In this document: in pieces, positions 1 through 64,000 of the stretch
Layout: every line of letters begins with the position of its first letter
How positions within the stretch are numbered: position 1 is the first letter of the stretch
Source of the DNA: Clostridiales bacterium
GTDB lineage: Bacteria; Bacillota; Clostridia; Peptostreptococcales; Anaerovoracaceae
Assembly (NCBI GenBank): GCA_015058145.1
Contig: SVCX01000004.1
Location: 1 to 64,000 of the forward strand
Length of the DNA: 64,000 nt
Direction: 5' to 3'
Made by a program: the position numbers and the translations under genes
Notes under the pieces: model-generated
The model's input: the letters and a program-made list of their open reading frames with translations, nothing else
What the model was told of the DNA's origin: nothing
The model's database searches: none

Positions 1-619
1 CGACAAAGGTAAAGTCCTTTCCAAGTTCCAGAATAAAGTCCCGCATGCCTTTTACCAGAGCTCTCCGCAGATCGTTTTCATGAAAGCTGTCCGGGAGATC
101 GAGAAACTCAATGATGTAGGAATCCAAAAAAGGATTCTGTTCAGCTGGAATAGACTCCGGCAGGAGTTTTTCCTTCGAGAGCATGTATCGTTCGTAATAT
201 CCACTGTCAATCTGTCGTTCAAGCTGTCGTTTAGAATAGTGCTCTTTGATTGCAAGTTTAATATAAAATTCTCGCTCTTCATTACTCTTGCAGCTGGACA
301 TGATAATAAGATGATTGGTCCAACTCAATTGTGTCACCAGTGGTGACACAATGTCATTGTCAGCATATAACTCGTAGAACTGCTTCATGCGATATAAGCC
401 TCTGCGGGTAAAGCCTTTGATGCCCGGAAAACGCTCCTGTATGTGCTTTGACAGAGAGTCGATATAAGAATCACCGTATGACGCATTCTGCGAATGATCA
501 GACAGATATTTCCCGATTCTCTGATACATCAAAATCAGTTCTTCATTTACCTTCTGATACGCATTAGAGCGGGATGTCTCAATAATTTGTATTACTTCAT
601 CAAATGAATTGGTATCCAT
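1..619 (-). CDS. DUF1016/YhcG-family (PDDEXK nuclease-like) protein, truncated by the window edge
   Basis: Reverse-strand translation from ATG at 617-619 (MDTNSFDEVIQIIETSRSNAYQKVNEELILMYQRIGKYLSDH...VSPLVTQLSWTNHLIIMSS...) is open to position 1; matches the known DUF1016 N-terminal pattern. Confidence 0.78.
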   Translation of the reverse strand, partial: MDTNSFDEVIQIIETSRSNAYQKVNEELILMYQRIGKYLSDHSQNASYGDSYIDSLSKHIQERFPGIKGFTRRGLYRMKQFYELYADNDIVSPLVTQLSWTNHLIIMSSCKSNEEREFYIKLAIKEHYSKRQLERQIDSGYYERYMLSKEKLLPESIPAEQNPFLDSYIIEFLDLPDSFHENDLRRALVKGMRDFILELGKDFTFV

Positions 620-710
620 GCTGTTAAGTCTCTTTTCAATTATGGTATATTATAGCATAAATGGAAATAATTACAATGCTACGTTTGATGTGTTTTTTAT
701 TAGCAAAAAA

Positions 711-737
711 CGAGACACCTTTTGGATGTCTCGCTTT
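711..737. terminator. Hairpin CGAGACA...TGTCTCG next to att copy 1
   Basis: 7-bp inverted repeat preceded by A-run and followed by CTTT. Confidence 0.6.
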
Positions 738-742
738 GTTCA

Positions 743-761
743 TGGTGGAGCATAGGGGGAT
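743..761. repeat. att core copy 1 (tRNA-Ala 3' end remnant)
   Basis: tggtggagcatagggggat identical to the 3' end of the tRNA-Ala at 25481. Confidence 0.85.
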
Positions 762-880
762 TACGCGGCGGGGCCCCTACCCCTCCGCCGTCCTGCGCGC
801 GGCCAAGCCGTGCTCGGACCGTGAAGGTCCACCGGACCTTCACGCCCTTGCGGGTTCGATCCCCCTATGTACGTTCTGCG

Positions 881-922
881 AAGACAACAAAAGAGGGCCT
901 GTTGGCCCTCTTTTGTTGTCTT
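881..922. terminator. Bidirectional intrinsic terminator
   Basis: Perfect 19-bp arms AAGACAACAAAAGAGGGCC-TGTT-GGCCCTCTTTTGTTGTCTT. Confidence 0.85.
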
Positions 923-944
923 GGTGGAGCATAGGGGGATCGAA
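922..944. repeat. att core copy 2 (left end of element A)
   Basis: tggtggagcatagggggatcgaac, same as tRNA-Ala 3' end. Confidence 0.9.
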
Positions 945-1026
945 CACTCAAATTGAGTTTGACTGATTTCAAAAACGTGCATTTTCCAACGGTTACAGCG
1001 TTTGAAAGTCCTGTGTCAAATCAAAA

Positions 1027-1044
1027 AGTGTTACCAGTGTTACC
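1027..1044 (+). repeat. TGTTACC repeats, putative integrase arm sites (left end of A)
   Basis: Two adjacent AGTGTTACC 9-mers. Confidence 0.6.
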
Positions 1045-1133
1045 TGCTGGGCACTATTTCAGAAAATCCGGTCCTGATTCTTCGGACCGGGTTTTTGTAA
1101 GCAAAAACTAAAGAGGGCACGTATCTGGCACCA

Positions 1134-1787
1134 CTACTTGAAGATTGCATAGAAGACAAAACACTTGTCATAACTTGAAAGCAATTTTTTGTCCTCCATA
1201 AGCGTCGAGATATCAGCAACCTCGAGGTCATCATCGTTATCGCCAATCGTTGCATAGATATATATTTTTTTGTTTTTCTCAATGTTAACAGGACTTTCAA
1301 GCATACATTCAGAATAGGTGTTCATATCATCTAACGTCAGATGTTCATTCGAAAGCGGTTCTTTGCTTCCAAGTCCGTCTGCCTCAGCCGGTTTACCATC
1401 TTTATCATATACTTTGCCATAAATGTTGACTACTATATCGTCATTATCTACGAACGTACAGATTTTTCCGTAGGAATCTTTTGGCCCACTGTCATATGTG
1501 AAAGGAAACTCACTTTTGACCTTATTCTTCTTCACCAGTTCTCCCTGCTCGTAATAATCATAACCTACACAAACTCTTTTATACGTTTCATCAACGGCAA
1601 ACTGAGTAATAGCATCTTCTGCCCCTGGCGCCACAAGGCTAACCATCTCACTGTCTTCATCAGAAAGAGAATACGGCTGAATGGTGTTCATCGCGGCTTC
1701 ATTTTGAACCAGCGAACTATCTCCGCATGCTGTCATAAGAAATCCCATAAATAATACAAGCCCTGTTATCAACAGTTTCTTATTCAT
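1134..1787 (-). CDS. Putative lipoprotein of unknown function
   Basis: N-terminus MNKKLLITGLVLFMGFLMTACGDSS (lipobox LMTAC). Confidence 0.75.
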   Translation of the reverse strand: MNKKLLITGLVLFMGFLMTACGDSSLVQNEAAMNTIQPYSLSDEDSEMVSLVAPGAEDAITQFAVDETYKRVCVGYDYYEQGELVKKNKVKSEFPFTYDSGPKDSYGKICTFVDNDDIVVNIYGKVYDKDGKPAEADGLGSKEPLSNEHLTLDDMNTYSECMLESPVNIEKNKKIYIYATIGDNDDDLEVADISTLMEDKKLLSSYDKCFVFYAIFK

Positions 1788-2239
1788 TTCTGTCCATTCC
1801 TTTCCGTATCAGATGCTTTATCATTTTCCTCATAGTCATTTCCGTTGCCTGTTAATCTCCCTTGTCTCTTTCCCTTGATCATTTTATAGAAAAAGTCAGG
1901 AACGCTGTTCCAGGACTTATCCTTTCTTGCCAGATTGTTTGTACTGACTCCCCCTATAGTATTGATCGCTTCAATGCTGCTTTTTCCTTTCTCTTTTAAC
2001 TCCCGATTAACTTCTTCGTGCAGCTTGCTGCTATTAACAATTTCACTGTCTGTTCTGGATGCATTTGTTCTGTTGATGGCTCTATTGCCGTCAACCAGAA
2101 CAGATATGCCAATCCCCAACATTACGAGAAACAGCAAAACCAGTAATAATGGCGTGTCCAATCCCATGAAAGAAAATGCGCCGATACCAGCCAGTACCGC
2201 CATAGCAATTATGATAATTCCCTCAATTCGTTTTTTCAC
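1784..2239 (-). CDS. Hypothetical membrane protein
   Basis: ORF with two N-terminal hydrophobic segments; 4-nt overlap with the lipoprotein ORF. Confidence 0.65.
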   Translation of the reverse strand: MKKRIEGIIIIAMAVLAGIGAFSFMGLDTPLLLVLLFLVMLGIGISVLVDGNRAINRTNASRTDSEIVNSSKLHEEVNRELKEKGKSSIEAINTIGGVSTNNLARKDKSWNSVPDFFYKMIKGKRQGRLTGNGNDYEENDKASDTERNGQK

Positions 2240-2265
2240 TGTTCATTCTCCTCAAATTGCTATTC

Positions 2266-2793
2266 TTATGCCCAATACCCGTCGGTTACCATCCGCTCTA
2301 TGACCGCCACCATCGCAGTGGTAACGATGTTAGAACCCACTATTACCCATAGAAGTTTTTTCTTGCTGTCCACATGTTTCTTTAAGAGATTATATATGAC
2401 TGGAATCTCGATAAGCAGCGTCAGCACCACAAATCCAAACCCAACGATGTAATTGGGCCCTGCATTCAAAACATCATCAAATCTGGGATATACAGGATCC
2501 TCCAGCAACAATGCATACGGAAGAAGAAATGATGCGGCATTTGCAAGGATCACAGCAACAGCAGTTTTAATGAGTTTTCCAGTATGCGGGATCAGCCAGA
2601 TGGACAACACTTCTATCACAACTGTAACCAATGCAACTGGAGGTAAGATATCGAATGGTCTGTAATCCGTTAGCCATATCCATGACGAATCTGCGAATGC
2701 AGTTTGTGGTATTACAGACAATACGAGGCCTGCAATCATTACTACTCGGGTTATGTTAAATCGTATGCGATACTCTGATTGCCTGATACTCAC
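2266..2793 (-). CDS. Hypothetical multi-pass membrane protein
   Basis: ORF with several hydrophobic segments in a same-strand cluster. Confidence 0.65.
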   Translation of the reverse strand: MSIRQSEYRIRFNITRVVMIAGLVLSVIPQTAFADSSWIWLTDYRPFDILPPVALVTVVIEVLSIWLIPHTGKLIKTAVAVILANAASFLLPYALLLEDPVYPRFDDVLNAGPNYIVGFGFVVLTLLIEIPVIYNLLKKHVDSKKKLLWVIVGSNIVTTAMVAVIERMVTDGYWA

Positions 2794-2794
2794 T

Positions 2795-3241
2795 CTACTC
2801 TCCTGAGACAGTCTTTCTTATCCTCGATTCCGCCTCCGGATGCTTTTGCAGCAGTTCTTCGACAGAATGCACTTCATCCATATTATATTTCCGGGCATAA
2901 TAGTAATCTGGAAGCAACCTGATGAACACAAGGACAATCACCATCCATGCAACTCCGTTATCTGTCACGAAAGCACCGATAACCAGCACTGCCAATAATA
3001 ATACAAAAGCAACAATGGCGGCTGGAGGCATTTTCCAGAGCCTGTCCCACTGCGGGTATTTCCGGTTGCATTTGTGTTCAAGAATGAACAGCGGTATAAC
3101 GAGCATAATCAGTATTACAATCAAGGTGACCATCCAACTGGTTGATCGAGCAGGAATTCGCAAGGTCATCGCGATCCCAAATACAATAATGATGACCGCT
3201 GCATTGATTATTTCAAGTAGTTTTATTGTTGAATAATTCAT
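2795..3241 (-). CDS. Hypothetical membrane protein
   Basis: ORF with hydrophobic segments, 1 nt from the next gene. Confidence 0.65.
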   Translation of the reverse strand: MNYSTIKLLEIINAAVIIIVFGIAMTLRIPARSTSWMVTLIVILIMLVIPLFILEHKCNRKYPQWDRLWKMPPAAIVAFVLLLAVLVIGAFVTDNGVAWMVIVLVFIRLLPDYYYARKYNMDEVHSVEELLQKHPEAESRIRKTVSGE

Positions 3242-3259
3242 TTGCCTTTCTGCATAGTG

Positions 3260-3442
3260 CTATTTAATTTCATCCCTTGAGTTCGTGTTATGAATTAAAT
3301 CAAGGACCCTGGAATCTCCAAACTGATCCGCAGCTCTTTGAGCTAAGTCTTCAATGCTTCTTCCATTCGATTGGGTACTTAAATCAGCGCCGTTAGAAAT
3401 AAGATATTTTACTAATTCATATTCTCCAAGCGAAACTGAGTG
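3260..3442 (-). pseudogene. Truncated ankyrin-repeat gene remnant
   Basis: Reverse translation HSVSLGEYELVKYLISNGADLSTQSNGRSIEDLAQRAADQFGDSRVLDLIHNTNSRDEIK*; in-frame stop (TAA at 3443-3445) immediately upstream and no start. Confidence 0.65.
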
Positions 3443-3531
3443 TTATGATCTTTATTACGGGTTTTGCTTTCATTCTATCCCACTGTTTTATCTGATGATT
3501 TACTGCTTGAGGCTTTCTTGATTATGTTTGA

Positions 3532-3870
3532 TCATATCTTATTCTTTCTTTTTTTCTCCTCTACCGCGCCGATATCATCAAAGGCGCTCCTGTAACTTTC
3601 TGTCGTTCTGTTGTACATATTTCCTTGAGTCACCGCCGGCTTTGTGTCCAGTTTTTTCGCCGCCTTCCTGAAGACCAGCAGTTCCAGCGGTACGAGAATT
3701 GCAACCGCAATAAGCGAAACAACCAAAGCAACCGGCACACCGTTTGTACTTACGGAAACGCTTACGTTATACCATAATCTGAGCGGTACTCCGATGCATA
3801 CGATCCATATAAGGGTTCTTGCAATGTTATAAATGTCCGCCTTCCAGGCTTTCTTATTGTTCTCGGCCAT
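3532..3870 (-). CDS. Hypothetical membrane protein
   Basis: ORF MAENNKKAWKADIYNIARTLIWIVCIG...; likely start at 3870 rather than 3978. Confidence 0.6.
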   Translation of the reverse strand: MAENNKKAWKADIYNIARTLIWIVCIGVPLRLWYNVSVSVSTNGVPVALVVSLIAVAILVPLELLVFRKAAKKLDTKPAVTQGNMYNRTTESYRSAFDDIGAVEEKKRKNKI

Positions 3871-3889
3871 ATCACACCCCCAAAACGTG

Positions 3890-4267
3890 CTATTTTTGTT
3901 TCTGCTTCTTCCTCCTGTAAATTGCAGCAATACACGCGGCAACGACAAGGATCGGATGCAGATACCACAAGAGATCATATCCGCTGGTCACTACCATTAA
4001 TCCAACCAGCGATACAAATGCCGTAATCAGATAGCATGCTAGCAGCACAATGCCCAAAACCAGACTTGTCCTGCCTTTGCCCCAAAGGCAGGTAACAAGG
4101 AATCCGATTCCCATGATCCACGCACCGGTCTGATAAGGATTGATGATCGTAAATACAGGCATCATCTGATCCTGCGCTCCTTCGGGCAGAGCAAATATAT
4201 AGATGCCCATGAATACAAATAATACAATGCAAATTGCATCAATAACCTTCACAGCCTTCATAGTCAT
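3890..4267 (-). CDS. Hypothetical membrane protein
   Basis: Four hydrophobic segments. Confidence 0.6.
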   Translation of the reverse strand: MTMKAVKVIDAICIVLFVFMGIYIFALPEGAQDQMMPVFTIINPYQTGAWIMGIGFLVTCLWGKGRTSLVLGIVLLACYLITAFVSLVGLMVVTSGYDLLWYLHPILVVAACIAAIYRRKKQKQK

Positions 4268-4477
4268 AAGTTTTTTGCTCCCTCAGTCGCTTCAATTGCC
4301 GCCTTTTGACGGCGATTCATAAGAAACTCCGTATTGCTAAAACAAGGTCTGCCTGATTAAGATTACCCCTTTTATACTAACACATAGGACATGCAAGCTC
4401 AATGACGCGGAAATGAATTAAAAGACCGTTAATGATTCTTAATATATCGTCATTCCAGATTCATTTCAAAGGCAGAT

Positions 4478-5176
4478 TCATGGCGTCGAATATTGTTCTC
4501 CAGAGCCATTGTATATCCAGAATTGATCAATTTCCGTTACCCCATCCTTCTTAAATACTGGAATTACAATATAATAATTATCGCCTTTGCGTTGGTCTTT
4601 GCGCTTCATGTATTTCACAGCCTCTTCGGGTGAATTGACAAGGTTATCACCTTCTGCATCCTCCAAATCAGCGCGTTTTACATATCCGTTTCGCCCATTG
4701 ACACCTTCTGCTGCGATAAGATCGGGTGCGTGCTCTTCATAATCTTCTCCTATCCAATCCGGGCCATATGTTTGTCCGCTCGCATTAACAGCGTACTTGT
4801 AATCTTTTCCGTTTTCTCCCGGTAAAATGACGCTGTCATTTGAGCCTGTCTTGCTTTGATGAATTATAATCACGGCACCCGCAATAAGCAACAGTATTAC
4901 AAGTGGTATCAGTATCTTAAGTCCTCTCGTTGCTTTGACTGCCTGATTTGTAGTTTTATCAATACGAGAAACATATTCTCGATCCTCTTTAAGCAGGATA
5001 TCAAACGATACATTGTATTCATCACTGATCTTGCATAAGGTGTCCAAATCGGGATAGTGCTTATTGTTTTCCCAGTTTGAAACTGATTGGCGGGTGACAT
5101 TGAATTTCTCTGCAAATTCCGCCTGGGTCATCCCATTATTTGTTCTGATAGTCTGAATTTTATTCCCTATGTCCAT
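4478..5176 (-). CDS. XRE-family HTH regulator with C-terminal TM/extracytoplasmic region
   Basis: MDIGNKIQTIRTNNGMTQAEFAEKFNVTRQSVSNWENNKHYPDLDTL...; RBS before ATG at 5174-5176. Confidence 0.8.
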   Translation of the reverse strand: MDIGNKIQTIRTNNGMTQAEFAEKFNVTRQSVSNWENNKHYPDLDTLCKISDEYNVSFDILLKEDREYVSRIDKTTNQAVKATRGLKILIPLVILLLIAGAVIIIHQSKTGSNDSVILPGENGKDYKYAVNASGQTYGPDWIGEDYEEHAPDLIAAEGVNGRNGYVKRADLEDAEGDNLVNSPEEAVKYMKRKDQRKGDNYYIVIPVFKKDGVTEIDQFWIYNGSGEQYSTP

Positions 5177-5285
5177 GGTACACCTCCTACTATTGCTTAC
5201 AATTGTAGTGCCGCCCACGGCTCAGGTAAAGCAAGAAACGTTTTACATTTGAAAAATGATGAGGCAGATGAAGCATTATTTATAA

Positions 5286-5320
5286 CAAAGGCACGAGAAA
5301 CGACAATTCTCGTGCCTTTG
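5286..5320. terminator. Bidirectional intrinsic terminator
   Basis: Perfect 14-bp inverted repeat CAAAGGCACGAGAA/TTCTCGTGCCTTTG. Confidence 0.8.
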
Positions 5321-5353
5321 CATTAATGTTTATAATACTGCTTTTCGCCCAAC

Positions 5354-5905
5354 TCACAGCTGGATGCTCGGGCAGTACATGCCATCCGGCACGACCAAAG
5401 TCTCCATTGCTTTTGCATAATCCTCCGGTGCATAGAGCCGCAGTTGTCCATGCGTCATATTGTCTGCAGTACCCTCATCCACATCCAGTAATAAGATCAC
5501 ATGGTAGACGGTTCCATCGATTTCACATGTCTGGGATTCTATGTCGAACGAGATATCATCTGCATCTGCCTTGTTCAGATCTGTGACCAGATTCTGATCC
5601 GAATCATAAATTCCGATATCTAAATCGCTCATATGAATCGTTACCGGTTCTTTTCCTTCCTCTGTGATCTGCATGGTCTGCTCTACGCCCAAAAGCTTAT
5701 CAAAGTAATTCGCGATCGCTCCGCCAGTCGCCGCATTGACGGTAATTCCCATGGCCAAAACCAGAATCACCATAGCGAAAACCGTAACGAGCCGCCTGCT
5801 TGCACGCAGCGTTTTTTTCTTCCTGTTCATGATGCCCTCCATTGTTATTTCTCCGGAGGCATGAACCCTCGAAAATGTATTTCTATATAAATCTCTGTTA
5901 TTCAT
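5354..5905 (-). CDS. Single-TM protein, putative anti-sigma factor
   Basis: Start overlaps the stop of the ECF sigma gene; one TM segment then an extracytoplasmic domain. Confidence 0.6.
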   Translation of the reverse strand: MNNRDLYRNTFSRVHASGEITMEGIMNRKKKTLRASRRLVTVFAMVILVLAMGITVNAATGGAIANYFDKLLGVEQTMQITEEGKEPVTIHMSDLDIGIYDSDQNLVTDLNKADADDISFDIESQTCEIDGTVYHVILLLDVDEGTADNMTHGQLRLYAPEDYAKAMETLVVPDGMYCPSIQL

Positions 5906-6377
5906 CGTGCCATACCTCCTGCAAGTTTTCCTTCAACTGGTGCCTTGCCCGGGCGAGTCTCGTTGTGACAGTGGACTGAGAAATGTGAAGAATGTCTGCG
6001 ATTTCTGCCGTAGAATACCCCTCGTAATAGAACAAATGGATGACCTGACGGTACTTCGGTTTCAGCTTCATAACCTCCGAAAACAGCTCGCTTTCTTCCG
6101 CCGTTTCAAACGAAATCGTTTCCAGGTACTCTTCCAAAGGCTGACGTTTTCTCCACCAAAACGACAGAGAAATCCTCTTGCATTCGTTCACAGCGACACG
6201 GATCAGCCAGTTTCTGATATGCTCTTCACTGTCAAAATCCGTCCTGCTTTTGCTCAGTTTGTAGAAGGTTTCCTGAACGATATCATCCGCATCGGATGGA
6301 TTTCCGAAGTAGTTCAATCCGATGGCGAAGATATTATCCCGGTACTTTGTATATAGTTGTTCGAGATCCAGTTCCAT
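5898..6377 (-). CDS. ECF-type RNA polymerase sigma factor
   Basis: Sigma70 region 2 (NPSDADDIVQETFYKL) and region 4 (YEGYSTAEIADILHISQSTVTTRLARARHQLK). Confidence 0.88.
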   Translation of the reverse strand: MELDLEQLYTKYRDNIFAIGLNYFGNPSDADDIVQETFYKLSKSRTDFDSEEHIRNWLIRVAVNECKRISLSFWWRKRQPLEEYLETISFETAEESELFSEVMKLKPKYRQVIHLFYYEGYSTAEIADILHISQSTVTTRLARARHQLKENLQEVWHDE

Positions 6378-6640
6378 TCAGTTTCCTTTTCCGCTTGTCT
6401 GTCTCAACATGAAAATGCACTTTCATTAACTATACATTTCAGCATGCTGATTTGTCACATAATCCAACAAAAAAACTGATATGTATTCGTTTAATGTACG
6501 GATCCTGCTGCTGCAGGATCTCTTAAATTCATCGTTCACAGATATCTGAGCGCATGTTGCTGCAGATCTGATCCATGAGCCCATTTGCTTTGAAGCTGAA
6601 TACTTCACCAGATCCGCCTGCGATGATGCAGTGATCCAGG

Positions 6641-6701
6641 AGCGGGATGTCTCAATAATTTGTATTACTTCTTCAAATGAATTATTCCCCAGTTCTTTCA
6701 T
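6641..6701 (-). pseudogene. 5' remnant of a second DUF1016/YhcG gene
   Basis: 42/43 nt identity between 6641-6683 and 568-610; similarity stops abruptly after ...IIETSRS. Confidence 0.75.
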
Positions 6702-6791
6702 ACTCGAATCCTTTCATAATCTTTTCTGATTATAGGAATTGTGTCACCAGTGTTGACACTTTTTGCTACACGAAAAATCTCGTGTTCTCAT

Positions 6792-7469
6792 TTATTCCTC
6801 ATCCTCTTCGTCCCCTTCATATTCTCCCCATATCGCTTCTTGCTCTTCTTCTGACAAATCGAGTGGGAACAGCGACTGATTCTCATCAAAGATCACGGCA
6901 ACGTCGTTCTCATCGAATCCTGCAAAGGCCGGATATTTGAATTTCCAGTCCTCATACGTATCCTGATCGATTAGGCCTTCCCGGTAATCAGTATATGCAT
7001 CATACCAGTTCCCGATATTGTTCTCCAAATCGATCGCGGCTGCGGGTGCCGGTATCTTTTCGAAAAGTTCATTCAGTTCCTGTTTTTCTGCTTCTGTCAG
7101 CTTCGGCTCCTCACTGGTGAAAGGATCGTCGCCGATCAGTTCCCTGAGCCTCTTAGTATCAAACCTGAGCACCAGTTCTCCATCGATCACATCAGGCTTC
7201 AGCTGATACATCTCCTCCATTTCAAAGAGGAAGTGCAGCGTCCGATTGATTTCTGACATGTCATACATAGACAGCGCATAATAGCTGACCTGCAGCGCAT
7301 CTGCGATACAGGTCAGTGTGTCCCTGTCCGGTTTGCGATTACCCAGTTCATAGTTCCTAAGCGCGGAGTCACTCAGGCCGATCTTCTCCGCCAGTTCCTT
7401 CTGCGTCAGACCTGCCTTCTTCCGGAAATAACGTATTCTCATACCTGTTGAATATCCTAAAAACAGCAT
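6792..7469 (-). CDS. XRE-family repressor of element A
   Basis: HTH MRIRYFRKKAGLTQKELAEKIGLSDSALRNYELGNRKP; close homolog at 19727-20419; RBS GGAGGG. Confidence 0.88.
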   Translation of the reverse strand: MLFLGYSTGMRIRYFRKKAGLTQKELAEKIGLSDSALRNYELGNRKPDRDTLTCIADALQVSYYALSMYDMSEINRTLHFLFEMEEMYQLKPDVIDGELVLRFDTKRLRELIGDDPFTSEEPKLTEAEKQELNELFEKIPAPAAAIDLENNIGNWYDAYTDYREGLIDQDTYEDWKFKYPAFAGFDENDVAVIFDENQSLFPLDLSEEEQEAIWGEYEGDEEDEE

Positions 7470-7514
7470 TTCTTACCCTCCAGGTCTATATTTTTCTCCA
7501 TTTTAACAAAAACC

Positions 7515-7607
7515 GTTCAAAAATGAAATATTTTTTGCGAAAATGTATTGACAGTTCATTTCTGAACTGTTAGTATGGCCTCAGAACAACCGTTCAATAA
7601 CGAACGG
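7515..7607 (+). promoter_or_regulatory. Repressor-operator region and sigma70 promoter of the structured RNA (element A)
   Basis: -35 TTGACA 7548-7553, 17-bp spacer, -10 TAGTAT 7571-7576; inverted repeats at 7515-7528 (imperfect), 7551-7570 (ACAGTTCA..TGAACTGT) and 7590-7607 (CCGTTC..GAACGG). Confidence 0.75.
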
Positions 7608-8079
7608 AATGCACTTTGACAATTGAATATCCCTTCATCAGGTACTTTCGTTTTGACTGCGAGCATGCGATGACCGGCGCGCCATGATCCTGTGTTCAGG
7701 GGAGCGAGAAACGCAATGAGGATCCAAAAGGCAGGTTGCACCTGCAATTGTGCCATGACCAGCGAAGCGGACAATGATACTTCCGTCCGGCAGCACTAAG
7801 GTGCGGGGCGGCCCGTGGAGATCCTTCGGGGGAGTTCGATTCCCATGAGAGAGCCCAGCAACCTCTCGCCTGATGACAGACCCGGGATGGCCCGGGAAGC
7901 GGACGGAGCGCTGCGAATACTCCGCACATGATACGTCAAGATACTATCGGGGATCAGATCCTTCATTTGATACTGATCTGATCCCCCTGATTCTGAAAAA
8001 ACAGAGTCGGCATACATAGTTGTTTCAAGCACACCTATTTTGTTGTGCAGAGAAACGGCTGTGTATGCCGGCTTTTTTT
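7583..8079 (+). ncRNA. ~500-nt structured non-coding RNA, copy A
   Basis: No plus-strand ORF; consensus promoter upstream, intrinsic terminator downstream; compensatory stem changes relative to copy at 20533-20993. Confidence 0.75.
8008..8079 (+). terminator. Long multi-stem intrinsic terminator of the structured RNA (A)
   Basis: CGGCATACATAG..GTTTC..GCACA..TGTGC..GAAAC..CTGTGTATGCCG followed by T7. Confidence 0.85.
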
Positions 8080-8099
8080 CGTGGTCTGAAAGCCGGCAG

Positions 8100-8170
8100 T
8101 GACGGTCATGACGCAGATGACGATGCTTTTGCCCTGGGCAAAATGACCGTCACAATCGTCATCATCGTCA
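8100..8170. repeat. 9-bp-phased TGACG/CGTCA iteron-like block (A)
   Basis: TGACG at 8100, 8109, 8118; CGTCA at 8148, 8157, 8166. Confidence 0.8.
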
Positions 8171-8212
8171 TTCGAAGAGACCACAGGAGCCAAAACAACA
8201 GGAGGTATTATT

Positions 8213-9295
8213 ATGGCTTTCAAACTAATTAGTGCGGAGGAGCTGTTCTATCAGCCGCTGGATCCTGCAAAGGCAGAGATGATCATAGAGGATATGATCC
8301 CGCAGGGCCTGACGCTGATAGCCGGCGCTCCCAAGTCAGGCAAAAGCTGGATGATGCTGGACATGTGCCTTGCCGTATCATCCGGGAGGTCTTTTCTGGG
8401 AAGGAAGACGCTTCACTGCGAGGTCGCATACTTTCCCCTTGAGGATCAGGAAGAACGGGTGAAAAGCAGGATGCTCGATCTGGGTGAGGCGCCGACGCCA
8501 AACCTGCACATCTGCACGGAACGCAAAGACCTGGAGCACGGCTTTCTGAAAGAGCTCCGGGAAACGTTGCAGGAGCATCCGGGGATTCGGATGGTAGTCA
8601 TCGACACGCTGCAGAAGATCCGCGATGACGGCAGCGGCACATCCACGGCGAATCAGTACAGCAAAGACGACGCAGAGGTCTCAAAGCTCAAATCTTTTGC
8701 GGACAATCACGGCATTGCCATCGTCTGTGTACACCACCTGCGGAAGATGCCGGATAAGCGCGACCCTGTCAATGAGATCCTTGGCTCTGCCGCCATGAGC
8801 AGCGTGCCTGACCAGATCCTGCTTTTGAAGAAAGATCGGAGACAGACGCATGGTGAACTGTCTGCCATCGGTCGCGACAGCCCGCAGTGGAGGATGATTC
8901 TGGAGCTCGAGAATGTTCGGTGGAAGCTGATCAAAGAGGAGACTGAACAGGAGATCGCACAGGAAGAGATCCCGGAGGTGCTCTACCGGATCACGGACTT
9001 TATCAGAGAACGCGGCGAGTGGACCGGGACCGCCAGCCAGCTGCTTGAGGCAGCAGGCGAAAAAGAGATGCAGCCGAATATGCTCAGCGCGAAGATATCG
9101 AAGTTCTACTACACGGTCTTCTACCCAGCAGGCATCACCATGACACAGAAGCGTACGGCCAGCGAACGCCTGATGACACTGACGTACCAACCAGAGCCCG
9201 AGAACAATGCTCCGGTTGAAGAGCCGCAGGAGACCTGGGATGAATCCGTTACGAAGGCGAAGCAGATTCTCGCAAAGGGCGGTGAGCGCACATGA
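8213..9295 (+). CDS. RepA-like AAA/RecA-fold ATPase (RSF1010 RepA-like helicase family)
   Basis: Walker A GAPKSGKSW, Walker B-like MVVIDTL, IVCVHHLRK; RBS GGAGG. Confidence 0.82.
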   Translation: MAFKLISAEELFYQPLDPAKAEMIIEDMIPQGLTLIAGAPKSGKSWMMLDMCLAVSSGRSFLGRKTLHCEVAYFPLEDQEERVKSRMLDLGEAPTPNLHICTERKDLEHGFLKELRETLQEHPGIRMVVIDTLQKIRDDGSGTSTANQYSKDDAEVSKLKSFADNHGIAIVCVHHLRKMPDKRDPVNEILGSAAMSSVPDQILLLKKDRRQTHGELSAIGRDSPQWRMILELENVRWKLIKEETEQEIAQEEIPEVLYRITDFIRERGEWTGTASQLLEAAGEKEMQPNMLSAKISKFYYTVFYPAGITMTQKRTASERLMTLTYQPEPENNAPVEEPQETWDESVTKAKQILAKGGERT

Positions 9296-9352
9296 GGTAT
9301 GGCCATGAAATGTATTGCCGTGAGAAGTATGTCTACGAATGTAGCGAGCATA

Positions 9353-9428
9353 GGCGATGTATCGCCGCCGGTGTAGCCGGCCCGGTAAACCGGCCCCGGC
9401 CATACACCGGATTGGGGCCTCCCGCCCC
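9353..9428. other. Candidate oriT hairpin region (A)
   Basis: GGCGATgtATCGCC; GGTGTAGCCGG..CCGGCcaTACACC; GGGGC..GCCCC, just upstream of mobC/relaxase; conserved with 22190-22266. Confidence 0.55.
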
Positions 9429-9501
9429 TATGACCCCGGGAACTTTCCGGCAGAAATTGATTCGATCACACAACAAATTAACAGGAAAGGCAGGTTAAAA
9501 A

Positions 9502-9864
9502 ATGAGGGAACGAAATACAGGGATCAACATCAGAGTAACGGAATCAGAGAAGAAAACGATCACCGAAAACGCCGGACGATGCAACCTGACAGTATCAGAA
9601 TATCTCCGGAAACTGGCGATGGAGCATGAGCCAAAAGAGCTTCCGAAGAGAGAAATCTATGAAGAAATGGTCAGTCTTGACCGGAAATTCCGCCGGCTGT
9701 TGAGCGAACTGGTGCCAAGTGAAGACGCTGCACTGCAGGAAAAATATATCCATGAGCTGCAGGAACTCAGAGACATCATGAACCGGATCTGGCTGCTTCT
9801 GATGGCAAACTACGATGTCAAAAAGGCAGGAAAGAAAGGAGTATCATTAGATGGCAACGACTAA
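9502..9864 (+). CDS. MobC-like relaxosome accessory protein
   Basis: RNTGINIRVTESEKKTITENAGRCNLTVSEYLRKLAM, ribbon-helix-helix MobC pattern, overlaps relaxase start. Confidence 0.82.
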   Translation: MRERNTGINIRVTESEKKTITENAGRCNLTVSEYLRKLAMEHEPKELPKREIYEEMVSLDRKFRRLLSELVPSEDAALQEKYIHELQELRDIMNRIWLLLMANYDVKKAGKKGVSLDGND

Positions 9865-11218
9865 GATATGGCCGATCAAGGACAGTCTGAGACGGGTCAC
9901 GGAATATGCTTCGAATCCGGAGAAAACAGAATATGATGACCTGAAAGCCTCCATCGGCTACGCAGTCAACGGAGAAAAAACGGGATTCGGTGATGAAAAA
10001 GTCTATCTCACCACCGGCATCCGGTGCGATGCAGACACCGCCTTTGAAGAGATGATGGCAGTTAAGGAGTCTTTCGGAAAGACCGGAGGCAATGTAGCCT
10101 ATCATGCGTATCAGAGCTTCAAACCGGGCGAGGTCACGCCGCAGATGTGTCATCAGATCGGCGTCGAACTTGCCGAAAAGCTCTGGGGCGACCGGTATCA
10201 GGTGCTGGTCGCGACACATCTTGACAAAGAGCATCTGCACAATCATTTCATCGTAAATTCTGTCTCCTTCGTTGACGGAAAGAAGTTCAATGACAACAAA
10301 GCTGCTTACCGGAAGCTGCGGCAGACTTCCGATGAACTATGCAGGGAGCACGAACTGTCCGTGATTGAACGACCGGGAGGCAGAACGCCGCGGCAGATCT
10401 ATTTCGCGGAGAAAAACGGCGAAGCGACCAGATACAATCTGATGCGATGGGCAATCGATGATGCAGTCTCCGCGAGTACAAATATTGAGATGTTCGAGGC
10501 TGTTCTCCGGAAGAAGGGCTACCGGATCCGGGCGGACGCAAACCGGAAATACCCGGTGATCTGTTCTGTTTATGGCGGCAGACCTACAAGACTTTATCAG
10601 CTCGGCGCAGAGTATGAACCGCAGAAGATCTATGCGAGGGTCTGTGAAAATGACCTCAGCACCAGAGAAAACTATTACCGGTTCATGTATGGGAACGGCA
10701 TGAGATTTCAGCCAAAGAGGATCCATACACGAAGCCCGAAACCAAAGCAGAAGATCACAGGATTGTTCGCTTTGTATCTGCACTATCTGTATCTTCTCGG
10801 CTACCGGCCGAAGCGAAATCATTATCAGCCGATGACACCTGAAATGAAAGCGGCGATGCGCAAATGCGACGAATATTCCCGGCATGCACGGCTCCTGGCC
10901 AGAGAACATCTCAGCACAGAAGATGACGTGAAAGCACTGATCGACAGATGCGATGAACGCATCACCAGCCTTTGCGATGAACGGCAGAAGATCCGCAACA
11001 GGATGCGAAGATGTCATGACCAGGATGAGCTCACCGGGCTTCGGCAAATGCGGGACAGCCTGACGGCGGAAATCAAAACGCTTCGAACGGATAAGAAAAC
11101 CGCCGGTCAGATCCTGGACCGGGCGGAGCAGATCCGGGAGGATGTGACCAGAGAATACGCCGCTCGGGGCGAGGATCAGAGGCGGAAAACAAAGAAGCAG
11201 GAGCACGAAACAAGATAA
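9851..11218 (+). CDS. Relaxase/mobilization nuclease (MobA/VirD2-like)
   Basis: MATTKIWPIKDSLRRVTEYASNPEKTE...; HLDKEHLHNHFIVNSV histidine triad. Confidence 0.9.
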   Translation: MATTKIWPIKDSLRRVTEYASNPEKTEYDDLKASIGYAVNGEKTGFGDEKVYLTTGIRCDADTAFEEMMAVKESFGKTGGNVAYHAYQSFKPGEVTPQMCHQIGVELAEKLWGDRYQVLVATHLDKEHLHNHFIVNSVSFVDGKKFNDNKAAYRKLRQTSDELCREHELSVIERPGGRTPRQIYFAEKNGEATRYNLMRWAIDDAVSASTNIEMFEAVLRKKGYRIRADANRKYPVICSVYGGRPTRLYQLGAEYEPQKIYARVCENDLSTRENYYRFMYGNGMRFQPKRIHTRSPKPKQKITGLFALYLHYLYLLGYRPKRNHYQPMTPEMKAAMRKCDEYSRHARLLAREHLSTEDDVKALIDRCDERITSLCDERQKIRNRMRRCHDQDELTGLRQMRDSLTAEIKTLRTDKKTAGQILDRAEQIREDVTREYAARGEDQRRKTKKQEHETR

Positions 11219-11292
11219 AAAGAATACGGTATCGAGACACCCTTGTGGGAATCCATTTCTCACAGGGGTTTTGAATTTTAAAGGGGAAAGCT

Positions 11293-12672
11293 ATGAAAAA
11301 AATAGATTGGAGTTTAAGACCGGAGTTACAGGGAATGGTTGAAGATGGTATAATTACGGAGACACAGGCAAGGGAGGTGATAATGAAAGCGAAAAAAACT
11401 GAAGAAGAAAAGAAACGGGATGAACTGCAGGCAATGTTCAGCAAAGTCCATACAGCGCCGATCACGCAGAGCTCCGACGGCAGATGGCGTACGAAAATCA
11501 CAACACCAGATGGGAAGAAGAAAGCGATTGCGAAGACCTATCTTGAAGACATGGAGCGTGCTCTGAATCTGAACTATTTCGGAGTCGAAGGCACGAAAAA
11601 GGTCCTCGAAACCGTAACCATCAGGTCGCTGTATCCGATCTGGCTTGAGGAGAAAAAGCAGCTTCAGGAGGCAAGTACGATCATATCGATCGAATCAAAA
11701 TGGCGCAACGACATCGAACCTTGTGAGCAGCTTGTAGATACGCCGATCAAGGAACTGAACGTCGATATTATCAAAACATGGGCATTGCGGTTGCTCAATG
11801 GGACCGACGGAAAGCCAGGATGCAAGGTTGGACATTTCTACAATGTCAAGGCTATCGTGAATGAGATACTGGACAAGGCTATCGCGCGCGATATCGTGCA
11901 GTATAACGTGTCCAGAAACACAAAGATCGAGGGAATGAAAGCCAGAAAGGCAAAGGAAAAGGCAGCAAACTCGGAAGAGGACGAAGACGATAATCAGGAA
12001 GGAATCATCACTCTGACAGATGAGGAACTGGCAAAGATAGAAGTCGCTGCAAGAGATCTGATGAATGACAAGCAGACCGAACGTCCGCTGACATATCTGA
12101 TGTTCCTCTTTGAGAGGGAAGTCGGACTGAGGATCGGTGAGCTGCTTGAACTGAAGCACAAGGATGTCATGAAAGACGGCCTGCATGTGAGAAGATTCTA
12201 TGCTTATTCAGAAGACTCGATAGACCCGGAAACCGGGGAGAAGGTCTATAAGATTAAGAACTGGCTGAAGAATTACAAGATCTCACGAGTGGTTCCACTG
12301 ACGGATGAAGCTCTTGCCATCCTTGATGAAGTGAAGCGTGTCAAGAAAGAACTTGGCATAGAATCGGACCATCTGTTTTCTATCAATAATCATCCTGTGG
12401 ATTACAGCCATGCGAACCGCTGCATGAAAAAAATGTGCAGAAAAGCAGGTCTTCCCGACCATCGCATGTATGTGTTCCGCAAAACCTGGATCACTGCGAT
12501 GGTAGATCATTCCGATCTTACACTGGCCCAGATCGCGAATCTGGCCGGAAATACGCCGGCAGTCATTATGAAATCCTACTACGGAAGACGGGACGGACTG
12601 CCTGATCCATCAACCATTTCTGCCGCACTCAGAGGCGGCAGTGTTACCAAAAAGTCGCAAGAAATTGCGTAA
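11293..12672 (+). CDS. Tyrosine recombinase/integrase of element A
   Basis: EREVGLRIGELLELKHKDV and FRKTW...AGNTPAVIMKSYYGRRDG; adjacent to att copy 3. Confidence 0.9.
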   Translation: MKKIDWSLRPELQGMVEDGIITETQAREVIMKAKKTEEEKKRDELQAMFSKVHTAPITQSSDGRWRTKITTPDGKKKAIAKTYLEDMERALNLNYFGVEGTKKVLETVTIRSLYPIWLEEKKQLQEASTIISIESKWRNDIEPCEQLVDTPIKELNVDIIKTWALRLLNGTDGKPGCKVGHFYNVKAIVNEILDKAIARDIVQYNVSRNTKIEGMKARKAKEKAANSEEDEDDNQEGIITLTDEELAKIEVAARDLMNDKQTERPLTYLMFLFEREVGLRIGELLELKHKDVMKDGLHVRRFYAYSEDSIDPETGEKVYKIKNWLKNYKISRVVPLTDEALAILDEVKRVKKELGIESDHLFSINNHPVDYSHANRCMKKMCRKAGLPDHRMYVFRKTWITAMVDHSDLTLAQIANLAGNTPAVIMKSYYGRRDGLPDPSTISAALRGGSVTKKSQEIA

Positions 12673-12702
12673 AAAACAAAAAGTGTTACCAAAACTGTTA
12701 CC
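12640..12702 (+). repeat. TGTTACC repeats, putative integrase arm sites (right end of A)
   Basis: AGTGTTACC 12640-12648 and 12682-12690; CTGTTACC 12695-12702; same motif at 1027-1044. Confidence 0.6.
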
Positions 12703-12746
12703 AAAATGCAGTAACCTATCTGAAAAACCATTCCAAAAAAGACGAA

Positions 12747-12770
12747 GGAACGTTGAAATTTCAACGTTCC
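12747..12770. terminator. Palindromic hairpin GGAACGTTGAAATTTCAACGTTCC
   Basis: 24-bp perfect palindrome next to att copy 3. Confidence 0.65.
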
Positions 12771-12775
12771 GTACA

Positions 12776-12798
12776 TGGTGGAGCATAGGGGGATCGAA
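12776..12798. repeat. att core copy 3 (junction of elements A and B)
   Basis: tggtggagcatagggggatcgaa. Confidence 0.92.
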
Positions 12799-12858
12799 GT
12801 TACTCGCAAGACCTTGAATCCTTGATATATCAAGGAGGTCAGACACGCCGTCCCTATT

Positions 12859-12877
12859 AGTATCCAATAAAGTATCC
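12859..12877 (+). repeat. AGTATCC repeats, putative arm sites (left end of B)
   Basis: AGTATCC at 12859-12865 and 12871-12877; matching pair at 25344-25360. Confidence 0.55.
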
Positions 12878-12922
12878 AAAAACACCTTTCGATTCATCAC
12901 AGTCTCTAAGCGGAGTGTTTTT

Positions 12923-13510
12923 TTACCTCTCCAGCATTACACTCTCCTGCACTAGATGAATCACGCCCTGGTCAGCGACCCGCCCGATGCTCTCTGCGGT
13001 CTGATCGATGGTCCACGGCAGTACGCCCTGTTCGATGGCATTCAGGGCGGAAATCACACCGGCGAAATGATAGTGCATGCAGAAAGTGAACTGTTCCTTT
13101 GATGACTGGGACATTTCCCCGAACATGTCTTCCATGAAGGATGTAACATAGTTTATGAGCCTGCTGATGAAAATGCCGTTGCTCCTGCGGATGATCAGAA
13201 GCGGGATGTCGTCATGTTCATGAAACGTCCGTATCATCGTCTTGACCAGCCGGTTCGCGTCGAAAGGATGCTCCGGATCCATTAGAACCGGCGCAAGCCG
13301 CTCACTCATCAGATCCATCAGGTTCCCTTCGATCTCTTCCTGCAGACAGTAGATGTCTTCATAGTAGTCATAAAATGTTGAACGGTTGATGGATGCCGCC
13401 TCGCAGATGTCCCGGACATTTATTTTCGTGATGTCTCTCTCCTTATACAGAGAGAGAAAGGCATTTGTGATTTTCTGCTTTGTCTGTTTTCTCTTATTCT
13501 GGTATGGCAT
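12923..13510 (-). CDS. TetR-family regulator
   Basis: KITNAFLSLYKERDITKINVRDICEAASINRSTFYDYYEDIY. Confidence 0.88.
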   Translation of the reverse strand: MPYQNKRKQTKQKITNAFLSLYKERDITKINVRDICEAASINRSTFYDYYEDIYCLQEEIEGNLMDLMSERLAPVLMDPEHPFDANRLVKTMIRTFHEHDDIPLLIIRRSNGIFISRLINYVTSFMEDMFGEMSQSSKEQFTFCMHYHFAGVISALNAIEQGVLPWTIDQTAESIGRVADQGVIHLVQESVMLER

Positions 13511-15419
13511 AAGCTTGTTCCTCTGTCCCTTTCACTTTATCCTTCTTTATTAAAGAGAGTATCATGAAACAGAGGCCGATGACAACAAGGACCAGCATGC
13601 CTTTGCTGTATTCGCTCCACCAGCTTCCACCCCAGTACAGTATGTTCCTGATTCCGTCCGCAATGAAACGCAGCGGTTCCCACGGGTAGATGTACTTCTG
13701 CCAGAACTGTGGCAGATACTCATACGGGAGATTGGCGACTGCCGTGCCGCAGAACATGATGATGGCCGGAAACGCAACGCCCGGAAGGCCCAACAGATCG
13801 ACTGCTCCGATAATCAGCATCAGAAGACCGAAGCTCGATATGGCAACGAACCGTCCGAGCTCATCCAAAGGCAGATCGACACCTGCCATCCACTGGATGA
13901 CACGCGGCAGTACGAATCCCAGACAAAGAGCAATGGCCGCTGCAAGGATAATCTGGAACGCGAGGCCTTTGACCTTCGCGGACCTTGGTCCCTTCGGCTG
14001 GAGGGTTATGCCGGTCAGAATACCCGGAATCATGGATGTGAACATGGTCAGCATCATGAAGACCACGGCGAAGAACATAGAGTTCAACTCAGTCGGTATT
14101 TCGTTCTGATATTCTATATCGACCTGCATTCCTGATTTCGCCGATAATCCGTTTATGGCTGATGTAAGCGTGCTTGTCACAAGAACATGTCTGCTCTGAT
14201 CTATCGTGAAATGAAGCTTTACCGTCTCTTCGTCTGTATCACTGTCTGTTTCTTCTCCGTTCATTGCCTTGATAACATCAGAGACCCGATTATCCAGTTC
14301 ACCTGACATCGTCCCAAGACCATCGGAGATGCCGCCGACCGCTTCAGACATCTTCTGCGCGCCGGCGCCTGCCTTACCCATGTTGGAAGCCATTGTTCCG
14401 AAACCGTCGGACATTTTTGTTTCTGCCTTTTTGATGCCGGAAAGACCTTCATCAACTTTTCCGGACTGAGCCGCGATCATTGCTGAATTCGTTCCGATTG
14501 TCTGCAGGCCGTCCGCACTGCTTACGCCCTTGGCGCTATCCAGCGCTGCCTGCACTGCGGCAATGTCTTCTTCTGTGATTTCAGAAGGGTCTTTATCGGA
14601 GAGCGCCTTTAGAGCATCCTCAGCGTCGGTCAGATAGCCCTGCAGATCCACCTGATCCTGCTGAACAGCAGCTGTGGCGCCGCTGATTGCCTGTGCTTCC
14701 TTACCCATCATCCCATTAGCTGTCTGAAGTCCCTCTGCTGCCTTTGCGAGATTTGAGGTGGCCTGCCGCATCTTATTGAATGCCGCAGGAAGCTTGCCCA
14801 GTCTGGACCCCATTGTGTCCACTGCATCACCCAGTTTGCCGGTTCCCTCGGACATCTTGTCGAGAGCCTCCGCCAACGTGTTGAACGCTTCCAGCTGAGC
14901 AGTCTGTTTCTCAGAAAAGTCCTTCGGAATTACCAGAAAGGCATAAATGTCCTTATTGTCCAAGGCATTCTGCGCATCCTCTGTATCTCTATATACTTCC
15001 CAGATGATCGGGGACTCCTCATTCGAGTCCGCATCCTCCGCCACATCTGAATCCGCGTCCTCGTCTTCCTCCGGGTTCAATATTCCGTCCAGAATCTTGC
15101 TGCCCAGATTGACGGACCCCTGATCGAACTCGGCGCCCTTATCTAAGTTGATGATTCCCACATGAATGTCCCGCGGCTCCATGTTGACCATGGGGTACAT
15201 CATGAAAGTAATGACAGGAACCAGAATAATCAGAACAAGAAGCGGACGCAGTTTTTTGACAATCGCTCTCCGCCGCTGCATGGTGTTCAGATTATCTACA
15301 TGCCGATTCTCTGGCTCTTTTCTTCGCATCTTCCCCAGCAAAGAAAACACCTCCTCACAAATTTCAACAGTGTGTTGTTTTCTACTGTAATGGTACATTT
15401 TTGAGAAGGTCTGTTTCAA
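13494..15419 (-). CDS. YhgE/Pip-family membrane protein (ABC-2-type exporter-like)
   Basis: N-terminal TM, long coiled central region, C-terminal multi-TM; overlaps tetR gene. Confidence 0.82.
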   Translation of the reverse strand: MKQTFSKMYHYSRKQHTVEICEEVFSLLGKMRRKEPENRHVDNLNTMQRRRAIVKKLRPLLVLIILVPVITFMMYPMVNMEPRDIHVGIINLDKGAEFDQGSVNLGSKILDGILNPEEDEDADSDVAEDADSNEESPIIWEVYRDTEDAQNALDNKDIYAFLVIPKDFSEKQTAQLEAFNTLAEALDKMSEGTGKLGDAVDTMGSRLGKLPAAFNKMRQATSNLAKAAEGLQTANGMMGKEAQAISGATAAVQQDQVDLQGYLTDAEDALKALSDKDPSEITEEDIAAVQAALDSAKGVSSADGLQTIGTNSAMIAAQSGKVDEGLSGIKKAETKMSDGFGTMASNMGKAGAGAQKMSEAVGGISDGLGTMSGELDNRVSDVIKAMNGEETDSDTDEETVKLHFTIDQSRHVLVTSTLTSAINGLSAKSGMQVDIEYQNEIPTELNSMFFAVVFMMLTMFTSMIPGILTGITLQPKGPRSAKVKGLAFQIILAAAIALCLGFVLPRVIQWMAGVDLPLDELGRFVAISSFGLLMLIIGAVDLLGLPGVAFPAIIMFCGTAVANLPYEYLPQFWQKYIYPWEPLRFIADGIRNILYWGGSWWSEYSKGMLVLVVIGLCFMILSLIKKDKVKGTEEQAYAIPE

Positions 15420-15476
15420 CCATCAATTATCCACTTAGTGTTGGATATTCACTGCGTCGATATGGGGCAGCGGTTA

Positions 15477-16337
15477 TCAGGAACGTTCCCGTGCAAACTC
15501 GGCAAACCGTCTGGCTGCCGGCGACATTTCTGTTTTCTTTGGAAGGGCGATCCCGATCTCAACCGGCTGTCTTGGCGAGAGTGGCAGATAGCGAACTCCC
15601 TGCACGAATGATTCCCCGATAATGGCATTCGTACATGTCACACCAAGCCCCGCGGCAACCATTGCATAAGCAGCATAGTTGTCTGATGTGGAGTATTTCA
15701 CGTTCGGAACAACACCGTTTCGACGGAGCATCTGGGAGTTGTCGGTTTCCTTGCCCGGGTAGAGTTCAATGAAATCTTCCGTTCCAAAGGCTTTGACCGG
15801 AAACGATTTCTTTTTTGCCAGCGGATGGGATTCCGGAAGGCATGCGAGCAGTTCATCCTTTATCAATGGTATCCAGTCATAACTGCCCTGCCGGCGGCTG
15901 ATGATACACAGATCTGCCCGGTGTTCCTCCATTGCGGCCACCAGTTCCGTACTGGTACCTTCGATGATTTGCACATCGATTCGAGGGTAAGCTTTCTCAA
16001 AATCCGCAATCAGACCGGCAAACCAGTTGTAATACGCATAGTAGGATGTGCCGATCCGGATCGTGCCGCGCGAAAGCCCCGCCAGTTCTCCTGAGATCTG
16101 GTGATACCGGTCTGCCTGCAAAAGCAATTCCTGCATGACCGGCAAAAGCTGCCGGCACTCTTCTGTGGGAACCACACCGCTGCGGCTTCTGAACAATAGC
16201 GGAAATCCAGTTTCCTCTTCCAGCGCCGCCATCATCCTGCTGATCCCTGATGTCGTATATCCAAGTTTCTCCGCCGCGGCGGTGAGACTTCCTGTTTCAA
16301 TGGTGCATATCAGCGCGTTTATACGTTCCGTATCCAT
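15477..16337 (-). CDS. LysR-family regulator
   Basis: MDTERINALICTIETGSLTAAAEKLGYTTSGISRMMAALEEETGFPLLFR. Confidence 0.92.
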   Translation of the reverse strand: MDTERINALICTIETGSLTAAAEKLGYTTSGISRMMAALEEETGFPLLFRSRSGVVPTEECRQLLPVMQELLLQADRYHQISGELAGLSRGTIRIGTSYYAYYNWFAGLIADFEKAYPRIDVQIIEGTSTELVAAMEEHRADLCIISRRQGSYDWIPLIKDELLACLPESHPLAKKKSFPVKAFGTEDFIELYPGKETDNSQMLRRNGVVPNVKYSTSDNYAAYAMVAAGLGVTCTNAIIGESFVQGVRYLPLSPRQPVEIGIALPKKTEMSPAARRFAEFARERS

Positions 16338-16457
16338 ATATACTTTCGTCTCTTTCTTGACTATTCATCAACTATATCTTGATTTATTCTCGTTTTACTC
16401 AATATTAAAACTGGAATACAATCATGTCAAGAAGTGACAATCGTTGAGGTGATTTAA

Positions 16458-17429
16458 ATGCTGAACATTTCCGGAAACAAAATAGATATCAGTTTTAAGA
16501 CCGGTTGCCTGCTGATGGCGGCGCTGAGCATAGCCCGCGGTTCATCGTTCCTGTTTTCCAAGCATCTGCTTGGAAGTATGGAGCCTTTGAATCTATTGGG
16601 AATTCGTTTCCTGCTAGCGTTCCTCATTCTCTTTTTGCTGTTTTCGCGTAAGGTTATTGCAGACATCAAAGATAATCCCCGCGTCATCAGTGTCTCGCTT
16701 TTGCTTGGAGGCGTTTATTTCCTGTGCATGGCAGCAGAACTGACCGGTCTCCAGTATACGACGGCCTCCACATGCTCTTTTCTGGAAAACAGCGCCATCG
16801 TGATCGTTCCTGTGATCGAAGCGTTTCTCCTTCGAAGATTTCCGAAACCGGTCATCATCGCCAGCACGATCATCACATTCCTTGGCATCGGCCTCATCGT
16901 GTTTCACGGCAGCACAGGAGCGGCAGCAGCAGGAGGCTCACTGCTGACCGGAAGCCACTTGGGCCTCGGTGAAATCCTTTGCATGATCGCAGCCCTGACT
17001 TATGCCGCGGCAATCATCATCACGGACCGGATCTCAAAAAAATATGACCCGATGACCCTCGGTATTCTCTACGTCGGGTTCATGGGTCTGATGGGAATAC
17101 TTGCATCCTTCTTCGTTGAAACGCCGCACCTTCCTGACGGCGGATCTCAGTGGATCATGCTCCTTGCATTGGCAATCCTGTGTACTGCATTTGGGTTTAC
17201 GATCCAGCCGGTGGCGCAGAGACCGCTTTCCTCGGAAACCGCAGGTATCATCTGCGCGGTCAATCCGCTGACCACCGCGATCCTTGGCTGGCTGCTGATG
17301 GGCGATGCACTGGGTATCTTGGGTATTACCGGTGCGATTCTCATTCTTGCGGGAATAATATTGCCGAATGTGGATTTGAAGAAATATGTTCCGGAAAAGA
17401 AGTTCGCAAACCAGTGTGCTCTCAAATAA
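16458..17429 (+). CDS. EamA/DMT-family transporter
   Basis: Ten hydrophobic segments, divergent from lysR. Confidence 0.88.
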   Translation: MLNISGNKIDISFKTGCLLMAALSIARGSSFLFSKHLLGSMEPLNLLGIRFLLAFLILFLLFSRKVIADIKDNPRVISVSLLLGGVYFLCMAAELTGLQYTTASTCSFLENSAIVIVPVIEAFLLRRFPKPVIIASTIITFLGIGLIVFHGSTGAAAAGGSLLTGSHLGLGEILCMIAALTYAAAIIITDRISKKYDPMTLGILYVGFMGLMGILASFFVETPHLPDGGSQWIMLLALAILCTAFGFTIQPVAQRPLSSETAGIICAVNPLTTAILGWLLMGDALGILGITGAILILAGIILPNVDLKKYVPEKKFANQCALK

Positions 17430-17462
17430 AGTAACATGATTGTTTCTTTAGGCTAAAACAAT

Positions 17463-18060
17463 CTACTCCCAGTCTTTCCACTGCGTCCGATGTGCAATGT
17501 CAGCAACAAGTTCTCCGTTATATGTGAAAAACGATGGACCTGCGACAGAACCTCCCTTAATCGCACCCGCAATTGCTGATAAGGAAGTGATTTCATCATT
17601 ATATTGAACTTTCCGATCACTGACTACAATAGCTTTTACCGACGGATCGTCCACATAGATAAGTTCCGCTCCCTTTGGAATCCCACACTTTGTGAAATTG
17701 ACCGGCGGACGTTTGACTGTCTGTTTGCTTTGAACATTCTTTACGCGCTTTAGTTTATCCTTGGTGCCGCTGATCGTAGCGATAGCTTCAAGCAGTTCGA
17801 AAGCATCTTCGGGTGATAGAATATAAAACTCCCGCTTTGGTGTGACACGAAGATCCGGATTAAGATTATCTATCATTTTATGAAGCTTTTTGTCTTCGAG
17901 TTTGCCTGGTGTTTCATAGATGGCATATATCTCGTAGCCATAAGGCAGCGCTGTAGTACTTAGCTGCTGACGTCTTGTTTCCACATCCGCGGCATATCCG
18001 ATTTTGACCATATCCTTTAAAGCAGGATTGGTCATAATGTAAATATATCCCTTGGCCATG
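17463..18060 (-). CDS. GIY-YIG/T5orf172-type nuclease-domain protein
   Basis: MAKGYIYIMTNPALKDMVKIGYAADVETRRQQLSTTALPYGYEIYAIYETP. Confidence 0.78.
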
Positions 18061-18118
18061 TTGTTATCCTCCTCACGCTGTACTGTAACATTTCTTCTCC
18101 GCAATTATTATGAATTCT

Positions 18119-19693
18119 CTACTTATCCATGCTTATTTTCCAATAGCCGCCTTTGTCACCGCCAACGTGCTCTATGATTCCCTCATTCCGCAGTTTTTTG
18201 ATGTGGTATTTTACACCGTCAGCAGTAATTCCCAGTTCCTTTGCCATTAATTCTCGTGTGATGTTTGGATCTTTTCTCATCAGTTCAAGAACTCGGTCTC
18301 TGGTTTTCTGGGTAGTTTTCTGGGTAGTTTTCTGGGTAGTTTTCTGGGTAGTTTTCTGGGTAGTTTCTTTATTTGTTCCCGTCTTTTCCTCCTCAATGCG
18401 AATTTGTGCAAACTCTTCGTTGATGTACGCCGTAACCATTGTATAATCGTCTGACTCATTTTCCGGCTCAAACACCAGATTCGGCGAATGATTGTCTGCC
18501 ATCGCCTGTTTGGCCCTGCGGATGCCGGAGCCATAAGACTGGATCAAATCCAGACTGAAGAACATCTCCTTCAGCTCCGCATTCAGGTACTGCCGATCAT
18601 TGAACTCTGTTTTCTCATTCAGATCTTCAATGGTCACAGGCGGAAGAGGACGATTGTGATTGATAAACACAAGATGATCCTGATACCAATAGATACCGAT
18701 ATAATTCCTGCGGGAGTATTCTTTGTGCAGGATGCAGTTTACCGCCAACTCGTTGAACATGGTTTCCGGCCAGTTATAGACGACATGAGTGTCATTTGTG
18801 ATACTGTCACGCACATTGTATGAGGCTTGAATCATATCTCTGAAATATCGAATCACCTGTTGCGCCTGGATCCAGATCGGTCCGTCAAAGTTCTTTGATT
18901 CCATTTTATCTGTTCCGATCGCTTCCCGGATGATCACCACTCTTGCCTCAGGGATGAAATCTGCCGGACGTTCAGCAAACATCAAAACTGCAAAATTCTT
19001 CGCCCTGTGTCCGCCGTACTCACTATCGCTGATCAGATTCATTGCCCGCGCCATGTCCAGTTTCGATAATGCTCTGATATCTGGTGCTGCATTTGTACGC
19101 ACAAGATATTCCTTCATGTATTCATAGCTGAGATCATCCAGTGTTGCCGTTTCATTCAATTCCGAAGAAAAATGATAGTCCGCAAACTTCTTAAGCAGCT
19201 CAAACTCTTCCCGCCTGTTCGGTATGCGGGTATCTCTCCTGACCCGGATATACCGGCCGGCTTTAAGCTTGATCTCTTTGATCTCTTCAGCTTTCTCACT
19301 TGTTTCATAAGGACCGTCGTTGCCCGGCTCAACTGCGAGGATAATGTACTTCCTGTCATCGATGTCATCCTGGATCAGATGATATGTGATCTTCGGATGG
19401 ACATGGGCGAGCAGAGATTTCAGCTCATTCTCTGTTTTCTCGATCATGGATTCCTTGATCCCTGAGATCGGTCTCACCGGAATCGCCTTCTGTCCTGACT
19501 CATCATTCACTTCTTCAACACCTATGAACAGCAGCCCTATCTCACGGTTCATATAGTTGTTCGCATAAGCGCACGCCGTCTTCAGGATCCGATCCTTGAA
19601 TCGTGCTGACTTTTTATACTCGATATAGTCATCTTCAACAGCCTGACGTTCAATAATGTCATGTGCCATTGTTCTGATATCTTCTAATCTCAT
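18119..19693 (-). CDS. AlbA_2 (Schlafen-like) ATP-binding protein with C-terminal winged HTH
   Basis: N-terminal AlbA_2-like domain (EDDYIEYKKSARFKDRILKTACAYANNYMNREIGLLFIGVEEV), TTQK linker, MAKELGITADGVKYHIKKLRNEGIIEHVGGDKGGYW. Confidence 0.85.
   Translation of the reverse strand: MRLEDIRTMAHDIIERQAVEDDYIEYKKSARFKDRILKTACAYANNYMNREIGLLFIGVEEVNDESGQKAIPVRPISGIKESMIEKTENELKSLLAHVHPKITYHLIQDDIDDRKYIILAVEPGNDGPYETSEKAEEIKEIKLKAGRYIRVRRDTRIPNRREEFELLKKFADYHFSSELNETATLDDLSYEYMKEYLVRTNAAPDIRALSKLDMARAMNLISDSEYGGHRAKNFAVLMFAERPADFIPEARVVIIREAIGTDKMESKNFDGPIWIQAQQVIRYFRDMIQASYNVRDSITNDTHVVYNWPETMFNELAVNCILHKEYSRRNYIGIYWYQDHLVFINHNRPLPPVTIEDLNEKTEFNDRQYLNAELKEMFFSLDLIQSYGSGIRRAKQAMADNHSPNLVFEPENESDDYTMVTAYINEEFAQIRIEEEKTGTNKETTQKTTQKTTQKTTQKTTQKTRDRVLELMRKDPNITRELMAKELGITADGVKYHIKKLRNEGIIEHVGGDKGGYWKISMDK
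18304..18363. repeat. 12-bp tandem repeat x5 inside the AlbA_2 gene
   Basis: Five identical copies of ttttctgggtag encoding (TTQK)n. Confidence 0.95.
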
Positions 19694-19726
19694 TGCTCGG
19701 TTCTCCTTCTAAGTATATCTGTGATG

Positions 19727-20419
19727 TCACTTATTATCCTCTTCATAAACCGTTCGCAGGTTCTCTATTTCTTCTTCCGTAAGGTTATCCCAGAACTCGT
19801 CCGGCAGTTTGATTGAAGCCAGCGACTGGTTCTGATCGTAGATCACTGCATTCCCTTTCTTATCAAACCCGGAGAACGCCGGATATTTGAACTTCCAGTC
19901 TTCATACGTTTTCTGATCCATCAGTCCTTTCTGGTAGTCCATATATGCTTCATACCAGTTTCCAACCTGATTCTCCAGATCGAGCGCAGCTCCGGGCGCC
20001 GGGATCTTCTCAAAGAGTTCATCCAGTTCCTGCTTCTCTTCCTCCGTCAGTTCCGGCTCCTCATCTGCGAATGGATCATCGCCGATCAGCTCTCTGAGCC
20101 GCCCGGTATCAAACCTGAGGACCAGCTGGTCATCGATCACGTCCGGCTTCAGCTGATACATTTCCTCCATTTCGAAGAGAAAATGCAGCGTCCGGTTGAT
20201 CTCAGACATGCCGTACATATCCAGCGCATAATAGCTGATCTTCAGCGCATCCGCAATCATGGTCAATGTAGTCCTGCCCGGCGTGCGGTTATCCAGTTCA
20301 TAATTTCTAAGAGCGGATTCGCTCAAATCGAGCATCTCCGCCAGTTCCTTCTGCGTAAGGCCCGCTCTCTTGCGGAAATACCGGATCCTCTGACCAAGTG
20401 TATATCCTAAAAACAGCAT
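19727..20419 (-). CDS. XRE-family repressor of element B
   Basis: HTH IRYFRKRAGLTQKELAEMLDLSESALRNYELDNRTP; homolog of 6792-7469. Confidence 0.88.
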   Translation of the reverse strand: MLFLGYTLGQRIRYFRKRAGLTQKELAEMLDLSESALRNYELDNRTPGRTTLTMIADALKISYYALDMYGMSEINRTLHFLFEMEEMYQLKPDVIDDQLVLRFDTGRLRELIGDDPFADEEPELTEEEKQELDELFEKIPAPGAALDLENQVGNWYEAYMDYQKGLMDQKTYEDWKFKYPAFSGFDKKGNAVIYDQNQSLASIKLPDEFWDNLTEEEIENLRTVYEEDNK

Positions 20420-20465
20420 GATTTGTCCCTCCGTGTCTTATTCTGCATTCATTATAACAAAAACC

Positions 20466-20557
20466 GTTCGAAAATGAAATATTTTTGTGAAAATGTATTG
20501 ACAGTTCATTTTTGAACTGTTATGATGGCATCAGATAATCCGTTCACTATTGAACGG
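20466..20557 (+). promoter_or_regulatory. Repressor-operator region and sigma70 promoter of the structured RNA (element B)
   Basis: TTGACA 20498-20503, 17-bp spacer, TATGAT 20521-20526; ACAGTTCA..TGAACTGT 20501-20520; CCGTTCA-CTAT-TGAACGG 20540-20557. Confidence 0.77.
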
Positions 20558-20993
20558 AACAAACCTTGACAACTGAATACCCATCATCAGGAACTTTCGT
20601 TTCGACTGCGAGCATGCGATGACCGGCGCGCCATGATCCCGGACCTTCCGGGGGAGCGAGAAACGCTATGAGGATCCAAAAGGGCAGATGGCATCTGCAA
20701 ATGTGCCACGACCAGCGGAGCGGACAATGATACTTCCGTCCGGCCATTTCGGTGGGGGCGGCCCGTGGAGATCCTTCGGGGGGTTCGATTCCCATGAGAG
20801 TGCTGCCCAGTCCAGCAGCCGCCTGATGACAGAGCCGGGAAGGCCCGGCAGCGCAGGTGGATGCGCTTCGAATGGATCCACCTATTACATTACATCAAAG
20901 CCCTGTTATACACATTACAGCTGGCATACATAGTCGTTTGGTAACACCTTTTTTGTGGTGCCATCAAACCGGCTGTGTATGCCGGCTTTTTTT
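20533..20993 (+). ncRNA. ~460-nt structured non-coding RNA, copy B (ends in intrinsic terminator 20922-20993)
   Basis: Same blocks as 7583-8079 with compensatory stem changes; terminator GGCATACATAG..GTTTG..CACC..GGTG..CAAAC..CTGTGTATGCC + T7. Confidence 0.77.
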
Positions 20994-21016
20994 CGTGGCC
21001 GAAATGCCCGGCATCG

Positions 21017-21087
21017 TGACGATCGTGACGCAGATGACGATGTTTTCGCCTTGTGTGTCATCACCGTCATTACCGTCATCATCGTCA
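21017..21087. repeat. 9-bp-phased TGACG/CGTCA iteron-like block (B)
   Basis: TGACG at 21017, 21026, 21035; CGTCA at 21065, 21074, 21083. Confidence 0.8.
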
Positions 21088-21133
21088 TCCGACAGTGCCA
21101 CATATGCCAACACACATCAAGGAGGTAAATGAT

Positions 21134-22138
21134 ATGGCATTCAAACTAACACGGGCAGAAGACTTCTTTTACGAACCGATGGCGCATGAGAAGTCCGACA
21201 TGATCGTAGAAGACCTGATCCCGAAAGGCCTCACGATCCTCGCAGGCGCGCCCAAGTCATGCAAAAGCTGGATGGCTCTGGATCTGAGCCTGGCGGTATC
21301 ATCCGGAAGACCGTTTCTGGGGAAGGAAACAAAGGCATGCGGCGTGATCTACTTCGCCTTTGAAGACGGCGAAATGCGTGTCAGGCGAAGAGCTCTGGAT
21401 CTGGCAGAGATCCCTGACCACCGCCTTTGTATCTGCACCGAGCAGAAAACTCTTGATCAGGATTTCATCAAAGAACTGGATGAAACTCTGGGCGACGGTG
21501 GGGAGTTCGGACTTGTGATCATCGACACGCTGCAAAAGATCAGGGGCGGCAGCACTAATGCGTCTGCTGCAAATCAGTACGGGAATGAATACGCCGAGAT
21601 CTCGCAGCTAAAAACCTATGCCGAACGCAAAGGCATCGCTATCGTCTGTATCCATCATCTGCGTAAGATGCGGGACAAGCTGGATCCGGTCAATGAGATA
21701 CTCGGCTCTGCAGCCATGAGCGGCGTACCGGATCAGATCCTGCTTCTGAAGAAAGACCGGCTGCAGACATGCGGCGAGTTATCAATCGTCGGACGTGACG
21801 GACCGCAGTGGAAGATGCTGCTTCATTTCGAAGAGCTGCGATGGCAGCTTGTGAAGGTCGAGACCGAAGAAGAACTGATGCGTGAGGAGATCCCTGAGAT
21901 CCTTTACCGCATCGCGGAGATGGTCGAGGCAAGCGGCAGCTGGACCGGTACAGCATCCAGGCTGCTGGAGGAAATGGCCGAGACTGACATGCCGCCGAAC
22001 GTTCTGAGCGCGAAGATGTCCAAATATTTCTATGAGGTCTTCTACCCTGCCGGGATCACGATGGCATCCCGCCGGACGGCAAGAGAAAGGCAGTTCGTCC
22101 TCAGCTGCGAAAGAACGCAGGAGGTCACCGATGCATGA
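21134..22138 (+). CDS. RepA-like AAA/RecA-fold ATPase with altered Walker A
   Basis: Homolog of 8213-9295; RBS GGAGGT at 21121; reads GAPKSCKSW instead of GAPKSGKSW. Confidence 0.82.
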   Translation: MAFKLTRAEDFFYEPMAHEKSDMIVEDLIPKGLTILAGAPKSCKSWMALDLSLAVSSGRPFLGKETKACGVIYFAFEDGEMRVRRRALDLAEIPDHRLCICTEQKTLDQDFIKELDETLGDGGEFGLVIIDTLQKIRGGSTNASAANQYGNEYAEISQLKTYAERKGIAIVCIHHLRKMRDKLDPVNEILGSAAMSGVPDQILLLKKDRLQTCGELSIVGRDGPQWKMLLHFEELRWQLVKVETEEELMREEIPEILYRIAEMVEASGSWTGTASRLLEEMAETDMPPNVLSAKMSKYFYEVFYPAGITMASRRTARERQFVLSCERTQEVTDA

Positions 22139-22189
22139 GCATGTCATGTATCGCCACGAAAAGTATGTCTCCGGGGTTAGCGAGCATAG

Positions 22190-22266
22190 GCGATGTATCG
22201 CCGCCGGTGTAGCCATGCCGGAAAAACCCGTCATGGCAATACACCGAAGTCAGGGGCTCAGCCCCT
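22190..22266. other. Candidate oriT hairpin region (B)
   Basis: GGCGATgtATCGCC; GGTGTAGCCATG..CATGGCaaTACACC; GGGGCtcaGCCCC. Confidence 0.55.
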
Positions 22267-22310
22267 ATCACCCCGGGACTTTGCATCGAAAAATGAAAGG
22301 GTATGGTGTA

Positions 22311-22667
22311 ATGAGAATGAGAAACAGAAACACAGGAATCAACATACGCGTGACCGATAAAGAGAAAGAGATCATCGCTGCAAACGCATCCAAATGCGGA
22401 CTGACCATATCAGAATATCTTCGTCAGCTTGCGACAAAACACGATCCGAAGGAGCTTCCGAAAAAGAAGATCTATGACGATATGATCAAAATGGATCATC
22501 AAATTGATCTCATGCAAAGGCTGACCGACTCAGAATCCGGCACGAAAAACAAACAGAATTATGAGATCGTATTCCGGAATATGCGCAGGCTGCAGCAGCA
22601 CATCTGGCATCTTCTGCTCTCCAATTTTGACAGCGGGAAAGGAGGTGCGCAGGATGGCAACGACTAA
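22311..22667 (+). CDS. MobC-like relaxosome accessory protein
   Basis: RNTGINIRVTDKEKEIIAANASKCGLTISEYLRQLA; overlaps relaxase. Confidence 0.8.
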   Translation: MRMRNRNTGINIRVTDKEKEIIAANASKCGLTISEYLRQLATKHDPKELPKKKIYDDMIKMDHQIDLMQRLTDSESGTKNKQNYEIVFRNMRRLQQHIWHLLLSNFDSGKGGAQDGND

Positions 22668-24012
22668 GATATGGCCGGTCAAAGGCAGACTGAAAGACGT
22701 GACCGACTATGCGGCAAATCCTCAGAAAACAGAATGGGATGATCTCAGAAATTCGATCGAATATGCGGTAAACGGAGAGAAAACTTCGCCTGGACCAGAT
22801 GAAAAAGCGTTCCTTACAAGCGGCATCCACTGCGATGCCGCTTGTGCGTATGAGGACATGATGGCGGTGAAAAAAGCCTTTGGAAAGACAGGAGGAAATG
22901 TTGCTTACCACGCCTATCAAAGCTTCAGGCCGGGAGAAGTGACGCCGGAGGAATGTCACAGGATAGGGCTGGAACTTGCCGAAAAACTCTGGGGAGACAA
23001 CTATCAGGTTCTGGTTGCGACTCATCTGGATCGGGAACATCTGCACAATCATTTCGTCATCAATTCCGTTTCATACGTGGACGGAAAAAAGTTCAATGAC
23101 AACAAAGCGGCTTACCGCCTGCTGCGGGAAACTTCCGATGAGATATGCAGCGAACATGGCCTGTCCGTCATCGAACATCCCAGAGGCAGAACACCGCGCC
23201 AGATCTATCTGGCGGAAAAAAACGGTGAGCCGACGAAGTATAATCTCATGCGCTGGGCCATCGATGAATCCGTCGCGATGAGCACCAATCAGCAGATGTT
23301 TGAAGCTGTGCTGAAGAAAAAGGGCTATGTCATCCGAATGGACCCTCGCAGAAAATATCCCGTCATCCGTTCGATCTACGGCGGCAGATCTGTCAGGTTA
23401 TATCATCTGGGAGAGGAGTATGAGCCTCAGCGGATCATTGCAAGAGTCAGTGAAAATGACGAACGTGTCTGGGAAAAATATTACGGGTTCATGCATGATA
23501 CGGGCGTCATCATTCGGCCCGGTAAAATCAGGATCCATGCCGCAAGGCCAAAGCATAAGATCACCGGTATCTTCGCATTATATATCCATTATCTCTACCT
23601 GTTGGGGTATCGTCTGAAGAGGCCGAACTACCAGCCTCTGACGCCGGAAATGAAATCCGCGCTGCGTAAATGTGATGAATATTCCAGACACGCCAGGCTT
23701 CTCGCCAGAGAGCATCTGCACACAGAATCCGACGTTCACTGCTTCATCGAACGGACGGAAGATAAGATCGGCAGCCTTTGCACACAGCGTCAAAAGATTG
23801 CAAACAAACTGCGCCGCTGTAAAGATCCGGTTCAGATCCGGCAGCTGAAGGCACAGCGAACCTCTCTGACCTGTGAGATCACAGATCTGCGCCAGGACAG
23901 AAAAACAGCCGGCAGGATCCTCGACCGTGCAGAGACGATACGTGCTGATATTGCCAGAGAAACAGCCGCCCTGCAGCAGCAAAAGCAAAGAAAGAAGGTG
24001 CTGGAGAGATGA
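22654..24012 (+). CDS. Relaxase/mobilization nuclease
   Basis: MATTKIWPVKGRLKDVTDYAANPQKTE...HLDREHLHNHFVINSV. Confidence 0.9.
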   Translation: MATTKIWPVKGRLKDVTDYAANPQKTEWDDLRNSIEYAVNGEKTSPGPDEKAFLTSGIHCDAACAYEDMMAVKKAFGKTGGNVAYHAYQSFRPGEVTPEECHRIGLELAEKLWGDNYQVLVATHLDREHLHNHFVINSVSYVDGKKFNDNKAAYRLLRETSDEICSEHGLSVIEHPRGRTPRQIYLAEKNGEPTKYNLMRWAIDESVAMSTNQQMFEAVLKKKGYVIRMDPRRKYPVIRSIYGGRSVRLYHLGEEYEPQRIIARVSENDERVWEKYYGFMHDTGVIIRPGKIRIHAARPKHKITGIFALYIHYLYLLGYRLKRPNYQPLTPEMKSALRKCDEYSRHARLLAREHLHTESDVHCFIERTEDKIGSLCTQRQKIANKLRRCKDPVQIRQLKAQRTSLTCEITDLRQDRKTAGRILDRAETIRADIARETAALQQQKQRKKVLER

Positions 24013-25313
24013 CTGTAAAGCGTAACACCAGTATCCTGACAGAGCAGGAACCTTCTGATGCGGACATTCTGGATTTTATCGCCAAACACCCTGAAGAATG
24101 TTTACACCTTCGCAGAGATGATGGTAGTATAGATATGGACGGCGTGGAAACGCAAATGAAAAAAACAAGGAGGAAACAAGTTCTTGAGTCACATCCATAC
24201 TCCATCTATCAGGGCAGTGATGGACGGTGGCGCACACATATTAAAGACGAAGAAAAGGCAGAAGGAAGAAAGCTTATTGTCAGAAAATCCCGTGATGATC
24301 TGGAGGATATCCTTTGCGATTTCTATCTGACGGATCATGAAGCACAGAGGCGTCTCAGTCATACAATGGAGTCGCTTTATGAGGAATGGCTGGAATACAA
24401 GGCACTTCATGTCGCCAGCACGACCATCGATCGAACGAAGCGGTGCTGGAACAAATACTATGCCGGTGAAGACATTATCAGAAAGCCGATCGTCCAAATC
24501 ACCAAACTGGATCTGGACATATGGATCCATGAAATGATACGCCGACACGAAATGAAGAAGCATCAGTTCGATAATTTCAAGTCGGTCGTCAGGCAGGAGC
24601 TTGACTACGCAGTGGATCTCGAAATCATTGAATCCAACCCGTTCCTCAGTGTAAGGATCAATACCAGACGGATGCTTCAGCCTGAACGAAAGAAGTCTGA
24701 CAAGACACAGATCTATTTCAAAGATGAATTGACTAAACTGCAGGAAATGGCCTGGGATGAATATTATAAAGGTGTCTATCCCACGCATCAACTGACGCCT
24801 CTGGCAGTCATGTTCATGTTTCTGACAGGTATTCGTGTCGGTGAGGTATGTGGTCTGCGGTATGAGGATATTGATGATCGGGAGCTTACGATTCGAAGGT
24901 TCATCCGGTATCCTGGCAATGAAGTTGTGAACCATACGAAAGGTACTTACGGAGACCGAACCATTCCTTTGATTCCGCAGGCGATCCATCTGATCGAAAC
25001 TGCCAGAACCAGACAGCGGGAGAAAGGCACACCCGATGATGGATATATATTCTCCATGCGGGAGGACCCAATTCTGTACACATCCGTTACAAAAGCATTC
25101 ACCAAGTACTGCGAAAAAATGGGGATCATTACTAAGAGTTCGCACAAAGCCAGAAAGACATTTATTTCAAGTCTGATCGAAGGCAATGTCAACATTAACA
25201 CCGTTCGTCAGTACGCAGGCCATGTGGATGAGAGGACGACTCTGAACAACTACTGTTTTGACCGCAGCACGGACGAAGAAAAGTATGTGAAGATGGAAAA
25301 AGCCCTCGCCTGA
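24009..25313 (+). CDS. Tyrosine recombinase/integrase of element B
   Basis: TGIRVGEVCGLRYEDI, HKARKTFISSL, YAGHVDERTTLNNYCF. Confidence 0.92.
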   Translation: MTVKRNTSILTEQEPSDADILDFIAKHPEECLHLRRDDGSIDMDGVETQMKKTRRKQVLESHPYSIYQGSDGRWRTHIKDEEKAEGRKLIVRKSRDDLEDILCDFYLTDHEAQRRLSHTMESLYEEWLEYKALHVASTTIDRTKRCWNKYYAGEDIIRKPIVQITKLDLDIWIHEMIRRHEMKKHQFDNFKSVVRQELDYAVDLEIIESNPFLSVRINTRRMLQPERKKSDKTQIYFKDELTKLQEMAWDEYYKGVYPTHQLTPLAVMFMFLTGIRVGEVCGLRYEDIDDRELTIRRFIRYPGNEVVNHTKGTYGDRTIPLIPQAIHLIETARTRQREKGTPDDGYIFSMREDPILYTSVTKAFTKYCEKMGIITKSSHKARKTFISSLIEGNVNINTVRQYAGHVDERTTLNNYCFDRSTDEEKYVKMEKALA

Positions 25314-25343
25314 CTGCCTGAACAAGTCAAAAAACTTCAGAAA

Positions 25344-25360
25344 AGTATCCATGAGTATCC
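25344..25360 (+). repeat. AGTATCC repeats, putative arm sites (right end of B)
   Basis: AGTATCC at 25344-25350 and 25354-25360. Confidence 0.55.
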
Positions 25361-25455
25361 GAAAATCCGTTATTTCATATTAACTATTACACGTTATAGC
25401 ATGAAGGATTCAGGGGTCGAAAACCCAGTCACACCAACGCTTAAGAATAGCAAAA

Positions 25456-25473
25456 GAGACGCTTTCGCGTCTC
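25456..25473. terminator. Hairpin GAGACGC-TTTC-GCGTCTC downstream of tRNA-Ala
   Basis: 7-bp inverted repeat immediately 3' of the tRNA. Confidence 0.65.
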
Positions 25474-25480
25474 CCTGAAT

Positions 25481-25556
25481 TGGTGGAGCATAGGGGGATC
25501 GAACCCCTGACCTCGTGATTGCGAACCACGCGCTCTCCCAGCTGAGCTAATGCCCC
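25481..25556 (-). tRNA. tRNA-Ala (anticodon CGC), CCA encoded
   Basis: GGGGCATTAGCTCAGCTGGGAGAGCGCGTGGTTCGCAATCACGAGGTCAGGGGTTCGATCCCCCTATGCTCCACCA; G3:U70 identity pair. Confidence 0.97.
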
Positions 25557-25610
25557 AAGCCCTGCGGGACTTATTATAACACACTCCCGCAGGAAAACAA
25601 CAACTGTTTT

Positions 25611-26789
25611 TTATAAACTCTGTTTCAGTATACCCACGACTTCTTCCCGTGTCAGGACTTTGTACCCGCCTTTCAGGATGATGGTGCTGTCGGCAATGCC
25701 ATCAACCATGTCTTCTGTCGCGCCCAGGTCCGTCAGGTTCATGACGAGTCCCAGTTCTTTCATCCACGCCTCCATAGCGTCAAGTCCGGCTGCGGCCAGT
25801 TCTTCATCGCTGCGTCCCTCCGGCACAATGTCCCAGACTTCCCTGGCGAAGCGGGCGAACTTGGCGGTGCACGCGGCGCCCGCGGTTCGAATCAGATAGC
25901 GGTAGTACGGCAGAGAGACTGCAGCCAAGGTCATGCCGTGGGTCGCGTCCGTATGAGCGCCTGCAGCCTGTCCCAGCATGTGAACCATCCAGTCTGTGGT
26001 CTTGCCCTTTCCAAGCAGAGTGTTCAGCGCCCAGGTTGCCGTCCACATCAGATTGGAACGCGCTTCGTAGTCCTCCGGATCCACGTTTGCGATTCGTGAG
26101 CTGTGTATGACGGAACGCATGAGTCCCTCACAGAGGTAATCTGTTGTGTTGTCATCCGCGCCGCTGAAGTACTGCTCGCAGATGTGATTGAAAATATCGT
26201 AGATGCCTGCTACCATCTGGTAGTGCGGAATGCTCAGTGTAAACATCGGATTCAGCACGGTGAACTTCGGCATGACGGCCTCCCCGAATACATGGCCGAT
26301 CTTCTGCTTCGTTTCATGATTCGTGATGACGGATCCTCCGTTCATCTCGGATCCGGTGCCGACCATAGTCAGCACGCATCCGACCGGAACGATCTCGCAG
26401 TCCGGCTCTTCGAAACGGACGTAGTACTTCTCCCATGGATCGTCATCGCAGTTGACAGAAACGGAAACAGCCTTGGCGTAGTCACAGCAGGAGCCGCCGC
26501 CGACCGCCAGAAGCAGATCCACATCATTGTCCCTTGCGATTTGCACTCCCTCGCGAAGTTTGTCCACCGTCGGATTCGGCATGACGCCTCCGTCTTCAAC
26601 GACAATCTTCCCGCAGTCGGTGAGCACCTCCATGACCTGATCGTAGATGCCGTTCTTCTTGATGGAACCGCCGCCGTAGATCAGCTGCACGTTAGGGCCG
26701 TATTTATAGAGTTCCCCTGCCAGCTTCTGCAGGGCGTTCTTGCCGAAGTAAAGTTTTGTCGGATTGCAGTACGTGAATGATCCTCTCAT
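25611..26789 (-). CDS. Iron-containing alcohol dehydrogenase
   Basis: FTYCNPTKLYFGKNAL, GGGSCCDYAKAV, AGAHTDATHGMTLA. Confidence 0.9.
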   Translation of the reverse strand: MRGSFTYCNPTKLYFGKNALQKLAGELYKYGPNVQLIYGGGSIKKNGIYDQVMEVLTDCGKIVVEDGGVMPNPTVDKLREGVQIARDNDVDLLLAVGGGSCCDYAKAVSVSVNCDDDPWEKYYVRFEEPDCEIVPVGCVLTMVGTGSEMNGGSVITNHETKQKIGHVFGEAVMPKFTVLNPMFTLSIPHYQMVAGIYDIFNHICEQYFSGADDNTTDYLCEGLMRSVIHSSRIANVDPEDYEARSNLMWTATWALNTLLGKGKTTDWMVHMLGQAAGAHTDATHGMTLAAVSLPYYRYLIRTAGAACTAKFARFAREVWDIVPEGRSDEELAAAGLDAMEAWMKELGLVMNLTDLGATEDMVDGIADSTIILKGGYKVLTREEVVGILKQSL

Positions 26790-26798
26790 AATGTCCTC

Positions 26799-27764
26799 CT
26801 ATTTCTTCCAGTCATCTTCCAGCGACTTGCCGGCGTTTTCTGCCTTTGCAGGAGCCAGCATCAGACCTACGACGCCCGCCAGAATGATGGCGCCGCAGAT
26901 GAAGTGATACCACCGCAGCGGCTCCCCGAGTATGAGGGCCCCCGCAATGATTGATACGAGCGTCGACGCGCTGCTGAAGACGGTCGACTGTATGATTTCC
27001 ATATGCGCCAGCATATATGCCATGAACTGAGCGGAAAGCAGGATGCAGAACACGCCCAGAAATGATACCCAGATAACGAAACTCGGGTGTCTCAGCGGCT
27101 CGATCAGTGCCTCCCAGTCCCCTGTGTATGCTGCCCTCGCGAAAGACGCGCCGATGAAGACGATGGAACCGCCGATGGCGATGGTCGCCGTAATCTCGAT
27201 CGGACGGAAGACACCCCGGATATATCTTGCCGATACATTCTGACATCCCATGAAAATCGTAGCGATCGTCATCATAATGAGTCCTGTTACGTTCAGCGTG
27301 ATATCCGTGGCGTTCAGAATAATCAGCACGATGAGAGCGGTTACTGTCATGACGATAAAGAGCATCTGCAGCCTGGTGGACCGCTCGCCCAGAACGATTC
27401 TACCGATGATTTTGGCAAAAATCGGCGACATGGCGAAGACGATTGCGCCTTCAATGGACGTCGCGAAGAACATCGACAGAATCTGCAGAATCATGAACGC
27501 GATGTAGAAGGCGGCTGTCATGTACAGCTTCCCTCTCGGCCTGCCCGGCTCCGCCTTCGGGTACTTTCCCATGGCCTTTGCAATACCGATCCACAGTGCC
27601 ACGCTGATGAGAGCGGCTACGTACCGGTAGCAGAGAATTGTCAGGGTATCCGCATAGGGAACACACTGTTTGATTCCGAAGAAGGAAAAGCCGATCGACA
27701 GCGTGAACGCGATACCTGCCGCGTATAAACTTATTTTGGGAACATCATATTCCGCTTTTGACAT
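26799..27764 (-). CDS. EamA/DMT-family transporter
   Basis: Ten hydrophobic segments; start likely at MSKAEYDVPK. Confidence 0.82.
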   Translation of the reverse strand: MSKAEYDVPKISLYAAGIAFTLSIGFSFFGIKQCVPYADTLTILCYRYVAALISVALWIGIAKAMGKYPKAEPGRPRGKLYMTAAFYIAFMILQILSMFFATSIEGAIVFAMSPIFAKIIGRIVLGERSTRLQMLFIVMTVTALIVLIILNATDITLNVTGLIMMTIATIFMGCQNVSARYIRGVFRPIEITATIAIGGSIVFIGASFARAAYTGDWEALIEPLRHPSFVIWVSFLGVFCILLSAQFMAYMLAHMEIIQSTVFSSASTLVSIIAGALILGEPLRWYHFICGAIILAGVVGLMLAPAKAENAGKSLEDDWKK

Positions 27765-27765
27765 C

Positions 27766-28353
27766 TTAAAGCACTCCTCTGACGAATATCTCGATTCCAA
27801 TGAAAATGAGAATACATCCGCCAAGTATCCCAGCCTTGCCGGTCAGTTTCTCGCCCGCTTTCTTCCCAAGCCTGAGACCGAACTTGCTGATGAAATATGT
27901 TACAACGCCTATGATCAGTGCGCAGACCGCAGCCTGCATCCAATCGTAGGCGGATATTGCAAAACCTACAGACAGGGCGTCAATGGATGTTGCAATGCCC
28001 TGCACCAGAAGCGCCGGTCCGGACAGCCGCACGGTCTCGACTTCCTCTGCCTTATGACTGCGAAGTCCCTCGATGAGCATCTTCCCTCCAATAAAGAGAA
28101 GCAATATCAGCGCAATCCAAGGAACCGCTTTCTGGAAGGCCTCGAACCGTTCCGCGATGGCATGCACGCACACCCAACCTGCCATAGGCATGAAGAACTG
28201 AAAGAAGCCGAAGGTTCCGGCGATGATCCGCCGCTTTCTCTCCCGCATCTCGGGTTCCATAAGGCCGTTTGCCACGGATACGCTGAAAGCGTCCATAGCC
28301 AGCCCTACTCCCAGCAGTATGCTGTTAAAAAAGAATATCAGGCTCCAGTTCAT
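27766..28353 (-). CDS. mntP: Manganese efflux pump MntP
   Basis: LLGVGLAMDAFSVSVANGL; IATSIDALSVGFAI. Confidence 0.88.
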   Translation of the reverse strand: MNWSLIFFFNSILLGVGLAMDAFSVSVANGLMEPEMRERKRRIIAGTFGFFQFFMPMAGWVCVHAIAERFEAFQKAVPWIALILLLFIGGKMLIEGLRSHKAEEVETVRLSGPALLVQGIATSIDALSVGFAISAYDWMQAAVCALIIGVVTYFISKFGLRLGKKAGEKLTGKAGILGGCILIFIGIEIFVRGVL

Positions 28354-29330
28354 TCTTCTTTTTCCGCCTCTTCGAAGGCGTCCTCGATTTCTTTTTTCTT
28401 CTCCAGTCGGTCGGCCAAATCACTCGCTTTGGTGCGGCTTGATACAATGACCGAAGCGATGACGCTCGCGATGAGCAGCACCAGAATCACTGCGATGGAG
28501 ACCAGATTCGGTATCTGGATATCGAATATGTCGAGGAGCATCTTGACGCCTGTGAAGATCAAAATCACAGCGACCCCATACTTGACGTACTGGAATCTTT
28601 CATGCATGTGCTCCAGAACGAAGAACATCTGTCTGAGGCCCATGACCGCGAACATATTCGACGTGTATACGATGAACAGATCCCTTGTCATGGAGATGAC
28701 TGCGGGAACCGAATCGATGGCGAAGATAATATCTGAGAACAGAAGCAGCACCATGACCACCATAAGCGGAGTGCACAGCGTCTTCGCCCTCTTAGAGAGC
28801 AGGCTGGACTTGTCGTAATTTGTCCCGTCGTTCTTTACGATAAACTTCTCACCCTCAAAATCCGCGCTCATCGGCAGAAACTTGGCGATGATTTTATACA
28901 GAACACCGTCGCGCGGATCGTCCTCCTCATCCTCTTTGCGGAACATCTTGACGCCGCTGAACACGAGCAGCGCGCCGAACACCCAGAGCAGCCACTCGAA
29001 CATATTGATCAGCGAAATGCCCACGAAGATAAACAGGAATCTCAGTACGATGGTTCCTGCGATTCCGTAGTTGAGCACCTTGTGCTGGGCGTGTTCCTTG
29101 ATTCCAAAGCTGATGAAGATCAGCAGGAATACGAACAGATTGTCCACAGATAGACTCAGCTCAATCAGGTATCCGCTGAAGTAATCGATGGCCTGAGACG
29201 CCCCCTGCCAGAAGTAGATGAACACACCAAAAAGACATGCCATGAGCATCCAGAAATACAGCCACTTATACTGCCAGATGGCCTTCCATATTCTCTTGCC
29301 GCCTGATTCAGAATCCTGTCTAGATTCCAT
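28350..29330 (-). CDS. TerC-family integral membrane protein
   Basis: ELSLSVDNLFVFLLIF, FSDIIFAIDSVPAV. Confidence 0.92.
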   Translation of the reverse strand: MESRQDSESGGKRIWKAIWQYKWLYFWMLMACLFGVFIYFWQGASQAIDYFSGYLIELSLSVDNLFVFLLIFISFGIKEHAQHKVLNYGIAGTIVLRFLFIFVGISLINMFEWLLWVFGALLVFSGVKMFRKEDEEDDPRDGVLYKIIAKFLPMSADFEGEKFIVKNDGTNYDKSSLLSKRAKTLCTPLMVVMVLLLFSDIIFAIDSVPAVISMTRDLFIVYTSNMFAVMGLRQMFFVLEHMHERFQYVKYGVAVILIFTGVKMLLDIFDIQIPNLVSIAVILVLLIASVIASVIVSSRTKASDLADRLEKKKEIEDAFEEAEKEE

Positions 29331-30060
29331 TCACCGCCTCTTTCATTACCTTGCCGATTGCATCGTGGATCACCAGATCCGCTCTGCTGTCGAAGGACGT
29401 GCTGCTCTTGTTGATAAGCACCAGCTTGCTCCCCCGGAAGTAGTTCACGAAGCCCGCAGCCGGATATACGACCAGAGATGTTCCGCCGATAATCAGAACA
29501 TCAGCCGCACGAATTGCATCCACTGCGCCTGAAATCTGGAAATCGTCGAGAGCTTCCTCGTAAAGCACCACGTCAGGTTTTACCACGCCGCCGCACTTCT
29601 CACACTTTGGAATCATGCCGTCGCAGTGAGCCGGGTCCAGAATGTAGTCCAGATCGTAGAACTCACCACAATGCATGCAGTTGTTTCGGAGCACTGACCC
29701 GTGCAGTTCATAGACCGTTTTGCTCCCCGCCTTCTGGTGGAGACCGTCTATGTTCTGCGTTACGACGGCTTTCAGCTTGCCCATCTCCTCCAGCTTCGCC
29801 AGAGCCTTGTGAGCATCGTTCGGCTCCGCTTCCGTATATATCAGATTGTTTTTGTAATAATCGAAGAAGGTCTCCGTATCTCTGACGAAGAAACTGTGAG
29901 ACAGCATCTGTTCTGGTGACATGCCGTAATTGGATTGGGCGCTATAGAGCCCAGCTTCCGATCTGAAATCAGGAATGTTACTTTCGGTGGAGACGCCTGC
30001 TCCGCCAAAGAATACGATGTTGTCGCTTCCTCTCAGTATTTCTGTAAGTTCTTCGTACAT
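29320..30060 (-). CDS. cobB: NAD-dependent deacylase (Sir2)
   Basis: GAGVSTESNIPDFRS, QNIDGLHQKAG, four-Cys zinc site. Confidence 0.93.
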   Translation of the reverse strand: MYEELTEILRGSDNIVFFGGAGVSTESNIPDFRSEAGLYSAQSNYGMSPEQMLSHSFFVRDTETFFDYYKNNLIYTEAEPNDAHKALAKLEEMGKLKAVVTQNIDGLHQKAGSKTVYELHGSVLRNNCMHCGEFYDLDYILDPAHCDGMIPKCEKCGGVVKPDVVLYEEALDDFQISGAVDAIRAADVLIIGGTSLVVYPAAGFVNYFRGSKLVLINKSSTSFDSRADLVIHDAIGKVMKEAVNGI

Positions 30061-30103
30061 ACCGAACCTCCTTCTTCTTAATAGCTCTGTGAAAGAGCCC
30101 TGC

Positions 30104-31339
30104 CTAAGCGTTCTTATTGCTCTTCACTCTGTCAATCGCGAAAATGATAATGAGGGCGCCAGCCGCCGTTGCCAGAGTAGAGATAAAAGTAAGCATCTTC
30201 GGTCCGCTAGCATCCAGAATCATCCCTCCGAACAGCGTTGCGAAGATTGTTGTTATAGTGATCATCGTAGTGAAAAGAGCCTGTCCCTTGACGGCCTCTC
30301 CCCTGCTCATCATCTCATCGGAAAAATACACCATTCCAGGCAGGAACAACGCGAAGGACACCGGCTGAAACAGCTGTCCGATGTAGAGCATCACAACAGA
30401 ATTTGCCAGCCAGCAGATAGCGATTTTCACCGTGAATCCGATGGCCGCCGCCTTCAGGAGGAGCTGACAGGAGAATTTGTTCCTGAGCTGCTTGAAGAAC
30501 ACCATCGCCGGTATCTCCAGGAAAGCCATCACGCCCAGTATTCTCCCCATATCCTCCGTGGTTCCGCCGACGCCGGTGCAGATCTGCGCCATGTAGTTGT
30601 TCAAAACCGCGTTGCTGAAGAACAGTCCCAGCACTCCCAGATTCATGACGAAGAACATCCTGTTTCTCTTGATGAACTGGATGAGATTGATATTCTCAAC
30701 TTCTTCTGATGCTTTTGCATCTTCTTCGTGAGACTTGCCGTAAACTGCTTCTCTCCCCTTCTGTGACTGCGCCTTTCCTTTTTTGAAATAGTGCGCCGTG
30801 AACAGGAGGCTCGCAATGAGCATCAGGCAGGCCAGTTCACTGGCAACCGGCATCACATTGATACCCAGATGTTCGACAATCGTGCCGAACACAGCGACGA
30901 AGATGGAGTAAGCCAGAGATCCGACGGATCTGGCGATGCCGAAGTTGATGGCAACGCCGGCGTCCTCCAGCCGGAAGGCCAGCGAGTTGAACAGAGGCTG
31001 CAGCACCGTATGGAACGCGATCAGCAGCACAAATACAACGCAGAGCCCGAGGCTTCCGCCCTTGAACGTGAACATGCCGACGGTGAACACCATCATGCAT
31101 ACCGTCATGATTCCCGTTGTTCCCATGACGTCAAGGCGTTTGGAGCGGTCCACAAAGTCCGCGATCAGCGGCTGCATAACAACCGCCAGCACGTTTGCCG
31201 CCGCCAGTGTGATTCCGATTTGTGAATTTGTATAGCCCTTCGCAAGCATAAACACAGATGCGAAGCTGCTGACTACCGCGTAGATGACCCAGTAGGAGCC
31301 GAATATCGCTCCGTATCCGCTATTGAGTATTTTCCCCAT
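30104..31339 (-). CDS. MFS transporter
   Basis: Twelve hydrophobic segments. Confidence 0.82.
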   Translation of the reverse strand: MGKILNSGYGAIFGSYWVIYAVVSSFASVFMLAKGYTNSQIGITLAAANVLAVVMQPLIADFVDRSKRLDVMGTTGIMTVCMMVFTVGMFTFKGGSLGLCVVFVLLIAFHTVLQPLFNSLAFRLEDAGVAINFGIARSVGSLAYSIFVAVFGTIVEHLGINVMPVASELACLMLIASLLFTAHYFKKGKAQSQKGREAVYGKSHEEDAKASEEVENINLIQFIKRNRMFFVMNLGVLGLFFSNAVLNNYMAQICTGVGGTTEDMGRILGVMAFLEIPAMVFFKQLRNKFSCQLLLKAAAIGFTVKIAICWLANSVVMLYIGQLFQPVSFALFLPGMVYFSDEMMSRGEAVKGQALFTTMITITTIFATLFGGMILDASGPKMLTFISTLATAAGALIIIFAIDRVKSNKNA

Positions 31340-31351
31340 GTTTGCCTTTCC

Positions 31352-32788
31352 TTACAGGTCGTAGTAGAGCGAGAATTCCGCCGGATGTGGAATGGAGTGA
31401 ACCTTCTGGTAATCCGCCTTTTTCTTCTCGATCCACAGATCGATCAGTTCCTGCGGGAACACGCCGCCGGCTGTCAGATAATCGTGATCTTCTTTCAGCG
31501 CATCCAGCGCGTCCATGAGGCTCCTAGGCAGGGCCTTGATTTCCTTTTTCTGCTCATCCGTCAGATCATAGAGGTTGAAGTCATACGGACCCCATCCGCC
31601 GTCCATGGCGTTGATCTTGTTCTTGACGCCGTCGATGCCGGCCATGAGGATGGCCGCAAAAGCATAGTATGGATTGGCTGTGCCATCAGGATTTCTCAAT
31701 TCGAAACGCTTCTTGTCCGGCGCCTTGGCGTAAGCAGGAATTCTGATGACGGAGCTTCTGTTTGCCGTCGCAAAACCGATGGTAACCGGTGCCTCAAATC
31801 CCGGAACCAGTCTCTTGTATGAATTCGTCGACGGATTGGTGAACGCGCAAAGGCTTTTTGCGTGCTTCAGAATACCGCCCATGAAGTGCAGCGCCAGTTC
31901 TGAAAGGCCGGAATATCCGTTTTTATCATAGAAGAGCGGCTTGCCGTCCTTGAACAGATGCATGTGCACGTGTAGTCCTGATCCGGCTTCATCATAGATT
32001 GGCTTCGGCAGGAATGTCGCCGTTCTGTCATCTTCGACCGCCGTATTCTTGATGATGTATTTGGTCGCCATTACAGCGTCGGCCATCTCTGTCATCTCTC
32101 CCAGCTCAACTTCGATCTCGACCTGACCTGGTCCGCCGACCTCGTGGTGGTGGTATTTGACCTTAATTCCCCAGTCCTCCATGGTCATGCACATCTTCGC
32201 TCTGGAGTTATATGTGATATCCTGCGGAATATCGGCGTGGTAGCCCTTCTTGCGGCCAACCTGATATCCCTTGTTTCTGATGTCATCTTCCATTGCGGAG
32301 TTCCACTCGGCCTGCTTGGTGTCGACCTCACAGAATACGGACTCCTCTCTGACCTGATACGCGACTCTGTCGAAGAGATAGAACTCGAATTCCGGCCCTA
32401 CGATCATCTGATCCGCGATTCCCAGATCTCTCATGTACTTCTCCGCCGCCAGGGAGACGTTCCTCGGATACTGATCAAATGGTCTGTTCTCCGGTTCGTC
32501 GATGACGAAGACATCGCCCATCATTGTAATCGTCGGAATTTCCGAGAACTTATCGAAGATCGCTGTCTTCAGATTCGGGATAAACACCATATCGGACTTT
32601 TCGATTGGCGCGTATCCGTAGTTGGATCCGTCAAAACCAATGCCTTCGACCATGGTGTCCTCTGTAAAACGTTCTACCGGAATCGACAGATGTCTCCATC
32701 TTCCCTCCAGGTCGACCATCTTAAAGTCTACCATCTTAATGTCGTATTCCTTGATGAACTCCTGAACTTCCGCAACTGAATTAAACAT
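31352..32788 (-). CDS. glnA: Glutamine synthetase
   Basis: GFDGSNYGYAPIEKSDM, GSGLHVHMHL, NRSSVIRIPAY. Confidence 0.94.
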   Translation of the reverse strand: MFNSVAEVQEFIKEYDIKMVDFKMVDLEGRWRHLSIPVERFTEDTMVEGIGFDGSNYGYAPIEKSDMVFIPNLKTAIFDKFSEIPTITMMGDVFVIDEPENRPFDQYPRNVSLAAEKYMRDLGIADQMIVGPEFEFYLFDRVAYQVREESVFCEVDTKQAEWNSAMEDDIRNKGYQVGRKKGYHADIPQDITYNSRAKMCMTMEDWGIKVKYHHHEVGGPGQVEIEVELGEMTEMADAVMATKYIIKNTAVEDDRTATFLPKPIYDEAGSGLHVHMHLFKDGKPLFYDKNGYSGLSELALHFMGGILKHAKSLCAFTNPSTNSYKRLVPGFEAPVTIGFATANRSSVIRIPAYAKAPDKKRFELRNPDGTANPYYAFAAILMAGIDGVKNKINAMDGGWGPYDFNLYDLTDEQKKEIKALPRSLMDALDALKEDHDYLTAGGVFPQELIDLWIEKKKADYQKVHSIPHPAEFSLYYDL

Positions 32789-32819
32789 ATTATTCTCCTT
32801 TCAGCTATACAAACTGTTC

Positions 32820-33209
32820 CTAAACCGTTTCTTCAAACTGCTTATGGCAGTGCGGGCAGTTGATTTTGATCGTTCCCGCCCCAACAGGAACTCTCAGTTT
32901 TTCCTTGCAGTACGGGCAGATGAGAACGCGTTTGCCATCGTTCTTCGGTCTTGAAGTCGGCTTGCTGAATCCGCCGTTTCCATTTCTGCCGCCTGTGAAT
33001 CTGCTCTTCATCTCCAGATACTTCATATTCTCGGCTCTGCGCTTGTCATAGAACCGCGAGAATGCTCTGCTGTAGACGAGGATGAGCAGAATGACCGCTG
33101 CCACCCAAAGTGCTCTGATTCCCACAAATATATTCAGCACCATAAGCACTGCTGATACGATGAGCATGAATCTGCCCAGTTCATCCATTCCGTATCTTCC
33201 GTTGAACAT
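32820..33209 (-). CDS. Zinc-ribbon membrane protein
   Basis: N-terminal TM segments; C-terminal CPYCKEKLRVP..CPHCHKQF. Confidence 0.7.
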   Translation of the reverse strand: MFNGRYGMDELGRFMLIVSAVLMVLNIFVGIRALWVAAVILLILVYSRAFSRFYDKRRAENMKYLEMKSRFTGGRNGNGGFSKPTSRPKNDGKRVLICPYCKEKLRVPVGAGTIKINCPHCHKQFEETV

Positions 33210-35804
33210 CTATTGCTCCTCCATTCCTAGTAACATCTCCGCGAACACCTGCTGCGCCGCTTCCACGGATTTCATCGCGTCGCTGCAGTAAAAATCCGCG
33301 CCCATCTTATATGCATATTCTTCCGTGAGCACAGCTCCGCCGACCATGACTTTGACCGTCGGGTCCTCGGCCTTGATGGCTTTGATTGTTTCCTCCATGC
33401 TTCCCAGTGTCGTAGTCATGAGGGCAGAGAGACCGACAAGCCGTATTCCTTCGGTGCGGACTTTATCCACCACGTCTTCCACGGGCACGTCTCTGCCCAG
33501 ATCGATCATGTTGAAACCGTAGTTCTCCATGATGACCTTGACGATGTTCTTGCCGATATCGTGGATATCTCCCCTTACGGTAGCGATGATCACGTCGCCG
33601 GCGTTTTCACCGCGCAGCCCGTCCTCTTCCATTCGCTTTTTGATCACGTCGAAGCCGACCTGGGCCGCCTGAGCGGACTGCAGCATGGAAGGCAAAAACA
33701 CCTCACCCCGTTCAAAACCCTTTCCCACTCTGTCAAGGGCCGGAATCAGGTCCTGGTTGACGATATCCATCGGATCCTTAGTCTTGAGCAGCTCTTCGAT
33801 TGCCTTTGCAGCCTCTCCTTCGAGGCCGTTTTCGATGGCGTGAGCCACTGACGCCTCACTGCTAGCAACCGCCGCGGCAGGATCAGTCGTTTCAGGTGTC
33901 CCTGCAGTTTTTGCTGCTTTTGCATCTGCTTTCTTATCCGGTCCGCCGGTTGGCAAAGCCGCGTCTTTATATCTCTCAATGTAGGCCGCCGCGCTTTCAT
34001 CCCGATTCTTGAGGACGTTGAACGCATAGATGGAAGCCATCATATCTTCGTCGTTTGGATTGATAATCGGCAGATCCAGGCCATTCTCCAGAGCCATGGT
34101 CATGAAGGTTCTGTTGATAATCGGTCTGAGCGGAAGTCCGAAGCTGACGTTGGAAACGCCAAGGGCCGTCGCCAGACCCAGTTTCTCTTTGACCATGCGC
34201 ACGGTCTTGAGTGTCTCATCCACTTCCTTCTGCTGGGCTGATGCCGTCAGCGTCAGACAGTCGATGATGATGTTCTCACGCGGAATGCCGTATTCCCCGG
34301 CCCGGTGCACAATGCGCTCCGCAATGGCGAACCGCTCCTCGCAGGTCGCCGGAATGCCGCCCGCGTCCAGAGTCAGTCCGATGACCGCTGCGCCGTACTT
34401 CTTCACGATCGGCAGGATGCGATCCATGACCTCTTCGTCGCCGTTGACGGAGTTGACGATCGGCTTGCCGTTGTAAACACGCAGCGCTGCCTCGATGGCG
34501 TCCGCGTTTGAGGAGTCGATCTGCAAAGGCACGTTGGTGACCGCCTGCAGTTTTTTCACGAGCTCCGGCATGAGCGCCGCTTCGTCGATTCCCGGTACGC
34601 CGACGTTGACGTCCAGAATCTCCGCACCCGCTTCAATCTGGCTCATGGCCTGATTGATGACATAATCAAAATCCCTGTTGAGAAGGGCATTCTTCATTTT
34701 TTTCTTTCCCGTTGGATTGAGTCGCTCGCCGATGACCGTCACGTGATCCACTGTGACCACCTTGCTGCCGCTACAGACTTTGAGCGGCCTGCGCGGTTTC
34801 TCCAGGCCGAACAGACTGTTAAGCGTGAAGTCCTGCGGTCTGTGAGCCGCCTCGATGGCGCCTGTGAGAGGCCCTTTCGGTCGGCGGAAATGTTCTCCCG
34901 TATACAGTCCAACCCCTTCTTCCGTCGTCTCCTGTTCTCTGCGATCTGAAGCAACGTACTCGGCAACACCCCTGATGTAGTCCGGCGTGGTACCGCAGCA
35001 ACCGCCGACCATGGCGACGCCAGCGTCCACGTACTGTTTCATAATCTCAATGAACTCATCGGCGTCAATGTCGTACTCTCCTGTGGATGGATTCGGAAGC
35101 CCTGCGTTCGGCTTGGCGATGACAGGCAAATCCGTATACGTCATGAGTTCCTTGATGAGCGGCAGAATCTGCGCCGGTCCAAGAGAACAGTTGATGCCGA
35201 TGGCGTCGGCGCCCAATCCCTCCAGAACCATGGCCATGTTCTCAAGACCTGTTCCAAGGAAGGTGCGTCCGTTTTGCTCGAAGGTCATCGTGACCATGAG
35301 AGGAAGTTCCGTATTCTCCTTAACAGCAAGCACTGCGGCCTTAACATCGTAGATATCCGTCATGGTCTCGATGGCAACGACATCCGCGCCGCATGTTACA
35401 GCTGCTTTCGCCTGAAGGGCGTAGAAATCATAGGCGTCTTCGAAGGTCAGCCTTCCGAGTGGTTCCACCAGTTCCCCCTGCGGTCCCATATCAAAGGCAA
35501 TCAGAAGGTTTCTGCCTTTGCTTTCGTATTCTTCGCGAAGCCGGCGAGCCGGTTCGGTCAATTTGAGGCACAGAGACTCCACGGTTTCACCCAGCCCTGC
35601 CACTTTGTCACGCGTCAGGTTGAACGTAGGCGTATAGATCATCTGGGACCCTGCTTCGATGTACTGACGCGCCACGTCCTCGATCACATCCTGATGGTTG
35701 AGTGCGAAAGCGGTAGAGTCCTCCCCCGCTTTCATTCCTCTGGACTGCAGCATGGTGCCCGTGCCGCCGTCCAGTATGATTGTTCTGGTTTCTTTGTTGT
35801 TCAT
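33210..35804 (-). CDS. metH: Cobalamin-dependent methionine synthase (homocysteine, pterin and B12-binding domains)
   Basis: GGTGTMLQSRG, GGCCGTTPDYI, GERLNPTGKKK, DIHDIGKNIV. Confidence 0.88.
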   Translation of the reverse strand: MNNKETRTIILDGGTGTMLQSRGMKAGEDSTAFALNHQDVIEDVARQYIEAGSQMIYTPTFNLTRDKVAGLGETVESLCLKLTEPARRLREEYESKGRNLLIAFDMGPQGELVEPLGRLTFEDAYDFYALQAKAAVTCGADVVAIETMTDIYDVKAAVLAVKENTELPLMVTMTFEQNGRTFLGTGLENMAMVLEGLGADAIGINCSLGPAQILPLIKELMTYTDLPVIAKPNAGLPNPSTGEYDIDADEFIEIMKQYVDAGVAMVGGCCGTTPDYIRGVAEYVASDRREQETTEEGVGLYTGEHFRRPKGPLTGAIEAAHRPQDFTLNSLFGLEKPRRPLKVCSGSKVVTVDHVTVIGERLNPTGKKKMKNALLNRDFDYVINQAMSQIEAGAEILDVNVGVPGIDEAALMPELVKKLQAVTNVPLQIDSSNADAIEAALRVYNGKPIVNSVNGDEEVMDRILPIVKKYGAAVIGLTLDAGGIPATCEERFAIAERIVHRAGEYGIPRENIIIDCLTLTASAQQKEVDETLKTVRMVKEKLGLATALGVSNVSFGLPLRPIINRTFMTMALENGLDLPIINPNDEDMMASIYAFNVLKNRDESAAAYIERYKDAALPTGGPDKKADAKAAKTAGTPETTDPAAAVASSEASVAHAIENGLEGEAAKAIEELLKTKDPMDIVNQDLIPALDRVGKGFERGEVFLPSMLQSAQAAQVGFDVIKKRMEEDGLRGENAGDVIIATVRGDIHDIGKNIVKVIMENYGFNMIDLGRDVPVEDVVDKVRTEGIRLVGLSALMTTTLGSMEETIKAIKAEDPTVKVMVGGAVLTEEYAYKMGADFYCSDAMKSVEAAQQVFAEMLLGMEEQ

Positions 35805-35831
35805 TCTATCTATGCGCTTGGCCTTAGCGGC

Positions 35832-37424
35832 TTACTTCCTCTTGGCCAGCGTTCCCATAATATTTCTTCCGATGGTCGACCCGATGTTGCCGAAGATCGT
35901 CCTGCCTTTGCGGCCGAACACAGCTTCACCGACGACTTTTCCCACTTCTCTTCCGACAGAGCTTCCCGTTGTCTTGGCGACATTGGTCTTGATTCTGTCC
36001 GCTTCGGTCTGCTTCTTCTTTTCTGCCTTTGCCGCTTCTTTTTCTGCAGCCTTTGCTTCCTTTTCGGCCTGTGCCTGCTGGGCTGCCTGCGCCGCCTCCT
36101 GCTCCTGCGCCTCCGTGACCTGTGCTTTCATTCGTGCCAGGATTTCATAGGCGGAGTCAGCATCCACCATGGTTCCATACTTCGTGTAGAGCAGTGATTC
36201 TTTGACCATTCTGTCTCTCGTCTCATCCGAGATGGCTCCCATGCAGCTTTCCGGCGGCAGGATGTAGGCATACTCCGCCATGGAAGGCGCGCCGTTCTCA
36301 TCCAGTGTCGACACAACAGCTTCGCCAGTACCGAGATTCTGAAGAACGTCCTCTGTCTTGAAGTCAGGATTTTCTCGAAAGGAATCCGCAGCCGCCTTTA
36401 CGACCTTCTGTTCCGCCGGCGTGTAGGCGTGCAGACCGTGCTCGATCTTATTGCCCAGCTGCGCCATGACGGCACTCGGGATATCTCCCGGGCTCTGGGT
36501 GATGAAGAACAGGCCGATGCCCTTGGATCGTATCAGTTTAACCACTTGCTCGATCTTCTCCAGAAGCGGTTTCGATGCATTATTGAAGAGACAGTGGGCT
36601 TCATCAAAGAAGAACACCATCTTAGGCTTTTCCAGATCGCCCACCTCAGGCAGGATCTCGAAGAGCTCGCTGAGCAGGTAAAGCATGAAGGCCGAGTAGA
36701 GCTTCGGCTTGCTGATCAGCGTCTCCGCATCCAGGATGTTGACCATCCCTCTGCCGTCCGGACCCAGTGTGAAGAAGTCTGTGATGTTGATGGCCGGCTC
36801 TCCGAAGAATTTGTCCGCGCCCTCTGCCTCCAGTGCTACGATGGAGCGGATGATAGTCGCCATGGACGTCTTCGTGATGTGACCATACTCTGTCTCGAAC
36901 TGATCCGCGTTCTCGGAAACGTAGGTGAGCATGGATTTCAGGTCCTTGGTATCGATGAGGATCATCTGCTGATCATCCGCAATCTTATATGTTACGGTCA
37001 GAAGGTCCGTCTGGGTGTCGTTCAGGTCCAAAATCTGCGACATGAGCTGTGGGCCCATCTCCGTCACTGTCGTTCTGAGCGGGATGCCCTTCTCCCCATA
37101 GATGTCGTAGATGGTTACCGGAAAACCTCTGTACTCGAACTGATCTCTGATATCGAAGCGGTCCAGGCGCTTCTGCATACCTTCATTGTCCTCTCCTGGG
37201 ACAGCGATTCCCGCCATATCTCCCTTAACATCAGAGAAAAATGTCGGCACGCCCAGCTGCGAAAAAGACTCTGCCAGAACCTTCAGTGTGACAGACTTGC
37301 CGGTACCTGTCGCGCCTCCGATGAATCCGTGCCGGTTGGCCATGGATGGATTCAGATATATCTTCTCCTCAGGTCTCTCTTCCAGGCCTTTTTTCGCGAA
37401 GTAGATTTTCCCATTATCGATCAT
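35832..37424 (-). CDS. HerA-like ATPase (DUF853)
   Basis: GATGTGKSVTLKVLAE; VFFFDEAHCLF. Confidence 0.88.
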   Translation of the reverse strand: MIDNGKIYFAKKGLEERPEEKIYLNPSMANRHGFIGGATGTGKSVTLKVLAESFSQLGVPTFFSDVKGDMAGIAVPGEDNEGMQKRLDRFDIRDQFEYRGFPVTIYDIYGEKGIPLRTTVTEMGPQLMSQILDLNDTQTDLLTVTYKIADDQQMILIDTKDLKSMLTYVSENADQFETEYGHITKTSMATIIRSIVALEAEGADKFFGEPAINITDFFTLGPDGRGMVNILDAETLISKPKLYSAFMLYLLSELFEILPEVGDLEKPKMVFFFDEAHCLFNNASKPLLEKIEQVVKLIRSKGIGLFFITQSPGDIPSAVMAQLGNKIEHGLHAYTPAEQKVVKAAADSFRENPDFKTEDVLQNLGTGEAVVSTLDENGAPSMAEYAYILPPESCMGAISDETRDRMVKESLLYTKYGTMVDADSAYEILARMKAQVTEAQEQEAAQAAQQAQAEKEAKAAEKEAAKAEKKKQTEADRIKTNVAKTTGSSVGREVGKVVGEAVFGRKGRTIFGNIGSTIGRNIMGTLAKRK

Positions 37425-37551
37425 AACAGTACCTCCTGCTTTAAATACAAAAATACGTATATATTATACTACATGTTGGGCCTTTCTGCGCTTTAATTTA
37501 CTGAAAAACACAAAAAAAGACAGCCCTTCCCCAGTGGTTGACCGTCTTGTT

Positions 37552-38031
37552 TTACAGATACAGAATCGATGCGGCAAATCCGCTTTCCTCCGCCGTTACG
37601 ATGGCCGCGGAACCCCCGTCCAGACTGCGCGGCCGACGGGTGCTGCCCGGGTTGACGAACAGGATTCCGTTGTGTTCTTTGATGACCGCCTTGTGCGTAT
37701 GGCCGAAGCAGACCATGGCGCATTTCTCACGCCGCGCCAAATACGCTGCGTTGTCCAAGGAGAAGTCCACATCCTCATTATGCCCGTGGATGACCAGAAT
37801 CTTCCCTGCCGGCGTTTCGACGACTTTGAACTCTTCGCCCCAGCCGCCGTCGCAGTTGCCGTGCACAGCATAAATTCTCTGACTGTACAACTGCGCCAGC
37901 CGAACGCCGTCACTGTAGAAATCTCCGCAGTGAATGATGAAATCAAGGGGCCCTCCAGTCAGGGCCCTGTCATATAATTCGATTGCTTTTTTCAGATCCC
38001 CGTGAGTATCGCTCACGACAAATATCCGCAT
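37552..38031 (-). CDS. YfcE-type metallophosphodiesterase
   Basis: VSDTHGD, HCGD, GNCD, HGHNED, FGHTHK. Confidence 0.9.
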   Translation of the reverse strand: MRIFVVSDTHGDLKKAIELYDRALTGGPLDFIIHCGDFYSDGVRLAQLYSQRIYAVHGNCDGGWGEEFKVVETPAGKILVIHGHNEDVDFSLDNAAYLARREKCAMVCFGHTHKAVIKEHNGILFVNPGSTRRPRSLDGGSAAIVTAEESGFAASILYL

Positions 38032-38052
38032 ATTGCTTTCCTTCTTCCGGAT

Positions 38053-38931
38053 CTACAGTAAGTCTTTGATTCCTTCATGCACACGGACCGCGACCTTCGG
38101 ATCGTTCATGGTGTAGATGTGCACGCCGTCCACGCCGCGGGCGATCAAATCGCGGCACTGTCCGACAGCGTACTCGATACCGGCCTCGTAGAGCGCCTTC
38201 GGCTCGTGCTGGTAACGGGCAATCAACTCGGTGAAATCATGCGGCATGCTGGCGCCGGATAGCTGCACCGTCTTCTCGATCTGGCTAGCCTTGACGATCG
38301 GCATGATTCCCGCCGAAATCGGAACTCGGATTCCGGATTCTCTGGCCTTATCCAGGAAGGCGCAGAACTTGTAGTTGTCAAAGAAGAGCTGTGAAATAAG
38401 AACTCTGACACCTGCGCCGATCTTGTACTTCAAGTTCTGAATATCCTCATCGAGAGAATCCGACTCGTAGTGCCCTTCCGGATAACAGGCTCCCAGAATC
38501 TCCAGCTCTCCTCTGGACTTCCGCTGTATCTCAATGGCCAGTTCGTTGGCGTGGGCGAACTCCCGCTTGATATCCTCTCCTGGTATGATGTCGCCCCGCA
38601 GCGCCATGATATTCTCGATTTTTGAGTCCTTCAGCATCTGGATCATCGTCTTGACGTCTTCCAGGCTGGAGTTGATGCAGGTCAGGTGCGCCAGCGTCTC
38701 GATGCCATACTCTTTCTTGATGTTCGCCGCAATCTCGCAGGTGGAAAAATCCGCGACGCTGCCGCCGGCTCCGTAGGTCACGCTGATGAAATCCGGCTCC
38801 GTCACCTTGAGGATCTCCACCGCTTCGTAAATCGAATCTCTGTTGCTTTTGCGCTTCGGCGGAAACACTTCCAATGAGAAAACCGGCTTTCCCTCCGCCT
38901 TCTTTTTCTTGTAAATCTCAGGTATCTTCAT
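38053..38931 (-). CDS. metF: Methylenetetrahydrofolate reductase
   Basis: FSLEVFPPKR, SVTYGAGGS, ALRGD, QLFFD. Confidence 0.93.
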   Translation of the reverse strand: MKIPEIYKKKKAEGKPVFSLEVFPPKRKSNRDSIYEAVEILKVTEPDFISVTYGAGGSVADFSTCEIAANIKKEYGIETLAHLTCINSSLEDVKTMIQMLKDSKIENIMALRGDIIPGEDIKREFAHANELAIEIQRKSRGELEILGACYPEGHYESDSLDEDIQNLKYKIGAGVRVLISQLFFDNYKFCAFLDKARESGIRVPISAGIMPIVKASQIEKTVQLSGASMPHDFTELIARYQHEPKALYEAGIEYAVGQCRDLIARGVDGVHIYTMNDPKVAVRVHEGIKDLL

Positions 38932-38935
38932 CTCT

Positions 38936-39766
38936 TCACCTATATATGTTGAATGTGATAATCGTCCTATCCTTGCGGCTCTTGCCGCCCACTTCCGCCA
39001 ACACGGCCTTGCCTTTGCCGCGCAGGACGATCCGGTCGCCCTCGCCGATCTCCTGGTCAACCTTCAGGGCTTCCATGCTGTTGACCGAGACCACGCCCCG
39101 CCGGATGGCTTCCGCCGCCTTCGCTCTGGACAACGCAAAGGCAGACGCAACGATATTGTCCAATCGAAGGGACGCCACCGTGTCATGCTTCTGGACGATG
39201 TTCTGCGTTCCTGTCTCCAGTTTGTCGATCGGCAGTATTTCCACGCTCAGATTCGTCCGTCCGGCCTTATCATAATTCATTCCGATGAATTCGGCAACGC
39301 CTGTTTCCACGATGATGTCAGCACCGCCGCCGGTTTTCCCATCGGGCTGCCGAACGAGGATGTCCCCCGTCACTTCCCGGTCGAGTCCGAGAGCCAGCAG
39401 CGATCCCAGATAATCCCGGTGCGTCAGCGCGCGGCCGCCTTTCGGGACCGTCACCCGGATGACGCGCACCAGATCCGCAACGTCCTCTCTGGTTGCGTAG
39501 TCAGGCAAAAACACCGGCATGCACCGTTCCGCCTCTTCGTAGCCCCCGTAGAAGAGGAACTCCACCGGAAGCTTCCTGCTTTTGCAGTAGTCAGAAGCGA
39601 TCTTTCTCTGATGCATGTCGAGGAAATCTCCAGCCGCCAGCATGTAGTTGTCCGCGGCCTGATTGATCTTGTCCTCCAGGCGCGCCAGGAGCAGTTCGTC
39701 GCTATGCATCGGCAGCCTCCGCGCCGGCTTTCGGCTCATACAGCACATAGGTATTTTCAAGTCCAA
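38936..39766 (-). CDS. YlmH-family S4 RNA-binding protein (start possibly 39709)
   Basis: C-terminal S4 domain SLRLDNIVASAFALSRAKAAEAIRRGVVSVN. Confidence 0.82.
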   Translation of the reverse strand: MDLKIPMCCMSRKPARRLPMHSDELLLARLEDKINQAADNYMLAAGDFLDMHQRKIASDYCKSRKLPVEFLFYGGYEEAERCMPVFLPDYATREDVADLVRVIRVTVPKGGRALTHRDYLGSLLALGLDREVTGDILVRQPDGKTGGGADIIVETGVAEFIGMNYDKAGRTNLSVEILPIDKLETGTQNIVQKHDTVASLRLDNIVASAFALSRAKAAEAIRRGVVSVNSMEALKVDQEIGEGDRIVLRGKGKAVLAEVGGKSRKDRTIITFNIYR

Positions 39767-40367
39767 AGGCCTCAGACTTCGTGACGCCGATTACCTTGAA
39801 CCCATTCTTCTTATAGAACCGGATGTCCTCCTCACCGTTGGTGAAGAGCATGATCGGAAGCCCGATTTCATCGGCGTAGCGGCATGCTGCCTGAATGATC
39901 CGGGAGCCTCTGCCCTGTCCCTGTAACTCCTCTTTGACGCACAGAAAATCCGCATAGAGATATCTGTCCGGAATGGTTGCCAGTTCCGCTTCCGTTCTAT
40001 CCACCTCGTCAAAAAAGGCCCACCATCTGCGCACGCCTTCTTCCCCGAGGCGCGCGGCAGCCGCGCGGAATGCATCGCTGTCCGATCTGGCCGCTTCAAA
40101 ACGTTCCTCTGAATATACTTCTTCTTCAGAGAACATAATCATGAGAACCTCGCTCATAGTCTCATCGAGGCTATAGGCGTATCCGTATTCGAAATCAAAG
40201 GCACCGTAGTACCGGATCACCATTTCAATTGCGGCCTGCCTGTCCTCCCAGTCAGGAAAAGAGCCAATCAGCTTCGGGTAGTTTTTGAAGGATTTCAACA
40301 TCATCTCATAGACTTCCTCGAGATCCTTCCGTTCTATTTTGTGCAGTTCTTTAATCTCCGGTTTCAT
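39702..40367 (-). CDS. GNAT-family acetyltransferase
   Basis: LCVKEELQGQGRGSRIIQAACRYADEIGLPIMLFTN. Confidence 0.8.
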   Translation of the reverse strand: MKPEIKELHKIERKDLEEVYEMMLKSFKNYPKLIGSFPDWEDRQAAIEMVIRYYGAFDFEYGYAYSLDETMSEVLMIMFSEEEVYSEERFEAARSDSDAFRAAAARLGEEGVRRWWAFFDEVDRTEAELATIPDRYLYADFLCVKEELQGQGRGSRIIQAACRYADEIGLPIMLFTNGEEDIRFYKKNGFKVIGVTKSEAFGLENTYVLYEPKAGAEAADA

Positions 40368-40398
40368 GGTACAATTGTAACACAGGAGGTCTTTGAGA

Positions 40399-41058
40399 AT
40401 GGATAAATTCAGCAAATATTTCGACCATACTCTGTTGAAACCCGAGGCAACGCCCCAGGATATTCTGTACGTGCTGAGCGAGGCCGTGAGCCTCGATACC
40501 GCGGCGGTCTGCGTGAATGGGTGTCACGTGCGCTCGGCGCGCCGTTACATCGACGCATCCGGCGCCGACGTGAAAGTCGCCGCCGTAGCGGGATTTCCGC
40601 TGGGTGCCATGTCCACCAACGCGAAAGCTTATGAAGTGCAGCTGGCCCTCGAGGACGGCGCGGACGAAATCGATCTCGTCATGAACATCGGCCAGGCGAA
40701 GGCGGGAAACTGGGCTTACGTGGAAGACGAAGTGTACACCATTGCTGAAATGTGCCACGAGAACGGCGCCATTCTGAAACTGATCATAGAAACCTGCCTC
40801 CTGACGGATGAAGAAATAGTGCAGGCCTGTGAATCGGCGCGCACTGCCGGCGCGGATTTCGTCAAGACTTCCACTGGGTTTTCCGGCGGCGGCGCCACAG
40901 CGCACGCGGTTGCACTCATGAAAAAAACCGTCGGTGACGATCTGAAAGTGAAAGCCTCCGGCGGCATCCGCACCCTGACTGATGCCCGCGCTATGATCGA
41001 TGCAGGAGCCGACCGGCTCGGCTGCAGCGCAACCGCTGACATACTGAAGGAGATATAA
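40399..41058 (+). CDS. deoC: Deoxyribose-phosphate aldolase
   Basis: FDHTLLKPEAT, DFVKTSTGFSGGGAT, KASGGIRT. Confidence 0.93.
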   Translation: MDKFSKYFDHTLLKPEATPQDILYVLSEAVSLDTAAVCVNGCHVRSARRYIDASGADVKVAAVAGFPLGAMSTNAKAYEVQLALEDGADEIDLVMNIGQAKAGNWAYVEDEVYTIAEMCHENGAILKLIIETCLLTDEEIVQACESARTAGADFVKTSTGFSGGGATAHAVALMKKTVGDDLKVKASGGIRTLTDARAMIDAGADRLGCSATADILKEI

Positions 41059-41059
41059 T

Positions 41060-41242
41060 ATGAATTATGGAAAAAGACTTGCGTATATACTGCTAGCCGG
41101 CGGCGGCATGATGATTACCATCATCGGCATCTCCTACAAGACCGGTTACTTCCCGGGACACTCTGAAATGAGCGCCTACTCCTGTATGATCATAGGCATC
41201 ATTCTCGCCATCATCGGTCTGGCCAACATGCGCAGATTCTGA
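41060..41242 (+). CDS. Small two-TM membrane protein
   Basis: 60-aa ORF directly after deoC. Confidence 0.55.
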   Translation: MNYGKRLAYILLAGGGMMITIIGISYKTGYFPGHSEMSAYSCMIIGIILAIIGLANMRRF

Positions 41243-41250
41243 TAATAGCT

Positions 41251-42234
41251 TTAGCAGATTCTCGGCAGGCCTTCCCCGTAGAGCACGTCAAATCTGCGAG
41301 TTGCACCCAGATGGGTCTTGATAAAAGCCCCCTCACCAGTCTGCACACGCCCGATGAACGCGGCGTCTTTGCCGTGTTCCGTCCGGCGCATTGCGGCTAA
41401 CGCCGCTTCGGCCTGCTCTGCCGGTACCACTGCGATCATTTTCCCCTCGTTACCCATGTAGAGAGGGTCTAATCCCAGAATATCTGAAAATCCTTTCACC
41501 TGCGGGCTGACCGGAATGGCGTCCTCATCCAGTTCAATTCTGCAGGACGAACTTTCCGCAATCTCATTAATCACGGTTCCCAGCCCTCCGCGCGTCACGT
41601 CGCGCATGGTCCGGACATCTATGCTCGCTGCGAAGAGTGCGTCCACAATGTCGTTCAGCGCTGCGCAGTCGCTTGTAATATCATTTTCGATTTCCATCCT
41701 GTGGCTCAGAATGCAGGCGTGGTGATCGCCCAGATTACCCGAGCATAGAATCACATCACCTTCGCGGCAGTTAGCGCTGCTCACGTCGCGTCCTTCCGGT
41801 ATCAGGCCGATACCAGTCGTGTTGATGTAGAGACCGCCGTTGCCTTCGACCACCTTCGTATCTCCGGCGCAGATGATAACTCCGGCCGCGCGTGCCTGCG
41901 CCGCCATGGATGAAACAATCTGATCCAAGAGGTCTGTGTCGAGGCCTTCCTCCAGAATGAAACCGCAGGTCAGATACTTCGGCTCAGCTCCCATCATCAG
42001 CAAATCATTGACTGTACCGCAGACGCAGAGCTTACCGATATCCCCTCCCTTAAAAATGAGCGGTGTGACGACAAAGGAATCCGTGCTGCAGGCGATTCTC
42101 CCCGCTGGCAAGTCCAGCACAGCCGCGTCTTCCATCTTAGCGAGCACATCGTTTTCAAAGTGCTTCCCGAATATATCTTTCATGAGCTGGGCAGAGGATT
42201 TGCCTCCGCTGCCGTGCGCCATTGTGATCTTCAT
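41251..42234 (-). CDS. hypE: Hydrogenase maturation protein HypE
   Basis: AHGSGGKSSAQLM start; C-terminal LPRIC. Confidence 0.95.
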   Translation of the reverse strand: MKITMAHGSGGKSSAQLMKDIFGKHFENDVLAKMEDAAVLDLPAGRIACSTDSFVVTPLIFKGGDIGKLCVCGTVNDLLMMGAEPKYLTCGFILEEGLDTDLLDQIVSSMAAQARAAGVIICAGDTKVVEGNGGLYINTTGIGLIPEGRDVSSANCREGDVILCSGNLGDHHACILSHRMEIENDITSDCAALNDIVDALFAASIDVRTMRDVTRGGLGTVINEIAESSSCRIELDEDAIPVSPQVKGFSDILGLDPLYMGNEGKMIAVVPAEQAEAALAAMRRTEHGKDAAFIGRVQTGEGAFIKTHLGATRRFDVLYGEGLPRIC

Positions 42235-42245
42235 GATTGTCTCCC

Positions 42246-43307
42246 CTAGTGTTTATTTCTGTACCAGATGCCGCAGGATCCTTCGCTGGAAACCATGCAA
42301 GGCCCAAACGGTGCCATCGGCGTGCAGTTTCCGCCTGCGAACATCGGGCACTGATCCGGATTGATTCTGCCGGTGATGACATCACCGCATCTGCATCCCT
42401 CCGGGAGCTGCATATCTTCATCGAGTCCGCGGCTCCCGCCGTCGTAGCCTTCATATTGATCCTTCAGGTAGAGTCCCGAGCCGTCTATGAGTCCCAATCC
42501 TCTCCACATGGCCGTCCCCGGTTCAAAGACATCCTCGATTGCCTGCAGGGCCTTCGGATTTCCATCCTCTTTAACCGCGTTCGGATACATATTCTCGACG
42601 CGCCCTTCGCCTGCCTCGATCTGTTTCACGATTCGGTAGATTGCTGCCAGGATGTGTTCCGCTTCAAATCCGGAAACTACAAATGGTTTCCCGAAGTCTT
42701 CGGCCAGTTCATCGTAGACATGCACGCCTGTAATGACGCTGACGTGTCCCGGACAGATAAATCCGTCGATGTCGTTCTGATTCTCACAGATCCAGCGCAG
42801 CGCCGGTATCGCTGTCTTCAACGCTGTAACGAGACGAATATTATGAACGCCCTGGCGTTCTGCCTCCCGAACCAGCAGCGCGTAGGTCGGCGCCGTCGTC
42901 TCAAAACCGACAGCCGCGACCACGTAAGTTTTTTCCGGGTTCGCTTTCGCCTTCTCAATGGCTTCCAGCGGCGAGTACATGATTGTGATGTCCGCCTTCG
43001 CACCTTCTTCTCCCGCGGATTTGTTCTCCGAGAGGCTTCCGGCAGTACCGGGCACCTTCATCATATCGCCGAAAGTGAGCAGTTCGCAGTTTGGTGCTTT
43101 TGCATACTCCACGCACTTGTCGATGAATGCCGTCGGAGTCACGCATACCGGGCAGCCCGGACCGGAGATGAGCTTGATCTTCGGCGAAATCAGATCCCTG
43201 ATTCCATTCTTAAAAATTGCGGCAGTGTGAGTGCCGCAAACTTCCATCAGCTTAAGCTGCCTGCCGTCATATGATTTCAGATAGTCTATAACCTGTGCGA
43301 TATCCAT
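42246..43307 (-). CDS. hypD: Hydrogenase maturation protein HypD
   Basis: MEVCGTHT, SGPGCPVCVT, GFETTAPT. Confidence 0.95.
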   Translation of the reverse strand: MDIAQVIDYLKSYDGRQLKLMEVCGTHTAAIFKNGIRDLISPKIKLISGPGCPVCVTPTAFIDKCVEYAKAPNCELLTFGDMMKVPGTAGSLSENKSAGEEGAKADITIMYSPLEAIEKAKANPEKTYVVAAVGFETTAPTYALLVREAERQGVHNIRLVTALKTAIPALRWICENQNDIDGFICPGHVSVITGVHVYDELAEDFGKPFVVSGFEAEHILAAIYRIVKQIEAGEGRVENMYPNAVKEDGNPKALQAIEDVFEPGTAMWRGLGLIDGSGLYLKDQYEGYDGGSRGLDEDMQLPEGCRCGDVITGRINPDQCPMFAGGNCTPMAPFGPCMVSSEGSCGIWYRNKH

Positions 43308-43522
43308 TACGCCATTGCCTCCAGATCGGCAAAGAGATCGATGATCTCCTGTGCCTGCTGTTTTTCCATGACTTCAATGGCGCAGCCCGCATGCACCAGA
43401 ACATACTGATCCACTTCAGGCTCCACCAGTCCGATATTCACGTTTACAAGATTTCCATTGAAATCCACCTTGGCCATGCTGCCGTTTATCTCCGTCACTC
43501 TACCGGGAATTGCCACGCACAT
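43307..43522 (-). CDS. hypC: Hydrogenase maturation chaperone HypC
   Basis: MCVAIPGRVTEI. Confidence 0.95.
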   Translation of the reverse strand: MCVAIPGRVTEINGSMAKVDFNGNLVNVNIGLVEPEVDQYVLVHAGCAIEVMEKQQAQEIIDLFADLEAMA

Positions 43523-43525
43523 AAT

Positions 43526-44014
43526 TTACGCCTCCTCTTCCGGCAGTTTGCAGATGTCCACCCAGCCGATTGCGTTCGAGTACTTGTAAATCTCATCGCA
43601 GGTCAACTCGATGGCGCTGTTATCGGATCCGCAGGCCGGGAACACTGTCTCAAAACGCTTCAGTGTCTCGTCGCAGTATACGTCCACGTCGCCGCGCTCT
43701 ATTGCAAAGGCACAAACGCCTCCGATTGCGTGACCTGTGTATTCCAGCACTTCTTCCGGCTTCAGCATCTTCGCTTTGAAACCAAACTGGTCCTTGAATT
43801 TCCTGTTGTTGATTCTTCCGTCTCCTGCCATCTGAACGAGGATTGCGCCTTCGCCGTTCGGCTTGAGAAAGGACATGGTCTTGCAGATGCGCGCGCCCTC
43901 CACGCCGACTGCTTCCGCAGCCAGATCCACGGTTGCGCTGGATACGTCAAATTCCATCACTCTGCCTTCCATTCCGAATTGACGGAAATACTCTCTTACT
44001 TTATCGATTGCCAT
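43526..44014 (-). CDS. YbaK/prolyl-tRNA-editing family protein
   Basis: ICKTMSFLKPNGEGAILVQMAGDGRINNRKFKDQFG. Confidence 0.85.
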   Translation of the reverse strand: MAIDKVREYFRQFGMEGRVMEFDVSSATVDLAAEAVGVEGARICKTMSFLKPNGEGAILVQMAGDGRINNRKFKDQFGFKAKMLKPEEVLEYTGHAIGGVCAFAIERGDVDVYCDETLKRFETVFPACGSDNSAIELTCDEIYKYSNAIGWVDICKLPEEEA

Positions 44015-44070
44015 ATGTTACCTCCATACAAAGCGCATTCTAACACTTTTAGGAACGTCCGTAAAGAAAA

Positions 44071-46743
44071 CTACTTCTCAATCAGGTTCTCCAACGTCTC
44101 ATAGAGAACTTCCGGCTGGACCGGTTTTGAGAGATGCGCGTTGAGACCTGCCTGTATGCTCTTCTGCACATCTTCATCAAAGGCGTTGGCAGTCAGCGCG
44201 ATGATCGGGATGCTCCCGGCATCCGGGCGCCGGAGCGCGCGGATCGCGCGCGTTGCTTCCAGACCGTCCATTTCCGGCATGCGCATATCCATCAGTATTG
44301 CGGAGTAGTATCCCGGTTCGTGCTCTTCAAACTTCTCCACTGCGATCCTTCCGTTTACGGCCAGGTCTGCCTTCATCTGCCGCGCCTGCAGAACCATCAT
44401 CATGATTTCTGCATTTACCTCGACATCCTCCGCCAAAAGGATATGGCGTCCGGCAAGATCGGCCTTGTTCGCCTCGATGCCGATGGAGATTCCTCGCTTA
44501 CGCATGGCGGTCTTGTATTCCTCCAGGACGGTTGACGCGAACAGCGGCTTCGAGAGGAAACTATCGACACCGGCCTGCAGGGCTTCTTCGAGCACATCCT
44601 CCCACTGATAAGCGGTCAGGATGATAATTGCCGAATCCTCACCGGCGATTTCACGAATCCGGCGGGTCGTTTCGATACCGTCCAGTTCCGGCATCTTCCA
44701 GTCGACCAGGATGAGGTTGTACGGGTTCATACGCGCGCTGTGCAGTTTCACCATTTCAATCGCTTCCGCTCCGGATTCGGCAATCTCCGAAGAAATTCCC
44801 GCCTTGCCCAATACCAGACGCGCGTGTTCGCACGCGATCGAATCATCATCGACGATCAGGACACACATTTTCTGCGGGTCCACATCAAAGTTATCGGCAT
44901 CGCCCGACGACCGCTCCGAATTCGTCAGCGTAACTGTAACGGTGAACACGGTGCCCACGCCCTTCTCGCTTTCAACCTGAATGTTGCCGTTCATCATTTC
45001 CACAATGCTCTTTGTAATAGGCATACCAAGGCCGGAGCTTCCGTATTTGTTTGTCGAAGAGGAATCCTCCTGGGCGAAAACGTCAAAAATATGCGGCAGA
45101 AAATCTTCGCTCATGCCGATACCGGTATCTGAAATCCTGAACTGCAGTGTCGTCTGCCCCTTGTATTCGGCCTTCTTCTCCGCTTCCAGTTCGATTTTGC
45201 CGCCTTTCGGCGTAAACTTGACCGCATTGCCGAGGATGTTGATCAGCACCTGTTTCAATTTCGTGCCGTCACCGATATAGTACTCGTCAATCTGACCATT
45301 GATGTGGCACTGGTAGTCCTGCTCTCTTTCTACGCACTGGCTGCTGAACATCGTGTTGATTCCCTCCAGTATTTTCTGGAAGGAAAACTCCTCATTCCGC
45401 AGCACAAGACGCCCGGATTCGATGCGGGACATGTCAAGGATATCGTTGATGAGTTCCAGCAGGTGATCTGCGGAATCTCCGATCTTCCTGAGGTAGTCCT
45501 TGATCTTTTCCGGGGTTTCCGGATCGTTCAGCGCGATGTTGTCCAGCCCGATGATAGCGTTCATCGGCGTACGGATCTCATGGCTCATGTTGGACAGGAA
45601 CGCCGTCTTAGCCTTGTTCGCTTCTTCCGCCGTACGAAGGGCGTCGTTCAGCATTAGGCTCTGCTCCTCCAGCTGCTTTTGGACGGAGATTCTGTAATCC
45701 AGTTCCTCCTGACGTGTCCTGGCCTCTGCGTCGGCGGTCTCCTTCTCCAGCAGCAATTCCGTGTTCCGTCTGTTCTGCAGGAGAATGAAGCCGAAGACGG
45801 CTAACATGATCAACACCGTAAGAATGGACATCAGGATGCTTCTGCTTACGATTCCTTTTGAAAAAGAACTGATTTCTTTGCTGATCACACTTTCCCGGAC
45901 CAGATAGGTCAGGAACCAGTCCGTCCCTTCAATCGGAACATAACTCAGCGTCTCATAGATTCCATTATATGTGAAAGAGGCTTCGCCTCGTTTTAACCCG
46001 TCGAAATCCTCACAGATCTTCTCGTAAGAATAGCCGTCCGCATAATCGGCGTGTGACAGGGCTTCCCGCAGATTGTCTTCAACCGCGAGCCCGCCCAGAA
46101 CCTGATCCGTCAGCGCCACGCCGGTGTTGGTATAGATGTTTGAGAATGTCGCATCACTCGTCTGGGACTGCATGGATACTCCCGTCAGCATTTCTTTCAT
46201 GCTGATCTCCATAAAACAGACTTTCATCTTCTTTCCGTCACAAGACAGATCCACAGGTTTCGCAATGATGACTGTTTTGTTCTTCTGATTCAGATTTTTG
46301 ATCGATATCTCCGAACTGTCGAGCGTGCGATAATCGAAGCTGTAGGAATCAATGTCATACTGCTTTCCCATAGAGGTGTGGATCACGCCGCCTTCATCGA
46401 CAAAGGCGAATTTCTCCAGCCGGAAGTACTTCTTCATCGCAGCCTGGTATGCGCGCAGGTGTGCTTCATCGCTCAGATCCTCCTCTTCGATCATCTCAAG
46501 AGCGATGTTCATATCAGAGATCCGTCCCTGCAGATTGCCGGCGACAACCTGCTCGCGGCGGCCAGCCAGTTCATCCAGATACAGAGAGCTTACCCTCTCA
46601 ACGGCTTCTTCTGAATTCTTCTTCGCCGTCTGCCCCATCCAAATCGTTCCAAGCACGAGAATCGTCGTGACCAGCAGGATACCGGTCAGCGCGATCAGCA
46701 TGTTGTTTTTTCTCAGGTTCTTCCATGTGCGATTCTTTTCCAT
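44071..46743 (-). CDS. Hybrid sensor histidine kinase with two receiver domains
   Basis: Extracytoplasmic sensor between TMs; AFLSNMSHEIRTPMNAIIG H-box; two REC domains (LVDWKMPELDG, LMDMRMPEMDG). Confidence 0.92.
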   Translation of the reverse strand: MEKNRTWKNLRKNNMLIALTGILLVTTILVLGTIWMGQTAKKNSEEAVERVSSLYLDELAGRREQVVAGNLQGRISDMNIALEMIEEEDLSDEAHLRAYQAAMKKYFRLEKFAFVDEGGVIHTSMGKQYDIDSYSFDYRTLDSSEISIKNLNQKNKTVIIAKPVDLSCDGKKMKVCFMEISMKEMLTGVSMQSQTSDATFSNIYTNTGVALTDQVLGGLAVEDNLREALSHADYADGYSYEKICEDFDGLKRGEASFTYNGIYETLSYVPIEGTDWFLTYLVRESVISKEISSFSKGIVSRSILMSILTVLIMLAVFGFILLQNRRNTELLLEKETADAEARTRQEELDYRISVQKQLEEQSLMLNDALRTAEEANKAKTAFLSNMSHEIRTPMNAIIGLDNIALNDPETPEKIKDYLRKIGDSADHLLELINDILDMSRIESGRLVLRNEEFSFQKILEGINTMFSSQCVEREQDYQCHINGQIDEYYIGDGTKLKQVLINILGNAVKFTPKGGKIELEAEKKAEYKGQTTLQFRISDTGIGMSEDFLPHIFDVFAQEDSSSTNKYGSSGLGMPITKSIVEMMNGNIQVESEKGVGTVFTVTVTLTNSERSSGDADNFDVDPQKMCVLIVDDDSIACEHARLVLGKAGISSEIAESGAEAIEMVKLHSARMNPYNLILVDWKMPELDGIETTRRIREIAGEDSAIIILTAYQWEDVLEEALQAGVDSFLSKPLFASTVLEEYKTAMRKRGISIGIEANKADLAGRHILLAEDVEVNAEIMMMVLQARQMKADLAVNGRIAVEKFEEHEPGYYSAILMDMRMPEMDGLEATRAIRALRRPDAGSIPIIALTANAFDEDVQKSIQAGLNAHLSKPVQPEVLYETLENLIEK

Positions 46744-46819
46744 TGTTTCACCTATCGTCCATACTTTCGTCCAGCGCAGACTTTCACGGTTACTATTATA
46801 GCACAAATTTCCCACAGAA

Positions 46820-46845
46820 AAAGCGCGCCGTTTCCGGCGCGCTTT
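46820..46845. terminator. Intrinsic terminator downstream of metPS
   Basis: AAAGCGCGCCG-TTTC-CGGCGCGCTTT. Confidence 0.75.
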
Positions 46846-46859
46846 CATCTTTTGACGTG

Positions 46860-47081
46860 TTATTTGCGGTCCAGTATTTTCTTTGCCTGTTCTCTTCTGC
46901 GTTCGTCTTCGTCAGGAAGCATCTCCGCATCCGTCCACTCCTGGACAAATGTTGATTCTTTGCCGCCTGCCGCCTGAGCCTTTGCTTTATTGCTCTTCAT
47001 CATGATGACGAGAGAAACAGCAATTCCGCCCCACAGTCCGATGCACGCGATCAGCATCATTACGATTGCACTTGCGCTCAT
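46860..47081 (-). CDS. metS: Small subunit of NSS transporter (MetS-like)
   Basis: Single-TM 73-aa ORF downstream of an NSS transporter. Confidence 0.72.
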   Translation of the reverse strand: MSASAIVMMLIACIGLWGGIAVSLVIMMKSNKAKAQAAGGKESTFVQEWTDAEMLPDEDERRREQAKKILDRK

Positions 47082-47096
47082 TGTGTTACCTCCTTC

Positions 47097-48599
47097 TTAA
47101 TCATCATATCCGGGAGCATCGTCCGGCTTCTTGTAGAAGCTAGGCTTGCCCTTGGCGAGAGTTAAAACGATCGTTCCGACTACTAGGAACAGGATGAAGA
47201 TGACGCCGATCCAAAGCGGATACACATCATAACCATCTCTGAAGTAAGTGATCAGGTTGGAAACCGTCGTGTAGCCCAGTACGATGACGGTGACGAATTT
47301 CAGGCACCATACCCACCACTTGCCAATGCTGAAGTTGGAATACTCATTGGCAGCTGCTCTGATCTTCTCAGGTTTGAAGAACCATCCGATCAGTACAACT
47401 TCGATAACGCCGCTGGCTACGATGCCGATGTTGTTCGCAACGTAGTCCGCCAGATCCAGGAAGTACAGACCTGCTCTTGTGACGAACAGGAATGATACGA
47501 TGAATGCAGGAACCAGAACGACGGTAACCGCCTTGGTGTGTGACAGTTCCCATTTGTCCTGTACGCCTGTGATGACAGCCTGGATAATGGAGATCAGCGA
47601 AGTGATACCTGCTGTGAACAGGGATACGAAGAACAGTACTCCGAAGAGTGAGTTCAGTGCAGGCAGCGTGCTGATCGCAGTCGGGAATACGACGAACGCC
47701 AGGCCGACGCCTGCAGCAGCAACGTCTTCTACACCGCAGTTCTGAGCGTACGCCATGTAACCGATGATGGAGAAGATGCCGATTCCGGCGAAGATCTCAA
47801 ATCCGTGGTTGGTGCATGCTGTCAGGAATGCAGTATTGACAACGTCTTCTTCCTTAGGCAGGTAGGAGGAATAGCTGATCATAATCGCGAATGCGATGGA
47901 CAAGCTGAAGAATACCTGGCCATAAGCAGCTACCCATACATCCGGCTTCGCGATTGCCGACCAATCCGGTGTAAACATGTAAGCAATACCATCGATTGCG
48001 CCCGGCAGTGTGATTCCTCTGAAGAAGATAACCACTACGCAGAGCAGCAGAATCGGCAGACAGATCTTACATGCGATGTCGATACCTTTGTTGATTCCGC
48101 CGTACATGATGATTGCTACGACGATCCATACGATGAAGAACGGCGCGAGCAGTCCCGGATTGATGCCGCCGACAGTCGTAATGCTGTCAGTAATTTCCAG
48201 TGTCCCCGAGAAGAACGATGTGCTCGTGTCATCTCCCCAGGTACATCCGAAGGCCTTGCCGATGTAGCAGAGTACCCATACGACGATAGCGAAATAGTAA
48301 ACGGTGATCAGGAATGAAATCATAACCTGGAACCAGCCGAGGAACTCAAACTTCGTATTGATCCTTGCCAGTGTGCCAGGAGCGCCTGATCGGTAGGTTT
48401 TCCCTAGCGTGTATTCCAGAATCAGGATAGGAATACCAGCTGTGAGAATTGCAAACAGGTACGGGAAAATAAACGCGCCGCCGCCGTTCGTTGCTGCGAT
48501 ATACGGGAATCTCCACAGATTACCAAGACCTACAGCCGAACCGATTGCAGCGAGGATAAAACCTAGTTTGCTGTTCCATTGAGCTCTCAATTCAGTCAC
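47097..48599 (-). CDS. metP: Sodium-dependent NSS-family transporter (MetP-like)
   Basis: WNSKLGFILAAIGSAVGLGNLWRFPY signature. Confidence 0.88.
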   Translation of the reverse strand: MTELRAQWNSKLGFILAAIGSAVGLGNLWRFPYIAATNGGGAFIFPYLFAILTAGIPILILEYTLGKTYRSGAPGTLARINTKFEFLGWFQVMISFLITVYYFAIVVWVLCYIGKAFGCTWGDDTSTSFFSGTLEITDSITTVGGINPGLLAPFFIVWIVVAIIMYGGINKGIDIACKICLPILLLCVVVIFFRGITLPGAIDGIAYMFTPDWSAIAKPDVWVAAYGQVFFSLSIAFAIMISYSSYLPKEEDVVNTAFLTACTNHGFEIFAGIGIFSIIGYMAYAQNCGVEDVAAAGVGLAFVVFPTAISTLPALNSLFGVLFFVSLFTAGITSLISIIQAVITGVQDKWELSHTKAVTVVLVPAFIVSFLFVTRAGLYFLDLADYVANNIGIVASGVIEVVLIGWFFKPEKIRAAANEYSNFSIGKWWVWCLKFVTVIVLGYTTVSNLITYFRDGYDVYPLWIGVIFILFLVVGTIVLTLAKGKPSFYKKPDDAPGYDD

Positions 48600-48847
48600 T
48601 CTCCTTCTCTAAATAATGATATGATTCCTTCAAATGAATACAATAAATGACTGTCTCATTATATCCACCACCATTTACCGTGTCAAGGAATATATATGTA
48701 ACTTTTGCACAAAAAATACCGCATTTTTTTGTTGTTGCGCAATATTTTTAGCCGATTTGGTGGTTTTTATCGATTTCCATAAAAAACCAACGCCATTTTG
48801 CGTCTGTTTTTGTTGTCGCTTACAATTATTTCCTTTATAATGAGGAC

Positions 48848-49189
48848 ATGCATGAACTGCCAATCACACAACAAATTGTTAAAATAGCGGACCAGCACTG
48901 CCGTGAAAACGGCGGGAACCGCGTTCGGAAGGTCAATATGGTCATCGGCGACTATTCCGGCTACGTGGGAGAAGCCATCCAGACCTACTTCGACGTCATA
49001 ACAGAAGGCACCCTCTGCGAGGGCGCCTCCCTTGAATTTGTCAAAGTCGAACCGAAACTCCGCTGCACCAAGTGCGGCAAACTGTTCAAAAAGCAGTTGC
49101 TCTCCTTCGAATGTCCCTTCTGCGGCGGCGATGGCGAGCCTTCTGAAATCGGCAAGGAATTCTACATCGATACCATTGAAATCGAATGA
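48848..49189 (+). CDS. hypA: Hydrogenase maturation nickel metallochaperone HypA
   Basis: MHELPITQQIV; CTKCGKLF..CPFCGG. Confidence 0.93.
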   Translation: MHELPITQQIVKIADQHCRENGGNRVRKVNMVIGDYSGYVGEAIQTYFDVITEGTLCEGASLEFVKVEPKLRCTKCGKLFKKQLLSFECPFCGGDGEPSEIGKEFYIDTIEIE

Positions 49190-49206
49190 CAACACGAGTG
49201 ATAACA

Positions 49207-49237
49207 AAAGAGGAGGACAGCCGTCCTCCTCTTTTTC
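49207..49237. terminator. Intrinsic terminator after hypA
   Basis: AAAGAGGAGGAC-AGCC-GTCCTCCTCTTTTT. Confidence 0.85.
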
Positions 49238-49240
49238 ATT

Positions 49241-49645
49241 CTATAGTACTTCAACCCCTGCTTCTCTGAGCTTTGCCTCAGCTCCTTCAATGTCGTCCAC
49301 ACGGAAGACAACGTTCGCGCTTCCAGTAACTTCACCGGTATACGCATACATATACTCGATGTTTACGTTTGCGGATTCCAGCGCCTGCAGAATATCGTAG
49401 AGCGCTCCGGCTTTGTCTTCCATAACGGCGGAAACAACTTCCGTCGTAGTGATGATGTGATCGTCTTCCAGGACCTCCATGGCCTTCTTCGCGTCGGACA
49501 CGATGATTCTCAGAATGCCGAAGTCCCTGACTTCCGCGATAGTCATAGCGCGAAGATTAATGCCTGCCTCTGAAATGCGTTTTACGACTTCGTATAACTT
49601 CCCTGGTTTATTCTCAAGAAATACTGATAACTGTGTAATAGCCAT
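49241..49645 (-). CDS. Tandem ACT-domain amino-acid-binding protein
   Basis: QLSVFLENKPGKLYEVVKRISEAGINLRAM; SAVMEDKAGALYDILQALESANVNIEYMYA. Confidence 0.88.
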   Translation of the reverse strand: MAITQLSVFLENKPGKLYEVVKRISEAGINLRAMTIAEVRDFGILRIIVSDAKKAMEVLEDDHIITTTEVVSAVMEDKAGALYDILQALESANVNIEYMYAYTGEVTGSANVVFRVDDIEGAEAKLREAGVEVL

Positions 49646-49657
49646 TTTTGTTCCTCC

Positions 49658-50965
49658 TTAATCATGCAGTTTACGATTATCGATAACTCTGACAGCCTTA
49701 CCCTCGCTCCTTGTAATCGTCTTAGGCGGCACGAGGTGAATCTTCGGTCCGATGCCAAGCATCGTACGCATTGCAGATGCCAGACCCTTTTCCATGTCTT
49801 GTATATCGGCAATCTTATCGGAGATTTTGGATGGATCTGCCTCAACATAGATATCCAGCGTATCGGTGTTGTTCTCACGTCCTATTTCAATCTGATAGTT
49901 CGGCGTGTATCCCTCGTTCAGGAGCACCGTTTCAATCTGGCTCGGGAATACATTGACGCCGCGGATAATCAGCATGTCATCGCTTCTGCCCATAGGCTTG
50001 CTCATCTTGACGTGGGTACGTCCGCATGGGCATTTCTCGCGGCTGAGTACGCAAATGTCACGCGTTCTGTAACGCAGGAGCGGGAACGCTTCCTTGTCGA
50101 GAGCTGTGAAAACAAGTTCACCTTTGGATCCTTCCGGCAGCACCTCGCCGGTGTCCGGATCGATGATTTCCGCGTAGAAGTGGTCCTCATTGATATGCAT
50201 ACCGGCCTGCGCTTCACATTCGAAGGAAACCCCCGGGCCACTCGTCTCTGTGAGTCCATATATGTCGTAGGCCTTTATTCCAAGGCTTTTCTGTATGCTC
50301 TGACGCATCTCCTCCGTCCACGGTTCCGCGCCGAATATGCCCGCTTTCAGCTTGTTGTCCTCCGGCTTGTATCCTCTCTCTGCGAGAGACTCTCCGATAA
50401 ACGCTGCGTAGGAAGGTGTGCAGCAGAGGATCGTCGCATCTAAATCCATCATGAACTGGATCTGCCGCTCTGTATTTCCGGATGACATCGGCAGTGTCAG
50501 GCATCCGACCTTGTGGGATCCTCCGTGAAGCCCGGCGCCTCCTGTGAACAGTCCGTATCCATAGGCGACCTGAATTACATCCTCCTCTGTTCCTCCTGCG
50601 GCCACGATGGCTCTGGCGCAGCATTCTTCCCATAAATCCACATCGTGCTGCGTGTAGAAGGCCACAACACGCTTGCCGGTAGTTCCCGAAGTGGACTGGA
50701 TGCGGACACAGTCATTAAGATCTGTTCCCAGCAGTCCGTACGGATATGCTTCTCTCAGGTCTGCCTTAGAGAGGAACGGCAACTTTTTGATATCGTCCAC
50801 AGACTGGATATCGTCTGGCGTCAGCCCCTTCTCCTCCATCAGCTTTCTATAATAGGGTACGTTTTCGTATACGTGTTTGACCTGCTTGCGGATCTTCTCG
50901 TTCTGAATACGAAGAATCTCCTCCCGCGGCGCGGTCTCGATTTCTTTCTGATAATAGTTTGTCAT
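49658..50965 (-). CDS. Phenylacetate-CoA ligase family protein
   Basis: STSGTTGKRV, YGLTETSGPGV, GRSDDMLIIRGVNVFPSQIE. Confidence 0.9.
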   Translation of the reverse strand: MTNYYQKEIETAPREEILRIQNEKIRKQVKHVYENVPYYRKLMEEKGLTPDDIQSVDDIKKLPFLSKADLREAYPYGLLGTDLNDCVRIQSTSGTTGKRVVAFYTQHDVDLWEECCARAIVAAGGTEEDVIQVAYGYGLFTGGAGLHGGSHKVGCLTLPMSSGNTERQIQFMMDLDATILCCTPSYAAFIGESLAERGYKPEDNKLKAGIFGAEPWTEEMRQSIQKSLGIKAYDIYGLTETSGPGVSFECEAQAGMHINEDHFYAEIIDPDTGEVLPEGSKGELVFTALDKEAFPLLRYRTRDICVLSREKCPCGRTHVKMSKPMGRSDDMLIIRGVNVFPSQIETVLLNEGYTPNYQIEIGRENNTDTLDIYVEADPSKISDKIADIQDMEKGLASAMRTMLGIGPKIHLVPPKTITRSEGKAVRVIDNRKLHD

Positions 50966-51016
50966 ATTATTTGCTCCTTGTATATTATATTGACTGGTTG
51001 TTTTCTTGCAAAACCG

Positions 51017-52576
51017 TTAATCACCCAAATTGTCCATAACCTCAACGGTTCTCTGTTCATGGTAGCAGGTGAAGATCTCATCCGTATTGTCCGGGATGCC
51101 TTTGCGTGTGAGAGCCGTTACGATTGGCACAATGACCAATCCTCCAACCATTGCGAACACACCTGAGTAAAGCGAATTCCTGAACACGAAGCTCAGCAGC
51201 GGGCTTCCAGCTACACTGATCATCTCCAGAGAAATGAACAGCTGAGTAATTTCAAGGAAGCACGCCCAGATGAAGCAACATGCTACCGCCGCCTTCGAAA
51301 TGTGCTTTGAGTACAGCCCATATAAGAACGGTGCCAGGAAGGATCCTGCCAACGCTCCCCAGGAGATTCCCATCATCTGCGCGATGAACAAGCTTTTCGC
51401 ATGTGCCTGCTTAATCGCTATAATTGCTGAAATGATTACAAATATAACGATAAATGCACGCATGATGACGACTTTCTTTCTCTCATCGATTGGATTCCTC
51501 TTCAGTGGCGCGATAAAGTCCAGCGTGATCGTCGATGAACTTGTCAGAACCAGCGATGACAGTGTGGACATGGACGCGGAGAGAACCAGAACGATGATGA
51601 TTCCGATGATAACCGGTGAAACCGTGGAAAGCATGCTTGGAATGACAGCGTCGAACCCTTCCGTTTCCACATCGATATCATACAGCCTTCCGAATCCTCC
51701 AAGGAAATAACACCCGCCTGCGACAATCAGTGCGAAAAATGTCGATATGACTGTGCCCTTCTTTATCGCATCCTCATTCGTGATGGCATAGAATTTACCG
51801 ACCATCTGTGGCAGTCCCCAAGTTCCCAGAGATGTCAGCATGATGACGAAGAACAGGAATCCCGGATCGGCACCGAGGAATGATGCATACTGCCAGCCTC
51901 CGTTTTCTCCCGTAGCCAACGACTCCATCGCGGCGTTCAGGCCTCCGTTATCATGCAGTACTGCCAGAATGACCGCAACGATTCCGATTAACATGATGCA
52001 ACCCTGAATGAAGTCATTCGTTGCCGTCGCCATGTAGCCTCCAAGTACTACATAGATGCAGGTCAGCACCGCCATAACCACAACGCAGACCGCGTAATCA
52101 AGTCCTGGGAATGCGATTGCGAAGAGCCTTGAAAGTCCGTTGTACAGAGACGCCGTATACGGGATCAGAAAGATGAAGGTGATAACTGATGCCGCAATTC
52201 TGAGCTTCTGGGATCCGAATCTCGATCCGAAGAAGTCAGGCATGGTGCGGCTGTCCAGATGCTGCGTCATGATTCTCGTGCGTCTTCCCAGGATCAACCA
52301 TGCGAGGAGTGAACCGATAAAGGCGTTCCCCAAGCCGATCCATGTGGACGCGAGTCCGAAGTTCCATCCGAACTGTCCGGCATATCCAACGAAGATAACT
52401 GCCGAAAAGTAGGAGGTGCCAAATGCAAAAGCACTCAGCCAAGGCCCTACGGATCTGGAACCAAGAACGAACCCTGTCACGCTTCTGGCATGCCTTCTTG
52501 TCCTTATGCCTATCGTAATCATGATCGCGAAGAAGATGATGATAAGCACCAAGGTCAAAGCTGTAGTAGTGTTCAT
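51017..52576 (-). CDS. Sodium:solute symporter (SSS family)
   Basis: Multi-TM; GFVLGSRSVGPWLSAFAFGTSYFSAVIFVGYAGQFG. Confidence 0.88.
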   Translation of the reverse strand: MNTTTALTLVLIIIFFAIMITIGIRTRRHARSVTGFVLGSRSVGPWLSAFAFGTSYFSAVIFVGYAGQFGWNFGLASTWIGLGNAFIGSLLAWLILGRRTRIMTQHLDSRTMPDFFGSRFGSQKLRIAASVITFIFLIPYTASLYNGLSRLFAIAFPGLDYAVCVVVMAVLTCIYVVLGGYMATATNDFIQGCIMLIGIVAVILAVLHDNGGLNAAMESLATGENGGWQYASFLGADPGFLFFVIMLTSLGTWGLPQMVGKFYAITNEDAIKKGTVISTFFALIVAGGCYFLGGFGRLYDIDVETEGFDAVIPSMLSTVSPVIIGIIIVLVLSASMSTLSSLVLTSSSTITLDFIAPLKRNPIDERKKVVIMRAFIVIFVIISAIIAIKQAHAKSLFIAQMMGISWGALAGSFLAPFLYGLYSKHISKAAVACCFIWACFLEITQLFISLEMISVAGSPLLSFVFRNSLYSGVFAMVGGLVIVPIVTALTRKGIPDNTDEIFTCYHEQRTVEVMDNLGD

Positions 52577-52624
52577 AAAAAGTCCTTTCTTGTATAAAAT
52601 AATAATAATTGACAGTAACAGTAA

Positions 52625-52656
52625 AAGAAAAAGCGCCTCAGGTTAACCTGTGACGC
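52625..52656 (-). terminator. Attenuator terminator upstream of SSS gene
   Basis: Reverse strand GCGTCACAGGTTAACCTGAGGCGC-TTTTTCTTTT. Confidence 0.82.
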
Positions 52657-52709
52657 TTCGAACTTTACTAAATTGTTTTAGCTACTCATTCTAACATCGC
52701 AAATTAACC

Positions 52710-52778
52710 TTACTGCCCCCCAGTAAAGCCGAAGTAAAAGTAGTAGTATGCATTTGCGATGTTCATTGTTTTAGCCAT
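52710..52778 (-). CDS. Leader peptide MAKTMNIANAYYYFYFGFTGGQ
   Basis: 22-codon ORF with AGGAG RBS; run of Tyr/Phe codons; followed by intrinsic terminator. Confidence 0.82.
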   Translation of the reverse strand: MAKTMNIANAYYYFYFGFTGGQ

Positions 52779-52823
52779 TTGTATCTCCTGCGCGCTCACT
52801 TGCACGCTTTAATTACGTAAACT

Positions 52824-52852
52824 AAACTATCACACTTGCAAAGGCATGTCAA
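52824..52852 (-). promoter_or_regulatory. Sigma70 promoter of Tyr/Phe leader
   Basis: Reverse strand TTGACA - 17 bp - TAGTTT. Confidence 0.72.
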
Positions 52853-52861
52853 CCTGTTTTC

Positions 52862-53515
52862 TCAAAAGTTTTTGATCAGCAGCACTCTGCCCTTCGCAAC
52901 GGATATCTCTGCAGTCTCTCCCGGCAGGACTTCATTGCTGACTGCGTACTGGTAATCCCAATCGATCTGTCCGTTCTCCAGAGGGAACTTCGCGTTCCGG
53001 ATGGTGATGCCTTCCGCCTCTCCGGTGAGATTCAGAACTGAGAAATACGGATAAGAATCCTCGATTCGCGCCTTGCCCGGTTTCCCGCTGCGCGCAGAGA
53101 CAACTTCTATTTCAGAATAATCGTCGATTGCTTCTGCGCTTTTACCCGCCGTATCAAGCATAAAAAGAATCGACAGGTTCCCCAACGTATGGTCCAGCCG
53201 TGCTCCAATCACGCCGACCAGCAGAAACTCCTCGTATCCGCGCCGGACCATCTCCTTCGCAGCAAAGAAGGTATCTGTGTCGTCCTTTTCACGCGGCAGT
53301 ACGATGGTCTCCACGTCCGTATCCGGCTTCTCGTGGGAATCGAAATCTCCCACAATCAAGTCTGGCTTTACGCCGAGCCCTTCCATGTGCTTCAACCCGC
53401 TGTCACAGAAGACAAAAAAATCATCTGTGCGCAGTTCGTTACGCACTTGTTCGTATTTATCTATCCCCGCTCCGCCGATGATCACACAGCGTCTCATAAC
53501 AACCTCCCGGTCCAT
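52862..53515 (-). CDS. thiN: Thiamine pyrophosphokinase
   Basis: DLIVGDFDSHEKP, GARLDHTLGNLSIL. Confidence 0.9.
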   Translation of the reverse strand: MDREVVMRRCVIIGGAGIDKYEQVRNELRTDDFFVFCDSGLKHMEGLGVKPDLIVGDFDSHEKPDTDVETIVLPREKDDTDTFFAAKEMVRRGYEEFLLVGVIGARLDHTLGNLSILFMLDTAGKSAEAIDDYSEIEVVSARSGKPGKARIEDSYPYFSVLNLTGEAEGITIRNAKFPLENGQIDWDYQYAVSNEVLPGETAEISVAKGRVLLIKNF

Positions 53516-53532
53516 ATATTGCTTTTCTTATA

Positions 53533-54459
53533 TTATCTCGTTACCGCTCCCGCCGCAACACAAATCAGAATGATCAGCGCCCCGGCAATTCCTGCCGCTG
53601 ACAGCTGTTCCCCAAGCAGCAGCAGGGAGAAGACCGCAGTCATGACCGGGCATAGACTCTGCAGAAGCGCGACAGCACGGTCGGAGATCTTCGTGAGCGC
53701 CAGGTTTTGCATCAGATATCCCAGGAACGTGCATGTGACCGCCAAGTAGAGGATGATCAGCCAGGCCGTTCCGGTTGTCGTTTCAAGGTGTATGCCGCCT
53801 TCTATAAACGCGCACCCGAGCAGGGCGAGCACCGCCGAACAGCCCGCCTGAAGGGATGTCATGCTCGCCGCGTCCACCATCTCCAGATAGTTTTTGCTGA
53901 ACACCAGCGCGCCTGCCATCAGCGCGGCGGCGGCGAGCGCTACTACTTCACCGGCGCCAAAGCCGGACAGACCGCCTCTGACACAGAGAAGATATGTGCC
54001 CGGCAGCACCATGATCTGAATCAGGATAAGCTGCCACTTGTAATGCGTCCGATACGCGAGAAAAGCAAGCGCAGGCGTCATGACGACGGAAAGAGAACGC
54101 AGAAACGCCACTGACGTGGCGTCCGTCATGGACAGCGCAACATTGTTGAGCAGGTAACTCATCCCGATGCACACGCCCGGAATGAGCCACGCTTTGACAG
54201 GTACTGTCTTCAGCGTATGAACGATCTTCCTCCGGAATATGACAGCGCAAATGATGAAGGCAATCAAATAGCGCACCGACATCATCGTGTACACCGGCGT
54301 GACCTCAAAAGCGATTTTCGAAATGGGATCACCAAAGCCGTAAATAACGGACTGCAGGATGATCAGAGCCTCGGGCCATCTGCTGAATCGTTCGCGTTCC
54401 ATGTCAGTTATTATATCACTGCTTCGGAAAACAATATAAAAACTTTTTCTTGACAACAT
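53533..54459 (-). CDS. EamA/DMT-family transporter (start possibly 54402)
   Basis: Ten hydrophobic segments. Confidence 0.85.
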   Translation of the reverse strand: MLSRKSFYIVFRSSDIITDMERERFSRWPEALIILQSVIYGFGDPISKIAFEVTPVYTMMSVRYLIAFIICAVIFRRKIVHTLKTVPVKAWLIPGVCIGMSYLLNNVALSMTDATSVAFLRSLSVVMTPALAFLAYRTHYKWQLILIQIMVLPGTYLLCVRGGLSGFGAGEVVALAAAALMAGALVFSKNYLEMVDAASMTSLQAGCSAVLALLGCAFIEGGIHLETTTGTAWLIILYLAVTCTFLGYLMQNLALTKISDRAVALLQSLCPVMTAVFSLLLLGEQLSAAGIAGALIILICVAAGAVTR

Positions 54460-54478
54460 CCGGATGCCGTGCTACTTT
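54450..54478 (+). promoter_or_regulatory. Sigma70 promoter of trp leader
   Basis: TTGACA - 17 bp - TACTTT. Confidence 0.72.
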
Positions 54479-54512
54479 AGTCCCATAAAGAAGACTTGTC
54501 AGGAGAAATCAA

Positions 54513-54572
54513 ATGGTCATTACAAGAGTTATGACAAATGCATACTGGTGGCGCGGCAGTTTTACAACCTAA
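54513..54572 (+). CDS. Trp leader peptide MVITRVMTNAYWWRGSFTT
   Basis: 19-codon ORF with AGGAG RBS and tandem Trp codons. Confidence 0.85.
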   Translation: MVITRVMTNAYWWRGSFTT

Positions 54573-54637
54573 GAGTGTAAGGCCTGTTGGCGTTGCGTAG
54601 AATCTAAACGGATAAGACACATAGAAACAGATATACA

Positions 54638-54670
54638 AGCGGCACAGGTTAACCTGGAGCCGCTGTTTTA
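54638..54670 (+). terminator. Trp attenuator terminator
   Basis: AGCGGCACAGGTTAACCTGGAGCCGCT-GTTTTATT. Confidence 0.85.
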
Positions 54671-54683
54671 TTAGGAGGATGAA

Positions 54684-54728
54684 ATGAAACTATATACCAG
54701 GAGTTGGCGCACCCGCGCCGGAATATGA
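54684..54728 (+). CDS. Short ORF MKLYTRSWRTRAGI (uncertain)
   Basis: AGGAGG RBS 6 nt from ATG, 14 codons. Confidence 0.35.
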   Translation: MKLYTRSWRTRAGI

Positions 54729-54835
54729 GATTGATAAAAAACAACACACCCCATAAAAAGAAATGATTATTACACAAACACTTACTGCAGCTACAAAGCC
54801 TAGCTTTGAAACGATAAAAGAAAGGAAACAGAACA

Positions 54836-56209
54836 ATGACTAAGGAACAGATTCCATATAAGATATACCTCGAAGAAGATGAGATGCCGAAGGCATGGTA
54901 CAACCTGCGGGCGGACATGATCAACAAGCCTGCCCCGCTCATCCATCCGGGAACCCATCAGCCGATGACCCTTGAAGAACTTTCGCCAGTATTCTGCGAA
55001 GAACTCTGCAAGCAGGAACTGAACAACACGGATCCGTTCATCGAGATTCCGCAGGAAATCCGGGATTTCTACAAGATGTACAGACCGTCTCCTCTCATCA
55101 GGGCTTACTGCCTGGAAGAGAAACTGGGAACACCGGCGAAGATCTACTACAAGTTCGAGGGAAACAACACCAGCGGAAGCCACAAGCTGAACTCTGCCAT
55201 CGCCCAGGCCTACTACGCCAAGAAGCAGGGTCTGAAAGGCGTTACGACGGAGACCGGTGCCGGTCAGTGGGGAACGGCCCTTTCCATGGCCTGCTCCTAT
55301 TTCGATCTCGACTGCAAAGTCTTCATGGTCAAGGTGTCTTATGAGCAGAAGCCATTCAGAAGAGAAGTTATGCGTACCTACGGCGCTTCCGTGACACCGT
55401 CACCGTCTGAAACAACGCAGATCGGAAAGAAGATTCTCGAAGCCCATCCTGGAACCACCGGAAGCCTGGGCTGCGCTATTTCAGAAGCCGTTGAAGTCGC
55501 TACGTCAACGCCGGGCTACAGATATGTACTGGGAAGCGTTCTGAATCAGGTACTGCTTCACCAGTCCATCATCGGCCTTGAGACTAAGGCAGCTCTGGAC
55601 AAGTACGGTATCAAACCTGATATGATCATCGGCTGCGCCGGCGGCGGATCCAATTTGGGCGGACTCATTGCTCCGTTCATGGGAGAGAAGATCAAGGGCA
55701 ACGCCGACTACCGCATCATCGCAGTCGAGCCGCAGTCCTGTCCAAGCTTCACCAGAGGTAAATACGCATATGACTTCGCTGACACAGGAATGGTTTGTCC
55801 GCTGGCCAAGATGTACACTCTCGGCAGCAACTTCATCCCTGCCCCGAACCACGCAGGCGGTCTGAGATACCACGGCATGAGCCCTGTACTTTCACAGCTC
55901 TACGACGACGGTCTCATGGAAGCCATCGCTGTTCCGCAGACAGAAGTGTTCGCAGCGGCCGAGGAATTCGCCAGAGTCGAGGGAATCCTCCCTGCTCCGG
56001 AAAGTTCACACGCCATTAAGGTCGCCCTGGACGAGGCGAAGAAATGCGTTGAGACCGGCGAGGAAAAGACCATCGTATTCGGCCTGACCGGAACCGGCTA
56101 CTTCGATATGGTCGCTTACGAAAAGTACCACAACGGCGTTATGGACGATTACATTCCAACCGATGAAGAACTTGAGAAATACTTTGCAACATTGCCTCCA
56201 GTTGAATAG
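54836..56209 (+). CDS. TrpB2-type tryptophan synthase beta chain-like protein
   Basis: RPSPLIRAYCLEEKLGTPAKIYYKFEGNNTSGSHKLNSA; VTTETGAGQWGTALS; GCAGGGSNLGG. Confidence 0.93.
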   Translation: MTKEQIPYKIYLEEDEMPKAWYNLRADMINKPAPLIHPGTHQPMTLEELSPVFCEELCKQELNNTDPFIEIPQEIRDFYKMYRPSPLIRAYCLEEKLGTPAKIYYKFEGNNTSGSHKLNSAIAQAYYAKKQGLKGVTTETGAGQWGTALSMACSYFDLDCKVFMVKVSYEQKPFRREVMRTYGASVTPSPSETTQIGKKILEAHPGTTGSLGCAISEAVEVATSTPGYRYVLGSVLNQVLLHQSIIGLETKAALDKYGIKPDMIIGCAGGGSNLGGLIAPFMGEKIKGNADYRIIAVEPQSCPSFTRGKYAYDFADTGMVCPLAKMYTLGSNFIPAPNHAGGLRYHGMSPVLSQLYDDGLMEAIAVPQTEVFAAAEEFARVEGILPAPESSHAIKVALDEAKKCVETGEEKTIVFGLTGTGYFDMVAYEKYHNGVMDDYIPTDEELEKYFATLPPVE

Positions 56210-56225
56210 ATAGTAATAATCGTGC

Positions 56226-56257
56226 AGAAAAAAATGCGCCTCACGGCGCATTTTTTC
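56226..56257. terminator. Bidirectional terminator between trpB2 and marR
   Basis: AGAAAAAAATGCGCC-TCAC-GGCGCATTTTTTCT. Confidence 0.85.
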
Positions 56258-56264
56258 TGTGCTG

Positions 56265-56729
56265 TTATTTGTGTTTTTTCTCCGACTCTTTGATCGTCTC
56301 CGCGAAGAACTGATTCAGTTTAACCAGTCCCTCGTACAGCGCGTCACGCTCCTCCGGTGAGAGATCCTCGCTTAGAGCCTTTGCCATCTCTTCCGTGTAG
56401 TTCTGCTGATACCGGGCGTAGATCCTGCCCTTTCGCGTTACCTTGACGATGGCATTCCTGTGGTTCGAAGGATCGACTTTTCTTTCTACAAGACCATTTT
56501 TTTCGAGTTTCTTAATGGTCATCGTGGCAGATGGGCGGGATATTTTGAGATAGTCCGCCACACTGCTGATGTTCGTTCCATTTCTGAATCCCATGATAAA
56601 AGTGACAGCGTTCCTGTCTCTGAACGTGAAATTTCCGCTGCTGTACTTTCTCTTGGTCTCCTCAGCAAGGAGCGCGTTATGATATGCCTCTGTAAGAATC
56701 GCATTTAGCTTGCTGCTGTAATCACTCAT
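56265..56729 (-). CDS. MarR-family regulator (FabT-like by position)
   Basis: SVADYLKISRPSATMTIKKLEKNGLVERKVDPSNHRNAIVKVTRKG. Confidence 0.88.
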   Translation of the reverse strand: MSDYSSKLNAILTEAYHNALLAEETKRKYSSGNFTFRDRNAVTFIMGFRNGTNISSVADYLKISRPSATMTIKKLEKNGLVERKVDPSNHRNAIVKVTRKGRIYARYQQNYTEEMAKALSEDLSPEERDALYEGLVKLNQFFAETIKESEKKHK

Positions 56730-57949
56730 TACTTATACGCTCCAACGATAATACTCGAGTTCTGTCCTCCGAATCCAAAAGCATTTGACATGGCGTATTC
56801 AAATCTCTTGGCGGTGATCTTCGACACATAGTTCAGGTCGCACTCCGGATCAGGATTTTCCAGATTGAGTGTCGGCGCAATCATTCCGGTTTCAATACTC
56901 TTGATGCAAGTGATGACCTCCGTGATGCCGCCTGCCCCCATCATGTGCCCTGTGGACGCCTTCGTTGAATTCAGAACCAGATCCTTCGCCGCATCACCAA
57001 ATACGGTTTTGACCGCTTCTGTTTCAGCAACATCGCCCTTGAGCGTCGCTGTTCCATGGGTGTTGATGTATCCGATGTCTTCCGGCTTGATTCCTGCCAT
57101 CTCGATGGCCTGCTTCATGCACAGGATTTCACCTTCGCCATCCGGGCGCGGTGTGACCGGATGATAGGCGTCTGTGTTGTTTCCGCATCCGGCGAGTTCC
57201 GCATAGATGTGCGCGCCTCTCGCCTTGGCGTGCTCCTCCGTCTCGATTACAATTGCTCCGCCGCCTTCGCCCAGGACGAAACCATCACGGTCTCTGTCGA
57301 ATGGTCTGCAGGCGTGCTGCGGATCCGCATTGTTTGTACTGAGCGCTTTCGCAGCGGCGAGGGACTGGATCAGAATCGGTTCCGTTCCTGACTCGGCTCC
57401 AACTGCAACCATAACATCCGCGAAACCAGACTGCAGCATCAGGGTGGACAATGTGATAGCGTCCCCTCCCGAAGCGCACGCTGTGTTCAGCGTCATACTT
57501 GGTCCATGAATATCGTGTTCGATGGCAATCTGCGATGCGCAGACATTGCCCAGGCACTTCGGCAGAAAACGCGGTCCGACCCTCTTCAACGCAGAGCCTA
57601 AATAAGACCGTTCTGTTTCCGTAATGGTTCCGATGCCATTCAGTGCCGTTCCAACGACGATTCCTGTTCTGTACGGGTCTATTTCCGCCTCGGCGATAGC
57701 TTCATTTGCCGCAATATAAGCAAACTGCATGAACCGGTCCATTTCAGTTGCTTTTTTACGCGGGATGAAATCTTTCGCGTTAAAATTGCGGATTTCCCCG
57801 GCAAATTTAACCGGAAGGTCATCGGTGTCGATATTGCTGATATAGTCGATGCCGGTCTTAAACGACATCAGACTATCCCAGTACTCACCGACTCCTATGC
57901 CAATAGGAGTGATTGCTCCCATGCCGGTTATTACTAATTTTTTATTCAT
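56729..57949 (-). CDS. fabF: Beta-ketoacyl-ACP synthase II (first of two in operon)
   Basis: ITGMGAITPIG; NTACASGGDAI. Confidence 0.9.
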   Translation of the reverse strand: MNKKLVITGMGAITPIGIGVGEYWDSLMSFKTGIDYISNIDTDDLPVKFAGEIRNFNAKDFIPRKKATEMDRFMQFAYIAANEAIAEAEIDPYRTGIVVGTALNGIGTITETERSYLGSALKRVGPRFLPKCLGNVCASQIAIEHDIHGPSMTLNTACASGGDAITLSTLMLQSGFADVMVAVGAESGTEPILIQSLAAAKALSTNNADPQHACRPFDRDRDGFVLGEGGGAIVIETEEHAKARGAHIYAELAGCGNNTDAYHPVTPRPDGEGEILCMKQAIEMAGIKPEDIGYINTHGTATLKGDVAETEAVKTVFGDAAKDLVLNSTKASTGHMMGAGGITEVITCIKSIETGMIAPTLNLENPDPECDLNYVSKITAKRFEYAMSNAFGFGGQNSSIIVGAYK

Positions 57950-57951
57950 TA

Positions 57952-58395
57952 CTACTCCTTCACAAGCACGAATGAAAATTCAGCTTTTACCGCCACTTTG
58001 CCGTCTACGCGACCTTCGCCCTTGGCGAAATAGAACGGCGGCTTTGCCTTGATGATCTCGCACTTTGACTCGAATGTGTCTCCCGGCTTCACAGGGCTTC
58101 TGAATTTAACGTTATTGAGTCCTGTGAACATGGTTCCCGTGCCTTCCTCAACGACATCCTGAAGAAGCACGCAGGAGGACTGTGCCATCATCTCGCAGAG
58201 GATTACGCCCGGTACGATCGGGTTCCCCGGGAAGTGTCCCTGAAGGAAAAATTCATCCCCGCGGATGTGGTACTTGCCATAGGAAACTTTCTTCTCATTT
58301 CCGTCTTTATCTGTTTCAGTAACTACTTCGGCCTCTTCAACGAGCAGCATATTGTCTCTGTGAGGCAGTATTGTCATTAATTCTTCTTTATTCAT
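57952..58395 (-). CDS. fabZ: 3-hydroxyacyl-ACP dehydratase
   Basis: LPHRDNMLLV; FLQGHFPGNPIVPGVILCE. Confidence 0.93.
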   Translation of the reverse strand: MNKEELMTILPHRDNMLLVEEAEVVTETDKDGNEKKVSYGKYHIRGDEFFLQGHFPGNPIVPGVILCEMMAQSSCVLLQDVVEEGTGTMFTGLNNVKFRSPVKPGDTFESKCEIIKAKPPFYFAKGEGRVDGKVAVKAEFSFVLVKE

Positions 58396-59629
58396 ATTTC
58401 TTGAATCCTATACATGCATTGTGACCGCCGAATCCCAGTGACGTTGAGAGTGCGCAATCGAACTCTCCCTTCACCGCTTCATTCGGTGTGTAGTTAAGAT
58501 CGCATTCCGGATCCGGAACATCCAGATTGATAGTCGGAGGTACGATCCCGTTTTTGATGGTAAGTATGGAAGCAACGGCTTCCACTGCGCCGGTACCGCC
58601 CAGCATGTGTCCCGTCATGGACTTCGTCGAGCTAATCTGCAGTTTGTATGCATCGTCGCCGAACACTTTCTTGAGTGCGATCGTCTCAGACTTGTCATTG
58701 AGCGGAGTGCCGGTTCCGTGCGCGTTGACGTAGACCTTAGTCGGATCAATGATGCCTTCCTTGCAGCATTCATCATAAGCGTCCTTGATGGCCTTTGATC
58801 CTGCCTTTGCTTCAGGGTCCGGAGCAGTCATGTGATGCGCGTCGCATGTGGAACCGTAGCCTGCCAGTTCCGCGTAGATCTTGGCGCCTCTTGCCTTCGC
58901 GTGCTCTTCGCTCTCGACCACAAGCGCACCTGCGCCTTCGCCGATGACAAAGCCGCCTCTTTCTTTATTGAACGGGAGACTGGCTCTGTTCACATCATCC
59001 GTCATATTCAGCGCCTGCATCTTGATGAATCCTGAAAGACCGGTTCTTGTCAGTGCCGCTTCCGTTCCGCCCGTGATGACCACGTCGGCGTATCCGTGTC
59101 GGATCAGTCTCAGCGCTTCGCCGATGGCGTTGGTGCCTGATGCGCACGCTGATACGGACGGCAAAGCCGGTCCTCTCATTCCGTATCGGATGGCGATTGT
59201 TCCAGCCGCCATGTTCGGAATCATCATCGGAATGAAGTAAGGAGATACAAATCTCGGTCCCTTGTTCAAAAGCTTTTCGAAATTGTTCTCAAAAGTCTCG
59301 ATGCCGCCAATTCCGGATCCAAAGTAAACGGCCGCTCTCTCAGGATCGAAGTTGCCCTCGATGCCGCTGTCCGCAACTGCCTGTGCGGCTGCTGCCATAG
59401 CCATGTGGACGTTGTGGTCGGATCTTCTGACTTCAGCCTTCTCCATGTACTCGGTCGGATCGAAGTCCTTGACTTCTGCGCCGATCTTAACTGCGTAATC
59501 AGTCGTGTCGAATCTGGTGATTGGACCGATTCCGTTCACTCCTGAAATGATATTGTTCCAGAATGTCTCAACGTCATTGCCCACCGGCGTGATAACGCCC
59601 ATTCCGGTTACTACTACTTTTCTTTCCAT
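58388..59629 (-). CDS. fabF: Beta-ketoacyl-ACP synthase II
   Basis: VTGMGVITPVGNDV; SVSACASGTNAIGEA. Confidence 0.93.
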   Translation of the reverse strand: MERKVVVTGMGVITPVGNDVETFWNNIISGVNGIGPITRFDTTDYAVKIGAEVKDFDPTEYMEKAEVRRSDHNVHMAMAAAAQAVADSGIEGNFDPERAAVYFGSGIGGIETFENNFEKLLNKGPRFVSPYFIPMMIPNMAAGTIAIRYGMRGPALPSVSACASGTNAIGEALRLIRHGYADVVITGGTEAALTRTGLSGFIKMQALNMTDDVNRASLPFNKERGGFVIGEGAGALVVESEEHAKARGAKIYAELAGYGSTCDAHHMTAPDPEAKAGSKAIKDAYDECCKEGIIDPTKVYVNAHGTGTPLNDKSETIALKKVFGDDAYKLQISSTKSMTGHMLGGTGAVEAVASILTIKNGIVPPTINLDVPDPECDLNYTPNEAVKGEFDCALSTSLGFGGHNACIGFKKYE

Positions 59630-59652
59630 TGGTCTCTCCTACTGGATTTCTC

Positions 59653-60387
59653 CTACATTGCTATTCCGCCATCGACCTTGATGACTTCGCCTGTGATATA
59701 GCTTGCCGCGTCCGATGCCAGGAAGAAGATGAGGTCTGCGACTTCGTCCGCGGTTCCCATTCTCTTCATCGGAATCATATCGATCAGAGGATTCTTCTCA
59801 CTGAGGTTTGCCGTCATGTCGGTTGCGATAAATCCAGGCGCAACTGCGTTGCAGCGAACTCCTCTCTTAACCAGTTCCTTGGCTGTGGATTTGGTGAGGC
59901 CAACAACGCCCGCCTTGGACGTGCTGTAGTTGCCCTGACCGGCGTTTCCAATCAGACCGGAAACGGAGGATACGTTTACGATGCATCCGCTTCTCTGCTT
60001 CATGAATACCGGCGTGCAGTGGCGGATCATGTTGAAGGTTCCCTTGAGGTTGACTCCGATAACCGCGTCGAAGTCTTCTTCCTTCATCATCGCGATCAGA
60101 CCGTCTCTGGTGATTCCGGCGCAGTTGATCAGAATATCGATGCTGCCGAACTCCTTCACGATTTCGCCTACTGTTTCCTTGACCGCTTCAAAATCCGCAA
60201 CATTCATGCGAATTGCTTTCACTTTGACGCCCAGGTCTTCGATTTCCTTGACGACCTCGGCAACTTTTTCTTCCGGATCCATGTGGATGATGACGATGTT
60301 CGCGCCGTCCGCCGCCAGTTTGATAGCGGTCTTTCTGCCGATTCCGGATCCGCCGCCGGTTACGACGGCTGTTTTACCATTAAGCAT
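59653..60387 (-). CDS. fabG: 3-oxoacyl-ACP reductase
   Basis: VVTGGGSGIGRKTA; NCAGITRD; YSTSKAG. Confidence 0.94.
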   Translation of the reverse strand: MLNGKTAVVTGGGSGIGRKTAIKLAADGANIVIIHMDPEEKVAEVVKEIEDLGVKVKAIRMNVADFEAVKETVGEIVKEFGSIDILINCAGITRDGLIAMMKEEDFDAVIGVNLKGTFNMIRHCTPVFMKQRSGCIVNVSSVSGLIGNAGQGNYSTSKAGVVGLTKSTAKELVKRGVRCNAVAPGFIATDMTANLSEKNPLIDMIPMKRMGTADEVADLIFFLASDAASYITGEVIKVDGGIAM

Positions 60388-61300
60388 TATTCTTTACTCC
60401 TTCCACTGTCTTCTGAAGCGTTTCCATATCACTTACGCGATACATCTTCACATCTTTCGAAATTCTGGTAATCATGGAAGTCAGGGCTTTGCCTGGGCCC
60501 AGTTCGATGAAGGTATCTACGCCCTCATCGATCATATTCCTGACCAGCTTCTTCCAATATACCGGATTGATGATCTGTTCTACGAGCAGCTGCTTGTAGT
60601 CGCCTTCATAGGCGAGGGCTGTGCGGTTCGAGTAGACAGGGATATTGACTTCCCCGATCTCCGCTTCCTTCAGGAATTCCGCAAAATCAGTAGCAGCCTG
60701 ATTCATATAAGGTGAATGGAACGCACCGCTTACATCCAGAACCTTCGCAAGTCCTCTTTCAGCCTTGACGTCCTCCGCCATCTGAAGAATCTGCTCCTTA
60801 TCGCCCGCTACGGAAACCTGTCCGTCGCTGTTGTAATTGACAGGATAGAGATCAGAATACTTGCTGCAGATCTCCTCGACCTTCTCGTCCGGCAGTTTCA
60901 GAACGGCTGCCATGCCTGTTTCATGAGCTTCCGACGCAATCTGCATCAGTCTGCCTCTTTCGGCAACAACTCTCGTTCCTTCTTCCACCGTCATGGCGCC
61001 TGCATAAGTGAGCGCCGCCAGTTCGCCCAGAGAGTAACCCGCGGCCATATCGGCGTGGATTCCCTCTGCCTCCAGCGCGGCTGCCATAGCCAGGTCTACC
61101 GTGTAAACGCAAGGCTGCGTGTTCTTGGTCTGCATGAGCTCGGCTGCGTCGGCTTCGAAGCACTGTGCGCTCGTCTCAGGTCTTACGGAATCCGCTTTGG
61201 CGAATATCTCGCGAGCAGCAGGAACCGCATCATAGACGTCCTTGCCCATGCCTACGCTCTGCGCGCCCTGACCTGCAAATACAAAAGCTATTTTTCCCAT
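60380..61300 (-). CDS. fabD: Malonyl-CoA:ACP transacylase
   Basis: IAFVFAGQGAQSVGMGKDVY; AAGYSLGELAAL; VSGAFHSPYM. Confidence 0.94.
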   Translation of the reverse strand: MGKIAFVFAGQGAQSVGMGKDVYDAVPAAREIFAKADSVRPETSAQCFEADAAELMQTKNTQPCVYTVDLAMAAALEAEGIHADMAAGYSLGELAALTYAGAMTVEEGTRVVAERGRLMQIASEAHETGMAAVLKLPDEKVEEICSKYSDLYPVNYNSDGQVSVAGDKEQILQMAEDVKAERGLAKVLDVSGAFHSPYMNQAATDFAEFLKEAEIGEVNIPVYSNRTALAYEGDYKQLLVEQIINPVYWKKLVRNMIDEGVDTFIELGPGKALTSMITRISKDVKMYRVSDMETLQKTVEGVKNNA

Positions 61301-62233
61301 TTTCTTAACTCTCCTAATACTCTGTCTGTATCCTGCATGAGATCCGCAATGATCTCTGCGCATGTCTGTTCCTTGGTGACCATGCCTGCGCTCTGACCTG
61401 CCAGGAAGCAGCCTTCCTTCTCGTCGCCTTCGACGACGGCCATGCGCAGTCTGCCTGCTGCGAACTGATCGAGATCCTCATCCGAAATATCCGTGTACTC
61501 GATCTTGCCGTATTCTCTGGCAAACTGGTTCTTGATGCTTCTGACCGGGTGTCCCAGTCTTCTGCCTGTGACTACGGTCGCTGTGTCACCAGCCTTGAAG
61601 ACTTTGTTCCTGTAGTTCTCGTGGATGTTGCACTCTGTCGCTGACAGGAATCTGGTTCCCAGCTGAACTGCTTCTGCGCCCAGAGACAGCGCCGCTGCGA
61701 TGCCGCGTCCGTCGGCGATGCCGCCTGCTGCGATAACAGGCAGATCGACTGCGTCGCACACCTGCGGTACCAGCGTCATGGTTGCCAGTTCCCCGATGTG
61801 GCCGCCGCTTTCACCGCCTTCTGCAATCACTGCGAACGCTCCGGTTCTTGCCGCCATCTTAGCGAATGTAACGGAAGGAACAACCGGGATGACCTTGACG
61901 TCATGCTCTTTCCACAGGCTCATGTACTTGCCTGCGTTTCCTGCGCCGGTTGTAACAACCTGTACGCCTTCGTCCACGACCATCTGCGCGATTTCATCCG
62001 CAAACGGGCTGAGCAGCATGATGTTCAGACCGAACGGCTTGCTCGTCATCTCCTTGGCCTTTCTAACCTGACCTCTTACATATTCTGTGTCTGCATTTCC
62101 TGCAGCGATGATGCCCAGTCCGCCCGCGTTGGAAACAGCGGCGGCCAGATCAGCGTCTGCGATCCATGCCATGCCTCCCTGAAAGATCGGATATTCGATT
62201 CCGAGCATTTCAGCTATTCTTCCTTTTTTCATA
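61288..62233 (-). CDS. fabK: Enoyl-ACP reductase II (FMN-dependent)
   Basis: IEYPIFQGGMAWIADADLAAAVSNAGGLGIIAAG; AEGGESGGHIG. Confidence 0.92.
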
Positions 62234-62317
62234 ATCAGTTCTCCATGCTTTTGCACATTGTGAATTGACGGCCGTATAAGGGCCGTCATTCATTCAAGGA
62301 TTATTTATTTCCAAAGA

Positions 62318-62545
62318 TTAGTTCATCTTTTCTTCTACGAACTTGATGAGCTCATCAACAGTTTCCAGATCTCTGTCGAGGTCCATCTGAACGCCGAGTT
62401 CCTCTTCGATCTTCATAACCAGTTCTACTGCATCCAGTGAATCGATTCCGAGTGATTCGAACGTTGACTCTCTCTTGATTTCCTCAACATCACAATCCAG
62501 GTGTTCTGCTACGATAGCTGCAATCTGATCAAATAACATTTTCAT
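62318..62545 (-). CDS. acpP: Acyl carrier protein
   Basis: ESTFESLGIDSLDAVELVMKIEEEL. Confidence 0.95.
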   Translation of the reverse strand: MKMLFDQIAAIVAEHLDCDVEEIKRESTFESLGIDSLDAVELVMKIEEELGVQMDLDRDLETVDELIKFVEEKMN

Positions 62546-62638
62546 TTCCTCCTTAACAATAAAAAATCTTCTGTTATTCAGAGACCCCTTGCGGCCTCTT
62601 ATCGACATATTGAATCAGTTAGATGCTCAAATGATTAA

Positions 62639-62685
62639 ACTATCTAACTATTAGATAGTATAACCAAAAGTGACTGAATTGTCAA
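62639..62685 (-). promoter_or_regulatory. fab operon promoter with overlapping palindromic operator
   Basis: Reverse strand TTGACA - 17 bp - TATACT; palindrome ACTATCTAA-CTA-TTAGATAGT overlaps the -10. Confidence 0.75.
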
Positions 62686-62690
62686 CTATA

Positions 62691-64000
62691 TCATGTTTCA
62701 GCGCGCAGCTTATGCATGCCGACAAAAGCCTGCCCCAAAGCGATTCCCCCGTCGTTCGGGCTGACGCTGATATTGTAGTAAACTTCAAATCCCTTCGCGC
62801 GCAGTCTTTCCACTACGCCTTCCATCAGGATCTTGTTCTGGAAGGTGCCTCCCGTGAGGGCAACCTGCTTCGCGCCCGTGTCGCGGCCGATCTTATCGCA
62901 CTCGGTGACGATCATGTCAGTGACGCGTTCATGGAACGATAAAGCGAGATCCGACGCCCGGTCAACTCCCGGGTGCTTCTGTGCAAAGGCAGCAGCATCC
63001 TCCAGCATGATGGCGCACTGCCCTTCGTAGTCGTTGTAGTCCTTGATGCCCAGCAGTGCGGAAACGCCGTCAAAGAGCCTGCCCATGCTGGAGCTTCGGA
63101 TGGCATTCACACCCTTGTCCAGCGCTTTCATAATCAGCAGACTGTCCGGGCATCCCGCGATCTGCGCCGCGCCGAACTCTATGATATCGGATATATCCAG
63201 GCGAATCTCCCCTTCATTCCCATCGTCCAGGTAGCCTTTGCGGTAGGCGGCCATGTAACTCAGGGCGGATCTGCGAGCGTCTTTCATAGATGAGTCCCCG
63301 CCGATCATATCCACGTACTTCATGTGGGCCACGCGTTCGAATTCCCCGTCTTCACAGAGCAGGAACTCCCCTCCCCATATCGCTCCGTCCGTTCCGTATC
63401 CCGTTCCGTCAAAAGCAACGCCGATGACCTTGCCTTCCAGATTGTTTTCGGCCATGACGGAGGCCACGTGGGCGTGATGGTGCTGCACTTTAAGCAAAGG
63501 CAGCCCCTTCTCTTCCGCGTATTGCTCGGCGAATACCGTTGGCCGGTACAGGGGATGTATATCGCAGACGACAGCCTGGGGTTTGATCCGGAACAGGTCG
63601 CTCATGCGATTGATATTCTCTTCATAGATTTTCTGGTTCTCCACGGTATCCATGTCACCGAAGAACTGGCTCACGTATGCGAACGGGCCCTTAGTCAGGA
63701 CGAAGGAATTCTTTAGCTGTCCGCCGCAGGCCAGCAGACTGAACTTTGATTCATCACCGCCCGCTGATTCATCCGCGCTGCCCGCGCTCACATAGAGCGG
63801 CACCGGCGCATAGCCTTTGCTTCTCCGTATCATCTGCGGCTGGCTGTCGATGACGCGCACGACAGAATCATCCATGCGCACATTGATGCGGCGCCGGTTG
63901 GCGATGATGCCGTCGACCTTTCCTGCCCTCTCGCAAAAGCGGAGCATTTCATCGTCATCCTTGATCATCGGCATATCCGATGGATTCGCGCTGGTAAAAA
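62691..64000 (-). CDS. hypF: Carbamoyltransferase HypF, C-terminal part (runs off window)
   Basis: FTSANPSDMPMIKDDDEML at the edge; VQHHHAHVASVMAEN; GVAFDGTGYGTDGAIWGGEFL; TGGTFQNKILMEG. Confidence 0.93.
   Translation of the reverse strand, partial: FTSANPSDMPMIKDDDEMLRFCERAGKVDGIIANRRRINVRMDDSVVRVIDSQPQMIRRSKGYAPVPLYVSAGSADESAGGDESKFSLLACGGQLKNSFVLTKGPFAYVSQFFGDMDTVENQKIYEENINRMSDLFRIKPQAVVCDIHPLYRPTVFAEQYAEEKGLPLLKVQHHHAHVASVMAENNLEGKVIGVAFDGTGYGTDGAIWGGEFLLCEDGEFERVAHMKYVDMIGGDSSMKDARRSALSYMAAYRKGYLDDGNEGEIRLDISDIIEFGAAQIAGCPDSLLIMKALDKGVNAIRSSSMGRLFDGVSALLGIKDYNDYEGQCAIMLEDAAAFAQKHPGVDRASDLALSFHERVTDMIVTECDKIGRDTGAKQVALTGGTFQNKILMEGVVERLRAKGFEVYYNISVSPNDGGIALGQAFVGMHKLRAET

Follow-up and report, generated by a model that had tools for sequence, protein, structure and literature searches.

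Among the RNA elements described as acting by processive antitermination, canT of Tn916 is the best-studied relative of the RNAs analysed here. It works in cis, does not need other Tn916 genes and overcomes several terminators, and unrelated terminators placed 3′ of it are overcome as well (PMC11658703). Its authors also tried canT in trans and concluded that it acts in cis, proposed that it contacts RNA polymerase, and called its predicted structure difficult to interpret (PMC11658703). Within a 452-bp construct, antitermination was abolished both by a 162-bp deletion in canT and by the S3 mutation (ATA to TGC, 283 nt after orf8), whereas S3 has hardly any effect on a canT fragment of 400 bp, which is active (PMC11658703), so that sensitivity to S3 depends on context. 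RNA-based processive antitermination in cis is also known for EAR (eps) and HK022 put (reviewed in PMC8955417, PMC11658703). RNA-based processive antitermination is described as well for conAn of pLS20, which heads a conjugation operon, consists of the ConAn1 protein and the conAn2 RNA and also requires a protein as processivity factor (PMC8955417). NusB and S10 are bound by boxA in rRNA and lambda antitermination (PMC12691694). Finally, Rfam lists the pemK RNA (RF02913), a 61-position model that spans the helices called P6 to P8 below and is typed only as cis-regulatory; its base pairs have been improved in Rfam, with no function given (PMC7657543, PMC11701678).

The window, that is the whole stretch of 64,000 nucleotides that was analysed, carries the 21-bp end of a tRNA-Ala(cgc) three times (925–945, 12779–12799 with one mismatch, and 25484–25504) and therefore contains two elements integrated in tandem, each about 12 kb long. 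Element A (925–12799) and element B (12779–25504) are mobilizable, lie in one tRNA-Ala gene and share their layout: a repressor-like gene (HTH_3) in divergent orientation, a promoter that carries dyads, an RNA-like region (about 7584–8080 in A, 20533–20993 in B), a terminator, and an operon encoding an ATPase, a NikA-like protein, a relaxase and a tyrosine integrase in this order. A protein search for the ATPase in a collection of genome contigs found one near-identical locus only. The features around the two RNAs are as follows.

7548–7576, plus strand: promoter of RNA A, TTGACA-17-TAGTAT
8003–8080, plus strand: intrinsic terminator after RNA A (−44 kcal/mol)
11239–11278, plus strand: second terminator-like site of operon A, between relaxase and integrase
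19727–20419, minus strand: HTH_3 (Cro/CI-type) repressor-like gene of element B, divergent from the RNA (HTH_3 4.3e-12)
20498–20526, plus strand: promoter of RNA B, TTGACA-17-TATGAT with extended −10 (11 of 12 consensus bases; start expected near 20533)
20502–20519, no strand assigned: dyad CAGTTCATTTTTGAACTG between −35 and −10 of B, a likely operator, binding inferred from sequence alone
20540–20557, no strand assigned: dyad CCGTTCACTATTGAACGG shortly 3′ of the start of B, a likely second operator, binding likewise inferred
20919–20993, plus strand: intrinsic terminator of B, between RNA and ATPase gene (long hairpin, then T7; −43 kcal/mol)
21134–22138, plus strand: AAA_25/DnaB-like ATPase, first gene 3′ of the terminator (AAA_25 3.1e-28; start set by the Shine–Dalgarno AGGAGG at 21120–21125)
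within 22032–22667: NikA-like mobilization protein of element B
22561–24012, plus strand: MobA/VirD2-type relaxase of element B
24009–25313, plus strand: tyrosine integrase of element B (7.4e-21)

We regard it as very probable that RNAs A and B are canT-type processive antitermination RNAs heading the mobilization operons of these tandem elements, a function that is inferred, as expression and reporter data are lacking. The argument rests on the RNA family to which both copies belong, on its kinship with canT and on the genes and signals that surround it.

Rfam pemK is present in both copies, with 55.5 bits in B and 47.1 bits in A against a gathering threshold of 34.8. In a comparison set of 100 retrieved regions with pemK loci, the sequence common to the loci extends about 150–170 nt upstream and about 30 nt downstream of the Rfam model. 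Rfam pemK is only the 3′ third of an RNA of about 250 nt, and the boxA-like element, P1 to P5, P9 and the kissing loop, all features of the extended family RNA, lie outside RF02913. A seed alignment of 29 loci, running from P1 to P1, was the source of the 253-position model R1, which was matched by all 59 of 59 held-out pemK sources. Two other routes failed: an automatic longest-helix search for P1 chose wrong partners at many loci and served as a lead only, and 42 mixed sequences aligned with MAFFT left too many gaps to derive a consensus, where a narrower set succeeded. The parts of the RNA are located as follows.

7630–7876, plus strand: core of RNA A, with pemK at 7771–7848 (R1 177.2 bits; A is among the 29 seeds)
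20579–20829, plus strand: core of RNA B, P1 to P1 (R1 162.2 bits, positions 1–253; B is among the 29 seeds)
20585–20828, plus strand: closing helix P1 of B (the TCATCAGG strand starts at 20585, the CCTGATGA strand ends at 20828)
20596–20604 with 20716–20724, plus strand: P2 of B, enclosing P3, P4 and P5
20638–20652, plus strand: P4 hairpin of B, CCCGGA/TCCGGG
20684–20698, plus strand: P5 hairpin of B, GCAGAT/ATCTGC, its loop a partner in the kissing interaction
20724–20797, plus strand: pemK RF02913 of B; 20724–20726 is the equivalent of the Tn916 canT S3 mutation site
20801–20817, plus strand: P9 hairpin of B, TGCTG/CAGCA, whose loop CCA (20807–20809) can pair weakly with TGG (20689–20691)
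20834–20882, plus strand: 3′ hairpins of B, GCCGGG/CCCGGC and GGTGGAT/ATCCACC

In the family fold, P1 closes the RNA and P2 and P3 lie within it, followed by the hairpins P4, which is nested in an almost invariant CGC/GCG, and P5, by the pemK part (P6, P7 and P8, the last with a T-loop-like loop) and by the hairpin P9. A further helix, P3b, between the strand 3′ of P3 and the strand 5′ of P5, is provisional; it is paired in only 56–64%, in part from misalignment, and is poorly formed in A and B. The 29-sequence alignment supports 12 helices including the kissing loop, with 87.7% of cells paired (71.4 when shuffled, 37–44 when slid), two-sided changes in 55 of 68 pairs and a covariation score of 0.473 compared to 0.185 shuffled and about 0.1 slid. 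For a second alignment, 65 R1 matches, 63 of them from outside the window, were fitted to the model, giving 89.3% paired cells, two-sided changes in 56 of 64 pairs and a score of 0.623 against 0.188, values that are biased upward because of this fitting.

The R1 model used to build the 65-match alignment did not include the kissing interaction, which was found by a column-pair search and joins the P5 loop to the P9 loop. Its pairings include UUGC/GCAA, UGGC/GCCA, CAGC/GCUG and UGGU/ACCA as well as UUAGCAG/UUGCUAA in Tn916; in B it is weak (UGG/CCA). Across the 65 matches 89.5% of its cells are paired, against 20–56% for slid controls, and its covariation score was not reached in any of 500 shuffles. 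P1 to P9 and the kissing loop are thus supported by covariation.

The sequence-only reading had compared the two copies and proposed that paired changes in several helices are compensatory and mark a structured RNA of the plus strand; pemK, the boxA-like element, the kissing loop and the relation to Tn916 canT were not part of that reading. All stems that it quoted were located at exact positions on the plus strand, namely P4 (A 7689/7697, B 20638/20647), P5 (A 7731/7740, B 20684/20693), P9 (A 7849/7863, B 20801/20813), the 3′ hairpins (A 7881/7891 and 7899/7921, B 20834/20844 and 20856/20876), the terminator stems (A 8022/8052 and 8029/8044, B 20936/20965 and 20945/20957) and CCAT..GTGG (B 20744/20752). 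About four clean one-pair compensations lead from A to B: G-C to A-U in P5, U-A to C-G in P4, and C-G to G-C in both a 3′ hairpin and the terminator. P9, GGTGGAT/ATCCACC and the inner terminator stem have been remade without base-for-base compensation. Since only 3 of the 66 comparable consensus pairs differ on both sides, the A/B pair on its own is modest, merely suggestive evidence, and it is the homolog family that is decisive for the question. About 100 homologs bear out the compensatory nature of the changes and the structured plus-strand RNA; their alignments rule out misalignment as the source of the paired changes, and most stems recur in further homologs. The hairpins 3′ of 20829 exist as proposed but are not part of the family model. 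Two blocks described as identical and unpaired (7658/20607 and 7769/20722) are indeed identical in A and B but not fully single-stranded: in the family fold, the 5′ strands of P3, P4a and P6 and the 3′ end of P2 fall within them. Strandedness, argued at first from a U-G pair in CCAT..GTGG, follows from the excess of G-U pairs over A-C mismatches at paired positions (298 versus 101), which identifies the plus strand as the RNA. Unconstrained folds of A and B conflict with one another and with the consensus, and single-sequence folding is therefore misleading for these RNAs.

A and B are homologs of Tn916 canT, and all three belong to one extended RNA family. At loci such as L045, pemK lies directly 5′ of the xis and int genes in a Tn916-type element, and in Tn916 canT has been mapped to the same place (PMC11658703). 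In the Tn916 sequence used, which comes from an Enterococcus plasmid (L135), canT includes pemK at 4038–4138 with 55.0 bits, over gathering, and R1, although made without Tn916, fits canT end to end (positions 1–253, 106.6 bits, E 3.8e-32). The S3 site corresponds to L135 4038–4040 and thereby to pemK positions 1–3 (AUA), which read ACA, a frequent family variant, in A and B; the published 162-bp deletion takes out the whole of pemK in Tn916. An R1 match of 125.3 bits was also obtained in a Tn1549-like vanB element. canT shares with A and B the whole extended RNA, the boxA-like start, P1, P2, the kissing loop and mobile-element genes 3′, and A and B also have the canT-type feature of a terminator 3′ in the same transcript. 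The settings differ, as canT sits in an ICE, with orf8 and xis on either side, and acts chiefly on terminators reached after excision, whereas A and B are found in mobilizable elements, 3′ of a repressor-flanked promoter and with a terminator immediately behind the RNA. No tie of pemK/RF02913 to canT or antitermination was found in the literature, most subscription papers being outside the scope, so that an earlier statement is not excluded. Homology to conAn2 was not found, and the pLS20 stretches compared have neither an RF02913 match (L137) nor an R1 match at E up to 1 (L134, L137, L138). Other Rfam families did not match the window RNAs, and no homology to EAR was seen; put was not directly compared.

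Upstream of the fold, both copies carry a boxA-like element.

7614–7629, plus strand: boxA-like 16-mer CTTTGACAATTGAATA of copy A (16 of 16 against the spacer-type consensus)
20564–20579, plus strand: boxA-like 16-mer CCTTGACAACTGAATA of copy B (15 of 16 against the spacer-type consensus)

The family consensus, YUUUGAMAAYUGAAUA, stands mostly immediately 5′ of the fold and is matched in at least 12 of 16 positions by 65 of 90 RNAs, as compared to 16 of 526 control windows. A separate boxA consensus derived from established rrn sequences was matched in at least 11 of 13 positions in 58 of 99 cases, against 3 of 97 and 4 of 90 controls. The exact pattern occurs 11 times in five genomes: five occurrences sit 155–198 nt 5′ of a pemK RNA and the other six, all in one genome, behind 16S 3′ ends (16S–23S spacers). 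The likeness to rrn antitermination (boxA, NusB, S10) extends to an identical 16-mer behind 16S rRNA in a related genome; in A and B, by contrast, boxA is joined to a large conserved fold with mobile-element genes 3′. By coordinates, the active 452-bp canT fragment starts at TTGAAAACTG and is without the first part of boxA, which is therefore perhaps dispensable there, and in the Tn1549-like copy the boxA match is poor (9 of 16). Any role of boxA in A and B, including recruitment of NusB–S10, is inferred in the absence of binding data. In other antitermination systems, lambda N or SuhB fill the partner role. Quite tentatively, we suggest that pemK/canT RNAs borrow the host's rRNA antitermination machinery, with boxA loading NusB–S10 and the folded RNA, through its conserved AYAAUGAUACU strand and the kissing loop, replacing lambda N/SuhB. 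If this holds, the strategy is widespread, and one RNA family would gate integration, mobilization, partition and toxin genes in a large fraction of Bacillota mobile elements.

As canT-type antiterminators, A and B might work as follows. In a dormant element the divergent repressor would, by inference, keep the promoter shut. Once repression is lifted, polymerase would make the leader, comprising the boxA-like site and then the fold of about 250 nt, closed by P1 and braced by the kissing loop. The nascent RNA is presumed to remain with its own polymerase and to confer terminator resistance, both being inferences for A and B. The modified polymerase could then pass the terminator next to the RNA, and the site inside operon A, and transcribe the genes for ATPase, mob protein, relaxase and integrase; stray transcription in which the RNA was not produced would halt at the terminator behind it. 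Terminator-like sites 3′ of family RNAs show only a moderate excess, 53 of 89 compared with 26 of 89 for simple shuffles.

The strong promoter and strong terminator that flank the RNA, together with the occurrence of boxA in rRNA transcripts (PMC12691694), would also suit a stand-alone noncoding RNA of about 460 nt that is released at the terminator and acts in trans, boxA merely helping polymerase to complete it. We consider this improbable: canT was found to be cis-acting after a test in trans (PMC11658703), same-strand genes lie 3′ at most loci, and no promoter-like site above threshold is present between terminator and ATPase start in either A or B. The chances are smaller again for an attenuator of riboswitch type, in which the fold would sense a ligand or protein and switch only the adjacent terminator via an antiterminator stem. 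Core fold and terminator are separate hairpins, with no shared alternative strand seen in A or B, canT is effective on unrelated terminators 3′ of it (PMC11658703), and the downstream genes have no common metabolic theme, although a big, conserved and complex fold directly 5′ of terminator and gene is what such an attenuator would have, and Rfam does type pemK as cis-regulatory.

Within the host's bacterial family, pemK was found in 95 of 353 genomes, and R1 matches in 31 of 399 genomes sampled across the phylum (own genome included in both counts). The genes 3′ of pemK RNAs are mobile-element genes encoding PemK toxin, recombinases, ParA and DnaB-like ATPase; the 126 proteins scanned include 34 PemK/MazF, 23 serine recombinases, 17 phage integrases, seven ParA-type proteins and six AAA_25 proteins. 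Given this variety, the name pemK mirrors one frequent neighbour. A replication or copy-control RNA, or a DNA hairpin of the element, is hardly credible despite the DnaB-like ATPase as next gene and the palindromic repeats between terminator and gene, since PemK toxin or recombinase genes rather than replication genes follow most relatives, the G-U excess indicates selection as plus-strand RNA, and canT of Tn916 is an antiterminator. The palindromic repeats (GTGACGGTCATGACGCAGATGACGATG...CATCATCGTCATC, 8099–8197 and 21016–21114) are common to A and B and are possibly an origin or a further hairpin.

Antitermination is likely the function of the hitherto unexplained Rfam family pemK. RNA antiterminators of the canT kind are already known, and A and B belong there; the full structure, the kissing loop, the link to boxA and the repressor–terminator layout in mobilizable elements appear undescribed in the accessible literature. 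The antitermination reading unites an RNA family of unexplained function (pemK) with a proven antiterminator that lacked a family and a comparative structure (canT), two subjects that the accessible papers treat apart. It also hints at how mobile elements prevent expression of costly operons before their own promoter is active, and provides a testable structure, kissing loop included.

Several further observations were made. R1 matches are present in 22 of 80 viral contigs, chosen by a 15-base pattern, 19 of them with at least 59 bits; the full-length RNAs of pemK/canT type on contigs with a viral classification (L197, L214, L179, L234 and others) represent either phage or a misclassified element. 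Between RNA and gene, many loci (e.g. L108, L117 and L126, 3′ of P1) show a recurring element, CCGGGGTGYCGNGGACAAAT followed by a hairpin and often by TTTTACAT, which may be a conserved terminator or else an additional element. Just outside element A (567–610) and again inside it (6640–6683) lies a direct repeat of 44 nt (98% identical). The cargo of element B (12923–18104) encodes a weak TetR-like regulator, an ABC-2 membrane protein, a LysR regulator, an EamA transporter and a T5orf172 protein, and a tandem 12-bp repeat, GTTTTCTGGGTA, at 18303–18378 lies within a Schlafen AlbA_2 ORF (18119–19693).

Follow-up and report, generated by a model that had tools for sequence, protein, structure and literature searches.

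The trp, pheA and pheST leaders of enterobacteria (Rfam Trp_leader and Phe_leader) combine a run of the regulated codons with protector, antiterminator and terminator helices and an intrinsic terminator. T-boxes bind tRNA directly, with no requirement for translation; leader attenuators and T-boxes alike raise expression when charged tRNA is low. Searches of Rfam and the literature found Tyr control in Firmicutes described by T-box and not by Tyr-codon leader peptides, and a literature search for tyrosine-codon attenuators found nothing direct. Tyr T-boxes have been described before NhaC-family transporters (PMC2494555). In Acholeplasma, the uORFC-13-1 motif, which lies before aroF and consists of a short ORF with at least one Phe codon and a terminator, has been proposed to act by attenuation (PMC8632094).

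Here we analyse a leader at 52.6–52.9 kb of a 64-kb stretch of clostridial DNA (the window). Like the enterobacterial attenuators, it has a regulated-codon run, three helices and an intrinsic terminator; unlike them, it is Tyr-dominated, belongs to an uncultured Clostridia host, precedes genes for a symporter, PaaK and an ACT protein, and matches no Rfam leader. The uORFC-13-1 motif resembles this type of leader in placing a short Phe-codon ORF and a terminator ahead of aroF but, as far as its description allows comparison, differs in lineage, in lacking Tyr runs and in having no link to a transporter or PaaK (PMC8632094). Tyr T-box leaders (RF00230) share with the window leader the signal of low charged tRNA-Tyr, the use of antitermination and the presence of homologues of the window transporter downstream, whereas the window site is without a T-box and is predicted to use a translated-leader design. 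We consider it probable that the element is a Tyr/Phe-tRNA-sensing attenuator on an operon that most likely raises the supply of Tyr and Phe by salvage of aryl acids. The features of the locus are as follows.

52824..52852, minus strand: sigma-70-type promoter TTGACA-17-TAGTTT with an extended −10 (TG); read from the sequence, kept in relatives
52710..52778, minus strand: leader peptide ORF MAKTMNIANAYYYFYFGFTGGQ, ending in a stop codon and preceded by AGGAG; read from the sequence, aromatic run kept in relatives
52731..52748, minus strand: control codons TAC TAC TAC TTT TAC TTC (YYYFYF); read from the sequence
52752..52763, minus strand: segment 1 (protector arm) AACATCGCAAAT; helix 1:2 pair counts in relatives
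52693..52710, minus strand: segment 2 AGGTTAATTTGCGATGTT, partner of segment 1 or segment 3; fold and helix pair counts
52640..52657, minus strand: segment 3 (antiterminator partner) AGCGTCACAGGTTAACCT, inside the terminator; helix 2:3 pair counts
52622..52658, minus strand: intrinsic terminator (helix 3:4) and T tract; sequence and helix 3:4 pair counts
51017..52576, minus strand: sodium:solute symporter (SSF), first gene of the operon; Pfam PF00474
49658..50965, minus strand: phenylacetate-CoA ligase family protein (PaaK); TIGR02155, E=1e-155
49241..49645, minus strand: ACT-domain pair protein; PF19571 match, behind paaK in relatives

The preliminary description of this DNA had placed a promoter, a ribosome-binding site, the leader peptide, a 12-bp inverted repeat and a terminator here, and all were found at the coordinates that it gave. 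TTGACA (52852-52847) is separated by a 17-nt spacer from TAGTTT (52829-52824), which is a weak −10 (3/6 match to the consensus) with TG one base upstream, making it an extended −10; in the relatives L001, L002, L004 and L086 the promoter element is identical in placement. AGGAG lies 7 nt from the leader ATG at 52778, and the YYYFYF leader run occurs only once in the host genome. Segment 1, AACATCGCAAAT (52763-52752), is perfectly complementary over 12 bp to ATTTGCGATGTT (52704-52693), and segment 2 overlaps the final base of the leader stop codon. The terminator hairpin AAGCGTCACAGGTTAACCTGAGGCGCTT (52658-52631) and the T-rich tract behind it lie between the leader and the first gene; an A.A mismatch in the hairpin stem caused a simple terminator scan to overlook it.

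Folding of the free leader RNA predicts helix 1:2 plus the terminator. When the ribosome footprint and segment 1 are omitted and segment 4 is left unmade, the RNA is predicted to fold into an antiterminator of 11 + 6 bp between segments 2 and 3: 11 bp join AGGUUAAUUUG to CAGGUUAACCU and, past a single mismatch, 6 bp join GAUGUU to AGCGUC. The pairing of AGGTTAA with TTAACCT that had been put forward as the antiterminator is thus present, but at 7 bp it was drawn too short. We envisage that, without stalling, segment 2 would be occupied, either by segment 1 or by the terminating ribosome, leaving the terminator free to form and the operon off. If Tyr or Phe were scarce, a ribosome would stall in YYYFYF and cover segment 1, and segments 2 and 3 would then pair before segment 4 is made, allowing read-through into transporter–paaK–ACT.

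A chance origin of the leader was considered and is ruled out by a shuffle test and a strict leader scan. The 213-nt leader folds with z = −3.84, and 0/200 shuffles were equally good. The scan accepted an ATG ORF of 10-45 aa with a Shine–Dalgarno sequence, at least 5/6 residues F/Y and a terminator downstream. Across the 64-kb window its sole match was the window leader; across 887 kb of related loci it gave 12 matches, every one of which immediately precedes the orthologous transporter or the operon that contains it. An Rfam scan of the 64-kb window at gathering thresholds gave no match at 52.6–52.9 kb to an amino-acid leader, T-box or riboswitch, which also rules out a T-box at this site.

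With the transporter as query we obtained 80 loci, all in genomes of Clostridia of the gut and rumen. A Tyr-rich leader lies immediately upstream of 15 transporter genes, that of the window included, and three more leaders precede an acyl-CoA synthetase gene that itself precedes the transporter. The aromatic run is kept in relatives while codons and flanks change, so that the leader is conserved, as the proposed check of homologous loci for Tyr/Phe runs had asked. Across 12 aligned leaders, 87.6% of helix 1:2 is paired and three of its pairs are changed on both sides; for helix 2:3 the values are 93.6% and four pairs, with 0/500 shuffles scoring as high, and for helix 3:4 they are 97.7% and four pairs. 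When the arms were slid as a control, pairing of 1:2 and 2:3 fell to roughly half the observed level or lower, and that of 3:4 did not exceed 61%. Double-sided changes in L006 and L013 convert ATCGCAAA/TTTGCGAT to ATTGCAAA/TTTGCAAT and GGTTAA/TTAACC to GGATAA/TTATCC. The claim of a Tyr/Phe leader-peptide attenuator with alternative structures is thereby borne out by conservation and by covariation of the helices in 12 related leaders. Because three overlapping, mutually exclusive helices covary and the aromatic codons are kept, we conclude, on sequence grounds, that the element is a classical ribosome-mediated transcription attenuator, in which stalling is presumed.

The extensive RNA structure might instead be read as a riboswitch-like device, whose stems would be the binding site for a protein or small molecule and whose ORF would be incidental. 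We regard this as very improbable, given that the ORF has a Shine–Dalgarno sequence and keeps its aromatic run through changing codons and flanks, that codon identity (Tyr, Phe or Trp) tracks the downstream genes, and that no Rfam riboswitch matches. For the ribosome-mediated attenuator, the position of the leader stop bears on how segment 2 is masked: in the window and L082 the stop comes just before segment 2, and in most relatives it lies beyond, so that segment 2 is coding too (RVNLRC). We infer that a ribosome completing the leader peptide should mask segment 2 at either stop position. At one site (L009, upstream of position 1030; also G041:C92), before a trpB2–transporter–paaK–ACT operon, only the terminator is left, the leader having been lost along with segments 1 and 2, and the attenuator appears to have decayed. 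In L044, a contig titled Spirochaetia, the transporter has a YYYYY leader typical of Clostridia, which reflects either inter-phylum transfer or wrong binning.

Among the more distant members of the transporter family, many have a T-box and no leader; the T-box lies 60-100 nt upstream of the gene or, where an acyl-CoA synthetase gene stands first in the operon, ahead of that gene. In all 18 of the T-boxes read, upstream of a homologous transporter or its operon, the specifier is UAC (Tyr), and since these T-boxes read Tyr independently of the leaders, we take Tyr to be the main signal for the transporter. Within the window's genus, 25 genomes contain the transporter; a Tyr leader occurs in eight of them and a T-box-like element in 14, mostly with a match to a GAAUAC specifier. 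In a tree of the transporters, the leader-bearing members lie to the same side of one well supported branch, and the acyl-CoA synthetase operons mark a second origin of the leader. Since leader and T-box transporters fall in different subclades, they represent two devices on one family rather than a demonstrable replacement of one by the other at the same locus. One transporter family in one genus is thus served by two unrelated RNA devices reading the same tRNA.

The link between transporter and Tyr/Phe made in the preliminary description accordingly stands as regards the signal. The SSF symporter scores 187 bits against PutP (TIGR02121; cut-off 515) and falls below the cut-offs of other curated NCBIfam families too, and none of the curated families recognises it as a tyrosine transporter. 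Judging from sequence, it possibly imports Tyr itself, and import of a precursor of Tyr, for example an aryl acid, fits equally well. The leader thus provides a substrate prediction for this SSF transporter family.

The codons of the leaders vary with the genes that follow. Leaders before the transporter only are nearly pure Tyr, and those before transporter–paaK–ACT carry Tyr plus Phe (Mann–Whitney p=1.7e-4, for related sequences uncorrected for relatedness). The single leader found directly before paaK–ACT, in G002, is Phe only (FTFNFSFFFSF). Leaders of trpB2 have WW or WWW runs, those of trpB2–transporter–paaK are mixed (FWWFWFRF; YWYFYF), and those of aroF–tyrA have Tyr plus Phe. This pattern was noticed post hoc among related sequences, with a single case (G002) in the class of paaK alone. 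A broader rule, by which any PaaK lacking the transporter would have a leader with Phe alone, was dropped: G016 and G060 have the transporter after all, and G044 and G056, when tested, have no leader, which leaves G002.

The nearly pure Tyr of the transporter-only leaders, together with lone transporters behind Tyr T-boxes, fits a simpler account of the same attenuator, in which the transporter is a plain importer of tyrosine (or aromatic amino acids), PaaK and ACT ride along or handle Phe, and there is no reductive aryl-acid route to Tyr. T-box-controlled Tyr transporters are known (NhaC family, PMC2494555), and leader genomes without prephenate enzymes could be Tyr-importing auxotrophs. Yet transporters of relatives are found inside acyl-CoA synthetase–iorAB–paaK operons, and in two (L020 and L039) one Tyr T-box precedes the whole set, acyl-CoA synthetase–transporter–iorA–iorB–paaK, with an ACT gene after; the SSF member is, moreover, the protein that curated families do not identify as a tyrosine transporter. 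We hold plain import to be a serious alternative, though the less probable one.

The 12 leaders were made into a covariance model, with which 49 genomes of the genus and then 297 of the order were searched. In the genus it matches the transporter–PaaK leaders and, more weakly, leaders before aroF–tyrA and trpB2. All further matches in the order lie within the same family (Anaerovoracaceae in the source lineage), and in 15 of the 17 loci read a Tyr/Phe-rich leader precedes aroF–tyrA. Of the other two, L195 also adjoins aroF–tyrA, its leader not having been picked out by the automated reading, and L207 (1498 onward) has a six-Tyr leader, MMRTNSFAAEYYYYYYHRAEGCCFAV, and a terminator-like sequence downstream, before a gene of the tryptophanase / tyrosine phenol-lyase family. 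The L207 leader could reflect a Tyr-making use of that enzyme. Because the model finds homologous leaders before aroF–tyrA, we assign the window attenuator, by homology, to a predicted Tyr/Phe biosynthesis regulon of this bacterial family. The aroF–tyrA leaders apparently lie outside any Rfam family, judging from the missing Rfam match of the window's own element. Leaders with Tyr/Phe runs before aroF–tyrA occur in several genera of the family (L154-L166, L191-L206; e.g. MRNFFFAAEYYYFYFFYLMKKR...), and that of L191 carries Trp codons too (IWYWYYF).

The model (R1) also found a related attenuator in the window itself (E=5e-5), and this has Trp codons.

54513..54674, plus strand: Trp-codon attenuator related to the Tyr/Phe leader, with leader peptide MVITRVMTNAYWWRGSFTT and its stop codon at 54513-54572 and terminator GCGGCACAGGTTAACCTGGAGCCGC at 54639-54663
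54836-56209, plus strand: trpB2-like gene, behind the Trp-codon attenuator

The counterpart of this leader in relatives is MVIIKSMTNGYWWWRSFTTDKL. The arrangement suggests that Trp starvation governs the synthesis of Trp from indole.

Whether the transporter–paaK–ACT operon builds or breaks down aromatic amino acids was then considered. PaaK scores 518 bits against TIGR02155 (cut-off 646), a whole-length homology that is family-like without assigning a substrate, and its nearest solved structures are phenylacetate-CoA ligases. The ACT-domain pair protein is likely an amino-acid sensor. Conversion of phenylacetate to Phe is known from rumen cultures (PMC7356843), and in M. maripaludis the synthesis of aromatic amino acids draws on aryl acids (PMC4162585, citing Porat et al.). 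A switch opened by starvation makes the anabolic reading economical: arylacetate, CoA ester, reductive carboxylation by indolepyruvate:ferredoxin oxidoreductase (IOR), transamination. On this scheme the symporter would bring in Tyr or a Tyr precursor, PaaK would activate arylacetates (phenylacetate, 4-hydroxyphenylacetate) to CoA esters, IOR would reductively carboxylate these to arylpyruvates, and transamination would yield Phe and Tyr, with the ACT protein perhaps providing feedback. It has in common with the route of methanogens and rumen bacteria, in which IOR runs in reverse, an aryl-CoA synthetase, IOR and aryl acids as precursors (PMC4162585, PMC7356843), and differs in being deduced here from gene content and regulation alone.

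Elsewhere the host genome has an iorA–iorB–paaK2–aminotransferase cluster, so that, with the window PaaK, genes for the whole aryl-acid route are present. A search before this cluster found no attenuator, and many iorAB–paaK operons of relatives have no recognisable one; a literature search found no paper tying the aryl-acid route to an attenuator or T-box. Most genomes keep chorismate synthase, and in 27/31 IOR alpha scores above the cut-off. Prephenate dehydratase (PDT) went undetected in 10 of the 12 leader–PaaK genomes of the genus and has no match in the host genome, which is 80% complete; prephenate dehydrogenase (PDH) above the cut-off is missing from 6/7 of the leader genomes first found. 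Both enzymes are present in the leader–PaaK genomes G004 and G015, so salvage is not merely a substitute for the prephenate branch. Presence of a close PaaK orthologue is associated with PDT absence among all 49 genomes (p=0.007) and less so among those at least 90% complete (p=0.14), the genomes being mutually related MAGs of 68-100% completeness. As proof of salvage, PDT absence was therefore set aside; with an association weak after completeness filtering, it is suggestive at most.

The preliminary description had assigned the CoA ligase and ACT protein to aromatic amino-acid catabolism. In such a scheme Tyr and Phe would be imported and oxidized via arylpyruvate to arylacetyl-CoA, the CoA ligase would gain ATP, and the leader would be a brake. 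IOR and CoA ligases can work in amino-acid fermentation in other organisms, but AMP-forming ligases favour CoA-ester formation, and a biosynthetic role has been suggested for gut IOR by recent enzymology on a Bacteroides enzyme (PMC13285125). Expression at low charged tRNA, from leader or Tyr T-box, is the opposite of what catabolism needs, and homologous leaders control aroF–tyrA. We think catabolism improbable: starvation-type control, the aroF–tyrA regulon and missing PDT disfavour it, a salvage role for the CoA ligase and ACT protein is the better reading, and the metabolic direction first proposed for the ligase should probably be reversed. The evidence suggests that the operon helps to obtain Tyr and Phe, not to degrade them, where we infer both flux direction and substrate.

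More broadly, we lean towards the view that uncultured gut and rumen Clostridia possess an uncatalogued family of Tyr/Phe(/Trp) leader attenuators controlling both de novo aroF–tyrA and arylacetate salvage (PaaK, reverse IOR), with a codon mix matching downstream products (Tyr for the transporter, Phe for PaaK, Trp for trpB2). If true, this would establish that the PaaK/IOR module of these gut bacteria runs anabolically. The question of building or breaking by PaaK and IOR in gut anaerobes was raised for Bacteroides in 2026 (PMC13285125); a starvation-type attenuator common to aroF–tyrA, and Tyr T-boxes on the PaaK/IOR module of relatives, are evidence for the building direction that is independent of enzyme kinetics.

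Downstream of the ACT gene (46860-48599, minus strand) lies a gene for a sodium:neurotransmitter symporter, which adjoins the operon in close relatives too, and then one for a small MaAIMP_sms protein (methionine/alanine importer small subunit). Elsewhere in the window, two pemK RNA motifs (RF02913) score above the gathering threshold, at 7771-7848 and 20724-20797 on the plus strand.
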